From: Onthophagus taurus
Lineage: Eukaryota; Arthropoda; Insecta; Coleoptera; Scarabaeidae
DNA length: 64,000 bases
NCBI RefSeq assembly: GCF_036711975.1
Contig: NC_091971.1
Location: 27,101,501 to 27,165,500 of the forward strand
Direction of reading: 5' to 3'
A program made the position numbers and the translations under genes. The notes below the pieces were generated by a model that was given only the letters and a program-made list of their open reading frames with translations, was not told the DNA's origin and made no database searches. Shown piece after piece: positions 1 to 64,000 of the stretch (its first letter is position 1; every line of letters starts with the position of its first letter).

Positions 1-905
1 CCAATTTAACACGGCACATATATTTTAGAATTGGAAATCTTCGCTTAAGTTGGCCGAAACATCTTTCGATAATCACCCTTTCTTTCTTAAACAATCTGTT
101 GTAAGTTCTTTCAGATTCGTTATTTGGGTTCCGAAATGGTGTCATTAGCCACGGTTCCAAACCATAACCGTCATCTCCTAATAATATTGCACCAGGGAAT
201 TGTTGCATAATCAAACGTGTTTCAGAATTTCTCCAAATTCTAGCGTCATGCACAGAACCCGGCCAGCCAACTTGCATCAACACTAGTAAAGATTTCTTTG
301 GAGTTGCACGTTGCTTGCACATTTAAAGTCGCCAACCCCTTTCTGTTGATGTATTCATCACCGTGATGGATAGGTTTCAATATTTGAACGTGTGTGCAAT
401 CAATTACGCCTATCGCACATGGAAATTGAAATGTCTCCTGCCACCTCTCCTGTGCTTCGTTTACTTGGTTCAACGTTGACGGAAATTTGATCCATAAAGG
501 AGCTTTTTCGAGTATTTTGTTAATCACGAACGTAATTGTTTTTGATACTGTCGACTGATGAATTCCCAATTCTTCAGCAACACCAGTTTGGAAACCAGGA
601 TTGGCCATATACCGTAAAAATATCTTAATTTTAAGGTCCGACGAAAGAGCACCTCCTCTTCTTTCGTTGTTCTTGCCCATAAAGTGTGTTGCAATGTAAT
701 GCAAATTTTCTTCCTCAAACCGGTAAAGTGATTTAAAATCTCGGTTATCAGCTCCTCTTCGTACTTTGTAATGTTTTTCTGCCCGTAAATTAATAAACTC
801 TGCCATTATTACCGACCACTGAAAGGGTGCATCTAGTACTGAACTAGATGCACATTTTATCGAGCATATGCTCAAAATGTGAAGCAAAACCTCCGTTTTA
901 TTCAT
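1..905 (-). pseudogene. PIF/Harbinger (HARBI1-like) nuclease, frameshifted, window-edge partial
   Basis: DDE nuclease of the PIF/Harbinger superfamily. The upstream part (905 down to about 246) reads openly and contains a helix-turn-helix stretch (GIHQSTVSKTI) and the first catalytic Asp in GVIDCTHV. The natural continuation, with WPGSVHDARIW (second Asp region), the GDDGYGLEPW block and ERCFGQLKRRFP (catalytic Glu), lies in another frame down to base 1. The break is a 4-bp tandem duplication near 263-270, where the TGG codon before the WPGS block is followed by a repeated CTGG. The C-terminus leaves the window. The true start is probably the Met of MAEFINLRAEKHYKV near 807, since the first 33 residues look like terminal non-coding DNA. 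What is seen: motifs and frameshift. Inferred: dead autonomous copy. Confidence 0.85.
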
Positions 906-1061
906 ATCAATCGGAGCATATGCTTAAAAGTAAGTAGATGCTCATGCTCAGAGGAAAGTGTTGAGTAAAAGCTTTTACTTACATTTTTATTCATAAAATA
1001 TGTAGCAAATGCTCGAAATTTTGCGAGTATAAGGTTTTACTCTCCTTTATTCATACCACCC

Positions 1062-1358
1062 AACATTTATGATAATGCTATTCATAATAATAACCATGAC
1101 AATGAGTACTCATCAAGCACTACTTCGTCTCTCACTTGTACTCCCGTAAATAGCCCTCTACCGCCCCAATCTGAGCCTGTACCTTTTCAAGAACAATGTC
1201 CCACATTCAATCCGCACGATCAATCATCTCGTTCAACCACAACTCAAAACCATGTACCTTCCCAAGGGCAACCTCCCACACTCAACTCTCATGAAGTATC
1301 TTCACCACATTGTAGCACATTACAAAATTATGCTGAACGTTTTATTGCCGAAAAATAA
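1062..1358 (+). pseudogene. Ser/Thr/Pro-rich C-terminal coding scrap, possibly Harbinger accessory protein
   Basis: A 99-codon open stretch ends in TAA at 1356-1358. It is rich in Ser, Thr, Pro and Gln and closes with NYAERFIAEK. It has no Met near its start, so it is the tail of something longer. Harbinger elements commonly encode a second Myb/SANT-type DNA-binding protein, often convergent to the nuclease, and the position between two Harbinger nuclease remnants on the opposite strand fits that role. No SANT helices are visible here, so the assignment rests on context only. It could equally be a random low-complexity open frame. Confidence 0.3.
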
Positions 1359-1369
1359 ATTTTTCTTAC

Positions 1370-1849
1370 CTGTACTTGGTCTTTTAATGCTTCGTTGAGA
1401 GCTTGACAAACTTCAATCACTATTGTTAATATCCTTTGTTTCGATATTTTGAAGAGATACATTAAGCTGGTAAATGAATCTCCCGAGGCCAAAAACCGTA
1501 AGCCTACAGCTAATCTTTCTTTTGAAGAAATAGCCCCTCTATAATTTGTATCATTTTTTCTTATTGCAGGGTCGATTAAATTTAACAAGATTTCAAAATC
1601 TTTCAAAGACATTCGGCAAAAATTTTCAAATTGACCAGTATTGCCCATCAGCATTTCACTTAAAAGTTGTATTGCGCTATAAGCGGATTTACTTGCAAGC
1701 ATCGGAGTTACCCAAAAACGCCGTTTTCTGTTTTGCCTTTTTTTATTCAAATTATGCTTAATAACAATAATGGTAGCAGCAATTATAACTTTTCTATTAT
1801 ATTCTATATTGACTTGCGCGCGCCAAATGGAACAGAACTGAACGTTCAT
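1370..1849 (-). pseudogene. PIF/Harbinger transposase, N-terminal exon with splice donor
   Basis: This encodes the N-terminal domain of a second, different Harbinger nuclease family. Recognisable blocks are FWVTPMLASKSAYSA near residue 45, the DTNYRGAISSKERLAVGLRFLASGDS block, and FKISKQRILTIVIEVC, a helix-turn-helix region. The family resemblance stops exactly at a strong splice donor, CAG/GTAAGA (1361-1372 on the minus strand), so this looks like exon 1. The catalytic exons that should follow at lower coordinates are absent: that space holds a plus-strand open stretch and the other Harbinger remnant. The start may be the Met at 1849, but an internal Met is equally possible. Judged a truncated element. 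Confidence 0.7.
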
Positions 1850-2058
1850 ATGTTTGCTTAAAATGGTTGCGCCATTCTGCGTTGCTGTGTATGGCCCTGC
1901 GCAGTTTCGCGTGGTGTTTTTAGGCGCAGCACGCGTAGCGGCGCGTTTGGTCTGGATCCGGCTTTACAAAGGCAATAATTTAACAATTTTTTATTTGGGT
2001 TTATTTTAAAGTAATAAAAAAGTTATTTTTTTATAAATTATTCTTATTAAACCCCTCT

Positions 2059-2337
2059 ATTTGTTGGTAACTGTATTTATTTGAGGTTGGTAACTTTTTT
2101 TTTTATTTAGGTTGGCAGCATGTTGTACGGTTGACAGAGACAGAGAGCATGTAGTTGAGAGTTAACACAATAAAGGTGCCTTTAGTGCGAAGGAGATTTG
2201 GAGAAACGGAGATTCGTCTGATTGGCTGATGACGATCACGTGACGCCAGTACAGCCAATCAGACGAATCTCCAAATCTCCTTCGCGCTAAAATCATTAAA
2301 ATATACAAGTAAAGACAAATTCAAATACATAAATCTA
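2059..2337 (+). repeat. Candidate BEL/Pao LTR remnant before the gag fragment
   Basis: The stretch begins with TGTTGG, has a polyadenylation-like AATAAA near 2169, and ends just before TGGTTCTTCGAGCCG at 2338. That last motif resembles the primer-binding region TTTGATCCTTCGAGCCGG of the better preserved BEL/Pao element at 44702. The match places an LTR end at about 2337. The left boundary is a guess, because no second LTR or target duplication is visible. A long hairpin (2181-2291) lies inside. Confidence 0.3.
2181..2291. repeat. Imperfect 110-bp hairpin
   Basis: The left arm starts at 2181 and runs through AAGGAGATTTGGAGA and GATTCGTCTGATTGGCT. The right arm carries the reverse complement (AGCCAATCAGACGAATC, then TCTCCAAATCTCCTT). 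The left arm has about eight extra bases (AAACGGAG) that bulge out. A roughly 22-base spacer contains CACGTGACG. It may be a small foldback inserted into, or part of, the adjacent candidate LTR. Confidence 0.75.
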
Positions 2338-3747
2338 TGGTTCTTCGAGCCGAATATTTACGATAACATTCGTGAAGAAAATTCAATCAACAAGTCTTAG
2401 TGTAAATTTGACATCAATCGAAAAGCCGTTCAGGTGGAGTGACGTCATCGGAGTCCTATACGCCCAGGCGTCGAAAGATCAATGGCATAAATCACGGTTC
2501 TTGTAAGAAAACGTAGCACTTTAAAATCTAAGCTGACTTTTGTTTCAAATTTTCTTAATTCAACTAGTCAAACGTTAGAAAATTTCCCTCAGTGAGGAAA
2601 TCGAAACATGTCTATGTGAACTTAAAGTAAGAACAGAGAAAATTGAGTAGTTACTATTCCTAGTATTCACACAAACGACATTTAGTCAGTACAATCGTCA
2701 CAAGCTACACCATTACTCGGACCTTCTCGGAACAATAACATAAAGCTTCCAGAAATTCGATTACCTACGTTTGAACAACGTAAAAATGGCTAGAATTTAA
2801 GGATACATTTGAGTGTTTGATACATCAAAATAACACAATTGGTCAAATTCAGAAGTTCCATTATTTACGAGCTTCAATTGTAGGTAGCGCATTACAGGTA
2901 ATTCAAGCACTTGAATTTTCTGCTGATAATTACATATTGGCATGGGATTTGATCTGCCAGAGATTTGATAATAAATCTCTGCTAATTAACAACCATATAG
3001 GGGCTCTATTCGATCAATCAACAATAAATAATGAATCTCATATTGAATTACGTCAGTTAATAGATAATGTCACTAAACATTTAAGGTCATCATCAAATCT
3101 TAAGCAACCAGTTGCGCATTGGAACACGCTCATAATCTATATCGTTGTCAACAATCTTGATCAGGTAACCAGACGTGAATGGGAAGAAATTAAAAAAACG
3201 AATATTTTACAAACTTTGGACGATCTCATGAACTTTTTAAGAAGTAGAGCATTATCTATTAGAAACCTTGTCAGCAAAAAACGCAACATGAAAACCAAAG
3301 TCAAATCAAGTAAAATCCAAAGAGCATACATTCAACACAGTAAACATTCATTGCATCTTATGTAAGGGTCAACATCACATATACAATTGCAAGGAATTTC
3401 TTCAGTTAACACCTCGAGAAAGATCCGAAGCAGCACGAAAGCACAAGTTGTGTTTTTTAAAAATAGCACACATTTCGAAAGATTGCAGGAGTGGGAATCG
3501 TAAAAAATGTAATTCAAAACATAACACTTTATTACACTATGAAACAAGTTGTCAATCTGGAGATGTGGTTTGTTCAGCGTTTGAAACCAAATCATCTTAG
3601 GTATTAATTGCAACAGCAATAATTCAAATTCCTAATCAAACAGGGGTACCTTTTTCATGCAAGCAATTCTAGACTCGGCGTCACAATCAAATTTTGTTAC
3701 AACAAGATTATTCAAAAAATTGCAGTTACGAGGATTTAATATAAATA
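2338..3747 (+). pseudogene. BEL/Pao retrotransposon gag-protease fragment
   Basis: A primer-binding-like site is followed by degraded gag and then a clear DUF1759-type gag segment: the QKFHYLRASIVGSALQVIQ block, the LAWDLICQRFDNK block, and VAHWNTLIIYIVVNNLD (2817-3365). In other frames come gag zinc-knuckle remnants (CKGQHHIYNCKEF, then a Cys/His cluster to about 3590) and the start of the aspartic protease with the LDSASQSNFVT active-site block (about 3665-3740). RT, RNase H and integrase are missing. The fragment stops where another candidate LTR begins at 3749. Several frameshifts make it non-functional. Confidence 0.8.
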
Positions 3748-3748
3748 A

Positions 3749-5433
3749 TGTAACGAAGTTACATTATTTCTATTTTTCAAAAACCGAATAACCCGAAATA
3801 TTACCGAAAATTAAACATATCCGAGTATGCTTCCCACACTACCTCGATACGGTACAGTTTCCATCCGATTTGCAGAAATTCCGAAAGAGATATCTTATTA
3901 CCTTATCACTGCCCGTTTATGCAACCCATTTTACATTTTATTAATTTTGATTATTTTCTTAATTAAACTTTAATTTTCTCCGTTTCACATTTCGAAAGCG
4001 CTATTTTAAATTCCAACAACGTTCCCTGACCGAATCATCAATAAATGAAAGTGATTAATAAAATTGCTGAATCACGAAACCATGTGCTTTCCGAAAAATT
4101 ATTATCAAATAATTAAATAATTCCGAAATTAACAAATTTCCAAACAAGATACGACAAGCCACATGTTTCTATCCGTCCAGCCGACCGTTCCGAGGAAGTT
4201 TCAGCAGCCAGCGAGCTACCGTTCAGCTACCGTACGGCATCTATTTTTTATGATGCGGAATTAGAAATCGTAGAACGATCAAACCGATTTCTAACAATTA
4301 CAAATGTCATGAAATAACCGTTGAACAATTTTAAATACGATCCGCTTATTATTAACATGATTATTAACCGAAAACCATCCCGCATCATAAATAATTAATT
4401 ACTCCATTCCTGATGGTCATCCGTTGAAAATATTGCCCATGTAGGATTGCCCCGAACATCACCCAACTGCTGGAATTGTTTTGTGTTAAAGTGCGCGTAA
4501 ATTAATACCGATTAATTGGTTTTAACGTGAAACACGTGGTCGGGAAAACGTTTGTGAATATAAGTGCCGTAAACAGTGGCCGATTTTGTTAAAAATATTT
4601 TTGTAATTTTCCGTATAAGTAAGGGTATCTTTTGATTTGTGTTATAATTTTTCCGTTAATTATTGTTGATTAATTGTTAATTACTCCGCCGTTCTTTAAC
4701 CGATTTTACCCGTTCAAAAACTGTAATTATGTAATTTTATGTCCCGCATCCAATAGCGCCGTCAGAATTTTGCTAATTTTGTTAATTAGCGCCGCGCATT
4801 GTAAATTAGTCGTTGATAACTTGTACTGATACGATCCCCCACGCGGAAAAATCCAGTTTTCGCCCCAAAATGGTATAAATAGCCGGCCAAAATTCTGATT
4901 ACAACAGTTCTTCATCAGTACTACGACCGTCTTTAACAAGTACTACAACAGTCTTCGTCAACAGTTAATTTCCGAAATATCCGTATTTCAGTTTACCGTA
5001 AGTCCAATTTATTTTGATAGACTTTGATTTTATTTTGCTGTTAATTTTCATTAATTGTTGTACATTTTGTCCCAACCTTAATACTCTTGGAAGGTTCTTC
5101 GAGTATTCCGTTCCTTTGCACCTTAGGAAGGTTTCCAGGTGTATCCCATACCTCCTCCCATACCTGATCATTTTTTTTTATTTGTTTAATTTAAACTCAT
5201 TTATTATAAAGTCAAAGTCTTGTCAATTTATTCCCACCGTCCCCATTCTCCGACCGTGGTCACAAAGCAATAAACTGCCCTCCTATTTGTTTATTTTATT
5301 ATTAATAAAGTTGATAGTTATTTGTTTTCCGAATTTTTCTTGTTTTCTTCTTTCCCATACCGAATCCCTGGATCTCCGACTGTAACCCCCAAAAGTTACC
5401 TGGAGGCGAAAGAGTTCCTTAACTCTCTAAACA
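3749..5433 (+). mobile_element. Candidate 1.7-kb LTR (Ty3/gypsy-like) with PBS just downstream
   Basis: The left edge is TGTAACGAAGTTACATTA, abutting the truncated BEL protease. The right edge is CTCTCTAAACA. Five bases later TGGCGCCCGAGA (5439-5450) resembles a tRNA-Lys-type primer-binding site over its first ten bases. Inside are a TATA box at 4874, clustered CAACAGT initiator-like words, and AATAAA-type signals near 5266-5308, in the order expected for U3-R-U5. No protein-coding frame is convincing. Only one LTR is visible and the internal region is lost after about 5530, so the limits are inferred. Confidence 0.4.
4874..4908 (+). promoter_or_regulatory. TATA box plus initiator of the candidate LTR
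   Basis: TATAAATAGC at 4874 is followed 30-33 bases later by ACAACAGTTC, a plausible initiator. Related words (TCATCAGTAC, CAACAGTCTT, CAACAGTTAA) recur downstream to about 4970. The spacing is canonical for an RNA polymerase II core promoter. No experimental start is known. Confidence 0.45.
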
Positions 5434-5546
5434 TAAGGTGGCGCCCGAGACCGTTAACATCCCGAACACATAACAGGGCACCAAGACCCCTTTTCCTAGG
5501 ACCGAACCAGGATAGGTCGTCGCAATAAAATCATTAGCGGCAGTAG

Positions 5547-5859
5547 TATAGAAACGTCGATTCTAGATAGGAAGTTGCTCCTCCGTGACGTCATCAGCCC
5601 AATGTAAAAGTATAGGGAAGGGTACCAACCTAAGGCTGAGGAGAAAAAAAATAGGTTGGTATTGGAAAAGTAACTAGACCTGGTGATTTTTTTAAAGTAA
5701 CGCGCCACCTAGTGTTTATAATAGTGAAACTAAACCACTACCAATCAGGTAGACTGTAACTTTTTTTAAAAAGTCACCAGATCTAGTTCCCTATCCTTTT
5801 ACATTGGGGGGATGACGTCACGGAGGAGCAACTTCCTGTCTAGAATTGGCTTTTCTGAA
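5547..5859. repeat. MITE with ~60-bp terminal inverted repeats
   Basis: The arms 5560-5619 and 5787-5846 are inverted copies with only a few mismatches. Each contains GGAAGTTGCTCCTCCGTGAC followed by GTCAT. Weaker pairing extends outward to about 5550 and 5855. A second inner pair (AACTAGACCTGGTGA against TCACCAGATCTAGTT) pairs as well. The ~165-bp middle has no coding frame. No target duplication was convincing, so the superfamily is not assigned. Each arm contains the palindrome TGACGTCA. Confidence 0.85.
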
Positions 5860-6504
5860 AGATGGCGCGAGCGTAAATTAAAAACGTTGAACGCAAAAAG
5901 GCGTACCTAACAACTCTTGAATGCGCGTGCGCAGGAACTTAGGAACTATTTTAGGAACTTAAAATAATAATAATAACACAATTTAATTTTTCCCCCCAAT
6001 CAACCCAATAAAAGTATTAATAAACATTTTTATAATAAACATCACATTATAAATAGTAAAAAAATAATAAAAACCTTAATGTTATGGTATTTTTTTACAA
6101 ATTCAATTATACGAGCGGGCTTCGGTTTACCAACATCCTTAGTACCTTTATTATACACGATACATTGATCTTGTAACTCCAAAAAATTTCTTGATCGGTA
6201 ACATCCTTAGCGAGCCAGGTAGGTAAAAAAAAAAAAACGTTGAGAAGCAAGCCCGCTTCTAACTCCTCGGAAGGTGACGACCATGCGCAACTCCTAAGAC
6301 GTTTTCCATGAACAATAGGGTAAGGGGTAAATCCGACTCAACTTCGAATAAATTTTTCTTTGGTTTAAACTCACAGAGACGACTACGAGACATTGCGCGG
6401 TTTACGTTTGACACGTTCGGTTTCTAAAGTTAAACTGAACTATAAATTATGAGTTACGCGATACAATGCACCTCGCCGGCGGAAGTGTTAAGTTACACAG
6501 TGCA
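5860..6504. other. No recognisable gene
   Basis: Mixed sequence with short open scraps only. One minus-strand scrap of about 40 codons (6075-6198) ends in KPKPARIIEFVKKYHNIK but was not recognised. A short word (ACATCCTTAG) occurs twice. The right side merges into a degraded polymerase fragment. Confidence 0.5.
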
Positions 6505-7144
6505 ACAATCGGCGCGGCGCATCACCTCTCGAAACTTTTCAAAGATGTCTGCAAGTAAAAGTACATCGGTCTTTAGATATAGATCACGATACTCACGTAA
6601 ATTTTGACACCCAAATGTACGCCAAACTGTTTGCGCATGATTGTATTATTCTTCACTTATACCATCGAAGCTCAGCTTATTCATAAAAGCATCTTTAGAG
6701 GGTAATGATGTTTCATCCAATCTATCAATAGAATCAATATATTGATAAGGAAAAACACCCTTTCTTGTCAACAATTTAAACTGTTCGTGACGTATGAAAA
6801 ATTTTTTAACGTGGGTAAAGTCATCCTCCACAAGATTGCTGGCAAGCGAATCGAGAGAGGATGCCATGAACCTAAATTAATCTATAAAGCGCATTTTCAT
6901 GTAGATGTCTTCAAAATCATTTTCCCCATCATCTTTATACTGTTTTTTAACGCGATCACAACTAAAACGTTTTTACTAAAGCTAATGTATTTTTTTTTCC
7001 GATACCCTCCGAATCGATATCAGCTAATTCCTTTACGAATAAGTGAGAATCATACCCGCTAAAATTGTGAAGAAATATCGGAATTAACTTAGGGAGTTTG
7101 AAATTAATATATTTCAATATATGAAAATTATACCACAATTCCAT
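6505..7144 (-). pseudogene. Polinton/Maverick-type protein-primed DNA polymerase B remnant
   Basis: Read in order on the minus strand: IPIFLHNFSGYDSHLFVKEL (Exo II-like block, 7080-7020), then after a degraded stretch RFID-stop-FRFMASSLDSL, LTRKGVFPYQYIDS and ETSLPSKDAF (about 6890-6690), and finally [17 protein letters not shown] (Exo III-like block, about 6585-6535). This order is characteristic of family B polymerases of Polintons and related adenovirus-like elements, which copy element DNA by protein priming. In-frame TAA codons and frameshifts interrupt it, and the palm domain with the DTD motif is missing. No capsid, integrase or protease gene of such an element is visible nearby, so only the exonuclease half survives. 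Confidence 0.8.
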
Positions 7145-7431
7145 CGCGTTGCGAAATAATAAAATATTGTTGGGTCGATGATCCTAATGATTGTGTTGTC
7201 TTACCTTGCAAAATTGCGGAAAGAGTTTTTACAGCCGGTGTTATTGCGAAACCTAAATCACACGTCATACCTGTTCGTATTTTAAACACAAACGATAATG
7301 ATGTTAAAATTAGAAACTTTAGACCGTGCACTTCTAAATTAAATAATTTTGAATCATATTCTTTCGATTGCAATGAAATTACGTTAGATAAACCATGCAA
7401 TTCATTTAGCTGTAATGGATACCTTTTATAA
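7144..7431 (+). pseudogene. Ty3/gypsy-like pol linker fragment (between protease and RT)
   Basis: An open frame without a start Met reads DCVVLPCKIAERVFTAG, then KSHVIPVRILNTNDNDVKI and FRPCTSKLNNFES, ending with TAA at 7429-7431. The IPVRILN...V.I pattern is typical of the stretch that joins protease to reverse transcriptase in Ty3/gypsy polyproteins. It abuts, in convergent orientation, the polymerase B remnant on one side and a hAT fragment on the other. Only about 95 codons remain. A longer minus-strand open frame over the same bases is a shadow. Confidence 0.5.
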
Positions 7432-8720
7432 AAAATGTGATTTATAAAAAATTTTCGGACGAAGAAAGTGAGGATGAAGAAACAGGTTATCGTTTCGATG
7501 CGTTTCGAGATGATAACAATGAAAACAATGAGCACAGTTTGGAAGATAAAGATGTGGAGAACATTTTACAATATGTGTACCAGATAGTAAAATTTTTCAG
7601 AAAATCGCCAGTTAGGAACGACATACTGCAACGATATGTTTTTGAAAAAGAAGGCAAAACACTATCCCTGTTACTAGATTGTAAAACTAGATGGAATTCA
7701 CTTATACCAATGATGGAAAGATTCATTCAAATGAAAGACGGCATAAATAAAGCATTAGAAGAAATCGGACGAAGTGATTTGTACATTGAAATGGATTTTA
7801 ATATTGTTAAGGTTTTAGTTTCTTAAGTTGGTTATTTTGAAAAAGTTTTATGTTGGTAACACTGTCATAACCGTTGAGAGTGAGCACTTAATGTAACCGT
7901 TGAACCGTGATATGGAAAAAAGATGTATTGAGGTGTGGTCGTGGTTTTGTACGAAAATACTTGTAACGTATAAAAATAGTTCAATAAAGATTCAAATTCA
8001 GTTTATATTGTGTGGTCTATAACGTGGCCGACAGGCAACGCAATTCTACTATCAACATATCAAATATTTTAATTAATTTAATTGATATATTGAAACCTGT
8101 AGAATTGGCAGTTATAGAACTGAGTAAATCATCCTCAAGTTTATTAAAGGCAGAGGGTGTTATAATATTTTTACTTAATAAATTAAAACAAAACGATAGT
8201 CAATTTGGAAAAAAAATGTATCACTCAATAAAAGAAAGAATTTTAGAAAGGAGACACATACATTTAACTACGTTATATAAATTTTTACATAGAGGTTTAC
8301 TCCCACAAGGGGACAAATCTTTGGAAATGTAAAATTCCGCGAAAAGCTCGACATATGCGTTAGCATCTTCTTTGGCGGAAAGATTATTTAAAGTTCCAAA
8401 TAACGAAGGTATCGAGAAGGAAGTTGATGCAATTGAAGAAGTAATAAAACCTATAACTACAGGAACATCTTTGTTTCAGGAGATGCAAGAACCGATCTCA
8501 GAATTGTTGCAGGATACAGAAAAAGACAGACAGACCGAGTTTGGAAATAACTTAAAAAAGAATTAAAGATGTTTAAAGCCACAAAAATTAAGACATCAAC
8601 AATTGAAAATTTATACAAAGCTTTGGGAACTATACAACTGACATCTACTGAAAGTGAAGTTTTTTCCGTTGCCTATTAGACGCGTTAGATTTCTTAAAAT
8701 ATTATTTTATAAAAACATCA
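7432..8720 (+). pseudogene. hAT-superfamily transposase remnant
   Basis: Three coding blocks in the right order. First, an acidic region then YQIVKFFRKSP and LLDCKTRWNSLIPMMERF (7437-7826), typical of the hAT catalytic domain. Second, LIDILKPVELAVIELSKSSS and RILERRHIHLTTLYKFL (about 8050-8330). Third, the hATC dimerisation tail with TIENLYKALGTIQLTSTESE then VFS and, after a break, LDFLKYYF (about 8590-8707). Between blocks one and two is ~200 bp of foreign, LTR-like DNA. The N-terminal BED finger is missing. A candidate 3' terminal repeat, CTAGGGTTCGTAAAAAACCT in reverse complement, lies at 8932-8951. It cannot be functional. Confidence 0.8.
7851..8025 (+). repeat. LTR-like insertion inside the hAT remnant
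   Basis: Sequence starting TGTTGGTAACACTG contains a TATA-like TATAAAAATAG and AATAAAG about 25 bases later, and is followed by TGGCCGACAGG (8026), which could be a primer-binding site. It replaces part of the hAT reading frame. The right edge lacks the usual CA, and no duplication of target bases was established, so this is a tentative solo-LTR call. Confidence 0.3.
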
Positions 8721-8952
8721 AGTTTATAAATTAAATTTAGTTTGGTTTTTCTAGAAAACTATACCTTTTCTTTTGTATATTTTATATTTTCAATACACAT
8801 AATATCTGCTTTTTTATAGTTTTAACATGATAATTATTTTGTCATCCTATAAACACTTTTTTGGTGAAGCTGTTAACCGATTAACCGGTTTGCCATTATT
8901 AATTAACCGAAAAACCGGTTTTTGATATATTCAGGTTTTTTACGAACCCTAG

Positions 8953-9430
8953 ATGGCAAGACATAATTTCCGCTTTTCAATCTCGTGTTCGAACTGGAGC
9001 TATTATCAATGTTATCAATTTAGTGCACAAAGAGCCCAAAACATTTTTAGATGATAGCATATTTCTTATAAAATCGAGAGTTTCCGCTAATTTAATCATT
9101 TCTACAAGCGGAGAAGAAGATGTTAATACTTTAATACATCCAACGCTGTAGTGCGAAATGTATTAAAACATGAAATAATGTCCGGGATAAAGTTCAACTT
9201 AGAACTTTCTGCTAATTTCATCATTCCTACAAGGGGAGAAGAAGATGATAAATACTTTAATACATCCAACGCTGTAGTATCTTCCATGTCCATTACTACT
9301 ATATTGAAGGCGAATGAGGATATATATAATCTGGTAAGTAATCAGGTAAGCAATTATCATGCATTATTATCTATATCAAAATACATTAGCTGAAAATATG
9401 ATACATGTATTTTTAATAACCGCTAATGTA
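8953..9430 (+). other. Unrecognised stretch with internal 72-bp duplication
   Basis: Open scraps such as FQSRVRTGAIINVINLV and FLDDSIF occur but were not assigned. A segment at 9081-9152 recurs at 9206-9278 with about 85-90 percent visible identity (both contain ACTTTAATACATCCAACGCT). The position just upstream of a P-type transposase tail suggests it could be an eroded upstream part of the same element, but no family motif supports that. Confidence 0.4.
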
Positions 9431-9471
9431 TTTTAATTTATGTTTATGTTGTTTCAGAAAATCTGGAGAAA

Positions 9472-10620
9472 ATGTATTTCCAACAAGAGGGCACGCAGGA
9501 AAAAATAATACCTCCTAGCTTAAAAAATTTCCAAAATAATATAACATGTTTTAAAGAACTCGCAGAAGAATTACTTGGTAGAGGCTTTTCTTTTTATCTA
9601 CCAAGAACCTTTAATCAGGATAGCTTAGAAAACTATTTCGGTCAAGTTAGGCAGCATCGACTTCGAAATAACAATCCAACGCCAAAACAGTTTGGTGATA
9701 CCTATAAAACGCTGCTAATAAGAAAAATGGTTAGTACGCATTCTGTGGGGGCAAACTGCGAGGAAACTTTCGACTCGTCCTTACTGCAGTTGAAGGATTT
9801 TTTATCAACCCAGGCACATAACATTGAAGACCAGCAATATTCAACAAAATTTTATAGTTCCGATTTTATTTTATCAAAATTTAACAAAAGACGAAAGACG
9901 AAGCGGCAATTGGGTATGTTTCCGGATTTATAACAAAAAAATTACTAAGAAGATTTAGGTGTGAATTTTGTATGTTACATATTATAAAAAATGACAATAC
10001 TGATGATTACCATCAATTTATAAAAGAAAAAGAATATAATTCGTACAAATCTTTACAGTATTGCCAGTCAACATTTATACAACAAATGTTTGGAACAATG
10101 TTATAACATAACAAAAGATATAATTTCCAAATATAATTTTAGTTTAAATGTTAAAAAAATTATAGTATCATATTTACAAAAAACCATTAATTTTACATTT
10201 ATGTGTGAGCATAAAAAAGAGATAATTGATTTTATTATTAACAAGATTGTTGTAATAACAATACACACCTATGTAAGGGTATAAACAACATATTAAGCGG
10301 TAAAGATTCTAGAAAACTTAATACTACCTGCAAATTGGTAAAGCAGGCTCAACTTATACATACAAACAAATGTAATTGGAAAAAATAAAAATTATTATGT
10401 ATCATTTAAAAAAAAAATTTAAATTCACATTTATGTGTGATCACAAAGATGAAATTATAAATTATATAATGGAAAACATTATTGTTATTATTATACATTG
10501 TGTCTGTAATGGAATCAACCGTGTTATAACCGGGAAAGATTCCAGGAAATTTTGTTGTATTAATACCTTATTTGCACAAGCAAAAAATATATATAATATC
10601 AATAAACGGAGATTTAAATA
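9472..10620 (+). pseudogene. P-element-superfamily transposase C-terminus, internally duplicated
   Basis: The open frame 9472-9933 contains LPRTFNQDSLENYFGQVRQH and NNPTPKQFGDTYKTLL, the signature of the C-terminal part of P-element/THAP9-like transposases (the LNQD.LENFFG block and NPTP.QF). After a stop and frame change come RCEFCMLHIIK and a SYKSLQYCQSTFIQQMF block. The last domain, FTFMCEHKKEIIDFI then the INNILSGKDSRK region, is present twice in tandem, offset by about 232 bp (roughly 10147-10378 and 10380-10610), the second as FTFMCDHKDEIINYI and GKDSRKF. The THAP finger and the GTPase-like and catalytic N-terminal parts are absent. Confidence 0.8.
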
Positions 10621-10639
10621 AAGTAAAAATGTTTTTATT

Positions 10640-11130
10640 GTATGACCTGTTTCATTTTCTCTGTGTAGGTAATTCGTAAACTGTGTAAATTCATATTTTT
10701 TAACGAGAATATACAATATGAACTTACACATTTAGCAAATTACACTCGTAATTGTTAGTAATTATAAAATACTAAAATAATTGTAGATTTTAGGCAAGAT
10801 GGCTGCCAATAGTTTTAAAACGGATGGGAATAATCCAACAGATGGCGCTTACACGGTAACAAAAATATACCGTTAAATGGCATATCTATATTACCTTTAT
10901 CTATGGTTCCAATTAATCTTGTGTTTTGAAACAAAGAGGTGTCGTTTGTGTTTCGACAATTTTTTTATAATAAATGGTAAGACATGATTTATATAAATAT
11001 ATACTTTTTTAAGTAGAAATGTATTTAGATTATATATTTGGATTATGTTCCTATAAATTCCTTTTTTCCTTAGTTTTGAGTGTTGTTCATTTTGCATTCA
11101 ATTTTTTGTAAATAATTTTATAATTTTAGG
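10640..11130. other. Non-coding AT-rich spacer
   Basis: No convincing open frame. It runs from the end of the P-type remnant to the Tigger coding region. A left terminal inverted repeat of the Tigger element was sought here and not found, so that element is probably 5'-truncated or has a very degraded left end. Confidence 0.5.
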
Positions 11131-11138
11131 CAACTAAT

Positions 11139-12795
11139 ATGGCAGATTCTAAAGAGATTCTAAACGATACAAAAATGTGCAATATTAGATGATTTAGACA
11201 AAAAAATGACTGTAGCAGAAGTGGCCAGAAAAAATAGCGTTAACAAATCTTCTATACGAACTATTCGCCAAAATAAAAAAAAAATTCGAAAAAGTATCGA
11301 ATCCTCAGTCCGTGAATCTTCAAAATTTGTTACGTACTCCAGAAAAGGACCTATAGAAAAGGTGGAAAACGCGTTAGCTTTGTGGATTGAGGATCAAACT
11401 AAAAAAAGAGTAGCTCTAAGCTCTGTTATAATTAGAGACAAAGCTACAAAACTATATGATAATTTTCTGAAAAATAAATCCTCTTCGTCAAATAGTGAAC
11501 TGAAACCATTTGTTGCAAGTAAGGGATGGTTCGACAAATTTAAAAATTGGCACAGCCTTCATAGTTTGAAATTGATGGGAGAGTCTCCTTCAGCCGATCA
11601 CGAAGCAGCAAAACTATATCCAGACCGTCTAATGAGGATAATTGAAGACGGTTGTTATCTCCCACAACAAGTATTCAATGCTGATGAGACTGGTCTCTTT
11701 TGGAAAAAATGCCTTCAAGAACATTCATATCAAAAAATGAAAAAACCGCCCCTGGCGTTAAGATGGCTAAAGATCGTCTTACTCTGCTGCTTTGTTCAAA
11801 TGCATCTGGAGATTTTATTACCAAACCGTTATTGGTTTATAATTGGTTAATCATTAAATCCTAGAGCATTAAAAAATAAAGATAAACGAAAATTACCTGT
11901 ATTTTGGAGGTCGAATAGTCGTGCTTGGGTCACTGGAGACATTTTTGTAGATTGGTTACAAAATTGTTTTATACCAGAAGTAGAGAATTATTTAAAAAGG
12001 AACAATATTTCATTTAAAGTTTTGTTGTTGATAGATAATGCTCCCGGTCACCCTGCTAACCGACTACAAAGCTTAAATGAAAATGTCAAGATTGAGTTTT
12101 TGCCTCCTAATACAACCTCCCTTATTCAGCCTTTAGATCAAGGTATTATAGCTGCATTTAAAGCATATTATACCAGAATAACTTTTAAGAAGTTATTAGA
12201 TAGTTTAGAAAGTGACTCGAAGCTAACTTTAACACAATGTTGGAAAAATTACAACATTGGTAATTGCATAGACAACATCGAAGAGTCCCGTCGTGAATTG
12301 AAAAAATCTACATTGAATGGTTGCTGGAGAAAAATCTGGCCAACTGTTGTCACATCGGAGAAGGGCAATGACAACGATGTCAATTTACATACTAATGACA
12401 TCCAGGCTACAGTAACATTAGGCCGGTTGTTACTGGGAGTTGGATTTAGTGACCTCCAGTTGTCAGATATTGAAGAGCTACTCGAATCTCATAATTCTGA
12501 ACTAACAGAAGAAGAACTAGGAGATTTAGTAGCTAACAATAATCAAGAATCCAGTGATAGTGACGATAATAAGGAAAACACACTCCCAGCTGAGTTAAGT
12601 CTCAAAACTGTTAATCAATGTTTAAAGATGGGAGAAGAATTAACAGATTTTTTGATAGAAAACGATCTTACTCCGCGTAGCTTAAAGTCACAACGTGAGA
12701 TACTTAATGCCTTGGCACCTTATAAAAGTTTGCAGCAGAGGCTTCAAAATGAAACAAAGCAATCAAAAATCACAGATTTTTTATCAAAGAAATAA
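11139..12795 (+). pseudogene. Tigger/pogo-type transposase (CENP-B-like HTH plus DDE_1), frameshifted
   Basis: The transposase binds terminal repeats and cuts and pastes at TA. Visible in order: an N-terminal helix-turn-helix (DLDKKMTVAEVARKNSVNKS then SIRTIR), a CENP-B-type second domain (ALALWIEDQ, GWFDKFKNWHSL), the first catalytic Asp in QVFNADETGLFWKK, the second in LLLIDNAPGHPAN (12022 onward), and the third in LIQPLDQGIIAAFKAYY. The C-terminus is acidic and ends at TAA 12793-12795. Three breaks: one just after the first Met (near 11175), one in an A-run near 11735, and one near 11850. The catalytic triad itself is preserved. Confidence 0.9.
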
Positions 12796-12959
12796 GTTGA
12801 TTTTTTTTATTAGTTCTCTATCAGACAAAAATATCAGTTCCTTTTTTTAACTGTAATATGTATAATTAAAGTATGTACATACTTTAAAAGTCGATAATTT
12901 CTTAGTCGTTAGAACCAAACCCCCCCAATTACATATAATTCAATGCTTCAATTTACGCG

Positions 12960-13019
12960 ATTTCGATTTACACGGGATGTTCACGGAACGTAACCCACGC
13001 GTAAATCGAGGGACTACTA
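12960..13019. repeat. Right terminal inverted repeat of the Tigger element
   Basis: In reverse complement this reads CAGTAGTAGTCCCTCGATTT then ACGCGTGGGTTACG, closely matching the known CAGTAGTCC type Tigger terminus. It is followed by TA. It also contains an internal TTTACGCG/CGCGTAAA inverted pair. The matching left repeat is not seen. Confidence 0.75.
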
Positions 13020-13103
13020 CTGTATTTCTAAATCGTCGTTATTATTATGCTCGTTTTTCTACTAATTCTACAAACAAGAAATTTAGTTCTAACAGATAAA
13101 GTA

Positions 13104-14533
13104 CACTGTTGGACATAATTCACGAGCACACCCTATATAATCTGAACGCGTGAAGATAAATCCATGATAATTGGGGAGCACAAAGGTTTACTGTAGACGA
13201 GTTTATTCATCGAGTTTCGTGTTGTTCCGTCGCGGCATTGTTGACTGAGCCGCTCTTCCAAGTGGAACATTCCGTCGCTATGGAGACCGAAGTGGATGGA
13301 AAATACCGGTCGTTTTTAGTGTGGTGTGAGGAACCACATTGTTATCGTACTCTGTGCGCAATGGATGGGCGATCGCGTTACTTAAGCGAGTTTGAGTGAG
13401 GAATGTTTGAGGGTATGCACATTGAGGGTGTATCGTTCCGTGAAATTGCGCGTCGTCTCGACCGGTCGTTATCGGCAGTGCAACGGGCATGGCGAGAATG
13501 GTCTGAGGTAGGACATAGGTACCTTCCGCCGCGGCCGGGAGGGCCCTGCGTGACCCCAGCACACGAGGATCACGCTCTTGTGCGCAGCGCTTTAGCGTCG
13601 TGCGAGTCCTCCTCAAGACAACTTGGAGCTGTTTGGCCACCGGCAGGGGAAGGCACACTCACTACGCGAACTGTACGGCGGCGTTTGGTAGATAGTGGAC
13701 TGCGCGTGCGTCGTGCGAAACAGCGGATTCCAGTAACATCCGAGCACCGCAACATACGTCACGTGTGGGTCAACGCTAGGCATTAGTGGGTTGCCGAGTA
13801 GAGGGACATTTTGTTTTCCGACGAATCAAGATTCGAATTGAGCACCGGTGATGCGCGAATGTTAGTTCGTCGGAGACGTGGTGATCGTCTACTCGAGCAG
13901 TGCGTGCAAGAATGTCCTATCCACCGACAACCGAGCATTATGGTTTGGGGTGCTATTACACATGGTGGACATACACGTCTGCTGCGTGTATAGCAGACCA
14001 TGACGGGTCAACGATACGTAGATGAGGTGCTACGGTGGTCCGTTGTGCTTCCCTACCTTTGGCGGCTCCCAGGTCTGCTATACATGCACGACAACGTACG
14101 ACAGCACATCGGGCGTGTTGTACAGACCTTTGTGGAAAAGCACCGTATACGAATGCTTCCATGGCTAGCTCGGTTTCCGCATCTGAATCCGATCGAACAT
14201 GTTTGGAAATGGCTGGTCGGACACTTCTACGTTATCCGGCTTCCTCGGCTAACGTTGAGGAGCTATGGAGGCGAGTTGAGGTGGCATGGTTGGCCATCCC
14301 TCTTGCTACAATGCAGCGACTTATAGACTCCATGCCACGTCGTGTAGCGACGGTACGCGAAGCTCACGGGGGATACTCTCGCTATTGATGTTTCTCCTCC
14401 CAGCAGAGTTGTGTCGTTCTCCATGTAAGAGTAAGTTACACTACTTTAGTACTACTTCCATACCAAATTTGATTGCGCTAGACACACGCGTTCAGATTAT
14501 ACAGGGTGTGCTCGTGAATTATTTCCAACAGTG
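13104..14533 (+). mobile_element. Tc1-like element, copy A
   Basis: Complete element bounded by TA on both sides (13102-13103 and 14534-14535). The terminal inverted repeats are about 50 bp, left CACTGTTGGACATAATTCAC and right its near reverse complement. The same family occurs at 15691-17576 and 42813-44195, giving three local copies of about 1.4 kb. GC content is clearly higher than the flanks, which is how the copies stand out by eye. Confidence 0.95.
13361..14388 (+). pseudogene. Tc1-like transposase, copy A, multiple stops
   Basis: DD34E-type transposase. The helix-turn-helix is MHIEGVSFREIARRLDRSLS. The first catalytic Asp is in ILFSDESRFEL, the second in LLYMHDNVRQHIG, and the Glu in HLNPIEHVWKWL. 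Breaks: TGA soon after the first Met (near 13397), TAG at 13784-13786, TAG a few codons later, and TAG before QTMTG (near 13991). A frame change occurs in the last third. Two of the TAGs are shared with the other two copies. Confidence 0.9.
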
Positions 14534-14660
14534 TAATTAATGTAAGTTCGTGTCGCTAATCGAAGGCATAAACAAACAAAAGCTGAAATAAGCGAGAATC
14601 TCTAATTTTTAAGTGTAAGATTCTGTAGTGTTAATAAAATAAAAAGACTTAGTTAAGATT

Positions 14661-15278
14661 TTGAGTTTTATTTCAAAAACCTATGAGGAATCCAACAAAG
14701 TTGTGATACACACGACTCTAAAATCACCGACATTGACCTACATGGTTCCGGTATTTTACAACTCACTGGATGTACCTTCTCCGCCATTTTGTATTCAACA
14801 ACGAACCAATCTTCAAATTATACTAACTACATACCGTCCTTGGATATCACAACGGACGATTGCTGCATTAAAACTCAAGAATTCCTTGAAACCGAAAAAT
14901 TGGAGTTAGAACCGCTAAAACTGCATAACTTAAATTTAAACGACTTACGTCACTTCCAACACAAATTGGACCAGTTCGACAGAATTCTGAAGGAAAATAT
15001 GGAAAGTGTTGCATCATTATTGTTAATAATTTGTGCAATAATTCTAATGTGCTGCTGTTGCTAGTGTTCGTGGTTACCCGTAGTAGGACGTTTCTTTTCT
15101 AAACATCCCCAATACTGTTGACTACCTAATGTATGCATTACAAACCACAATGAACGTTTCGAGTTAACCGATCGTCAACTCGCCGAATTCAACGCTCTAC
15201 GTTTGCGACATTTAGAAGAAGAAGGAGACGAAAATCTTCGTCGAACAGGAGTAGAACTCGAAAATACGTGGGAGTAAG
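14661..15278 (+). pseudogene. Envelope-like glycoprotein C-terminal remnant with membrane anchor
   Basis: Not identified to family. Two overlapping frames, joined by an apparent frameshift near 14800-14850, encode a Cys-containing segment, a charged and probably coiled helix, a strongly hydrophobic stretch ending in four cysteines (about 15005-15060), and then, past two in-frame stops, an acidic tail ending at 15278. A single membrane anchor, juxtamembrane cysteines and a short tail is the arrangement of the fusion subunit of insect retroviral or retrotransposon envelopes. It lies between two Tc1 copies without accompanying gag or pol. The copy is broken by a frameshift and stops and cannot make an intact protein. 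Confidence 0.4.
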
Positions 15279-15690
15279 GATATTTCGACATATGATGAAG
15301 TTCTCGAGATAGACGGGGTCTCATTTTGCTAGTGCGAGCGAAGTTGAAGGGAGGGCTACTTTTCTCGCTACTCGTGCTTGCGTTCGGAACAATATGTCAA
15401 CCTAAGTAGAGCGTATTTTTTGAATAACGAAACTTCAAACGTCAGTGTGACACAAGTTGATTTCATAACAAAATTCCTGATAGGCGAGTTTACTATACTC
15501 GGTTTTTAAACCAGGAGGAGTATTTTAAATTTGTCACCAGATTTACCTTGCATGTGATTGGTTGAATGCGAGGAAGGTTCACACACAGGCAATTTTGAAT
15601 TTGATGGTTAGGTTATTGATCGTTAGATCGTTTCGTGTCATTATTGTAAATTTTGTGTTCTTAAACCCTTCTTTATTATATTTTAAAACA
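15279..15690. other. Non-coding spacer between the envelope-like remnant and Tc1 copy B
   Basis: No recognisable gene. A short CG-containing stretch gives way to AT-rich DNA. It could be the 3' end and LTR of the element that supplied the envelope-like remnant, but no LTR boundary could be placed. Confidence 0.4.
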
Positions 15691-15949
15691 CACTGTTGGA
15701 CATAATTCACGAGCACACATTATATAATCTGAACGCGTGAAGATAAATCCGTGATATTTGCGGAGCACAAAGGTTTACTGTAGACGAGTTTATTCATCGA
15801 GTTTCGAGTTGTTCCGTCGCGGCATTGTTGACTGAGCCGCTCTTCCAAGTGGAACATTCCATCGCTATGGAAACCGAAGTGGATGGAAAATACCGGTCGT
15901 TTTTAGTGTGGTGTGAGGAACCACATTGTTATCGTACTCTGTGCGCAAT

Positions 15950-16960
15950 GGATGGGCCAATCGCGTTACTTAAGCGAGTTTGACCGAGGAATGTTTGAGG
16001 ATATGCACATTGAGGGTGTTTCGTTCTGTGAAATTGCGCGTCGTCTCGAGCGGTCGTTATCGGCAGTGCACCGGGCATGGCGAGAATGGTCTGAGGTAGG
16101 ACATAGGTACCTACAGCCGCGGCCCTGCGCGACCCCAGCACACAAAGATCGCACTCTTGTGCTCAGCGCTTTAGCGTCGTGTGCGTCCTCCTCAAGGCAA
16201 CTTGGAGCTGTTTGGCCACCGGCAGGGGAAGGCGCACTCACTACGCGAACTGTATGGCGGCGTTTGGTAGATAGTGGACTGCGTGCGCGTCGTGCGATAC
16301 AGCGGATTCCAGTAACACCCGAGCACCGCAGCATACGTCACGAGTGGGTCGACGCTAGGCATTAGTAGGTGGTTGCCGAGTACAGGGACATTTTGTTTTC
16401 CGACGAATCAAGATTCGAATTGAGCACCGGTGATCCGCAAATTTTAGTTCGTCGGAGACGTGGTGATCGTCTACTCGAGCAGAGCGTGCAAGAATGCCAT
16501 ATCCACCGACAACCGAGCATTATGGTATGGGGTGCTATTACACATGGTGGACGTACACGTCTGCTGCGTGTATAGCAGACCATGACGGGTCAACGATACG
16601 TAGATGAGGTGCTACGGTCCGTTGTGCTTCCCTACGTTCGGCGGCGCCCAGGTCTGCTATACATGCACGACAACGTCCGAACGCACATCGGGTGTATTGT
16701 ACAGACCTTTGTGGAAGAGCACCGTATACGAATGCTTCCTAGGCCAGCTCGTTTTCCGGATCTGAATCCAATCGAACATGTTTGGGACATGACTGGTTGG
16801 AGACTTCTACGTTATCCGGCTTCCTCGGCCAACGTTGAGGAGCTATGGAAGCGAGTTGTGGTGCCATGGTTGGCCATCCCTCTCGCTACAATGCAGCGAC
16901 TTATAGACTCCATGCCACGTCGTGTAGCGATGGTACGCGAAGCTCACGGGGTGTTAGATT
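15950..16960 (+). pseudogene. Tc1-like transposase, copy B, stops and frameshift
   Basis: The same domains as copy A: HTH MHIEGVSFCEIARRLERSLS, first Asp ILFSDESRFEL, second Asp LLYMHDNVRTHIG, Glu in DLNPIEHVWDM. A one-base insertion just after the start region removes the in-frame Met. It shares the TAG after NARH/DARH and the TAG before QTMTG with copies A and C, and has an additional adjacent TAG. The reading frame then runs into the inserted LTR. Confidence 0.9.
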
Positions 16961-17409
16961 TTATATTATATTGGTTAATTTATATTAGATTTGATAGGTT
17001 TATAGTATATTAGTTCATTTATATTGGATTTATTTGTATCGCCTCATTTGTTTAGTCTACATTTGAAGTGTCTCGAGTCGCAAGATTAGGGTTTTTTATC
17101 GCATTATTTATTGGGTTGAGTGAAGTGTGGGAATGCGTTGGGGTGTATATTTCGGTGTTTAGGTAAGGGTTTTTAGTTATGACCTAAAATAAAGAAGGAG
17201 CCTGCGAGCTCAACTCGTATCAGTTATTCAGTCTTCGATTTAACACCCACCGAAACAGTACCCCTTCAATACACGCGGAGCAAGGCTCCCTATATAACTA
17301 ATCGCATTTTATATGTATAGTTTAAGTGTAATTAATAATAAAGTTTATGGAAACGTAAAACCAAGATTTTGTTGTTAACCAGTGCCCACCAGATAAAAAT
17401 AAATAATCA
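16952..17409. mobile_element. Solo LTR with 5-bp target duplication CGGGG
   Basis: The insertion begins TGTTAGATTTTATATT and ends AATAAATAATCA, the TG...CA form of an LTR. The flanking pentamer CGGGG occurs at 16947-16951 and 17410-17414, and the uninterrupted Tc1 copy A shows a single CGGGG at the matching place. Inside are AATAAA words and TATATAA near 17291. It was produced by LTR-LTR recombination of an insertion younger than the Tc1 copy. A related fragment lies in antisense at 44362-44480. Confidence 0.9.
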
Positions 17410-17853
17410 CGGGGGATACTCTCGCTATTGATGATTCTCCTCCCAGCAGAGTTGTGCCACTCTCCATGTGAGAGTAAGTTACACTACTTTAGTACTACTT
17501 CCATACCAAATCTTATTGCGCTAGACACACGCGTTCAGATTATACAGGGTGTGCTCGTGAATTATTTCCAACAGTGTAAACACACTCATAACTTCAATGT
17601 CAATTTGTATGTTTAGTGTTGACGATAACAAACGAAAATAAATACAATAATAAGTAATAAAATAAATAATAATAATTATTAATTTAAATTTACCGCCAAA
17701 ATATCTAGCGATATTTTCTGGTGATTTTTCCTAGTGTAAATCTGACTTTCGCGTTTACTCCTTCTGGTTTAAAAACAGAGTATAGTTGTGTGTAATCGAC
17801 AACCGTTTCTTTTGAAGCAACGTGCTCTTAGTCGTGCGACGTCGTGCCGGAAA

Positions 17854-18399
17854 ATGCCGAACACGCGAAAAAGTTTACCGGGAAGCGCGCGTCGGCCGCG
17901 GAAAAAGAGATTTAGTTATGATCCAGAGGAAATGTATAATGAAGAAGAATTTGTCAGCACATCCGCCAAGAAATTGAAGAACGTGAGTTATGATGATATC
18001 GAAATCGATAATAACGTTAGTACGGCCGACGTACTCACGTTATTATTCGGAAACACAAAATGATAATGAAAGTTTTAACGCCATCATTTGGAAACTTTCT
18101 CCTAAACACACTCATTGCGTTGTACAAACGATTCAAATATCAGCATATATGGCTGCTGGTATCTTCAATGAAGGCTGTTCATCAATTTTGAAAACGATGA
18201 ATACACTGGGAATCGTTATTGGGAACTACAACAGAAGCTTCGCCGCGAAAGCGGACGACAACGCATCGCGGCAGGAGAGCAAAAGCTGTCGGAGCACGCA
18301 AAACGAGCAAGAACTGAAAAAATGAACTTGGAGATTGAAAATAACGCACTCTTCGAAGAAGAAGAAGGGATCCTGTATGGTGCTGGAATAGCTGATTAG
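17854..18399 (+). pseudogene. Mutator-like transposase remnant (N- and C-terminal ends, middle deleted)
   Basis: A basic N-terminal piece (MPNTRKSLPGSARRPRKKRF, 17854-18063) is followed in another frame by ESFNAIIWKLSPKHTHC, AAGIFNEGCSSILKTMNTLG and a charged helical tail ending in LYGAGIAD before TAG at 18397. The NES...IWK..PK and FN.G...IL motifs with a terminal YGPGIAD-like ending are what I recall from the C-terminus of insect Mutator-like transposases. The DDE core is absent and one frameshift lies near 18215. Not functional. Relevance: such enzymes make 9-bp target duplications, as seen at 53.3-60.7 kb. Confidence 0.55.
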
Positions 18400-18899
18400 A
18401 CGTAAGTTGTCAAAAACTAACTTTTTTACTACATTTTTACAACTTTTTACTACATAAAACTTTAAACGCGTTATTCTCGAAACAATGTTTTTCGACGAGC
18501 GGTACGCCTCTCAAATTAAAGCTAATTAAATTTGGGGGGCCCTGACGGAGCGTTTTCTTCGATAAAATTATTGTAAATATATTTTTTTTAAAGTTGAAGC
18601 CCAAAAAAACATGAAAAAATGAGTTTTTTTGTAAACGGCCGCCATTTTGTTTGAAAGGGCTTTTTTTAAATATCGGAAACCGATAGGGCCCCACAAATTT
18701 AATCTATTTTAAGATTCGTTCTTTATGTAATTATACAAAGAATAAAATTTTCAGATCAATTATATTTGAACACCAAATTACTATGAAAATAATTTTTGTT
18801 ATAAGATGATAAGCTTTTTGTTAGATTAAGCCAGGTGATTTTTATAAAAAAAAATTTTTATCAAAATTCTTAAAGGGATTAGATACCCATGTAACAGGA
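18400..18899. other. Non-coding, downstream of the Mutator-like remnant
   Basis: No gene seen. AT-rich with T-runs. The motif GGAAACCGATAGGGCCCC near 18675 might belong to a terminal repeat, but no partner was found upstream. Confidence 0.4.
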
Positions 18900-19249
18900 A
18901 GTCGTATTCCTTATCTTTCCTAACACTTGTTACCCTAACAAATATTTTCGACCACGAAAATATGACGAGAATTGGAATGCGAACAACAAGAAGTGTGTGC
19001 GACTGGAACCTTTAGATTATTTTGTCCTCAGTTCGTTTCCCGGGGTTCGGCCCACCAAAAATGCGATAAGGCCGTGCATAAAAACCCCCGTTTTCTAAAA
19101 TTCACTCTCTTATTTACTCTAGTTCTTCAAGCTCAACATAGCCGTCACACACATTCTTGAATTCGTTATTCAATTCTTAATCGCCGCGCTACCGAAATTG
19201 TGTCGACAATAAAGTTAAAAGATTAAGTTTACCGGTTGTGTTTTATTAC
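18900..19249 (+). repeat. LTR-like fragment cut by the mariner insertion
   Basis: The stretch starts TGTAACAGGAAGTCG, has ATAAAAACCCC as a weak TATA near 19078, a plausible transcript start downstream, and AATAAAG near 19208. These are in U3-R-U5 order. The right end is truncated by the element starting at 19252, and sequence beyond 20503 does not clearly continue it. Tentative. Confidence 0.3.
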
Positions 19250-19251
19250 TA

Positions 19252-20501
19252 AAGGGTTTTCCAATAAGAGGTGTTATTTTGAATAGCTCGTTATTTCGGT
19301 AGATGTCACTTTTGAAGCTGTCATTTTTTGACATTTGACAAGTAGAAAGTACGCCATTAATAAAAATGGAACGATACACGCTTCAACAACGCATTGAAAT
19401 TATTAAAATTCATTATAAAAATGACATTTTTGGGTCGTCGTGAAGCACCTTGTCGGACCGCAATACAGAAATTGGTGGAAAAATTCGAGCTGTTGGGACA
19501 AGTTAGTGATGTGAAGAATAAAACCCGTGCACGTCGCTCAAGAACAGCCGAGAATAGTGCTGCTGTAGCCGAAAGTGTTGAAGAAAACCCAGGTTTGTCC
19601 ATTCCTCGTCGTTCTTTGGAATTAGGCATTCCACAAACGTCATTACACCGTATTTTGCATAAAGATTTGGGTCTTAAGGCTTATAAACTTCAGTTAACAC
19701 AAGAACTCAAGCCGTCTGATCATCAACAACGTCGTGTCTTTGCTGATTGGTTCGTTGACGATGCATTTCATGCATGAAAATGATCCGGAATTCCATCGAA
19801 AAATCATCTTGAGTGATGAGGCCCATTTCCACCTCGGTGGCTTCGTCAACAAGCAATTGTCGCATCTGGGGCTCGGAAAACCCAAGAGTTATTGTTGAAA
19901 AGCCTCTCTATCCTCAACGTGTGACTGTTTGGTGCGGTTTATGGTCCGGCGGAGTCATTGGACCTTACTTTTTCGAAAATGAGGCTGGAGCAACAGTTAC
20001 GGTGAATGGATTGCGCTATCGAGAGATGGTTAATGATTTTTTATGGCCAGAATTGGATGGTATTGATGTGGACAACGTTTACTTTCAACAAGACGGTGCT
20101 ACACGTGCCACACAAGCAACGAAACCATTGATCTTTTACGGGAAAAGTTTCCGGACCGTGTTATCTCTCGAAGAGGTGATCACAATTGGCCACCGAGATC
20201 TTGTGATTTAACACCTTGCGACTTCTTCCTTTGGGGCCACGTGAAAGAGAAGGTCACGCCAACAGACCAGCGTCGATTCAAGACCTCAAAGATGGAATTC
20301 GTGAGACTATTGAGGACATAGGGCAGCCACTTTGCAATTTGGTTATGGAAAATTTCATGGAAAGGTCATTTGCCTAATGTTATTTTCCACTATTAACGGC
20401 ATACCTTCTTCTTTATAATGAAATAAACATCCGATCATTTATACTAAAAAATGGCATTTTTCTTTGAATATCAAAATAACACCTCTTATTGGAAAACCCT
20501 G
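19252..20501 (+). mobile_element. mariner-like DNA transposon, complete ends
   Basis: The terminal repeats AGGGTTTTCCAATAAGAGG and its exact reverse complement lie just inside flanking TA dinucleotides (19250-19251 and 20502-20503). The repeat continues GTGTTATTTTGA on both sides. Length 1250 bp. One damaged transposase gene fills it. Confidence 0.9.
19366..20396 (+). pseudogene. mariner-like transposase, frameshifted
   Basis: The start is MERYTLQQRIEIIKIHYKN at 19366. Subsequent blocks appear in changing frames: the HTH region ATRTAIQ-type (CRTAIQKLVEKFELLG), RRSLELGIPQTSLHRILHKD, the first Asp in ILSDEAHF, TVWCGLWSGGVIGPYFF, the second Asp in YFQQDGATRATQ, and the third acidic position in RSCDLTPCDFFLWGHVKEKV. 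The carboxyl end is near 20396. At least four frame changes (near 19420, 19775, 19845 and 20125) disable it. The SCDLTP.DFFLWG motif marks a mariner-like (Asp as third catalytic residue) rather than Tc1 enzyme. Confidence 0.9.
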
Positions 20502-20711
20502 TATCATCCTGACAAAAACTTCGTGTTGCCAAACATGTGCAAAAGGTATCACGACAACAGGTTTACTCTATAGATTTTATTGGTTAATAATGATTTCATT
20601 CCAAATCCATTTGATTTGTTCGCTTTCTAAGAGGATCGTATCATTTAACTTATCAAATAAAATAAAAAACTTATATTATTTAATCAGTTACATCGTACAT
20701 GGTGACATCCT

Positions 20712-21041
20712 GTGAATAAAGAAAAGAATAAGGGGTTAAAGGAAGAAAACCACGATAGGTTGAAAATCAACACGCGGAAGCGTATTGCAGCCTTTCGAAA
20801 GAATGTATATGAGGAAACTGGTGAAATCGTCAAAATTCCTGAGAACTGCTTGCGAACATTTTTGCATACTTTAGTAACAGAACAACAAAAATGTAAACTA
20901 TGTATTTCAAACCAACGTTATTTCCAACAAACGTTTGTCTCAATGAAAAGGAATTTCGAAGCAGATTTACGTGAATCTTTACTAATAGCTGGTAACCGCC
21001 TAAAGCATACCTTCGTGATGTTGAGGGGCAGATTGGCATAA
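20712..21041 (+). CDS. Unrecognised 110-codon open frame, partial
   Basis: Opens without ATG (GTG at 20712). It is basic and contains INTRKRIAAFRKNVYEETGE then IVKIPENCLRTFLHTL and a CKLC pair. It looks protein-like in composition at its start, but the last 15 codons run into a hairpin repeat (20990 onward), so it is at best the surviving piece of an interrupted gene. I do not recognise the family. Confidence 0.3.
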   Translation: MNKEKNKGLKEENHDRLKINTRKRIAAFRKNVYEETGEIVKIPENCLRTFLHTLVTEQQKCKLCISNQRYFQQTFVSMKRNFEADLRESLLIAGNRLKHTFVMLRGRLA

Positions 21042-21420
21042 CGAAACGAAATATTATGCGTTAAACGGTTACACAGGTTAACATAGGTTTTATTGGTTGA
21101 TAATGATTTCATTCCTAACTAATTTGATTTGTTGGCTTTCTAAGAAAATCATGTAAAATTAAAATCTTTTTGGTTTCTTCCTTACAGTCTTTTTTTGAGC
21201 CTCATAAACCAGATTCCCACCTTAACAACAAGTATCAAGGGAAGCTAATCTAATTACAGTTCTAACCTTAAGAGTTTCTAAACAACTGTTAACAGCTCGC
21301 AAAATGAATTGATGTGACAAACAAAACTACCATCCATTAACCACTTAAAGCACAACTTCGACGTTTAGGGGCAGTTTGCATAATAAACCAATATATTGCG
21401 CGTTAAGTGGTTTATGGGTT
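20990..21420. repeat. Two diverged ~85-bp hairpin units
   Basis: Unit 1 (about 20991-21073) pairs GTAACCG with CGGTTAC. Unit 2 (about 21337-21414) pairs ACCACTTAA with TTAAGTGGT. Both share TAAAGC next to the stem, a GGGGCAG word in the loop and GCGTTAA before the closing strand. The stems differ by paired changes, which suggests that the hairpin shape was kept during divergence. Confidence 0.5.
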
Positions 21421-22276
21421 GGTATCAAAAACATAATTGTGACAGCTTTTAAATGGAACACTATCAAGAGAAATGGAAATACTCATCTCGTGAATTTCAG
21501 AAATTATTATTTATCGATTGATTAAAAAAGCTTATGTTCGTAATAAACAAATTTGATCTGTCTAGTAAGGCTTATAAAAAAGAATACTTATGTGAAAGCA
21601 AAGTATGTCTAATATGGCAAAACTAATCTTCGTTAAGCTAATTCCACACTTTGACAAAAACGCAACAGTGAAGAGAAACTGAAATTTCTACTCAGTGATA
21701 GTTTCTTTGGAAAAGATTTTTATTTTTGTGTTTATATTTTCATTATTTCTTTACTGTTTCCTTGCAATGCTTCCCTCCTGAAAAAAAAAATGGGGTAGAT
21801 GATTTAATATTTCATAATATAATAATTACATACCATTTTATCAAAGAATATATCGTAGGACAATGATGGCGAACCTTTCACCGCCGGTTTTATCGACTTC
21901 TGTTATCGTTAGTAACAGGGCACAATTTCCATTCGGATTCCAATAAAACTCGACTTTGTCAGCTTGGCAGAAACTTTTACTGGTCCGTGTTTACAACCCG
22001 GGCGCATAAAAATTCGTCTACACTCCATTGCGGTTCCTTAAATTGAAGAAACAAAATGCATAATTAGAAACATAAATCTATTTGATGCTATTTTAATATT
22101 ACTATTCTATTATTTAGTCAATCACATTTACTGGTTTTTCTGCGACTATTAAATCGTCAATTGATCATTTTTTGAATAAGCTATTTAACAATTTTCTTTA
22201 AGTAATAAGTTTCAGACTAAATAGAATCTGTAATTTTAATTCGAGCTTGTCAAATAATGCATCAGAACATCAGAAC

Positions 22277-22503
22277 TGTTAAAATATGAAGGCTTTCCCA
22301 TGGCTTTCCTTGACATTACCTCTGGTAGATTACATACATTTAATAACATACGCCATCTGGTAAGTTGTTTAGTTTCGATTATGATTTAGGAGTAATCAAG
22401 TAGTAAAATGTAGTTGTTAGGTATGCTATGGTTACGAAAAGATACTGTTTTTGTATTTAATAAAAATAACGACACGTTTAAAAGCGATCACGTATTTTTC
22501 ACA
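22277..22503 (+). repeat. copia-type 5' LTR
   Basis: Begins TGTTAAAATATGAAGG and ends TTTTTCACA directly before the primer-binding site. It has AATAAA near 22460. The length, 227 bp, is usual for insect Ty1/copia LTRs. The 3' LTR was not found. Confidence 0.75.
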
Positions 22504-22519
22504 TGGTAGCAGAACGTGG
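22504..22519 (+). promoter_or_regulatory. Primer-binding site for initiator tRNA-Met
   Basis: TGGTAGCAGAACGTGG immediately follows the LTR. It matches the TGGTAGCAGAGCG sequence complementary to the 3' end of initiator tRNA-Met used by Ty1/copia elements, with one mismatch. Confidence 0.8.
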
Positions 22520-24807
22520 TTAATTAAAAGAACAAAACGTGGTAAAAGTGGTAAAACTGGTAGTTGCAGTGAAGAATAGCAAAAGAATTTGAATTGGAAT
22601 CTACATACAAGAAAGGTTATAAAAATGACGGATGTAACGATACCGGTGTTCGATGGAGAAGATTACGGAAGCTGGAAAAAGAGAATAATCAGGTTTTTGA
22701 AAATGAAAAAATTTAATGAAGCTGTTTCAAGAGAAAAACAGAGTTCCCATGGAGATGATTGGGATGAGAAAAATTTAAAAGCTATCAATATTATCTACAG
22801 TGCGATCACAAATAAACAGCTGGAATTTGTGAGCGAAATAGAAGCTGTCCAATCCAAAATAGAATCCACAAATTGTGACTAAAAGTCAAATGCCTTTTTT
22901 ACAAAGAAACAGAATCAAGAAGTGTATTATAAATGTGGGCGACCAGGCCATTTCAGGAAAGATTGTCGTCAGCAGCAACAGTACAACCGAGAAAATTTCA
23001 GCCAACGAAGAAGCAATAATTATTCCCATAATTATTATAATAGAGTGGTAGAGACGAACAACAAAGTTCAAGAGGTAACCATTATCACGGCGGAAGAGGC
23101 AACAGGGCGGTTATGGAATGAACAGTTTTTATACGCAGGTCCAAACTATGATGATATGTAAAGATGAAAGATCAGATTTAGGTGATGAAATAGAAATTCA
23201 TTGGTTATTAGACAGTGGCTGTACCGATCATGTAATAAATAATGATCAATATTTTCATGATAGTGTAACATTAAATGAACCTGTAAATGTAAAAATTGGT
23301 GATGGTAAATTTTTGAAAGCCACTAAAGTAGGTCATGTAATTAGTTATTTTCAAGTTTATGAGAAGATAATTCCAATTAGAATGTCAAATGTTTTTTGTG
23401 TTAAAGAAATGGATAGAAATGCGAGAATCACAGATAAAAATAAAATTATATCAAAGATAAATATTTCAAAAATTTATAACAGACATAATCAATTGATTGC
23501 AATTGCTAGGAAAGAGGGTAGATTATATAAAATCATAAGTATAATTAAAAATAAGAAAGTAAATGTTACAAATAGTAATACTAAAATTAATATGACGTTA
23601 AAGGTAAAATGGGATCGTATTCTAGGTCACGTAAATTTTTCTGATTTAACAACTTTATGTAAAAGCCAATAATTAGATGGCATACCTAAACATTTAGAAA
23701 CCGAGTATATGAAATGCAAAACTTGTATTGAAAATAAGATGCATAATATACCTTTTGACAATAACAAAAGTAAAGCTAAAGAAATTTTAGAAATAGCTCA
23801 CACTGATTTGAATGGGCCTCATACCACTACGAGATTTAATGGGGAAAAATATTTTTTGACATTTATTGATGATTATAGTAAGATAGCAAAGGTGTATACC
23901 ATTAAATCAAAAGATCAGGTTGAATATCAGGTTAATAAAGTTGGGTATAAAGTCTTAGTAAATAACAGAATCATTGTAGCTAGACACGTTGATGTTGTGG
24001 TGGAGAATGTTAAATGTATAGATACATTTATGTATGTTTAGATACAAACAGAACTGACAATGAAATTGAAACTGATTCTTCTAGTAATGAAATTGAAACT
24101 GATTCTGAAATACAAGATGAGAGTACAGAAATTAAATTAGAAAATAAAACAAAAACAAACGCCTCAAGAATTGAGAAGATCGACGAGAGAAAGGAAAATG
24201 CCAGCAAGATATGATGATAGTTACGTTGATTGTCACGTTTGCAATGTAGAAAATCCAAATAACTTTGAGGACTCGTTAAACAGTAAACAGGCGGAACAGT
24301 GGAAAGTAGCAATGAATAAAGAAATGGAAAGCTTAAATAAAAATAAAACATGGAACTTGGTCAAAAAACCAGAGAATGAAAAAAGTCTAGATGTTAAATG
24401 GGTCTTTACAAAGAAGGCAAATAATATATATGTATAAAGCCAGATTGGTTGTGAAAGGCTTTCAACAATCAGAAATTGTAGATGACATTTATTCGCCGGT
24501 AGCTGGAATGTAAACCTTAAAAATATTATTATCATATTGCTGCCAGGAAAAACTGATTATAGAACAAATGGATGTAGAAACTGCTTTCTTGAATGGGAAG
24601 ATTTTTTTGAGAAATCTTTGTAAATCAAGCGAGAGGATTTGAGGATGGGACTGACAGAGTGTGTAAACTAGATAAAGCATTATACGGTTTGAGAGAAAGT
24701 CCTCATATAATTGTTTCGATAAATTTTTATGTGAGATGAAATTTATAAGGAGTAAATGTGACTATTGTTTATATAACAAAAGAAATGAAGACGATATGAT
24801 TTACTTA

Positions 24808-25801
24808 CAAGGGAAGTGTCACAACTGTGTCTCACCGATTTCGATGCAATTTGGTACAGTCATAGAATGGGCCAAAATAAGGTTCGCACATTTTTTTATA
24901 CGTGCGGTAAAAGCCCCTGGGGCGAGTTATAGGGGTTGAAAGTTTGGAGAAAAAGTACGTTTTCACTTATATTTTGAAAACGAAAAGTGCTATCAAAATT
25001 TGGTAAATTGTAACTGATATTCATTTTAAAAGAGCTTTCTTTTGATGTGTCACACATATAGCAGAGGGTTAAAAAGGGCGAACTACCCCTATTTTTTTGG
25101 AATTATTTAAAAACCACCCTATCGATTTTGGCGGCATTAAGTATACTTCTAGTGCGTTCAAAAATATTAGTTAAGGGTTTTTTCCCATTCGCCCTAGATC
25201 AACCCCAGCGAAGTTACGGGGGTTAACATGTAAGCACTTTTCGTAAGAATGATGTGATAAAATTGTCAGGTATTTTGAAAATACTTTAAACAAAACCGTA
25301 AATTAGTCGCACAATAAAATGTTTAGTGTAAAATAAGGCATAATACACCATATAGGGGTTGTTGGGGTTATCCACCCCCTTAAAAATTAATTCTATCCCG
25401 GGCGTTATTTGTCGATTACGGCGAAATTTGGTACTGTGTTTGTTTTATATTTGAAGTAAAAATTTTTGAAAATGGTTATAAGGGTTACAAATTAGGGGTA
25501 GTTTTTTGTTTATACCTCGAAGATGAAAACTGCCATCGTAACTGTGGTATTGTTTTTTAAAAATCTATCTATCGATGTTCCACGAGGTAAACTACCCTCA
25601 TTTTCTTTAAATAATAAATATAAAACTACTAGATAAATAAGATATTTTATTTATTTATGAGTTAAAAAGCAACTGACAAAAAAAATAGTTCAATATACCA
25701 AAGAAGTTTATTCTACATTACTAATTGACGTTTTTTATGTATTATATTAATTTTCAATATTAAATTTATTTTTATTCTACGTAGTGTTGGCAAAAATGAA
25801 A
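24808..25801. repeat. Left long terminal inverted repeat
   Basis: About 994 bp, pairing with 27523-28516. It contains several CCCCT/AGGGG words and ends with GGCAAAAATGAAA. It carries the last codons of the transposase. Confidence 0.95.
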
Positions 25802-27361
25802 GTCGTGGAAAAAATGTTTTAAACATAAGGATTTTTTACACCATGCACATGTTATGACCGCTATATCCCCACAGATATCACACGTTGGCTTCTCACTCGA
25901 AAAGCAAACTTCCACGGGATTTTCAAAATGGTCTGGTCTCTCCTCTATATAGCCACTTGCAAACCATGCGTATTTAAAAACATTTATAAACCGAGGGGAA
26001 GCCAACTGGTTATGCGTCAACGATTGCAATTTTAATATGTTATCCCTCTGATGTAAATTGACATCATACTGGTAAAGAATAATCTGATCAGAGAATCTTC
26101 TAATAAAATTTTTCCATATTCTGAAACCAAATACATCTAGGGGCTGTATTTGACCTGTTGTCCCTGCAGGTATAGATAAATGTTTAAAATTAGTACCTGA
26201 TGGAGTTATTTCACTAATAACTTCAGGACAATGGCCACTCCAAGAATCTAATAATAATAATGATTTAGAACCAGTATTTGGAAAATATACATTTTGGAGC
26301 CAATTTTTCATGTGTTCTGAAGTTAACTTTCCAGATTTTGATGCCAAAACGTATATATTGTCTGCTTTAAACATTGTATTTGCTACCCTCGGTCCAAAGC
26401 TGCCAGAGGGTTCTTTTAAAACAATAAAAAGTGGAGAAAGAAGTTTCCCATCAGCAGATATTACGGGTTGAATTGTGTAACTGTGCGTTGTAGATGACAC
26501 CGACTGGACCACACTTTCTACGGTTTTAACTCCTAAATCGCTTAATGTTCTTCCCGAATGGAATTCCAAGTTAAAACCGCTCTGATCCGAATTGTAGGTG
26601 TTTTCAGGTCCATATATTTGGATTTGTAGCTTTGCCTCTTTAACGAAATCTTTTGCTAAAGTTTTTACTCGATCAACATTTCCAATTTGTTTTTGGGATA
26701 GAAATTTTGTTATTTTTCGGCTTACTAACCGATTTGCTTTCTTAAAACGTTGCACCCAGCTATGAGATGCTTTGAACAGTTGAGGAGATAAATTCTTTTC
26801 ATTTCTAGCTTGTATAGCCCATCTGCGTATATCAATATCATGTAGTGGCAATTTATTATCTACGGCGGCTCTCGCTTGATTAATTACAAATTCGGTAATT
26901 TCTGCTAATTTTTCTTTGTATGTCCCTCTTTCTTCAATATATTTAGACCATCTGTGCAATTGGGTCTTTGACGTTACTTTTCGGTATTTGTTTTTTACGG
27001 TTTCTAGTTTCAAATAACCTTTCTTCCCACTTGTCCAGTAATTTACCGCCTCTAATTTGTACTCGTAGTCGATGTCATCCTTCAATGGACAATGAGCATC
27101 AGTATCTTCTACAAACCTGTCAGTTGTATCCTGGTCTTCAATAATTTGCTGACCGTCATTGATGCCATTGGATGAATCGAAAATTAATACAGTTTCGTCT
27201 TCAATTTGCATATTGTAGTCTTCCATACTTTCCATTAAAATACGCTGTATATTTTCTTTTAAACTAACTTCTGCTTCATTTACAGGAGTCTGGGGAATAT
27301 TCATAACAGTAAAAACTGTCATTAGCAAATTTAAAACGTTTATTGGGTTTATTGTAACCAT
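25772..27361 (-). CDS. DDE transposase of the long-TIR element, intact, 529 residues
   Basis: Single uninterrupted frame from ATG 27361 to the stop at 25772. Order: an acidic N-terminus (residues 1-95), a helix-turn-helix region (EYKLEAVNYWTSGKKGY onward, about 98-145), a CENP-B-like domain (FKASHSWVQRFKKANRL, about 197-213), catalytic Asp candidates in TYNSDQSGFNL (about 258), LLLLDSWSGHCP (about 372) and TGQIQPLDVFGF (about 408), and a Cys/His cluster at the end (CDICGD, CAWCKKSLCLKH, FHFCQH), likely zinc-binding. The three-Asp pattern places it in the DDE_1/pogo-like branch of the IS630-Tc1-mariner group. The last ten codons and the stop lie inside the left inverted repeat. It is probably competent; no RT-like or host function is implied. 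Confidence 0.85.
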   Translation of the reverse strand: MVTINPINVLNLLMTVFTVMNIPQTPVNEAEVSLKENIQRILMESMEDYNMQIEDETVLIFDSSNGINDGQQIIEDQDTTDRFVEDTDAHCPLKDDIDYEYKLEAVNYWTSGKKGYLKLETVKNKYRKVTSKTQLHRWSKYIEERGTYKEKLAEITEFVINQARAAVDNKLPLHDIDIRRWAIQARNEKNLSPQLFKASHSWVQRFKKANRLVSRKITKFLSQKQIGNVDRVKTLAKDFVKEAKLQIQIYGPENTYNSDQSGFNLEFHSGRTLSDLGVKTVESVVQSVSSTTHSYTIQPVISADGKLLSPLFIVLKEPSGSFGPRVANTMFKADNIYVLASKSGKLTSEHMKNWLQNVYFPNTGSKSLLLLDSWSGHCPEVISEITPSGTNFKHLSIPAGTTGQIQPLDVFGFRIWKNFIRRFSDQIILYQYDVNLHQRDNILKLQSLTHNQLASPRFINVFKYAWFASGYIEERPDHFENPVEVCFSSEKPTCDICGDIAVITCAWCKKSLCLKHFFHDFHFCQHYVE

Positions 27362-27522
27362 TGCTTCTGTCAGTTGCTCTGAAACTAAAATCTACCCACT
27401 GGGCACACGTTCTTTTATACTAGAAAAAACTATTTTGAGAAATGACCTTTAGCAAGCGGCACTAAAAAAACAAATATTGTGCCAAAATTTTTTTGGTAGG
27501 TGTATTTTTGTGTTGTATTTTT

Positions 27523-28516
27523 TTTCATTTTTGCCAACACTACGTAGAATAAAAATAAATTTAATATTGAAAATTAATATAATACATAAAAAACGTCAAT
27601 TAGTAATGTAGAATAAACTTCTTTGGTATATTGAACTATTTTTTTTTGTCAGTTGCTTTTTAACTCATAAATAAATAAAATATCTTATTTATCTAGTAGT
27701 TTTATATTTATTATTTAAAGAAAATGAGGGTAGTTTACCTCGTGGAACATCGATAGATAGATTTTTAAAAAACAATACCACAGTTACGATGGCAGTTTTC
27801 ATCTTCGAGGTATAAACAAAAAACTACCCCTAATTTGTAACCCTTATAACCATTTTCAAAAATTTTTACTTCAAATATAAAACAAACACAGTACCAAATT
27901 TCGCCGTAATCAACAAGTAATGCCCGGGATAGAATTAATTTTTAAGGGGGTGGTTAACCCCAACCACCCCTAAATGGTGTATTATGCCTTATTTTACATT
28001 AAACATTTTATTGTGCGACTAATTTACGGTTTTGTTAAAGTATTTTCAAAATACCTGACAATTTTATCACATCATTCTTACGAAAAGTGCTTACATGTTA
28101 ACCCCCGTAACTTCGCTGGGGTTGATCTAGGGCGAATGGGAAAAAACCCTTAACTAATATTTTTGAACGCACTAGAAGTATACTTAATGCCGCCAAAATC
28201 GATAGGGTGGTTTTTAAATAATTCCAAAAAAATAGGGGTAGTTCGCCCTTTTTAACCCTCTGCTATATGTGTGACACATCAAAAGAAAGCTCTTTTAAAA
28301 TGAATATCAGTTACAATTTACCAAATTTTGATAGCACTTTTCGTTTTCAAAATATAAGTGAAAACGTACTTTTTCTCCAAACTTTCAACCCCTATAACTC
28401 GCCCCAGGGGCTTTTACCGCACGTATAAAAAAATGTACGAACCTTATTTTGGCCCATTCTATGACTGTACCAAATTGCATCGAAATCGGTGAGACACAGT
28501 TGTGACACTTCCCTTG
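27523..28516. repeat. Right long terminal inverted repeat
   Basis: Inverted copy of 24808-25801. The ~160 bp between its inner edge and the transposase ATG (27361) would hold the promoter; no clear TATA box was identified on the minus strand. Confidence 0.95.
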
Positions 28517-28779
28517 TTAGTAGTGTTTGTTGACGATATGTTAATATGTTGTAAAAATAAGAAAAGATTCAATACATTAAAAGCTTATTGTCCAGTAAAT
28601 TTAAAATGAAAGATATGGGAGAAGTGAAAAATTATCTCGGAATTAATATTGATTATGAATTATGAGTACACAAAACATGTTATGACTCTTAGTCAGGAGG
28701 AATACATTAAATCTTTAGCTGAGAAATATAAAATTAAAATTCTTATTATTATCAATATTATATAGCTGAACAAAGTATA

Positions 28780-29643
28780 CAGGATGTTTCGGTGACTTGG
28801 AAAACAAGATTTAACCACATATTGTCACTATTTTCACTCTAGTGACAATTCACTCTAGTAAAATAGTGACAATTCATGTAAAAAAAAAATAGTAAAAGTC
28901 AAATTGCAAAGATACAGGCCAACAAAGTTAGGAAATTTTAACACATTTTTCTAAATATCTTAAACACTATTTTAGATAAAGCGTTGAAATTTGGTACAGT
29001 GTAAACTTATATCACGTAAAATAGTTATGTTTTTGAGTGGGATCAGTCTGCGGGAACAATGTTATACAAGGAATAACATTTGTTTGCTCAGAACTTTTTT
29101 ATTCTATCGTAACCCTACATTTAGTTTTTTAGTTTCTAATAGAAAATTTATTTTAGAAAGTTTTATCATTCTTAGAGAATATTGATAAAAAACGCTTTTC
29201 GTATTGAATGTAAAAATTGTAGGCTCCAAAATCAATAGTAACACTAAATTTTTATCAATATTATCTAAGAGTGATAAAAGTTTCTAAACTGAATTTGTTA
29301 TTAGAAACTGTAAAAATAAATGTAGGGTTACGATAGAATAAAAAATAATAAAGTTCTGAGCAAACAAATTTTAGGAACACCTGTATATCATTGTTCCCGC
29401 GGACCGATCCAACTCATAAATTGCCTAACGATTTTACGTGATATTCGTTGATACTGTACCAAATTTCACCGCTTTACTATAGATAGTGTTTAAAATATTT
29501 AGAAAAATGTGTTAAAATTTCATAACTTTGATGGCCTGTATCTTTGCAATTTAAGGATTTTTACCAATTTTTTTACATGAATCGTCATCATTTTCACTCT
29601 AGTATATGTGGTTAAATTTGTTCCTCCAGTCACCGAAACACAT
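28780..29643. repeat. Foldback/MITE-like palindrome of ~860 bp
   Basis: The left end is CAGGATGTTTCGGTGACTTG, the right end in reverse complement ATGTGTTTCGGTGACTGG. TATA flanks both ends. Arms of roughly 400 bp pair with many small differences (for example AGTTCTGAGCAAACAAAT against ATTTGTTTGCTCAGAACT). No transposase. The TA-type flank and terminus fit a non-autonomous Tc1/mariner-group element. It follows the decayed copia RT. Confidence 0.8.
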
Positions 29644-29647
29644 TATA

Positions 29648-32572
29648 CTTTTTGATATGAAAGCTCCATAAATACTCGATTTTGGTGATATTGCCTCGTA
29701 GTTTTTCATATGAAAGACTTTAAATAGCGATAATGCCTAATATTTGGTAAAAACCTTTATAATATTGACAAACTATCAAATACCAAATTAAAATCAAAAA
29801 TACCTTTCCTACTAATAGTTATAGATTTTTTTCAGAAATCGGGCTATTCTGAACCACTGTGCGACGCGGAACGAGATACGCATAACAAGTGTTCACGTTA
29901 TAGTAGCTTACTAGTGTATTTTCTACTTATTATTTGGCAGAATAAAAGTTATTTTAAATACAAGTAAGTTTTACTATGCATACATCCCTGTTACGACATG
30001 ACAATAATTTTAAATAAAACTCGACATTCCTTAATATTCCCTGCAGAAACGTGTTGAATAGCAAATTAATGAGTATTAATTCATTAAAGAAAAGTGCAGA
30101 TACCGGCGAACATACATATAATGAGGCCAGTAAGAACAATTGAAAAACATTCTTAAACAAAATGAAAGCCTATTAATAATAAATTATCCAAAAGATTGTT
30201 CATTGAAGACATACACAATGGAGCCAACAAAAAGTGTTTGCACATACACAAATGTTTGATATCCAAAGAAATGGGTAAGCTCAAAAAGAACCCTTCTCTC
30301 TCTCACAAAACATTTGTGTATCTAATCACAGGCGATATATAAAAAAGGCTGACAACAGTGAGGGTCATGTGAGGTGGTTAAAATAAGAGCAATGAGGACT
30401 CTGGCCATATTGAAAGCGTGAGAGTGAATTTTGTATAGCAGTTTAATCAAGTCTAATAAAAAATAAAGCACTTAAATAAAGTCGTTGTCATATTCAAGCC
30501 AAAACATCTTAACACACAAGAAAATAAAAATGAAAGTGGTAATAAGTTCAAATTGAAAGAACTCTATGCATATAAAAAACAATTCTTAAAGAAATCATAG
30601 ATAATTTAAAGCACTCCTCACACAAATGACATCAACAATGTTCCTTACAGCATGAAAACAGATGTTGTTTTGAAACTCTTTTCAAACATTGTTAAATCTT
30701 AAATATTCTATCAACATTGTTAGTTGTTCTATTTTTTTCAAGCCATTTTCTATAGTATTTTGAATTATACCTGAACTATAAAATTGTCATATTTAACTAT
30801 ACAAGATTATAAAAATGAACCAAAAGAAACTTGTTCTGTGTAAAGAAGGAATAAAATGACATTTTCTACATTTTTCGTCGCTTAGCTTGCTTTGTTGTAA
30901 AGGTAAACTTACAATAATATTAGAAAATCACGAAAATGCTGATACTTCTTTCCAATTAATATATTATGGATCAATCAGTTTATCATTACTTGATACAACC
31001 AACTTGAATTTCTTCACATGTGGTAATTCTTAAAAATAGACTCATCCAAAAATAGTATTTTCCAAAAATACTAACAGTACCACTTCTTATGCCCTGTAAC
31101 AAAACATTAATCAATGGTCTATGATTAAGGTTAAAAATGTTATTGAGGTGATAATTACATCATCTTATTATTACATCAATATATTCTTTTAGTGAATCTT
31201 TTTGATGATCAAAAATGAAATACATCAATTATAGGGTTTTGACTTGAAAATTTTTTAGTAGCAAATTAATATATATTTTACAACGAAAAAAATCATCAAA
31301 TGTACATAAATATGATTGAAATTTAAATTTAATTTAATACTATTAACAAAAAAGATTGATACTTACTTTTGGTAGGAATAAAAATTCCATTTACACCATT
31401 TCATCCTTTTCTTTATTTCATATTTGTTGATTCAATTATAACTACCCACGAAACTTAAGACATTTCTGTTAATTTGATATTTTAAAACCGGTTAACATTA
31501 AAATAAAATTTAACCTAAAGCTTCCACAAAACGACTTCTATAAAGAAAAGCAAAGCGACATGTTCTTGCCATTTCTTGGTCAACACGTCAACTTCAACGG
31601 TTAAGTTAATGGAAATAACGAACAGCGCCACAGCGCATTGGTTACTACATTCATTCTAGTTCAGTTTTAGCTTTTCAATAACAGATGGCACACTGTAATA
31701 ATTTAAAATAAAGTCCCTACATTATAATATTATAACTAAACTAAATTATTATTATAATATTATATTTATTATTATATTAATTTGAAAATATTAGAAAAAA
31801 ATTTTTTATACTTATCGATTTGTTGATATTATTTTTATTATAATAATTTAGCTACGGGTATCTTATAAAAGATGGCGCTATTAAATTTAAAATTTATTAT
31901 CCCAATTTTATTATTTACGGGGAGAGGAAGTAACGAAGTACTCATAATGTTACAACTAACAGGTATTATTCAATTCGTGTGAATATCCTCCAAAGTAGTG
32001 AAATTAACTTGATATTTGTTTCATTAAGTCAATTTATTCATTAACAAGTCAAGCTTTCGGACATCCACGAGTTATACGGTTGGCTTGTAGGTTTACCACT
32101 CGTATCCCTTTTTGGTTGGTTTTCGATGGAAAGAAAACGCTTCAATTTCTTTTAAAGAAGAAGTTTATTCTATAAAGGATCTTGAAGAACTAAAACTATT
32201 ACAATATTTTCTTATTATGTTAATTCTGAAATATTACTAAAATTACTACGAAAAGACATTCCTCAAGTGTCCTCTTACACCATGTGAATTAACGTCTGTC
32301 ACGTCTGTCATGAACTCACAAGAATGCGTAATACTACCGGGATCACGTGGTTATCCGCAGGGCCGCCGCCTATGGGTGTACAGGGTGTTCACCGCACAGG
32401 GGCGGCTCATTGAAGAGGCGGTATTTTGGTTTATTGCAAGCTGAATTAACTATATATACAAACAATTAACACGCTAAACGCCACCATAACAAAAAAAAAT
32501 TGTTCTGTGGGCCACATTACCAATAAGTTAAATATGGCTGGTTCAATATTTAAAATATTTGTTTGTAATTAT
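29648..32572. other. Nearly 3 kb of AT-rich DNA without a gene
   Basis: Only short open frames, none with recognisable motifs. A strongly AT-rich zone lies near 31720-31860. Near 32355-32410 a GC-rich word, CAGGGCCGCCGCCTATGG, resembles hAT terminal sequences, but no partner was found. It could be unique host intergenic DNA or very old repeats. Confidence 0.5.
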
Positions 32573-32725
32573 AATATATTAATTGATTAAAGAGGTTATT
32601 CTTTAATGATTAAAATCCAAATACATGAAATTCCTCTTGATTTTGTATTTATTTTATTGTTAAGTCATTTAACGTTTCGAACTATTTACATAGTTCATCA
32701 TCAGAAATCACTATAAAAAAGAAAT
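32573..32725 (-). repeat. Downstream pseudo-LTR of the Penelope-like element
   Basis: About 150 bp repeated directly at 36030-36197 and inverted at about 36875-37027. It contains the hammerhead-like motif (separate entry). Confidence 0.85.
32660..32712 (-). ncRNA. Hammerhead-ribozyme-like motif
   Basis: On the element's sense strand: CTGATGA, then a 7-bp stem GAACTAT-loop-ATAGTTC, then GAAAC. These are the core box, stem II and second core box of a hammerhead. A possible stem III is GTTAA-loop-TTAAC. The strand carrying the cleavage triplet could not be fitted cleanly, so activity is uncertain. Identical motifs occur at 36143-36173 (minus) and 36923-36953 (plus). Hammerheads are known in Penelope-like terminal repeats. 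Confidence 0.5.
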
Positions 32726-33117
32726 TTAAAAAGCAACGTCGACGAAATTATCTCCTTTATGGAAATCGTTAAAACAAATTGAACGTACAACGCATAGATT
32801 ATTACAAAAACAGAAAACAAAAAGAAAAACAAAAAGGAAAACAAAAACAAAAAAGTACCTTTGTCGAGTATCCCTATTGATTAATTTATCAATTCTATCG
32901 GTAAATTGTGTATATTTCCATGATCTTACATTTTATAAATTTTTCAAATTACAAAACATTTCAACGTGTTCGTATGGACTTAGCGACTATAAGAAGGAAT
33001 ATCGTGACGGAACCAGTTTTTCTTTAACAATGTGTTATACGGAAATCAATACAATTCAATTCAAATTACAAATTTAAAATTTACCAATATCTAAAATTAC
33101 AATTAATTAGTAACTAA

Positions 33118-33780
33118 TCATATATCTAATTTGTTTATTATGCCTGCATAATAACTACCTATATTTCCTGAATCTGATTTAAAATTAACTGACCTGTTAA
33201 TGTTTTTGGTGATATAGATGGCTTCAATATTCTTTCTGTTGAATGTATCTCCTTCAGTGGTCAACACATTAGGGGTATCAAAGTTAAATTTATGACGATT
33301 CTTGATTGCATGTTGGCAAAGGGCTGTTTTATTAATAATTTTGTGTTGATTAGTATCGTATTTATGCTGTTTTATACGATTATGTAATTGTTGTTTACTT
33401 TCACCTATATACACCTTATTACAGTTATTACATTCTAATTGGTATATGGTATTAATTCTGTCCGTCTTATCTATTTTGTCTTTCATATTACTCAAAATAT
33501 TGGTTAATTTATTATTGTTATATTGTGCTAATTTAATTTCTTGAAATTCATATTTCTTAAAAATAGCTTTAATTTTATTGGTTATTGTCGGGATATATTT
33601 GATTTTATAGAATTTACTTATTTTATCTCTATCTGTAACACTCCGTACGTCTAATTCATTCGAATCATTCTGATATAAAGTTTCCGTATGTGGTAAGTAA
33701 TCTGTGATCTTTGTTTGAGTTTGGGTTACACCCTTATTCTTGCTGTCAATATTTGCATTATTATGTTTGCTTGGTCTCAT
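33118..33780 (-). CDS. Penelope-like element GIY-YIG endonuclease part
   Basis: The C-terminal half of the element's polyprotein. The GIY-YIG nuclease region spans roughly residues 107-205: CNNCNKVYIGESKQQLHNRI (the variant tyrosine/glycine core and following Arg) and later NRKNIEAIYITKNINRSVNF (downstream catalytic Glu region). A CX2C pair precedes it. The nuclease nicks target DNA to prime reverse transcription. The frame is +1 relative to the RT frame. The codons upstream of the Met at 33780 stay open back to about 33850, so the two were one protein before a one-base indel in an A-run near 33860. Confidence 0.85.
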   Translation of the reverse strand: MRPSKHNNANIDSKNKGVTQTQTKITDYLPHTETLYQNDSNELDVRSVTDRDKISKFYKIKYIPTITNKIKAIFKKYEFQEIKLAQYNNNKLTNILSNMKDKIDKTDRINTIYQLECNNCNKVYIGESKQQLHNRIKQHKYDTNQHKIINKTALCQHAIKNRHKFNFDTPNVLTTEGDTFNRKNIEAIYITKNINRSVNFKSDSGNIGSYYAGIINKLDI

Positions 33781-33826
33781 TTTTGTAATAATCTGATCTC
33801 CATTTAAGTTTGATCTTTGTTCAACA

Positions 33827-36019
33827 TTAGCAATATTGCTCTGTTGTGTGTTTATAGGTATTGATTTTTTTGACTTTATTATAATTATTGTACCAAATAT
33901 TATTAATTAATGTTCTTGGGTATGCATTTTCTAATAGGATATTATATATTTTGGTCTTTATTTCTTTCATGTATATATCATCAGTTAAAATAATAGCTCG
34001 ACGGATTAAATTATTAATAGTATTTATTATCTGAGTTCTTGGATGATTACTTAAATAATGAAGAGTTCTATTGCTACTGATGTCTTTCTTATACCAAGAT
34101 GTGTATATCTTATTGTGTTCTTTATTTATTGTAATATTCATATCCAAATATGCTATTTGTTCATTGTGTAACGTTTCGACTGTAAATTGTAAGCGTGGGT
34201 TGTATTCATTAAATTTGACCAAAAGTTGTTTATATTGATTTTTAGGTAGAATGATTAGCAAATCATCTATGTATTTTGTAATTAAGAAAGGTTTAATGAA
34301 AGTGTCGTTTAATTGTGTGTCAAGTAACGAGTTCATCACTATGCCACTCAGATTTACGCTTAAGTTGGAGCCCATAGGAAGTCCATATATTTGTTTATAA
34401 AAAGTGTTATTAAATTTAAAATAGCTGTTATGTGTACAAAGCTTTATTCCATCTAAAAATATTTTTTTGTCTTTTATGCAAGTAAAGTTTTCAATTTTAT
34501 TCCAATTTTCATCTATGATTTTAAGCATGAGTTTTAACGGAATATTTGTAAAAAGGGACTTCACATCAAAGCTTACTATGTCAATATCTTCATAGTTTTC
34601 AATCTCCAATTCATCGAGACGCTTCTTAAGCATAAAGGCATTTTTAACGTCGTAATGATTTTCATCATTTAAATTATTCAGAGATTTATTTAAAAATATA
34701 GATAACGCATTGGTAGGTCCATTTATATTATTAATGATTGGACGTAAAGGGTTATTATCTTTATGCGCTTTTAATAATCCATGTATCCTAGGTGTCACAT
34801 AATGGTTTGGTGATAATCTAAGCTTTTGTTGCTTTGTTATAAATCCTTTCTTTTCTAATATTTTCAGGTAATCATTTATGCGATTAACTAGATTAGGACC
34901 TGGATCCAATCTAGATGTTTTATAAGTATCTATATCGTTAAGTAACTCTTTCATTTTATCGTTATATTCTGATTTATACAAAAAGGCTATTTGTTTTGTT
35001 TTATCAGTCTTTATAATAACTATGTCCTTATGTTGTGTTAAAAATCTTTTCAAGAAAATCATATCTTTTATCACTGTATTATGAAATATTGAAAATGTTC
35101 TATTATTATTTAACGTCAATGATTGTTTATTTTTCATATTCTTGTTATTTCTATCTAGATAATTGGAAATTTCATTAATTATATTGCTTCTTGTTATATT
35201 AATGTGATTCTCTGAAGTCTTCAAGTTAATAAAAACTTTTTCTATGTCTATTATCATATTTAAAATGTCTTTGTGTAGAGATTTTTTATTGTTATGTGTT
35301 GTAAAGCAAAATTTTTCACCCAAAGATAAGAGATTTAGTATATTTATGGGTATTTGTAATTTTGTAAGATTCAGTATTCTACCTTTCTTGTGTAAATCGT
35401 TATAATTATTTTGTAACCAATCATCAGTATGTAAATTTATGTTAGAATTATTATGTGCATTTTCTAGGAACAAAGGTAATTTCAATCGATTTCTATTTTT
35501 CAATCGATTTGAGTTATGTAACTCATCTCTTCTTATTTTATGTGTGAACTTGATGTATCTTTGATTAGCCTTATTCAAGATGATCCTTCTGAAATTGACC
35601 TTAAATTTGTCTCCTTCATTAATGGGATTTCTAGTTATAACAAAATCAATATATCTAAAAATCTTGTTAATTAACCAGTAAGTTTGATTTATTTCATCTT
35701 TCAGAATGTTAAGGGCTATGTGTTTAGATTGCATTTTTTGTTTGTAATTTATTAGATAATCTTTATAAAAAAGGTTATCTATATTTTTCAAGTTTTTAAG
35801 AATATGATATGGTATTAAATTCATTTTAAGGGAATTTTTCAAATAAAACAATTTACAATAAGCTTTTATGGCTTTTTCGAATGTGGGTTTAAGAAGGCGC
35901 TCAACAAAGGTACTTACATTAAAACAATCAATTATTTTCTTAAAATTATCGCCGACATTGACATCTCCATCTTCTCGTTTGCAATTTCTTCTAAATTCAT
36001 GGATATTTATGTATTCCAT
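33827..36019 (-). CDS. Penelope-like reverse transcriptase, 730 residues
   Basis: Long intact frame. A Lys/Asn-rich N-terminal region (to about residue 360), then RT motifs: SPNHYVTPRIHGLLKAHKD (about 406-424), VSFDVKSLFTNIPLKLM (about 481-497, first catalytic Asp), QIYGLPMGSNLSVNLSGI (about 548-565), and KYIDDLLIILPKNQYK (about 584-599, catalytic Asp pair). The DVKSLFTNIP and GLPMGS blocks are diagnostic of Penelope-like enzymes, related to telomerase RT. The start Met (36019) lies about 10 bp inside the end of the upstream repeat. The stop at 33827 is premature relative to the nuclease because of a frameshift, otherwise the element looks nearly intact. Confidence 0.92.
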   Translation of the reverse strand: MEYINIHEFRRNCKREDGDVNVGDNFKKIIDCFNVSTFVERLLKPTFEKAIKAYCKLFYLKNSLKMNLIPYHILKNLKNIDNLFYKDYLINYKQKMQSKHIALNILKDEINQTYWLINKIFRYIDFVITRNPINEGDKFKVNFRRIILNKANQRYIKFTHKIRRDELHNSNRLKNRNRLKLPLFLENAHNNSNINLHTDDWLQNNYNDLHKKGRILNLTKLQIPINILNLLSLGEKFCFTTHNNKKSLHKDILNMIIDIEKVFINLKTSENHINITRSNIINEISNYLDRNNKNMKNKQSLTLNNNRTFSIFHNTVIKDMIFLKRFLTQHKDIVIIKTDKTKQIAFLYKSEYNDKMKELLNDIDTYKTSRLDPGPNLVNRINDYLKILEKKGFITKQQKLRLSPNHYVTPRIHGLLKAHKDNNPLRPIINNINGPTNALSIFLNKSLNNLNDENHYDVKNAFMLKKRLDELEIENYEDIDIVSFDVKSLFTNIPLKLMLKIIDENWNKIENFTCIKDKKIFLDGIKLCTHNSYFKFNNTFYKQIYGLPMGSNLSVNLSGIVMNSLLDTQLNDTFIKPFLITKYIDDLLIILPKNQYKQLLVKFNEYNPRLQFTVETLHNEQIAYLDMNITINKEHNKIYTSWYKKDISSNRTLHYLSNHPRTQIINTINNLIRRAIILTDDIYMKEIKTKIYNILLENAYPRTLINNIWYNNYNKVKKINTYKHTTEQYC

Positions 36020-36029
36020 ATTAATTATG

Positions 36030-36197
36030 TAATTATAATATATTAATTGATTAAAGAGGATTGGTTATTCTTTAATGATTAAAATCCAAATACATGAAAT
36101 TCCTCTTGATTTTGTATTTATTTTATTGTTAAGTCATTTAACGTTTCGAACTATTTACATAGTTCATCATCAGAAATCACTATAAAAAAGAAATTTA
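36030..36197 (-). repeat. Upstream pseudo-LTR of the Penelope-like element
   Basis: Direct repeat of 32573-32725, with a small GGATT insertion difference. It carries the second hammerhead-like motif and ends ten bases before the RT start codon. Confidence 0.85.
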
Positions 36198-37027
36198 AAT
36201 AACTGTAATAAGGTGTATATAGGTGAAAGTAAACAACAATTACATAATCGTATAAAACAGCATAAATACGATACTAATCAACACAAAATTATTAATAAAA
36301 CAGCCCTTTGCCAACATGCAATCAAGAATCGTCATAAATTTAACTTTGATACGCCTAAAGTGTTGACCACTGAAGGAGATACATTCAACAGAAAGAATAT
36401 TGAAGCCATCTATATCACCAAAAACATTAACAGGTCAGTTAATTTTAAATCAGATTCAGGAAATATAGGTAGTTATTATGCAGGCATAATAAACAAATTA
36501 GATATATGATTAGTTACTAATTAATTGTAATTTTAGATATTGGTAAATTTTAAATTTGTAATTTGAATTGAATTGTATTGATTTCTGTATAACACATTGT
36601 TAAAGAAAAACTGGTTCCGTCACGATATTCCTTCTTATAGTCGCTAAGTCCACACGAACACGTTGAAATGTTTTGTAATTTGAAAAATTTATAAAATGTA
36701 AGATCATGGAAATATACACAATTTACCGATAGAATTGATAAATTAATCAATAGGGATACTCGACAAAGGTACTTTTTTGTTTTTGTTTTCCTTTTTGTTT
36801 TTCTTTTTGTTTTCTGTTTTTGTAATAATCTATGCGTTGTACGTTCAATTTGTTTTAACGATTTCCATAAAGGAGATAATTTCGTCGACGTTGCTTTTTA
36901 AATTTCTTTTTTATAGTGATTTCTGATGATGAACTATGTAAATAGTTCGAAACGTTAAATGACTTAACAATAAAATAAATACAAAATCAAGAGGAATTTC
37001 ATGTATTTGGATTTTAATCATTAAAAA
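36198..37027 (+). pseudogene. Inverted 3'-end copy of the Penelope-like element
   Basis: The plus-strand frame 36213-36509 encodes the last 98 residues of the GIY-YIG part, differing from the minus-strand copy by one residue (TPKVLTT versus TPNVLTT). It is followed by the same 3' region and terminal repeat. High identity means that both halves arose in one recent event. The nuclease start is missing, so it is a 5'-truncated copy. Confidence 0.9.
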
Positions 37028-37303
37028 ATATTTGTTGTTAAATTTCATCCTCATTTTTAGATTTTTGCAAATTTTTTGATATTTCTAATTTTGAGAAGCT
37101 CGGATGCACCACATGGCCCAAATAAGCATTTCTACCTCAGACGGCCATGTGATGCACACTTGCTTCTCACTTTTTCAATGTGTGTGTAACAAAGCAAAAT
37201 CTTGTCGATACTTGTTTGATCGCTTTTTATTATCAAACACGTACTCGATGGTTTAGTGTTCAGTATTTAGTCGACTGTTGAACGAGATATAGTTTTATTC
37301 ATA

Positions 37304-39072
37304 ATGTCGTACGAACATGAAAGTGAGCGTCTTCAAAATTTGATGGAAGAATTTCTATCGGGAGAAGACAGTGATTGTAGTGTTAGCGACAAAGATTATG
37401 AAGACTCGGATCACGACGAAAGTTCCAGTAGTTCGTCACAAGAGGTTTTACAATGAAAAAAACGCAAATCAGTGCTAAATAAAGATATGCCCTCAACGTC
37501 AAAAACTGGCGGCGGAAGTTCCACAATAGACGACACAATTGACACCGTTATATCGCAGTATCAAATCACACAGGATGAGAGTTCTTCAGAAGAAGAGTCG
37601 AATACTGAAAAAAGCGAAGAACTATCATGGAAAGAAGTTGATGGTAAACATTTACACAATATTCCTTGTAATATTCTAGACGCAGGGTTTATAAATGAGT
37701 ATTTTGAAATGTTTAATAAAAATCCTAACGATGTTTTTCAACTATTCATGGACGATAACACTTTTGAATTAATCGTTGAAGAAACCAACCGATATGCTCA
37801 ACAAAACATTAGTAAAGGTATGCATGGACCAAGTGCATACCTTGACAAATAAAGAGGAAATGAAAACCTTTTTTTCTTTATTCATATGGATGGGTCTAAA
37901 GAAATTACCATAGTTAAGTGATTATTGGCCCAAAAATCCGTTGTACGCAAATAAAATATCAAGTTTTATGTCGCGCAATAGATTTGAACTATTACTGGGT
38001 AATTTGCATTTTAGTGATAATGAAACCAGCGACAAAAGGGTAAGACTTTATAAACTAGCACCACTTCTGGAGAAAGTTATATCAAATTTCAAAAAAGTAA
38101 TAGTGCCGGGTGAGTGTCTGTGCATTGATGAAAGTATTATCCCGTTTAGGGGTCGCCTATCGTTTAGGCAGTACATAAAAAACAAAAAGCATAAGTTTGG
38201 CGTCAAAGTGTACAAACTTTGCTTGGATGGAGGATTTACGTATGACTTGCAAATATATAGTTGATCATGACAAAACTCGATATCAATCTGTTCCGGACAC
38301 TGTTGTTTTTCATTTATCAAGGGACTTATTAGATTCTGGCCGTACAATATATTCAGATAACTTTTACACCAGTGTTACACTAGCGCACAGTTTACTAAAA
38401 AAACGCACACATTTGGTAGGAACTTTGAGGCAGAACCGGAGACATAATCCAACAGAAGTGACAAAAGCGAAACTCAAAAAGGGAGAAATAATTGGAAGGG
38501 AAAGTAATACTGGTGTAAGTGGAAAGACAAAAGAGATGTACTGATGCTCAGGACCAAACACACTCTTGAAATGCTGGACGTTCGTCAACGAGGTGGAGTA
38601 GTACGAAAGCCATCTGCTATTTGTGACTACAATGAAAGGTTACAAAGAAAAAGGTTACATAGACATTTCGGATCAAATGAAGTCCTACTCAACTGCATTG
38701 CGAAAGTCGGTAAAATGGTATCGTAAGATAGCAATTGAGCTTCTCTTGGGGTCAGCACTTGTGAACTCCTACATAATGCATCAGCAAATCACCAACCAAA
38801 AAATGTCTATCACTTCTTTCAAAGAGGAGCTAGTCGGCAATAGATCTTCACAAGTTTGAAAAAAATAATACGCCCAGAGGCACTCTCGATGGTCATCACT
38901 TAGAAGAAGTTCCGTCTACGGCCCGACGAAGATGTGCGACATGTTACGCAAAATTATCCCGTGAAAATGGACGAAAATTTGCACAAAACAAGACTCCTTT
39001 TTCTCGCTTCAAGTGCATTCAGTGTGACAAATTTTACTGCATTATCTGTTTTTGTGATGTTCATAGCTGCAA
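37304..39072 (+). pseudogene. piggyBac-like transposase, one nonsense and several frameshifts
   Basis: ATG at 37304, acidic Ser-rich N-terminus, in-frame TGA at 37454-37456, then continuing in the same frame to 37852. Core blocks: EMKTFFSLFIWMGLKKLP (after a frameshift near 37835), SRNRFELLLGNLHFSDNE, first Asp in CLCIDESIIPFRGRL, GRTIYSDNFYTSVTLAHSLL with the second Asp, KGYIDISDQMKSYS with the third, and a C-terminal Cys/His finger (RCATCYAKL, FKCIQCDKFYCIICFC) near 38935-39070. Breaks also near 38265, 38545 and 38860. The frame is interrupted by a foldback at 39077. Upstream at 37092-37168 lies a hairpin (GAGAAGC/GCTTCTC stems), perhaps subterminal. TTAA boundaries were not placed. Confidence 0.9.
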
Positions 39073-39076
39073 TATA

Positions 39077-42000
39077 CAGGGTGTATCTAAAGGACATACC
39101 CAAACTTCAGGGGGTGATTCTTTAGGCAATTTTAAGGGTACTTTGATATATAAACCATGGGCGACTTGGGCTCCCCTAAGGAGCTACACCCCTCCAAAAA
39201 TGGCGGAAAATTTTGGTTTAATTTTTTTTTCTCAAAAACCATAAACGCTAGGACAACGAAATTTGGGGAATATGTTTAACTGGTAGTAGGGCACGTTTTC
39301 ACCCTATTTGTACTTTCAACCTATCCTTCTAAACTACTAAACGTAACCACCCCCTTTACATTTTTGCTAAAATTTGTTTATGCAGAGGGTAAATACATTA
39401 AAAAAAAAATTACATATGTAGATGAAAGTATCCTAAAACTTTTTTGTCTCTCTAAAATTTTTCCAAAAACGACTAATTTTTGAGAAAAAAAATAATAAAG
39501 CAAACACTGCCCGTTCAACAACGGGGTTGTCGATCAAAAGTTGGAATGAATTTTGAATGAAAAAATCTTAGTAGGCTTTGCAATCTTTGTCAGAAATATT
39601 TTTGACGTTTAAATGTCAGTGGTTTTCTTACTATTATTATTGATTTTCAAATTAATTTATGAATAAATTTCTACCGCATTTACGCTCGTTCACTCGACGT
39701 TTCAAAATTTTAATAATAATAATAATAATAATTCACTTTATTGCCCAACAAAGATCAATTACAGGACAATATTACAAGAAAAAGAAAATAAGAAATAACA
39801 CATGCCATAAAACAAATATAATTCACATAAACACTCTTACACTATTATTGATTATTAGTTAGTTTACACATCCTCTGCACCGGGGAGTTGGCTAAAACAT
39901 TGGATCTGCAATTCCTCAAATAAAACTGATTTGTACTACGTGTTGCACGCGTAGGCACCGCGAAAATGATCCGCGACAACAACCAACCACAATCCAATTC
40001 ACCTTGCACTAACTTCTGCAAAAACTTGATGCACTGGTCATCTCTTCTTACGTCTAGTGCAGAAAAATTGTGACGCCGCAGCAGGGATGTGTAATCCATT
40101 CCACGATCCGGGTATGATCCGTCCAGGCGTAGAGACAAATATTTGAGAAATCTCCTCTGAATTCTCTCCAATATAAGTCTATGACACACATAATGTGGCG
40201 ACCAAATTACAGAGCCATATTCCAATTTGGACAATACAAAGGTCAAAAATAGGGTCTTGTACACACCGATATCAGAAAAAGCACGCGATGTGCGCAAAAC
40301 GAAACCAAGCATCCTCGCTGCAGAAGATGCAATATTTTCGATGTGAGGTACAAAAGACAATTTGCGGTCAAAAGTTACTCCCAGATCCTTGATTGTAGAT
40401 AGTTTCTCAAGAAGAACACCTTCTATATAATAAGAAGATGGAAGAGGAGACAGCTTGCGTGTAAAACTAACCGCACCGCACTTATTGGCATTAATCTTTA
40501 GCTGATAACGGTTACACCATTCCACCAAGACGTCCAAATCCGACTGAAGACTGACAACATCACGGTCCGCAAAAATAGGTCGGAATAGTTTCAGATCATC
40601 CGCATAAGCTAGTACGCTTGATTAAAATTTGTCTAGAAGGTCATTCAAGAAGATAACAAATAGTAGGGGGCCTAGATTTGAGCCCTGAGGAACACCAGAC
40701 CTAGCCGTAAACTCCATAGACGCATAACCGTTGTAGTACACATAATTTATACGACCCGATAGGTAAGAGGCAAATAGTTTCATAAACTTAGGAGATAAGC
40801 CAAAAGCACTAAGTTTATACAAGAGGACGTCATGATGAATCATGTCGAATGCTTTAGAAAAATCAGTGTATACCACATCTACCTGACCGCCACTATCCAA
40901 AGATTCACAAATTACCTCAGTAACCACCGCGAGGTTGGTAATGGTCGAACGACGCTTGATAAATCCATGCTGATATGGTGACACAAATGACTGAACCTGT
41001 GGATAAATCATCTTGTAAATCATCTGTTCAAATACCTTAGCGAAATTGGACAATAACGATATTGGTCGATAATCAGTAATGTTGGTACGTTCGCCATGCT
41101 TGAATACAGGAACAATGCGTGAGCGCTTCCAAAGTTTAGGAAACGAGCAAGTGCTTAAGGATAGCTTAATTATTAAATGAAGCGGAACTGCAAAAACTGC
41201 ACAGCAATCACGAATGAAAAATGCAGGAAGATCATCATCACCAGCAGTAAATTTATTAGGTAATCTTTTTAGGAAATGAAGCACCTCTTCTTCGGTGACA
41301 TCGGCAACAAATACTGGAGGATACGTAGAGTGTACATCAACCATGTTATAAGCAGAGACACCAGAATATACTCCAGAGAATTGATCTGCAAAAGCATTAA
41401 CTATTTTTCCAGGATCAGTGTAGGTGGACTTATCACGCATCATTTTTCCAGGAAGTCGAGGTGTCGTTGTTTTCTGTCTTATATAATTCCAAAAGTTACG
41501 GGGATCTGAACTAAGCGATTGTTCAGCACTAATAGTAAAGGAAGTATACGCATCAGAGATTTTCTGTTTAGTCAAACATCTCAGTCTTTTATATTCCGCT
41601 GAATAGAAAGCACTATTGCTTCTCCTCCACTTCCTCCTATAATACTCTTTCAACTTTAATAACCGCTTAATTTCTGGGGTGTACCAAATAGGGTATGAGG
41701 ATCCCCGACTCAATCTCTTAGGAACAAATAAATCCAAAATCTCATACAACTTTTTATAAAAAGCTCGCAAAGCATCATCCGCATTAACCTCCACATTTAG
41801 AAAAGACCAATCCGTGCAAAGTAGTTTATCATACATGCCAGGAAAGTTGGCTCTTCGAAAATTATATTGACCACCCAAAGACGGAAAGTTCGGCAAACCA
41901 TCATTTGTCGTCAGTAAATTCATTGTAATATCTAAGGCAGGATGGTACTGATCCTCGTAGACGAAGGGACAATCATCATGAACAAGATCAAGCTGATGGT

Positions 42001-42541
42001 CAGTATTTAAATTCGTCAGTATTAAATAAAACAATAATAACAGTAAGAAAACCACTGACATTTAAACGTCAAAAATATTTTTCTGACAAAGATTGCTAAG
42101 CCTGCTAAGATTTTTTCTTAAAAAATTCATTCCAACTTTCGATTAACAACGCTACAGCTTAACAGTTAGTGTTTGCTTAATTAATTTTTTTCTCAGAAAC
42201 TATTAACTTTTCGAAGAACATCAGAGAGGCAAAAAAGTTTTAGAATATTTTCGTCTATCTAAATAAAATATTTCCAATGTATTTATCATCGTCATAAAAA
42301 AGATCTAGACAAAAATTGAACGGGGGTGGTTATGTTTAGTAACTTAGAAGGGAAGATTGAAAGTACAAATAGGCTCGAAACATGCCCTATTATAAGCTAA
42401 ACATATATCCCAAATTTCATTTTCTTGGTGTTAATGGTTTTCGGGAGTCGAAATCGCTGATAGTTTATATGAGAAAGTACCCTTAAAATTGCCTAAAGAA
42501 TCACCCCCTGAAGTTTGGGCACGTCATTCAGATACACCCTG
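39077..42541. mobile_element. Foldback element with ~520-570-bp inverted repeats, LINE in its loop
   Basis: The termini are CAGGGTGTATCTAAAGGAC and, in reverse complement at the other end, CAGGGTGTATCTGAATGAC, flanked by TATA on both sides (39073-39076 and 42542-42545). Arms run to about 39645 and from about 42025, pairing with moderate divergence. The TATA duplication (or TA) lies exactly in the piggyBac finger-coding region. No transposase of its own is seen. The loop is occupied by a LINE in minus orientation. Confidence 0.85.
39845..42061 (-). pseudogene. Jockey-superfamily LINE ORF2: endonuclease tail and RT, one in-frame stop
   Basis: 5'-truncated non-LTR element. The remaining endonuclease end is LDLVHDDCPFV near the start; the first ~17 residues are foldback sequence, not LINE. 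RT blocks: LPNKFTAGDDDLPAFFIRD, FKHGERTNITDYRPISLLSN, VVYTDFSKAFDMIHHDVLL (catalytic Asp), SGVPQGSNLGPLLFVIFLND, then a TAA at 40619-40621 and, in the same frame, VLAYADDLKLF with the catalytic Asp pair. A further 230 codons follow to 39845. The 3' untranslated part contains AATAAAG and ends in seven ATT units (39711-39734). Apart from the stop, the frame is open for about 2.2 kb, so loss of function is recent. Confidence 0.92.
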
Positions 42542-42545
42542 TATA

Positions 42546-42810
42546 AGCGAATTATTTGTTTTAAATTTTTATTATTAATTATTTTCAAAAAGTTTTAGAA
42601 GCGTCTTTTTTCTTTCTTATTATTATCAGAATATGTTTTCTTTTTCATTTAGAGAATAAAATAGTTTTTGTTATTTTTGTAATTATTTTTCAATAATCTG
42701 AAAAATAATTTTCATTCAGAAATGGTTGGTTTACTCGACATAGGTTCGAGAACAACATGGGCTAAATACATAACATAGTTCTCCAGGTCACCGAAAAACA
42801 TGCCTGATAA
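42546..42810. other. Probable piggyBac 3' remainder
   Basis: If the foldback and one TATA are removed, the finger-coding frame continues for about ten codons to a stop near 42572. The rest is non-coding. Together with 44198-44330 it may be the right end of the piggyBac element, since that segment has GAGAAGC words like those near 37092. Confidence 0.4.
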
Positions 42811-42812
42811 TA

Positions 42813-44195
42813 CACTGTTGGACATAATTCACGAGCACACCCTATATAATCTGAACGTGTAAAGATAAATCCATGATATTTGTGGAGCACAAAGGTTTAT
42901 TGTAGACGAGTTTATTCATCGAGTTTCGAGTTGTTCCGTCGCGGTATTGTTGACTGAGCCGCTCTTCCAAGTGGAACATTCCGTCGCTATAGAGACCGAA
43001 GTGGATGGAAAATACCGGTCGTTTTTAGTTAGGAACCACATTGTTATCGTACTCTGTGCGCAATGGATGGGCGATCGCGTTACTTAAGCGAGTTTGAGCG
43101 AGGAATGTTTGAGGGTATGGTATGCACATTGAGGGTGTATCGTTCCGTGAAATTGCGCGTCGTCTCGACCGGTCGTTATCGCCAGTGCAACAGGCATGGC
43201 GAGAATGGTCTGAGGTAGGACATAGGTACCTTCAGCTGCGGCCGGGAGGGCCCTGCGTGACCCCAGCACACGAGGATCGCGCTCTTGTGCTCAGCGCTTT
43301 AGCGTTGTGTGAGTCCTCCTCAAGGCAACTTGGAGCTGTTTGGCCACCGGCAGGGGAAGGCGCACTCACTACGCGAACTGTACGGCGGCGTTTGGTAGAT
43401 AGTACGGCGTGCGTCGTGCGAAACAGCGGATTCCAGTAACATCCGAGCACCGCAGCATACGTCACGAATGGGTCAACGCTAGGCATTAGTGGGTTGCCGA
43501 GTAGAGCGACATTTTGTTTTCCGACGAATCAAGATTCGAATTGAGCACCGGTGATGCGCGAATTTTAGTTCGTCGAAGACGTGGTGATCGTCTACTCGAG
43601 CAGTGCGTGCAAGAATGCCCTATCCACCGACAACCGACCATTATGGTTTGGGGTGCCATTACACATGGTGGACGTACACGTCTGCTGGGTGTATAGCAGA
43701 CCACGACGGGTCAACGATACGTAGATAGGGTGCTACGGTCATTTGTGCTTCCCTACGTTCGGCGGCTCCCAGGTCTGCTATACATACACGACAACGTACG
43801 ACAGCACATCGGGTGTGTTGTACAGACCTTTGTGGAAGAGCACCGTATACGAATGCTTCCATGGCTATCTGGAAAATGACTGGTCGGAGACTTCTACGTT
43901 ATCCGGCTTCCTCGGCTAACGTTGAGGAGCTATGGAGGCGAGTTGAGGTGGCATGGTTGGCCATCCCTCTTGCTACAATACAGCGACTTATTGACTCCAT
44001 GCCACGTCGTGTAGCGATGGTATGCGAAGCTCACGGGGGATAATCTCGCTATTGATGTTTCTCCTCCTAGCAGTGCCGCTCTCCATGTAAGAGTAAGTTA
44101 CACTACTTTAGTACTACTTCCATACCAAATTTTATTGCGCTAGACACACGCGTTCAGATTATACAGAGTGTGCTCGTGAATTATTTCCAACAGTG
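42813..44195 (+). mobile_element. Tc1-like element, copy C
   Basis: Third copy of the family, flanked by TA (42811-42812 and 44196-44197), with the same terminal repeats. At 1383 bp it is shorter than copy A because of internal deletions. Confidence 0.95.
43063..44042 (+). pseudogene. Tc1-like transposase, copy C, catalytic Glu deleted
   Basis: HTH MHIEGVSFREIARRLDRSLS and first Asp ILFSDESRFEL are present; the region that should encode the NPIEHVW block is deleted between about 43866 and 43875, so the catalytic Glu is absent. It shares the TAG after NARH and the TAG before QT with copies A and B. Confidence 0.9.
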
Positions 44196-44361
44196 TACTA
44201 TACTACTACTGAGAAGCACTGTTATGCCACGCACGCCGATATTTTATTAAAGCATGAGAAGCAATGGTGCTGCTCACGGCCTAGTTATATTAAAGGTTTT
44301 TCTTTTCGTGGCGTTCAATGTATTAAAGGATTTTTTAAGATATTATACTTAAAGAAAGTGA

Positions 44362-44480
44362 AATCTTAAAAAAAACCTTAACTAAACACTTAAATATACA
44401 CCCCAACGCATTCCAACACTTAACTAAACAAACAAATAATACGATAAAAAATCCTAAGCTTGCGAAATCCTCAAAAGTAC
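44362..44480 (-). repeat. Antisense fragment of the solo-LTR family seen at 16952
   Basis: In reverse complement it contains GGAATGCGTTGGGGTGTATA and TTTTTTATCG near AATTTCGCAAG, aligning with 17085-17185 of the solo LTR with moderate divergence. About 120 bp is recognisable. The neighbouring 44490-44639 could not be assigned. Confidence 0.7.
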
Positions 44481-44788
44481 GCTTGTCTCCATTATCTTAA
44501 TAGTGATTCTGAAATTGTAAGTATTTATAGTTATGTAATTAAGTATTTCTATTAATTATTCTTGAATATTGCATATAAAATAAATACACTCGTTCCGCGT
44601 TTTAAAGACCATTAAATAACATGTTGTGTAAACAACATTATTCGAAACAATTCATTTTCATTGTTAATTAACTGAGTAAATTCTAAACTCTTGCAAAACA
44701 TTTGATCCTTCGAGCCGGATCGGTTAAGCCGAATCGAGTTAATTAACATTAATTTTCATTTTTGTCAATAAAACCAGTTCGTTTCAAT

Positions 44789-47700
44789 ATGGCTCCTCCG
44801 AGCGAGCAAGCGGTTAAAGACTTGAACCCCGTGTTCGAACGACAAAACGAGTTGTATCACCAAATTTAGCGTTCGTTGGACAATTTTAAAAAACTAGCAA
44901 TAGTTAAAAGAACCCGCGGAAATATACAAAGTCGATTGGACCGTCTTGAGGTTAATTGGAATGAATTCAATAACTCGCATACATTATTGTCGAAATACAA
45001 ATCGGATTATAAGGATAAGAGTTATTTTTCGGATGACATATTCTTTACGTGCGAAGAAGAATACATAGAATCGAAAGGAGCCATGCTAGATTTTTTGAAT
45101 GATCTTTCTCTTCAAAATATTAACATTTCAACTTCAAAAAACATTCAATCTCAAGCGCACCATCTTCCTCAAATAAATTTACCGAAATTCAACGGAAAAT
45201 ATTGCAATTGGTCGCAGTTTAAAGATCTATTTATGTCCATGATTCACGATAACGATAACATTTCGGACGTGGAAAAACTCCATTACCTGAAAATGAGTTT
45301 GTCAGATGAACCATCTCAATTATTAAAGAATGTGGTAATTACAAATGATAACTTCTCTCGCGCTTGGCAAATGCTATTGGAACGTTATGAAAATAAAAGA
45401 TTATTGATTGACTCTCAATTAAACACGTTATTCAATTCTTGCTCATTAAAAAATGATTCTTCTCTTGAATTAAAACGATTGCTGGGAGAAGTTAAAGAAT
45501 CTCTTGGTGTTTTGGAAGCTTTAGGTTGCCCTATAAAACATTGGGATCATGTTCTTGTATACATGATTGTACGAAAGCTCGATGTTGACACGATAAAAGA
45601 TTGGGAAAAATCTTTAGCAAATAATCAAAATCCACCATCCTATGACGAACTTGAATTGTTTCTATTAGGACGACTTCATGCTCTGGAAACTATTGAACAA
45701 TTAGCTAATCGCAAAATTAATCAAAATTCAGCAACGTACAATAAAAATTCAAATGAAAAGTCTCTCAATGCATCTCCTTTCAAAAGCGCTTGTGTCCTCT
45801 GTCAAGCATCACATTATCTTTCTGGTTGTCAACAATATTTAACAAAAACGCCTAATCAGCGATTAGATTTCGTCGTTTCGCAGAATTTATGCTTCAATTG
45901 TCTTGGACCACATCTTCGTAAAAATTGTAGAATAAGTAAAAGATGTCGAATTTGTGAAAAACAGCATCATACTTCACTCCATGATTATAAACCATCAACA
46001 GATCATACAAATTCTCACTCTCAAAAGGATTCAAACAATCTTTCCATTCAACTCCAAGTAAACGCTCCAACTTTCACGCCAATTTCAACAACTTCCAGCC
46101 ATCTCATTCATTCACATCACGTCCACACTCCTGTGTTACTAGCCACTGCTCTGGTTGGAGTAACTTCTCATCTGGGCGAACGTCGTATAGTACGAGCTCT
46201 TATCGATCAGGGATCTGAAGTGAGTTTTATTTTGGAAGGATTGGTTCAACAATTAAAGTTACCTCGACATTCTAAAACCATACCCATTTCTGGAATTGGA
46301 TCCCAACAGACCAGTATTTCACACGAATCAGTACAAATACAATTATTTTCTAGAATAAACGAATCCTATACCTTTACGGAAGATGCATTAATATTATCTA
46401 AATTAACGGCATACCTGCCTCAAAGAAATACCGTCCCGTTAGATTTTGATCTTAGCGACATATTATTGGCTGGCCCAGATTTTACCTCATCTAAGAAAAT
46501 AGACTTAATTCTAGGAGTCGGCTTTTATTCTAAAATGATTCAAACGGGAATTCGTAAAAATCATGATGGCTCTTTGATGGCGCAACAAACTTCACTTGGA
46601 TGGATATTATCTGGAAGTTTCTCATCGTCTCCTGAAGAATTAAAGGCTTACGGTTTTCAATGTTCTATAGATTACGAATTTCTTGATCTGATGCAAAGGT
46701 TCTGGAAACAAGAAGAAAATTTATGTAACTTACCACCGTGCCTTTCACCAGAAGAGGTTAAATGTGAGGAACATTTTGCAAAAACTTACTCTCGTAATTC
46801 GAACGGACGCTTTATCGTTCGCCTTCCATTTAGCAAATCGCCCCAAGAATTGGGAAATTTATACACAGCAGCGCTACAAATGTTTAAGAGAATGGAATTA
46901 CGTTTTGCAAGACATGAGAACTTAAAAAAAGAATATAGTAAGTTCATGAATGAATATTTATTGCTAAATCACATGCATTTAATTCCATTTCCATCACTTG
47001 AAATTCCACATTATTTTCTGCCACATCACGTAATCCGTGAAAGTAGCTCCACTACAAAATTGAGAGTTGTATTCAACGGGTCACAAAAAACAACAACAGT
47101 TGTGTCTTTAAACGATTGTTTATTTACTGGCCCAAAATTACAAACTGAACTCGTTGATGTTTTGCTGCGTTGGAGACGTTATCCAATTGTTTTTGCATCT
47201 GACTTAGAGAAGATGTATAGACCAATTCGTGTACATCAAGATGATTTACCATTCCAATAAATTATTTGGAGAGAAAATTCATCACAGCCAATTCAAGTAT
47301 GTCAACTTTCAACTGTTACTTATGGTCTCTCTAGCGCTCCATATTTAGCTCTTAGATGCTTACGTCAGCTCGCTGATGATAACTCAGAAAACCTTCCTCA
47401 AGGCTCAGAAATCCTTAAATTGAATACATATGTGGATGATATCTTCTCTGGAGCAAATAGCATAGACAAAGTTCACGAAATAATCTTCGAGCTCAATAAA
47501 ATTCTAAAATTAGCTGGTTTCACTGCAAGGAAGTGGGTTTCAAATCATCAAGATGCTCTTGTTCATTTACCTTTAGATGTATTATCTAGTGCCCATACTT
47601 ATTCAGTTGAAGAAGATAATAAACTACGCGCCTTGGGTTTATTATGGAATAACATTGAAGATCAGTTTTTATTCGTGTGTCGCGCTTTTTATAACATGTC

Positions 47701-50005
47701 CAAATCGACAACCAAACGTGAAGTTCTGTCTTTTATTGTTCGTTTATTCGACCCTCTCGGTTGGCTTTCTCCATTGACAATTATTGCAAAAATTTTTATG
47801 CAACAACTATGGGTGCAACATCTCGATTGGGATGAGAATCTCCCTAATAATCTGGAAGAAAAGTGGCAGACATTCATAAAAAGTTATAATCAAATTCCGA
47901 CAATTCATGTACCTAGATGGCTTGGGACTTCCGATAGAACTGAATTAATCGAAGTTCATGGGTTTTCTGACGCTTCCTTCGACGCGTACGGGGCAGTCGT
48001 ATATCTTCGCGTTTTAACAAATAAAGAAGTGCGCGTTTCGTTACTAATTTCAAAATCAAAAGTGTCGCCTCTAAAACGCGTTACCATTCCCCGTCTCGAA
48101 CTATGTGCGGCAGTTCTGCTTACTCGTTTAATTAAACGTGTTTAAAACGTGTTAAATCTCTCAGACTGTCCGGTGCACTTGTGGACTGATTCAACAGTGG
48201 TTCTTGCATGGATTAAAAGTCATCCATCTCGATGGAAAGACTACATAAGAAATAGAGTCACAGAGATTCACGAGTTGGTCAACGTTCAATGGCATCACGT
48301 ACCAAGTGGTGACAACCCAGCGGATTTGGTTTCTCGAGGTGTTTCCGTGGCCAAATTACAAGAAAATTCTCTTTGGTGGGTTGGACCTTCATGGCTTGTC
48401 GCATCTCCCTCTGAGTGGCCATCAATTCATCTCAATTCTTCTGATGAGACTGATCTGGAAAGAAGACTGAAAAGTTCAAATATTTCAACTAAAACTGATG
48501 ATGGTTGGGACCTAAAACATCGCTATTCTTCCCTGAGAAGGCTGCTTCGTATCACCGCGTGGTGTATGAGAATTTTTAAAAGAAATAATCTTTATTCTCA
48601 TGTTTCAGACGTTCTATCTCCTGCCGAAATTAATAATGCTCTAATGTTTTGGGTTCGAGAGAGTCAGCAGCTTCAATTTTCCGAAGAAATTACCTTATTA
48701 TCGTCAAAAAGAGTCATTCCAAAATCAAGTTCCCTCTTCCGACTGTCTCCGTTCATTGATGGGTTTAATGGGTTTCTCCGAATAACTGGACGTCTCAAAT
48801 TCGCCAACTTGGAATATGATGAAAAACATCCTATTATCATCCCCAAGCTGTCAGTTATCACAAGTCTCATCATTGATCATCACCATAAATCTACACTTCA
48901 TGGAGGTACACCTTACCTTGTCTTCAATCCGACGACGATTTTGGGTGGTTGGTGGTCGTGTTCCTGTCCGTTCTTATATCAATAGATGTATGGTGTGTGC
49001 GAAACATAAAGTTATAACCAGCCAACAACTAATGGGACAGCTTCCTCCTGCCCGAGTGAATCAATCCCGACCATTTTTACACTCTGGCGTCGATTATGCA
49101 GGACCATTTCAATTACGAATAATGAGAGGACGAGGTGGTAAACTCTACAAGGGTTATTTGATCATTTTCATTTGTTTAAGTACATCAGCGGTTCACCTGG
49201 ACGTCGTTACCGATTATACCACTGATGGATTTCTTGCCGCCTACAAAAGATTCACCGGCCGTAGAGGAATATGTGAATGCCTCTATAGTGATTGTGGTAC
49301 AAACCTGATCGGAGCCGATAGAGAACTTCGAGCTCTTTTCAATAAATCTTCCAATGAATGGAAACATCTAGCGAACATTCTAAGCAACGATGGTACAAAC
49401 TGGAAGTTTAATCCGCCTTCAGCGCCTCACTTTGGCGGAAAATGGGAAGGAAATATCAGAATTGTTAAAAGTCACTTAAAGAAAATCATTGGTTCTACTA
49501 CACTCACGTATGAAGAATTCGTTACTGTCTTAGTTCAAATTGAAGCCGTTATGAATCACGGCCTCTCTGCGCAGTTTCCAATGATCCTCTTAATTACGAT
49601 GTATTTACACCCGGTCACTGTTTGATTGGAAGTTCTCTAGCCGTTGTACCTGAACCATCTCTTCTTGATTTAAAAACCTCTCGTCTCTCCAGATGGCAAC
49701 ATCTAAGACAAATGATTGAAAGTTTTTGGAAACATTGGTCCGTTTATTACCTCCAATCTATACAAAACGCCAGTAAGTGGTTCGAAGCCAAGAATATTCC
49801 ACAGTTAGGACGGTTAGTCTTAATTAAAGATGAACGTCTTCCTCCTTCGAAATGGGCTATTGCGCGAATAACAGAAATGCACTCTGGTCCTGATGGTCGC
49901 ATAAGAGTTGTAACTTTACGAACACCAACAACGACACTCACGCGGCCCATAACAAAAATTTGTTTATTACCGGAAGTTGAAACCGATGACAGCGATACTC
50001 AATAA
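44789..50005 (+). pseudogene. BEL/Pao gag-protease-RT-RNaseH-integrase polyprotein, three stops and two frameshifts
   Basis: ATG at 44789 with TAG at 44867; the frame reopens to 47260. Gag (DUF1759 region near 45170-45690), zinc knuckles CVLCQASHYLSGC and LCFNCLGPHLRKNC (45790-45990), protease ALIDQGSEVSFI (46196), RT with KLRVVFNGSQK and SDLEKMYRPIRVH, TAA at 47258, then the same frame with NTYVDDIFSG (47423). RNase H FSDASFDAYGAVVY and, after TAA at 48143, LWTDSTVVLAWI. Integrase zinc region CMVCAKHK, catalytic positions in HSGVDYAGPF, YSDCGTNLIGAD and FGGKWEGNIR, with frameshifts near 48915 and 49590. The C-terminal part ends at 50005. Damage is light for 5.2 kb. Confidence 0.93.
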
Positions 50006-50102
50006 GTACCAATAAGCACGTTTCGATTGATCGATTTTGTTTTGTAATTAAGAATTTCACTCATGTTTTTTGTGTTGCCTATATTTAGGCAAGGGGGCGA
50101 AA

Positions 50103-50413
50103 TGTTAAAAATGTTAATTAACTCTTTAATTTAAATAATTTTATTCGTCTTAAAAAACATTTGTATCTAGTTACCTCTCGTTCAATTAAAATAAAAAAAA
50201 ACATCTGTCAAAAATATAAAAGTGCGTCATCTCATTTTTCGTTTTTCTCAAGTAACTTCTTCAGATCGCCTCATATAAAGTTTATTCAGTGATAATGCTT
50301 CAAATAATGAAAAGTAAGACTATTTTTATCTAATTCAATGACATTTTATTTTATTCGAAACAATTCATTTTCATTGTTTATTAACTGAGTAAATTCTAAA
50401 CTCTTGCAAAACA
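50103..50413 (+). repeat. 3' LTR of the BEL/Pao element
   Basis: Starts TGTTAAAAATGTTAATTAAC after the polypurine tract and ends GCAAAACA. TATAAAG near 50274 and AAAATATAAAAGTG near 50211 are TATA-like. It abuts, without spacer, the integrase of the opposite-strand BEL/Pao element. Confidence 0.85.
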
Positions 50414-53056
50414 GTTGTACTACCAACTATTTTCTTCAAATGATTCTTTACACTCTTGATGTTGGATTCCCATTTTCCTCCAAAATGGGGTGCTGACGGA
50501 GGATTGAATTTCCATGCTGTCCCATCGTCAGCAAGAAGTTGAGCGAGTGCCCTCCATTCCTTGTTTGCAGCTGAAAATAAATTACGAAGCTCCCGATCTG
50601 CTCCCACCAGGTTAGTACCACAGTCACTGTAAATACATTTGCATAATCCTCTTCTACCAGTGAACCGTTTATAGGCTGCGATAAAACCACTGGTAGAGTA
50701 ATCGGTAGCAACTTCCAAATGAATGGCAGATGTGCTTAAACAAACAAAAAGAATTAAGTACCCCTTGTAGAATCTCCCCCCTCTTCCGCGGATCGTACGA
50801 AGTTGAAAAGGACCAGCATAATCCACTCCAGAATGAAGAAATGGTCGTGAAGGTGTAACTCGCGGTGGTGGAAGCTGACCCATTAATTGTTGACTTGTAA
50901 TAGCTCGTTGTTTTTCGCACTGCATGCATCGATGTATGAATGATCGTATCGAAACCTCCAATAATCCAGAATCTTCGTCTAAGGAAAGAAGTGGTCAACT
51001 GCGTGCCCCCATGCAATGTAATTTGATGATAATGTTCAATAATTAAAGATGCTAATCTGGTATTCTTTGGAATGATTAGAGGGTGCTTCTCATCCCAATC
51101 AAGATTGGAAAAGCGTAGACGTCCAGTCAAACGTAGTAACCCATCACCATCCAAAAATGGGATCAGCCTGAATAGGGAACTACTCCGTGGAATGGCCCGT
51201 TTTAATGAAAGTAGCTTGATTTCTTCACAAAAGTGAAGTTGCTGAGATTTACGTACCCAAAACAACAGAGCTTGATTTAATTCAACAGGTGACAAAACAT
51301 CTGGAACACAAGAACTTTTATGAAATTGAAATATTCGTCTACACCAAGCCGTGATACGGATTAATTTAGTTAAGCATGAATATTTGTATTTTAAATCCCA
51401 ACCATCCTCTTCCTTGGAAACGATGTTGGAATTGAGAGGTCTCATCTCCCGATTGACTCCTTCTTCCGGAAGTGGGTCAACAGAAGGCCACATGGATGAT
51501 GGAGAACTAAGCCAAACCGGTCCTGACCACCATAACGAATCGCTTTGCATCCTGGACAAAGATGCACCTCGAGAAACCAAATCAGCAGGATTTTCAGCAC
51601 TTGGTACATAATGCCAGTGAGCACCAGAAAGTTCTTATATTTCAATCACGCGGTTTTGAACGAATTCTTTCCACTTTGAAGGTTGATTTCGAATCCAAGC
51701 TAAGACCACAGTGGAATCGGTCCATAAATGAACAGTATATTTTGAAAAGTCTAAGACACTCCGAATCCGATTTATTAACCGAGTAAGTAACACTGCGGCG
51801 CTCAGCTCGAGTCGCGGTATTTTCATACGCTTGAGTGGAGATACTTTTGATTTAGATATTAACAAAGATACACGGATCTTTTTACTAGTGAACACCCGCA
51901 CATACACTACCGCACCGTACGCACTTGATGAAGCGTCCGCGAACCAGTGCAATTCAATGAGGTTAGTTGCACGTGAAAGTCCGAGCCACCGAGGTATTTT
52001 TATAGTATTGACTTGATCAAAATTCGCGACGAATAAAGTCCACCGATTTTCGAGATCACTGGGTAAAGCATCATCCCTGTCGATTTGACGTGTCCAAAGG
52101 TCCTGCATTATGATTTTCGCGGTTATAATAAGCGGAGAGAGCCACCCGACGGGGTCAAAGAGACGCGCGATAAATGATAATACTTCACGCTTAGTAATGG
52201 TTTTGGTATTTTCTAAATATGATTGACTTTTAAAAATAAAACAATCCTCGCGATTATTCCATAACAAACCAAGAGCTCGGGTTGATGTTTCCTCAACATT
52301 CCAGGTGAAGGACGTTGATATTAGCTCTTCTGAGACATGGTTGAGAATATCTGGATGATTAGACATCCACTTTTTTGCTTTAAAGCCGCCCGCCATCAAT
52401 ACTTGGTTTAACTGAAAAATGACTTCTTGAATTTCGTCAAGATTGTCTGCGCCAGACAAAATGTCATCAACATATGTATTTTTACGAATAACAGTAGAAC
52501 CTAATAGTTGCGTTTCACTGTGTTCTTCAGCTAGCTTGTTTAGACACCGTATTGCCAAGTAAGGAGCGCATGCTAAACCGTACGTTACCGTTGATAACTG
52601 GTATATTTGAATTGGATTTGATGGATCTTCTCTGCAAAGTATTCTTTGATAACTACAGTCATCAGGATGTACCCTTATCTGGCGGTACATCTTCTCTAGA
52701 TCGCAAGAAAATACCATTGCATAACATCTCCAACGAAGAATAATATCCAACAGTTCTGTTTGAAGCTTTGGACCAGTGTAAAGACAATCATTCAATGAGA
52801 TGTTATTGGAAGTTTTTTGTGATCCATTAAAAACAACTCTTAATTTAGTCGTTGTACTGCTTTCACGAATCACTCCATGATGGGGAAGATAATAAGTGGA
52901 GTAAATCGACGGTAATGGAATGAGAATCATGTGATCGAGTTTGAGATATTCAGACATGAATTTTATATATTCAGTTTTGAAATTGAGATTTTTTGCGAAG
53001 CGCATTTCTAAGTTGTGGCACTTCTTTTTAAACAAGCAAAAGGGCAAACAAAACAC
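50414..53056 (-). pseudogene. Second BEL/Pao pol (RT to integrase), opposite strand, truncated both sides
   Basis: A close relative of the neighbouring element. RT begins near 52995 (MRFAKNLNFKTEYIKFM) with KLRVVFNGSQKTSN, SCDLEKMYRQIRVHPDD and NTYVDDILSGADN; RNase H FADASSSAYGAVVY and LWTDSTVVLAWI; an in-frame TAA (about 51637) then HYVPSAENPADLVSRG. A one-base frameshift near 50965 separates LRRRFWIIGG from VSIRSFIHRCMQC. The integrase core retains GVDYAGPF, YSDCGTNLVGAD and FGGKWESNIK and stops at KKIVGSTT where the other element's LTR begins. Gag, protease and LTRs are missing. Confidence 0.93.
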
Positions 53057-53304
53057 CAGACGATGTCAAGGTTACGTAAAGGTTTACTTACCTCAGCTAG
53101 CCTTTAGATAGTGGAGACGGCGTGGATTTAAAGTAATATTCAAAGATGTTAATGGGCGCCACGGACTTATATAAAACCTTTACGAACGTACTTGACCACA
53201 CCCTAATCAAGTCCGAACTTAGAGTTACAGAAAGGAATGAGAACAAATAACCAACAACCACATTTGGAACTGAAGAAAGAGTATCTATATTATATGTAAT
53301 CGTA
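53057..53304. other. Spacer with a TATA box, possible LTR fragment
   Basis: No coding frame. CTTATATAAAACC near 53164 is TATA-like. Sequence on the far side of the foldback (from 60690) would have been contiguous with it before that insertion. Confidence 0.35.
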
Positions 53305-53351
53305 GAAAAACATACGATTGTGAAGTTAGCCATAGATTCTAGCCATAGATT

Positions 53352-53985
53352 TAAAAATCGAAAAATGACCGATTTTTGCAACTCGAAACGCAAATTAAAA
53401 TTCATATTTGAGTTTAGCACTCTTAGAATAACCCGTATACAAAAATTTACGGGGGGGTGTTTTCATTTAAGGGAGTAAAAAAATCCCAAAGTTGTGAACA
53501 TTGCGTGCGCGCGTATACTGTTCGACCAAAATCGAAAAATGACTAATTTCTGCAACTCGAAACGCAAATTAAAATTCATATTTGTGTTTAACGGTCTTAG
53601 AATAACCCGTATACAAAAATTTACGGGGGGGTGTTTTCATTTAAGGGAGTAAAAAAATCCCAAAGTTGTGAACATTGCGTGCGCGCGTATACTGTTCGAC
53701 CAAAATCGAAAAATGACTAATTTCTGCAACTCGAAACGCAAATTAAAATTTATATTTGAGTTTAGCGGTCTTAGAATAACTCGTATACAAAAATTTACGG
53801 GGGGGTGTTTTCATTTAAGGGAGTAAAAAAATCCCAAAGTTGTGAACATTGCGTGCGCGCGTATTCTGTTCGACCAAAATCGAAAAATTACTAATTTCTG
53901 CAACTCGAAACGCAAATTAAAATTCATATTTGAGTTTAGCGATCTTAGAACAACCCCTATACAAAAATTTATGGGGGGGTAATTG
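53352..53985 (-). repeat. Left array of 174-bp tandem repeats
   Basis: The word AAAATCGAAAAAT recurs at 53354, 53528, 53702 and 53876, exactly 174 bases apart. Each unit contains CGTATACAAAAATTTACGGG and a GCGTGCGCGCGTATAC segment. The last unit decays into GGGGGGGTAATTG. Confidence 0.95.
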
Positions 53986-54017
53986 TAATTAACGTTTTTA
54001 AAACATATGCTTCGTTT

Positions 54018-56773
54018 ACTGGTGTGAAGTTATCCATAAATCCCAGCAATAAATTTAAAACATTAATAATTCCGTAACCAATACGATTTGGGTAACCAAA
54101 TTTCACACACAGGTCACTCTTACCCTCAAGAACAGCTAACCACCCCCATTTGGTAAAAAAAAATTTTTTCAACCCTCACCCCCGAAAAAGGGATGTTTTC
54201 GCCCTGATGGGCACCTTCGAATTAAACGAAATTCTACCACATAATAGAACACACTTCTAAGTATTTCTATCAATTTTCAAAACACCGTAAGCCCTAACGG
54301 TTTTCGAGAAAAAAAATCAGTATTATAAACCGCGGATGGGACTTTAGGGGTAAATTTGACCCCGATGGGCACCTCCAAAATTGATGAAATTTTAGGATAA
54401 TTTAGAGGATGCCTTTACCAATTGAAATCAACCATCCAAACACCGTAAGGTATAACGGTTTCCGAGAAAAAAAATTTGTTATTAGACGCTATAAGTATAC
54501 ACCGCGGCGCGGACTTTGGGGGTGAATTTGACCTCGTTGGGCACCTCCAAAATTGATGAAATTTTAGGATGATTTAGAGGATGCCTTTAGCAATTGAAAT
54601 CAACCATCCAAACACCGTAGGGTATAACGGTTTCCGAGAAAAAAAATTGGTTATTAGACGCTATAAGTATACACCGCGGCGCGGACTTTGGGGGTGAATT
54701 TGACCCCGTTGGGCACCTCCAAAATTGATGAAATTTTAGGATGACTTAGAGGATGCCTTTAGCAATTGAAATCAACCATCCAAACACCGTAAGGTATAAC
54801 GGTTTCCGAGAAAAAAAATTTGTTATTAGATACTATAGGTATACAGCGCGGCGCGGACTTTGGGGGTGAATTTGACCCCGTTGGGCACCTCCAAAATTGA
54901 TGAAATTTTAGGATGATTTAGAGGATGCCTTTAGCGATTTAAATCGACCGTCAAAACACCGACCACGGCTTCAGAGAAACAATTTTGTTATTAAATTGTA
55001 CACGTATCTAGAGCAGATAGTAGGTGCCTTTAGCGATTTTAATAGATTATGAAAACTGCGAAACTCTTAATATTTCATGGAAAAAATAAATTTTGTTAAG
55101 AAAGGCATTTTGTAATTTTATGGGCTTTCAGTCGTTACTGGCAAAGGGTAAGAACTCCGCCACGTGCAGTTACAAAAGGCGCAGGTATTAAGGAAAAAAT
55201 ATGTCCATATTTTCTGCATTATAAGTGCATTCCGGGAAAATAGTTGCCGACTTATTCGGTGTTGTTTTAAAGCGTCATACACATTTTTTAGATTTTGCCA
55301 GAAGAGTGAGGAGTAAACTTATAATATATAAAGATTCCTCAGCTATTGCAGAGATCAGCTGTTCTAGTTATCTCTTGTTAAAACCAGTGACCAGTGAATA
55401 TGTCGACGAAATTACTGTTTTTGGGCGATAGTAATTTTTGTCGAATGCTACGTACTAGAAGTAACTACAAAGTAAGTATTTGTTCTAACAGATGTGAAAT
55501 TAATTCCTACTAATGGTATATATTTTAGGACGACAATCAAAACAGTCAAGCAACGGAAAATATTTCCTCGACTTAGCAGTAGGCGGTCAAATAATACTAA
55601 AACTTTTGAGGCGCGCAAAGTGTATTCCAAAAACATGTTCCCCTTGGTTTTGTGGAGATATTGTTGAACGTCATATCGTTATAATGATAAGAACTAAAGA
55701 TATACTCCATAAAAGATCACCATCCCAACTGAAGTCCCAATATTGTCACCTCTTCCGCTTCCTTCTTTCCTTAAATCCTAAAGGAATAAAAAATTTGCAC
55801 AATTCCTCCCTGCAAAAACTTCGAGTCTGTGAACGTAAGATATTATAACTTCTATGTCATGCTATAAATAAATACTCTCCATGCCTTTATAGGAAATCAA
55901 TCATTACATTCGACGGTTTTGTGCTGAAAAGCAAATCAATTGTACCGACATTGAAGCAATTGTTAACAGAACCATGATGGAAGGGTAACAAAACGTAAAA
56001 ATGTTTCTTTTCTTAAGTATTTAATACAAATTTCTACACAGGGATGGCATTTACTTAAATGAACAAGGGTTGGAAACGGCCTGGAACGCGGTAGCAAGTA
56101 ATTATAATCATATTCTCAATCCATTACAAAATTTAATTATAAGTAAAACAGACCATTAATATAATAAATTTCTTTCTCTATCAAAAGTTTTTTTTCTATC
56201 AAAAGTCCACCCTCCAAATCATCCTAAAATTTCATCAATTTTGGAGGTGCCCAACGGGGTCAAATTCACCCCCAAAGTCCGCGCCGCGCTGTATACCTAT
56301 AGGGTCTAATAACAAATTTTTTTTCTCGGAAACCGTTATACCTTACGGTGTTTGGATGGTTGATTTCAATTGGTAAAGGCATCCTCTAAATCATCCTAAA
56401 ATTTCATCAATTTTGGAGGTGCCCAACGGGGTCAAATTCACCCCTAAAGTCCCATCCGCGGTTTATAAGACTGATTTTTTTTCTCGAAAACCGTTAGGGC
56501 TTACGGTGTTTTGAAAATTAATAAAAATACTTAGAAGTGTGTTCTATTATGTGGTAGAATTTCGTTTAATTCGAAGGTGCCCATCAGGGCGAAAACATCC
56601 CTTTTTCGGGGGTGAGGGTTGAAAAATTTTTTTTTTACCAAATGGGGGTAGTTAGCTGTTCTTGAGGGTAAGAGTGACCTGTGTGTGAAATTTGGTTATC
56701 CAAATCGTATTGGTTACGGAATTATTATTGTTTTAAGTTTATTGCTGGGATTTATGGATAACTTCACACCAGT
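54018..56773. mobile_element. Inner foldback, 172-bp repeats in arms, own 9-bp target duplication
   Basis: The termini are ACTGGTGTGAAGTTATCC and its reverse complement. GCTTCGTTT flanks both ends (54009-54017 and 56774-56782). The left arm (to about 55000) includes about four 172-bp units (TTGATGAAATTTTAGGA at 54381, 54553, 54725 and 54897); the right arm (about 56205-56773) has fewer than two. Terminal sequence resembles that of the outer element (TGTGAAGTTA then CCATA), so the two are related families. The loop (about 55060-56200) carries an intron-containing gene remnant. Confidence 0.9.
55400..56159 (+). pseudogene. SGNH-hydrolase-like gene remnant, multi-exon, in the inner foldback loop
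   Basis: Exon 1 (55400-55471) MSTKLLFLGDSNFCRML holds a GDS block, followed by donor GTAAGT. Exon 2 (from 55529, after TATTTTAG) reads YFLDLAVGGQIILKLL and IVIMIRTKDILHKRSP, like the Gly block and a degenerate GxND block, and may end at a GTAAGA donor near 55838. Exon 3 (55893-55984) and exon 4 (56042-56159) join in frame across a GT...CAG intron to give EGDGIYLNEQGLETAW, like the final D..HLN.G block with His replaced. Phases between exons 1-2 and 2-3 do not match, so indels are likely. SGNH enzymes are esterases/lipases; two expected catalytic positions are altered here. Family call is from motif order only. Confidence 0.45.
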
Positions 56774-56819
56774 GCTTCGTTTTTGATTTTTTCTATTTAT
56801 TCATCCTTAGAGTTGACTT

Positions 56820-57225
56820 GTGTAAACATAGGGTGTATGTTAGGTGTATGTTCTTTCATGTGGCCCCACACATAAAAATCAAGGGGCGTCAAATCAAGAC
56901 TCCTTGCAGGCTATGGAATTAGATCTCCTCTCCCAATCCAACCATTAGGAAACATTTCATTTAATGAATTTTCAACATTTTGGGAATAGTGTGCAAGGCA
57001 TTCATCTGGAAAGCCACATTACATCTGTTTTCTAAAGGTACATGGTCAAGCAGGTCTATTAAATTGTTATGTAAAAATTCATTGTATGCTGCGCTAGTTA
57101 AACCATCCGGTAAAAAATAAGGACCAATTAAATTATTTCCAATGAGCCCCATCCACAAGTTTACGCAAAATTTTCTTTGATTGTTCATTTCCCTTGTTAG
57201 ATGCGGATTTTGAATACGGTGAAAA
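56820..57225 (-). pseudogene. Tc1/mariner-group transposase C-terminal fragment
   Basis: Minus strand: NPHLTREMNNQRKFCVNLWM then GLIGNNLIGPYFLPDGL, a LLDHVPLENRCNVAFQ block where the second catalytic Asp should follow (Asn here), and, after a frame change, GWIGRGDLIP with a stop, then LDLTPLDFYVWGHMKEH carrying the third acidic residue. The order is that of the catalytic domain of insect mariner-like enzymes. N-terminal half and terminal repeats missing. It sits in the outer foldback's loop next to the inner foldback's insertion site. Confidence 0.8.
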
Positions 57226-57319
57226 TGATTTAAGAATACAGTTCATTAATGGATGTCCGAGAATTGTTAAGAAAAACTAGTAACTTCCCAACGGAAAGAG
57301 TACAACATATAGTATCAAA

Positions 57320-58575
57320 ACAAATTTTTTACTTCGGTCGATGCATCAGACTTTGATATTATTACTCTCAGTGAAACTTGGGTCAAGAAGAGCGTCCTAG
57401 ACTACGAGATCTTTCCAGACAGGTATGACGTTTTTAGATGTGATCGATCTTTCCATAAGGGTGGAGAGATGTTACTGGCTGTTAATTCCGGAGTTGCTAC
57501 TTCGAATATCATGATTGCCTCCTGTCCTATTGAATCAATTGACTTGAAAGCTGTACGGATTGACTTTAAAAAGACGAAATCGGCCTTTAACATTGTTGTA
57601 TGCTATTTCCCACCTGTTACACCTGGAGGAATGTATGTATAGTTACACCTTCGATTACATTGAATCAATGTTGGATATGTCTTTGGATACCATAGTCATG
57701 GGTGATTTTAATATTGAAGTAATAATGACTTTCTGCAATTAAATAATGTAATGAATATCATTGATAGAACTCTTGATTTGATACTTGCTTCCTCAAACTT
57801 GAGTTTCAAATTAAACAGTGAGACTTTACATTGGTACGAGAAGATAATTACCAATCGGCATTACTACTTACTATTTCGGTAACGGTGCCTACACATTTGA
57901 TAGCTCGAGATGTTATCTTATCTGCCTGACATGTACGAGGTACTGCTTAACATCGACTGGACTCATCTATTTACGTTATCATCGGTTGAACAATACTGTA
58001 ATGTTTTTTATGAAGCATTATACAACGACCTGGACGCTCACGTACTTAAATCTGAGGGCAAGCATGCAAGCTCGAAATATCCTGTATGGCATTCAATTAA
58101 CCTAATAAGAATGCTTAGATTAAAAAAACACCACCATAAATTGTATAGAAAAACTCATTGCAGATATCATCGCACAAGTTTATGTCAAATCTCTGAGGGA
58201 CATAAGAAAAGAACCAAAAAACGTTTGGCGTTTTGTTAATATAAGCAGAAACAATATAAGATCTCCAGGCTCTCTTAAGTGTGTCCGATTTGCCAACAGT
58301 AGTTAACTTATTTGTCGATCATTTTGAGACTATGTACTGTCCTGCATCATTTGGTAACCTACTGGTAACGATCACGCTGTTTATGATACTAATTCTGTCA
58401 CCTTTGGTATCTCCGAAGTCAGTTACGACGAAATGGTTGAATCTTTCAAAAAATTCAAGACAAAGGCTACAATTGGCCCAGATGAGATTCCTACATTTTT
58501 AGTCAACGATTGCGCCCCTACACTCTCACATCCGTTCTTACATATTTTCAACCTAATAATCAAAAACTCTGAATT
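57320..58575 (+). pseudogene. Jockey/CR1-type LINE fragment: endonuclease and start of RT
   Basis: Endonuclease blocks FDIITLSETWVKKSVLDYEI and YDVFRCDRSFHKGGEMLLAV, then VMGDFNIEV, in shifting frames; a linker with KYPVWHSINLIRMLRLKKHH; and the first RT block KATIGPDEIPTFLVNDCAP followed by HIFNLIIKNSEFPS. It is cut off mid-domain at about 58575 by the repeat array. Multiple stops. A different family from the LINE at 39.8-42 kb, judging by motif wording. Confidence 0.85.
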
Positions 58576-60660
58576 TCCAAGCGCGCACGCGATGTTCAGA
58601 ACTTTGTGATTTTTTTACTCCCTTAAATGAAAACACCCCCCCGTAAATATTTGTATACGGGTTACTCTAAGACCGCTAAACTCAAATATGAACTTTAATT
58701 TGCGTTTCGAGTTGCAGAAATGAGTGATTTTTCGATTTTGGTCGAACAGTATACGCGCGCAAGCGATGTTCACAACTTTGGGATTTTTTTACTCCCTTAA
58801 ATGAAAACACCCCCCCGTAAATTTTTGTATACGGGTTATTCTAAGACCGCTAAACTCAAATATTAATTTTAATTTGCGTTTCGAGTTGCAGAAATTGGTG
58901 ATTTTTCGATTTTGGTCGAAACGTATACGCGCGCACGCGATATTCACAACTTTGGGATTTTTTTACTCCCTTAAATGAAAACACCCCCCCGTAAATTTTT
59001 GTATACGGGTTATTCTAAGACCGCTAAACTCAAATATTAATTTTAATTTGCGTTTCGAGTTGCAGAAATTGGTGATTTTTCGATTTTGGTCGAAACGTAT
59101 ACGCGCGCACGCGATGTTCACAACTTTGGGATTTTTTTACTCCCTTAAATGAAAACACCCCCCCGTAAATTTTTGTATACGGGTTATTCTAAGACCGCTA
59201 AACTCAAATATTAATTTTAATTTGCGTTTCGAGTTGCAGAAATTGGTGATTTTTCGATTTTGGTCGAAACGTATACGCGCGCACGCGATATTCACAACTT
59301 TGGGATTTTTTTACTCCCTTAAATGAAAACACCCCCCCGTAAATTTTTGTATACGGGTTATTCTAAGACCGCTAAACTCAAATATTAATTTTAATTTGCG
59401 TTTCGAGTTGCAGAAATTGGTGATTTTTCGATTTTGGTCGAAACGTATACGCGCGCACGCGATATTCACAACTTTGGGATTTTTTTACTCCCTTAAATGA
59501 AAACACCCCCCCGTAAATTTTTGTATACGGGTTATTCTAAGACCGCTAAACTCAAATATTAATTTTAATTTGCGTTTCGAGTTGCAGAAATTGGTGATTT
59601 TTCGATTTTGGTCGAAACGTATACGCGCGCACGCGATGTTCACAACTTTGGGATTTTTTTACTCCCTTAAATGAAAACACCCCCCCGTAAATTTTTGTAT
59701 ACGGGTTATTCTAAGACCGCTAAACTCAAATATTAATTTTAATTTGCGTTTCGAGTTGCAGAAATTGGTGATTTTTCGATTTTGGTCGAAACGTATACGC
59801 GCGCACGCGATGTTCACAACTTTGGGATTTTTTTACTCCCTTAAATGAAACCACCCCCCCGTAAATATTTGTATACGGGTTACTCTAAGACCGCTAAACT
59901 CAAATATGAACTTTAATTTGCGTTTCGAGTTGCAGAAATGAGTGATTTTTCGATTTTGTTCGAACAGTATACGCGCGCAAGCGATGTGCACAACTTTGGG
60001 ATTTTTTTACTCCCTTAAATGAAAACACCCCCCCGTAAATTTTTGTACACGAGTTATTCTAAGGCCGCTAAACTCAAATATGAATTTTAATTTCCGTTTC
60101 GAGTTGCAGAAATTAGTCATTTTTCGATTTTAGTCGAACAGTATACGCGCGCACGCGATGTTCACAACTTTGGGATTTTTTTACTCCCTTAAATGAAAAC
60201 ACCCCCCCGTAAATTTTTGTAAACGGGTTATTCTAAGACCGCTAAACTCAAATATGAAATTTAATTTGCGTTTCGAGTTGCAGAAATTGGTGTTTTTTCG
60301 ATTTTGGTCGAACAGTATTCTCGCGCACGCGATGTTCACAACTTTGGGATTTTTTTACTCCCTTAAATGAAAACACCCCCCCGTAAATTTTTGTAAACGG
60401 GTTATTCTAAGACCGCTAAACTCAAATATGAATTTTAATTTGCGTTTCGAGTTGCAGAAATTGGTGTTTTTTCGATTTTGGTCGAACAGTATTCTCGCGC
60501 ACGCGATGTTCACAACTTTGGGATTTTTTTACTCCCTTAAATGAAAACACCCCCCCGTAAATTTTTGTATACGGGTTATTCTAAGAGTGCTAATCTCAAA
60601 TATGAATTTTAATTTGCGTTTCGAGTTGCAGAAATCGGTCATTTTTCGATTTTAAAATCT
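58575..60660 (+). repeat. Right array of ~174-bp tandem repeats, 12 units
   Basis: Inverted orientation relative to the left array. CCCCCCCGTAAAT recurs about every 172-175 bases, twelve times. The middle units (about 58900-59800) are nearly identical to one another, while the outer units resemble the left array more. The array cuts off the LINE fragment at about 58575. Confidence 0.95.
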
Positions 60661-60689
60661 ATGGCTAACTTCACAACCGTGAAAAACAT

Positions 60690-61920
60690 TCATGTATACA
60701 CATGTAAATATACGTGGGTATATAAAAAATATGTAATGACAATTGGAACAAAGTTCTCAAATTATAAGAATAAAGTTTATACAACTTAATCAAAATGTTG
60801 CTGTAATCGCATACAAAAAAAGAAAATATAGCACCCCCTGTATCGTAAGTTACACAATTACGATCCTAACTTTATTTAGAATAAATGAACAAAAAAACAT
60901 TATCGCGAAAACTTTTCAGATTGGCCAATTTGAACAGTAAGGGGATATCAAAAATAATCGATAAAAAAATTATAACCCCAAATGCAATTACCCTTACAAA
61001 AATGTAAATAATAAAAAAAAAATACTTTGAATTATCAAGACAACAAAAAAAGTTAACAATTAATATATCAGATTTTAGAAGTTGAGTAACTCTAACTTCT
61101 CTGATCAAAATTCAGATTTTATACAAAAAAATAATAAAGTTGATGTTCACATAAAACAAAAAAATACAACTTAGCCTTAATCTTCTACGGGCCCAAACAG
61201 CATCCCACGGTTCCAATTCCAATCCAATTCAGAATAATCTTCTCCAAACAGATAACAAAGGTACCAAAATATTGAGGTTATGGATGACCCACAAATCTGT
61301 CATCAACAGATTTCAAATGACTTTCAAATGACTTTCGGTGGCGCAGTTTCAAGATGACGTTCTAAAAATTCTTCCACTAAAATTCTTTACCAAGGGGAAG
61401 ATGATCTCGTCGATTGGTGGGTTGATAATCGTTCAACACGATTAAGACATTCCACGGAGGACCAAAACTACCGTAAACGCCTCCAATAAAATAACCTTCG
61501 TTGAAACGATGATGGCGTCGCTGTTAACGTACGTGATCCAGTTTTATATCCGCAATTGCGACGTCGAAATTTATCGACTAATAATAGATACGGAAGTCCA
61601 CAAATCCCATCAAATGGTCGAAGAACAATCCCAGTAACAACCAAACTCAATGATTGATTCTTCAAAAGGACTAAACCATTCTAAAACTTAACTGAACCAC
61701 TAACGACAGTGAGACAAGATCTTCTCGAGACCACGACCTTTTCTCGTCTCCCCCAAATCGCGACCGGAAATTTAACGTTCCGCATTCATCCGACCAATCA
61801 AAAAGAAGCACGCAACAACTCCACTAAAAAAGGCGCGAACTATTAGAATATGAATACGAAAAATAACGATTTAAAGAACGAAATCTAAGAAATTCGATAA
61901 CCTCAAACGGAACCGTTACA
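60690..61920 (-). repeat. Flank plus 3' LTR region of the Ty3/gypsy element
   Basis: Minus strand from 61920: TGTAACGGTTCCGTTTGAGG marks the LTR start directly after the polypurine tract. A TATA box (TATAAAA, near 61543) lies within. The LTR's far end was not located: no second LTR or duplication is in the window. From 60690 to about 60860 is the continuation of the DNA flanking the giant foldback. No coding frame is convincing. Confidence 0.5.
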
Positions 61921-61930
61921 TTCCCCCCTT
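61921..61930 (-). promoter_or_regulatory. Polypurine tract of the Ty3/gypsy element
   Basis: AAGGGGGGAA on the minus strand immediately before TGTAACGG. This is the usual site for plus-strand DNA priming at the edge of a 3' LTR. Confidence 0.7.
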
Positions 61931-63009
61931 ACAACAAGAAAGTTTACTCGTAAACTTTAAACTTTAGACAAGCAACCCTAACAACCAAAATCCAACCCAA
62001 AAATAAGTATATGCAACTATGGAACCAACCACCTGATCCACCTCGTGCCCATAGCCTTCAGGTCTTCGACATTCGGTCGGAAGGGAAAATAATAAAATAA
62101 TAAATGAAAATACAGAGATATAGAAGAAATCCATGAATACTATCAATAAGTCGCACAGTGATCACTCCAACCTCTGACATCCGTAAACAAAAAAAATAAA
62201 ATAATAAAATGGGGGAATAGAAGGGAATAGGGTTAAGGGAGTTTGAAAGTGCTATCCGGATTTATGCCATAGCTCACGTATACGCGACCGGGAAAGCGAA
62301 GAATACCACAGGCGGTAGAAAAGGGATATAACACTACGGCTTACAGAGACCAAAACAACCACCATACAACGCAATCAAGCATCACTTCAAACTAAAATCA
62401 GTAATATAGAGGAATTCGTGAAGCGAAGACACTCTAAAACAAAAAAAGAAAAACGACTCGACTGGGACTAGAACAAAAATAGGTTTATTACTACAGTTAA
62501 AGGATAACAAGCGGAAAAAGGAAAAGAAAATTAAGACAGGTTCGTTGGTCCATACCCACCCCTGAACTAAACTAAAATCACCCCGATAATCTCTTTTTCA
62601 AGAACCTAAGATACACTAAACCTACGATCGGTATATCGCTACCTGCGGCGAAAACGTGACAGTTTACAACTGTCACAAAACAAAATGTCAATGGCCAAAC
62701 GCCCACGGACTTTGTGGTACTGGCTCTGAAAAATAGGGGAGAACAATGAAATTAAACAACTAGGGATGTACCACACCAAAGGGGAAATCAGTCAGGTAGA
62801 CACTATCCATAATATCTATGGAATAGCACTAAACGAAATAACTAGTTGTACCAAACAATCACAACCAATTAGGACAAAACACACTCCGTAAGTTCCCAAG
62901 ATGGACAGAACCAAAATAGAAACAGATGTATACGAAACGGAGACAGCCGGTCTTCTGGAGTAGTCTAAGGCCCCTGCCAGGTGAGCCAACAAATCAAACA
63001 AGGAACGAA
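61931..63009. other. Region between integrase and polypurine tract, no gene recognised
   Basis: About 1.1 kb without a convincing open frame on either strand. In some Ty3/gypsy elements an envelope gene occupies this place; I see no signal peptide, furin-like site or anchor here. Confidence 0.5.
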
Positions 63010-64000
63010 CTAACCCGGGTCAACAAGGTAAGGCCTCAAATCCTTAGCATGCCAAGTTCCAACATTATTACCCTCAACATCCTTCAACTCGTACGTCCAA
63101 CGTGACAAGACTTTATAAACAGAATACGGACCTACAAATTTAGGTGCCAGCTTTGCCGAAAAATATTTAGATGCATTAGACAATACGAAGTTTCTCTTCC
63201 AAACCTTTTGGCCAACCATAAACTTATCGCTTCTCTTCCTCAAATTATACCGCCTCTCATTCACACCAGACGCCTGTGCAATGCGTTTCCTAACATCAGC
63301 AAATACCTTCGACAGATCTTCGTTATCTAAGCTCCACTCACCATCACCCATGACTTTATCATACTGTTTCCCATTCAACACCAACTCTCGACCCATACAT
63401 ATGAAATGAGGTGTTAATTTCGTAACCTCGTGACGAGCGGAATTAATCGCGCAAGTTATTTTAGGAACACTCACATCCCATTTACGTTGATCGTCTTTGC
63501 AATACAAGGACAAAATTCTTTTAAGCGTACGATTCACTCGCTCTACAGGGTTAGCCTGAGGGTGATAATTGGCGTTAAACCTAACAGAAACACCATACTG
63601 TTGAGTTAGTAAGCTCAATTTCCGGGATCTAAATTGAGGACCATTGTCACAAATAAGGGTTTTAGGAACTCCAAATTTAAGAAAGACTTCCGTCTCAAGT
63701 ATCTGCGAAATCTTATCCGCGGTAGCAGTTCTTATGGGATAAGCAAGTACAAATTTACTGAAGTAATCGGATATTACGAAGATAAATTGATTACCTTTTC
63801 TCGAACGAGGAAGAGGGCCAACAAGGTCAATTGATATAAGTTGCCATGGTCTATCACTATCTGGGGTACGAACGAACTTACCAGCTGGTTTAACATTCGG
63901 AATCCTATAAGAAGCGCACAACTCACATCCAGAGATATACCTTACCACGTCTGCCTTCATTTTAGGCCATATATAGAGCTCAGAAATTCTACCAAGAGTC
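63010..64000 (-). CDS. Ty3/gypsy pol, integrase domain, continues past window end
   Basis: The frame is open from the window edge (no stop upstream of the Met at 63960) and ends at 63010. The zinc region's last cysteines are in YISGCELCASYR. The three catalytic residues are in ISIDLVGPLPRS, ICDNGPQFRSR and NPVERVNRTLKR, with HPQAN just before. A C-terminal region with YFSAKLAPKFVGPYSVYKVL and HAKDLRPYLV resembles the chromodomain-like tail of this group. No internal stop or frameshift is seen. It integrates the element's DNA copy. Protease, RT and RNase H should lie beyond 64000. Confidence 0.93.
   Translation of the reverse strand, partial: TLGRISELYIWPKMKADVVRYISGCELCASYRIPNVKPAGKFVRTPDSDRPWQLISIDLVGPLPRSRKGNQFIFVISDYFSKFVLAYPIRTATADKISQILETEVFLKFGVPKTLICDNGPQFRSRKLSLLTQQYGVSVRFNANYHPQANPVERVNRTLKRILSLYCKDDQRKWDVSVPKITCAINSARHEVTKLTPHFICMGRELVLNGKQYDKVMGDGEWSLDNEDLSKVFADVRKRIAQASGVNERRYNLRKRSDKFMVGQKVWKRNFVLSNASKYFSAKLAPKFVGPYSVYKVLSRWTYELKDVEGNNVGTWHAKDLRPYLVDPG

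What the first reader, a model, noticed from the sequence alone, without database searches (positions are those of the whole stretch)
53314..60680. Two foldback elements nested one inside the other, each with its own 9-bp target duplication
Outer: GAAAAACAT at 53305-53313 and 60681-60689. Inner: GCTTCGTTT at 54009-54017 and 56774-56782. Both terminate in related sequence (ACGGTTGTGAAGTTAGCC and ACTGGTGTGAAGTTATCC) and both build arms from ~172-174-bp tandem repeats of different sequence. This shows that one transposition system, with a 9-bp stagger typical of the Mutator/Foldback group, moved two families, the later one into the loop of the earlier. I am not aware of this exact pair being described.
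Basis: partly seen in the sequence, partly recalled or inferred. Interest (0 to 1): 0.88.

Follow-up and report, generated by a model that had tools for sequence, protein, structure and literature searches.

The report
Nested foldback jumping genes, dung beetle
A stretch of what is probably a dung-beetle genome holds one hairpin-shaped jumping gene inserted inside another; both belong to large, recently active families that share the same short end signal, so they are new members of a kind of element already known from flies, nematodes and another beetle.

Summary
The outer (53314-60680) and inner (54018-56773) elements each have inverted tandem-repeat arms and a perfect 9-bp duplication. Another outer copy (L002) has the uninterrupted site: 1293 bp gapless, 8 mismatches, the 9-mer once. 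So the inner one jumped into the outer one.

The genome carries 194 exact 19-base ends of the inner kind, 65 of the outer and 66 of a third, looser family. In 44 elements, chosen among the best matches, 37 have exact 9-bp duplications, 3 have 8 bp, 3 one mismatch and 1 none; mispaired ends matched in 0 of 1892. The families share only about 35 terminal bp; their repeat units are unrelated. Inner arms hold 1.4 to 36.7 units and change by whole units. The inner core carries an intron-bearing gene remnant with borderline SGNH/GDSL similarity.

This fits non-autonomous foldback elements mobilised in trans by one transposase with a 9-bp stagger, most likely Mutator superfamily (Rehavkus/Foldback type). 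No transposase could be linked to these ends. The architecture matches published Tetris, Tm1 and Rehavkus-1_TC.

The parts
53305..53313 (.). outer target-site duplication, left copy GAAAAACAT
   Evidence: 14 of 15 outer elements examined, this one included, have an exact 9-bp duplication
53314..53353 (+). outer left terminus (ACGATTGTGAAGTTAGCC...), with a 13-bp tandem duplication
   Evidence: family ends
53354..53980 (+). outer left arm, 3.6 copies of a 174-bp unit
   Evidence: same phase x.60 in L002
53981..54017 (+). outer core, left part, ending in the first copy of the inner 9-bp duplication
54009..54017 (.). inner target-site duplication, left copy GCTTCGTTT
54018..54961 (+). inner left arm: ~306-bp terminal part (ACTGGTGTGAAGTTATCC...) and 3.6 copies of a 172-bp unit
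54962..56208 (+). inner core, 1247 bp in this copy (matched full length in 14 other copies, about 1242 bp there)
55400..56159 (+). gene remnant with short introns and borderline SGNH/GDSL-hydrolase similarity inside the inner core; broken here
   Evidence: same gene model as the nr protein LOC111429034 of Onthophagus taurus
56209..56773 (-). inner right arm, 1.4 units and terminal part
56774..56782 (.). inner target-site duplication, right copy GCTTCGTTT
56783..58580 (+). outer core, right part; pieces of it match six other outer copies (L002, L003, L005-L008); holds reading-frame pieces that look like a non-LTR retrotransposon (57313-58609, by eye, no Pfam hit)
58581..60653 (-). outer right arm, 11.9 copies of the 174-bp unit
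60654..60680 (-). outer right terminus (reverse complement ACGGTTGTGAAGTTAGCC...)
60681..60689 (.). outer target-site duplication, right copy GAAAAACAT

Best explanation
Both are non-autonomous foldback DNA transposons. Shown: each is a unit with a common terminus of about 35 bp, long inverted arms made of tandem units, a family-specific core and a 9-bp target duplication; the inner one inserted into the core of an outer one. Inferred: one transposase encoded elsewhere recognises the shared terminus, cuts both ends and inserts with a 9-bp stagger; arms, repeat units and core are passengers. Arms grow and shrink by whole units (unequal exchange, slippage or gap repair), and cores can be captured genomic DNA, including an intron-bearing SGNH-like gene. 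The transposase is most likely of the Mutator superfamily, Rehavkus/Foldback branch.
For: 9-bp duplications: 14 of 15 outer, 17 of 19 inner (other 2: 8 bp), 6 of 10 third family (1 with 8 bp, 3 with one mismatch); mispaired control 0 of 1892; the 37 exact duplications are 75% A+T. Empty site in one copy. Whole-genome ends 194/65/66, backward-pattern control 0 in each search; neighbouring ends within 16 kb occur as + then - (43, 28 and 19 pairs) and never as - then + (inner list 100 of 194 ends; 4 same-strand neighbours in the third family). Ends alike over 29-34 bp, units unrelated. Arm lengths at a fixed phase on each core side in 15 inner elements and 7 outer arms. 14 other inner cores differ from each other at only 0-12 of ~1242 positions, and the window's outer core from L002 at 8 of 1293: recent movement. 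Many Mutator-like transposases in the genome, some with open frames: PF20700, 122 hits. Similar architecture in Rehavkus-1_TC of another beetle, Tetris and Tm1.
Against: No transposase gene was found inside the foldback copies that were read, or linked to these termini. Some foldback-like elements use a P-type transposase (Galileo), so structure alone does not fix the superfamily. Copies examined were among the best-scoring ones, not a random sample. The third family fits less well: 6 of 10 exact duplications, and of four copies read one (L059) shows no tandem array and two others unequal ones. The window's outer right arm is 13 bp off the phase seen in other copies, which its missing 13-bp terminal duplication explains.
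Confidence: 0.78

Rival explanations
1. An autonomous member with a transposase between such arms exists among the copies not read, so the families are internal-deletion or core-swap derivatives of it.
For: Few copies were read inside: 19 of roughly 95-100 inner elements, besides the window's own outer element only the first 1.8 kb of seven outer elements (L002-L008), and 4 third-family elements. Some pairs are long (9.2 kb outer C11:10398719, 9.9 kb third C7:3128413, 15.7 kb third C1:19208587).
Against: 18 of 19 inner elements read carry the same core or a variant of it and 1 has no core; L043, read in part, has it too. No PF20700 (105 of 122 compared) or PF10551 (16) hit lies inside an end pair.
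Confidence: 0.3
2. The elements are moved by a P-superfamily (Galileo-like) transposase.
For: Galileo is foldback-like with internally repeated ends.
Against: Duplications here are 9 bp (37 of 44) or 8 bp (3 of 44); the authors of Tetris and Tm1 take 8-10 bp as Mutator-like. P-type duplications of 7-8 bp are recalled, not looked up. No search for P-type transposases was run.
Confidence: 0.07
3. The outer and inner families use different, unrelated transposases and their ends are alike by convergence.
For: Units, cores and subterminal parts are unrelated.
Against: 29-34 bp of terminus align at 82-88% between the three families (0 of 300 shuffles as good in each comparison), with the same 9-bp stagger.
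Confidence: 0.08
4. The arms are an assembly artefact or ordinary satellite arrays without transposition.
For: Long arrays of near-identical units are hard to assemble; exact unit numbers may be wrong.
Against: Target duplications and an empty site; the same phase at both core borders in copies on many contigs.
Confidence: 0.02

Closest known systems
Rehavkus-1_TC (Tribolium castaneum; Repbase report cited in PMC10218199; Rehavkus row of Table 1 in PMC6446971; passages of both papers seen)
   Same: Beetle DNA transposon with tandem units (164 bp, mostly 5 or 8 in a row) in its inverted termini; Rehavkus has 9-bp duplications.
   Different: 9.5 kb long; Rehavkus elements encode a transposase with a PHD finger; none was found in the families here.
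Tetris (Drosophila virilis, PMC4079207; passages seen)
   Same: Non-autonomous foldback, arms with ~220-bp tandem units, 8-10-bp duplications, units partly derived from the flanking terminal domain, shares ends with another family (DAIBAM), transposase not found.
   Different: Only three structurally complete copies reported; no conserved reading frame in the middle; here roughly 100 inner copies, and a conserved gene remnant in 18 of the 19 read.
Tm1 (Meloidogyne, PMC3169594; passages seen)
   Same: Foldback-like composite ends, 9-bp duplications, several groups sharing ends, a histone-hairpin motif that may be acquired from the host, nested elements.
   Different: Short 13-15-bp units; a Phantom-type FLYWCH-MULE transposase in one group; low copy without signs of recent transposition.
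FB/NOF of Drosophila melanogaster (recalled, no call)
   Same: Foldback arms of tandem units, variable arm length, 9-bp duplications (recalled).
   Different: 31-bp units (recalled); no NOF-like gene linked here.

Membership tests
Foldback-type elements (structural class) | long inverted arms made largely of tandem repeats around a middle domain | tested here: met
   inner and outer families; third family only in part
Foldback-type elements (structural class) | arm length variable between and within copies | tested here: met
   1.4 to 36.7 units in 15 inner elements, whole-unit steps
Mutator superfamily | 8-11-bp target duplication | tested here: met
   40 of 44 are 8 or 9 bp exact; range from PMC6446971
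Mutator superfamily | transposase with a MULE/Mutator DDE domain between matching ends | tested here: inconclusive
   Mutator-like genes exist but none lies in an end pair examined; MULE family A has other ends, ends of family B not established
Rehavkus | 9-bp duplication and tandem-repeat-bearing ends | tested here: met
   definition
Rehavkus | transposase with PHD finger | not tested
Phantom (Tm1-like) | FLYWCH plus MULE transposase | not tested
   FLYWCH (PF04500) was not searched in the genome; the MULE proteins of L019, L030 and L031 scanned with Pfam showed no FLYWCH
Galileo / P superfamily | short (7-8 bp, recalled) target duplication | tested here: not met
   37 of 44 are 9 bp, 3 of 44 are 8 bp
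SGNH/GDSL hydrolase (cargo of the inner core) | Pfam PF13472 at its cut-off | tested here: inconclusive
   33.0 bits against cut-off 32.9 for the L046 frame; 22.3 bits for P0001; structure model uninformative (pLDDT 38.8)

The most novel reading that the evidence does not exclude
An end of about 35 bp is the only thing one transposase needs, and unrelated DNA has repeatedly been built into foldback arms and cores around it. In this genome that has produced at least three families, turned arms into satellite-like arrays that step by whole units, and spread an intron-bearing SGNH-like gene, still annotated as a gene, to perhaps a hundred sites (extrapolated from 18 of 19 copies read).
Probability: 0.35. 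Interest if true: 0.5.

Novelty: new member of a known kind. Interest (0 to 1): 0.36.

Why it matters
It gives a clean natural set (hundreds of near-identical ends, unrelated arm types, a proven nested insertion) to test what a foldback transposase recognises and how foldback arms lengthen into satellite arrays, a question raised for Tetris and for satellite DNAs of Tribolium. It also warns annotators: a beetle gene model (LOC111429034) matches transposon cargo, and all 14 PF13472 (SGNH) hits that one search lists on contigs C1-C6 lie inside inner-type elements (7 further hits on C8, C10 and C11 could not be placed fully).

Tried and rejected
Transposase hunt. PF10551 gave 16 hits. Family A (L017, L018, L020-L026, L028) ends in TGTGTCTAGGTACACG-like sequence where its ends could be read. 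For family B (L019, L027, L029) the ends were not established; a third-family end lies about 4.9 kb from L027, but no matching left end was found in 9.5 kb. L031 (ZSWIM-like, intact 390-aa frame; its other three matches are 27-29% identical) and L030 are single copy; around L031 only weak end-like matches (3 to 5 mismatches) were found in 9.2 kb. PF20700 gave 122 hits, 114 of 565 candidates scored; the only compared one within 5 kb of an end, C2:27657487, lies outside that end, which seems to be a truncated inner-type terminus. PF21056 did not complete.

Cargo. Searches against solved structures gave no meaningful match; NCBIfam none; the AlphaFold model was too poor to use and was not searched. 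A paper search on SGNH/esterase genes in transposons failed and was not repeated, so I make no claim that such cargo is unreported.

Arm homogenisation. Left and right arms of one element are more alike than shuffled pairings when the window copy is included (0 of 2000 shuffles as low). Without it the effect is small (2.72% against 2.83% mean difference, 23 of 5000 as low). An earlier rougher cut was distorted by indels. I treat it as weak.

A terminus-like site in the outer repeat unit was not significant (20 of 300 shuffles as good). The match of the inner unit to its own terminal region (0 of 300) lies right beside the array and may be only the array's worn edge.

Rows left out of counts: L043 (no right end in the fetched piece) from the duplication and arm counts; L039, L043, L046, L051, L052 from the core and arm comparisons (L046 and L051 are but differ at 579-594 columns because of an extra stretch).
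Full report
Host. The window lies in a 290.8-Mb genome of 33 contigs. The only protein at E 0.001 or better that matched a frame of the inner core (1 of 6 candidates) is an uncharacterized Onthophagus taurus protein, LOC111429034. Stretches of 107, 31 and 37 of its 176 residues are found letter for letter in the core of L044. The host is therefore very probably this dung beetle or a close relative. The genome itself is unnamed, so this is inference.

Observation.

Other copies. Searches list many near-identical ends. I fetched 20 regions of the inner family, chosen among the best-scoring ones: 19 elements, of which one (L043) runs beyond its fetched piece. With the window copy that leaves 19 measured elements. 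17 of 19 have an exact 9-bp duplication and 2 an 8-bp one. For the outer family I fetched end pieces of 14 elements: 13 of 14 are exact, and so is the window copy. One (C8:16852465) has none. For the third family, found through a shared end pattern, 6 of 10 are exact, 1 has 8 bp and 3 have one mismatch. Pairing left and right flanks of different elements gives 0 matches of 8 or more bases in 1892 trials. The 37 exact duplications are 75% A+T; I saw no clear motif.

Nesting. Leaving out the inner element and one 9-mer gives a sequence that matches outer copy L002 over 1293 bp without gaps, with 8 mismatches. The matched part of L002 has the 9-mer once. If both 9-mers are kept, 919 of 1293 positions differ. 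The order of events is thus shown, by one empty copy. Timing: the outer core differs by 0.6% from L002, so the outer insertion is recent and the inner one more recent still. Yet the inner core differs at 29-35 positions of ~1242 from 14 other copies that differ at 0-12 among themselves. A diverged sub-lineage of the inner family was therefore still mobile lately. This is inference from divergence, without a clock.

Genome-wide. Exact 19-base ends: inner 194 (96+98), outer 65 (32+33), third 66 (31+35); backward control patterns 0 in each. Neighbouring ends closer than 16 kb are + then - in 43, 28 and 19 cases and never - then +; same-strand neighbours are 0, 0 and 4 (the inner list shows only 100 of 194 ends). 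Median spans of these pairs are 5.7, 3.9 and 2.7 kb.

Anatomy. The three termini align over 29-34 bp (82-88% identity, 0 of 300 shuffles as good), whereas the 172-, 174- and ~154-bp units show no similarity to one another. In the third and inner families the unit resembles part of its own terminal region (0 of 300 shuffles), as reported for Tetris; for the inner family this may be the edge of the array itself. In 15 inner elements with a full core, window copy included, the arm on one side of the core holds n+0.62 units and the other n+0.42 (.62-.68 and .41-.50 with small indels), n from 1 to 36. Seven outer arms show the same rule.60 on one side (two arms) and .91 on the other (five arms); the window's right arm measures 11.84, 13 bp short, as its terminus lacks a 13-bp duplication. 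Arms hence change by whole units while core borders stay fixed. One copy (L052) has no core and is a 3.1-kb palindrome with 96.7% identity. Two copies (L046, L051) have a longer variant core. The third family is looser: L060 has arrays of about 154 bp in both arms, L058 one of 153 bp, L057 units of about 180/363 bp, and L059 none.

Cargo. The inner core holds a gene remnant with short introns, ending near DGIYLNEQG. Pfam sees the L046 frame as Lipase_GDSL_2, just at the cut-off (33.0 against 32.9 bits), and the OSK domain, itself SGNH-like (recalled), below its cut-off (22.4 against 27). The annotated protein P0001 scores 22.3 bits, below the cut-off. Of 21 PF13472 hits in the genome, all 14 on contigs C1-C6 lie inside inner elements; for the 7 on C8, C10 and C11 the list of inner ends is incomplete, though C10:4665093 lies in L046. 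Introns imply capture as DNA rather than through RNA (inference). The outer core has pieces that read like a non-LTR retrotransposon by eye, without a Pfam hit.

Mechanism. Shown: boundaries, duplications, nesting, shared ends, near-identical copies. Inferred: a transposase supplied in trans cuts at the shared end with a 9-bp stagger. The genome has many Mutator-like transposases (PF20700: 122 hits, several with open frames of 540-636 residues and no stop), but no link to these ends was found; the one MULE family whose ends I could read has different ones. A 9-bp duplication with tandem-unit arms is what the literature gives for Rehavkus (Table 1 of PMC6446971) and for Rehavkus-1_TC of Tribolium, with 164-bp units in its inverted ends (PMC10218199). 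The papers on Tm1 and Tetris say that foldback shape arises in more than one superfamily.

Literature. I saw passages, not whole texts, of PMC4079207, PMC3169594, PMC6446971, PMC13359780 and PMC10218199. PMC13359780 surveys arthropod MULEs; its main text holds neither 'Onthophagus' nor 'foldback'. A search for papers with at least two of Onthophagus, foldback, Rehavkus and foldback element returned 27, of which 15 were listed, none with Onthophagus. I found no report of this pair, but the searches that were answered were few and narrow, several failed, and Repbase could not be searched.

Verdict. New families of foldback elements, a proven nested pair, very probably one shared transposition system; superfamily likely but not proven.

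Noticed in passing
L057-L060; 66 ends genome-wide: A third, looser family (end TGTGAAGTTACCCATAAAT; ends ACCAG and ACCCG in 5 of the 6 element pairs) shares the terminus; L058 contains an hAT-like and L059 a mariner-like transposase frame (by eye), probably nested.
   Followed up: partly
L046 and L051: Variant inner cores (1748 bp as cut, with a 7-bp microsatellite); the L046 frame keeps a GTND motif where L044 and P0001 read RTKD, so two sub-lineages of the cargo coexist.
   Followed up: partly
L052 (C3:9695869-9705800), element 3148 bp: An inner-family copy without any core: a 3.1-kb palindrome (96.7% identity) with an intact 9-bp duplication.
   Followed up: no
   Followed up: no
window 44870-53065: Two BEL/Pao-like retrotransposons (the left one by eye) lie next to the outer element, in opposite orientation; one frame of the right one was scanned with Pfam (Peptidase_A17, RVT_1).
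   Followed up: no
window 246-923, 11164-12795, 25772-27391, 33118-36064: Reading frames that look like Harbinger-, pogo/Tigger- and Penelope-type elements (by eye): the window is dense in transposons.
   Followed up: no
L002 1-1416 against C2:26340107-26344461: A repeat beside one outer copy is uninterrupted there but split by a MULE family B piece on C2.
   Followed up: partly
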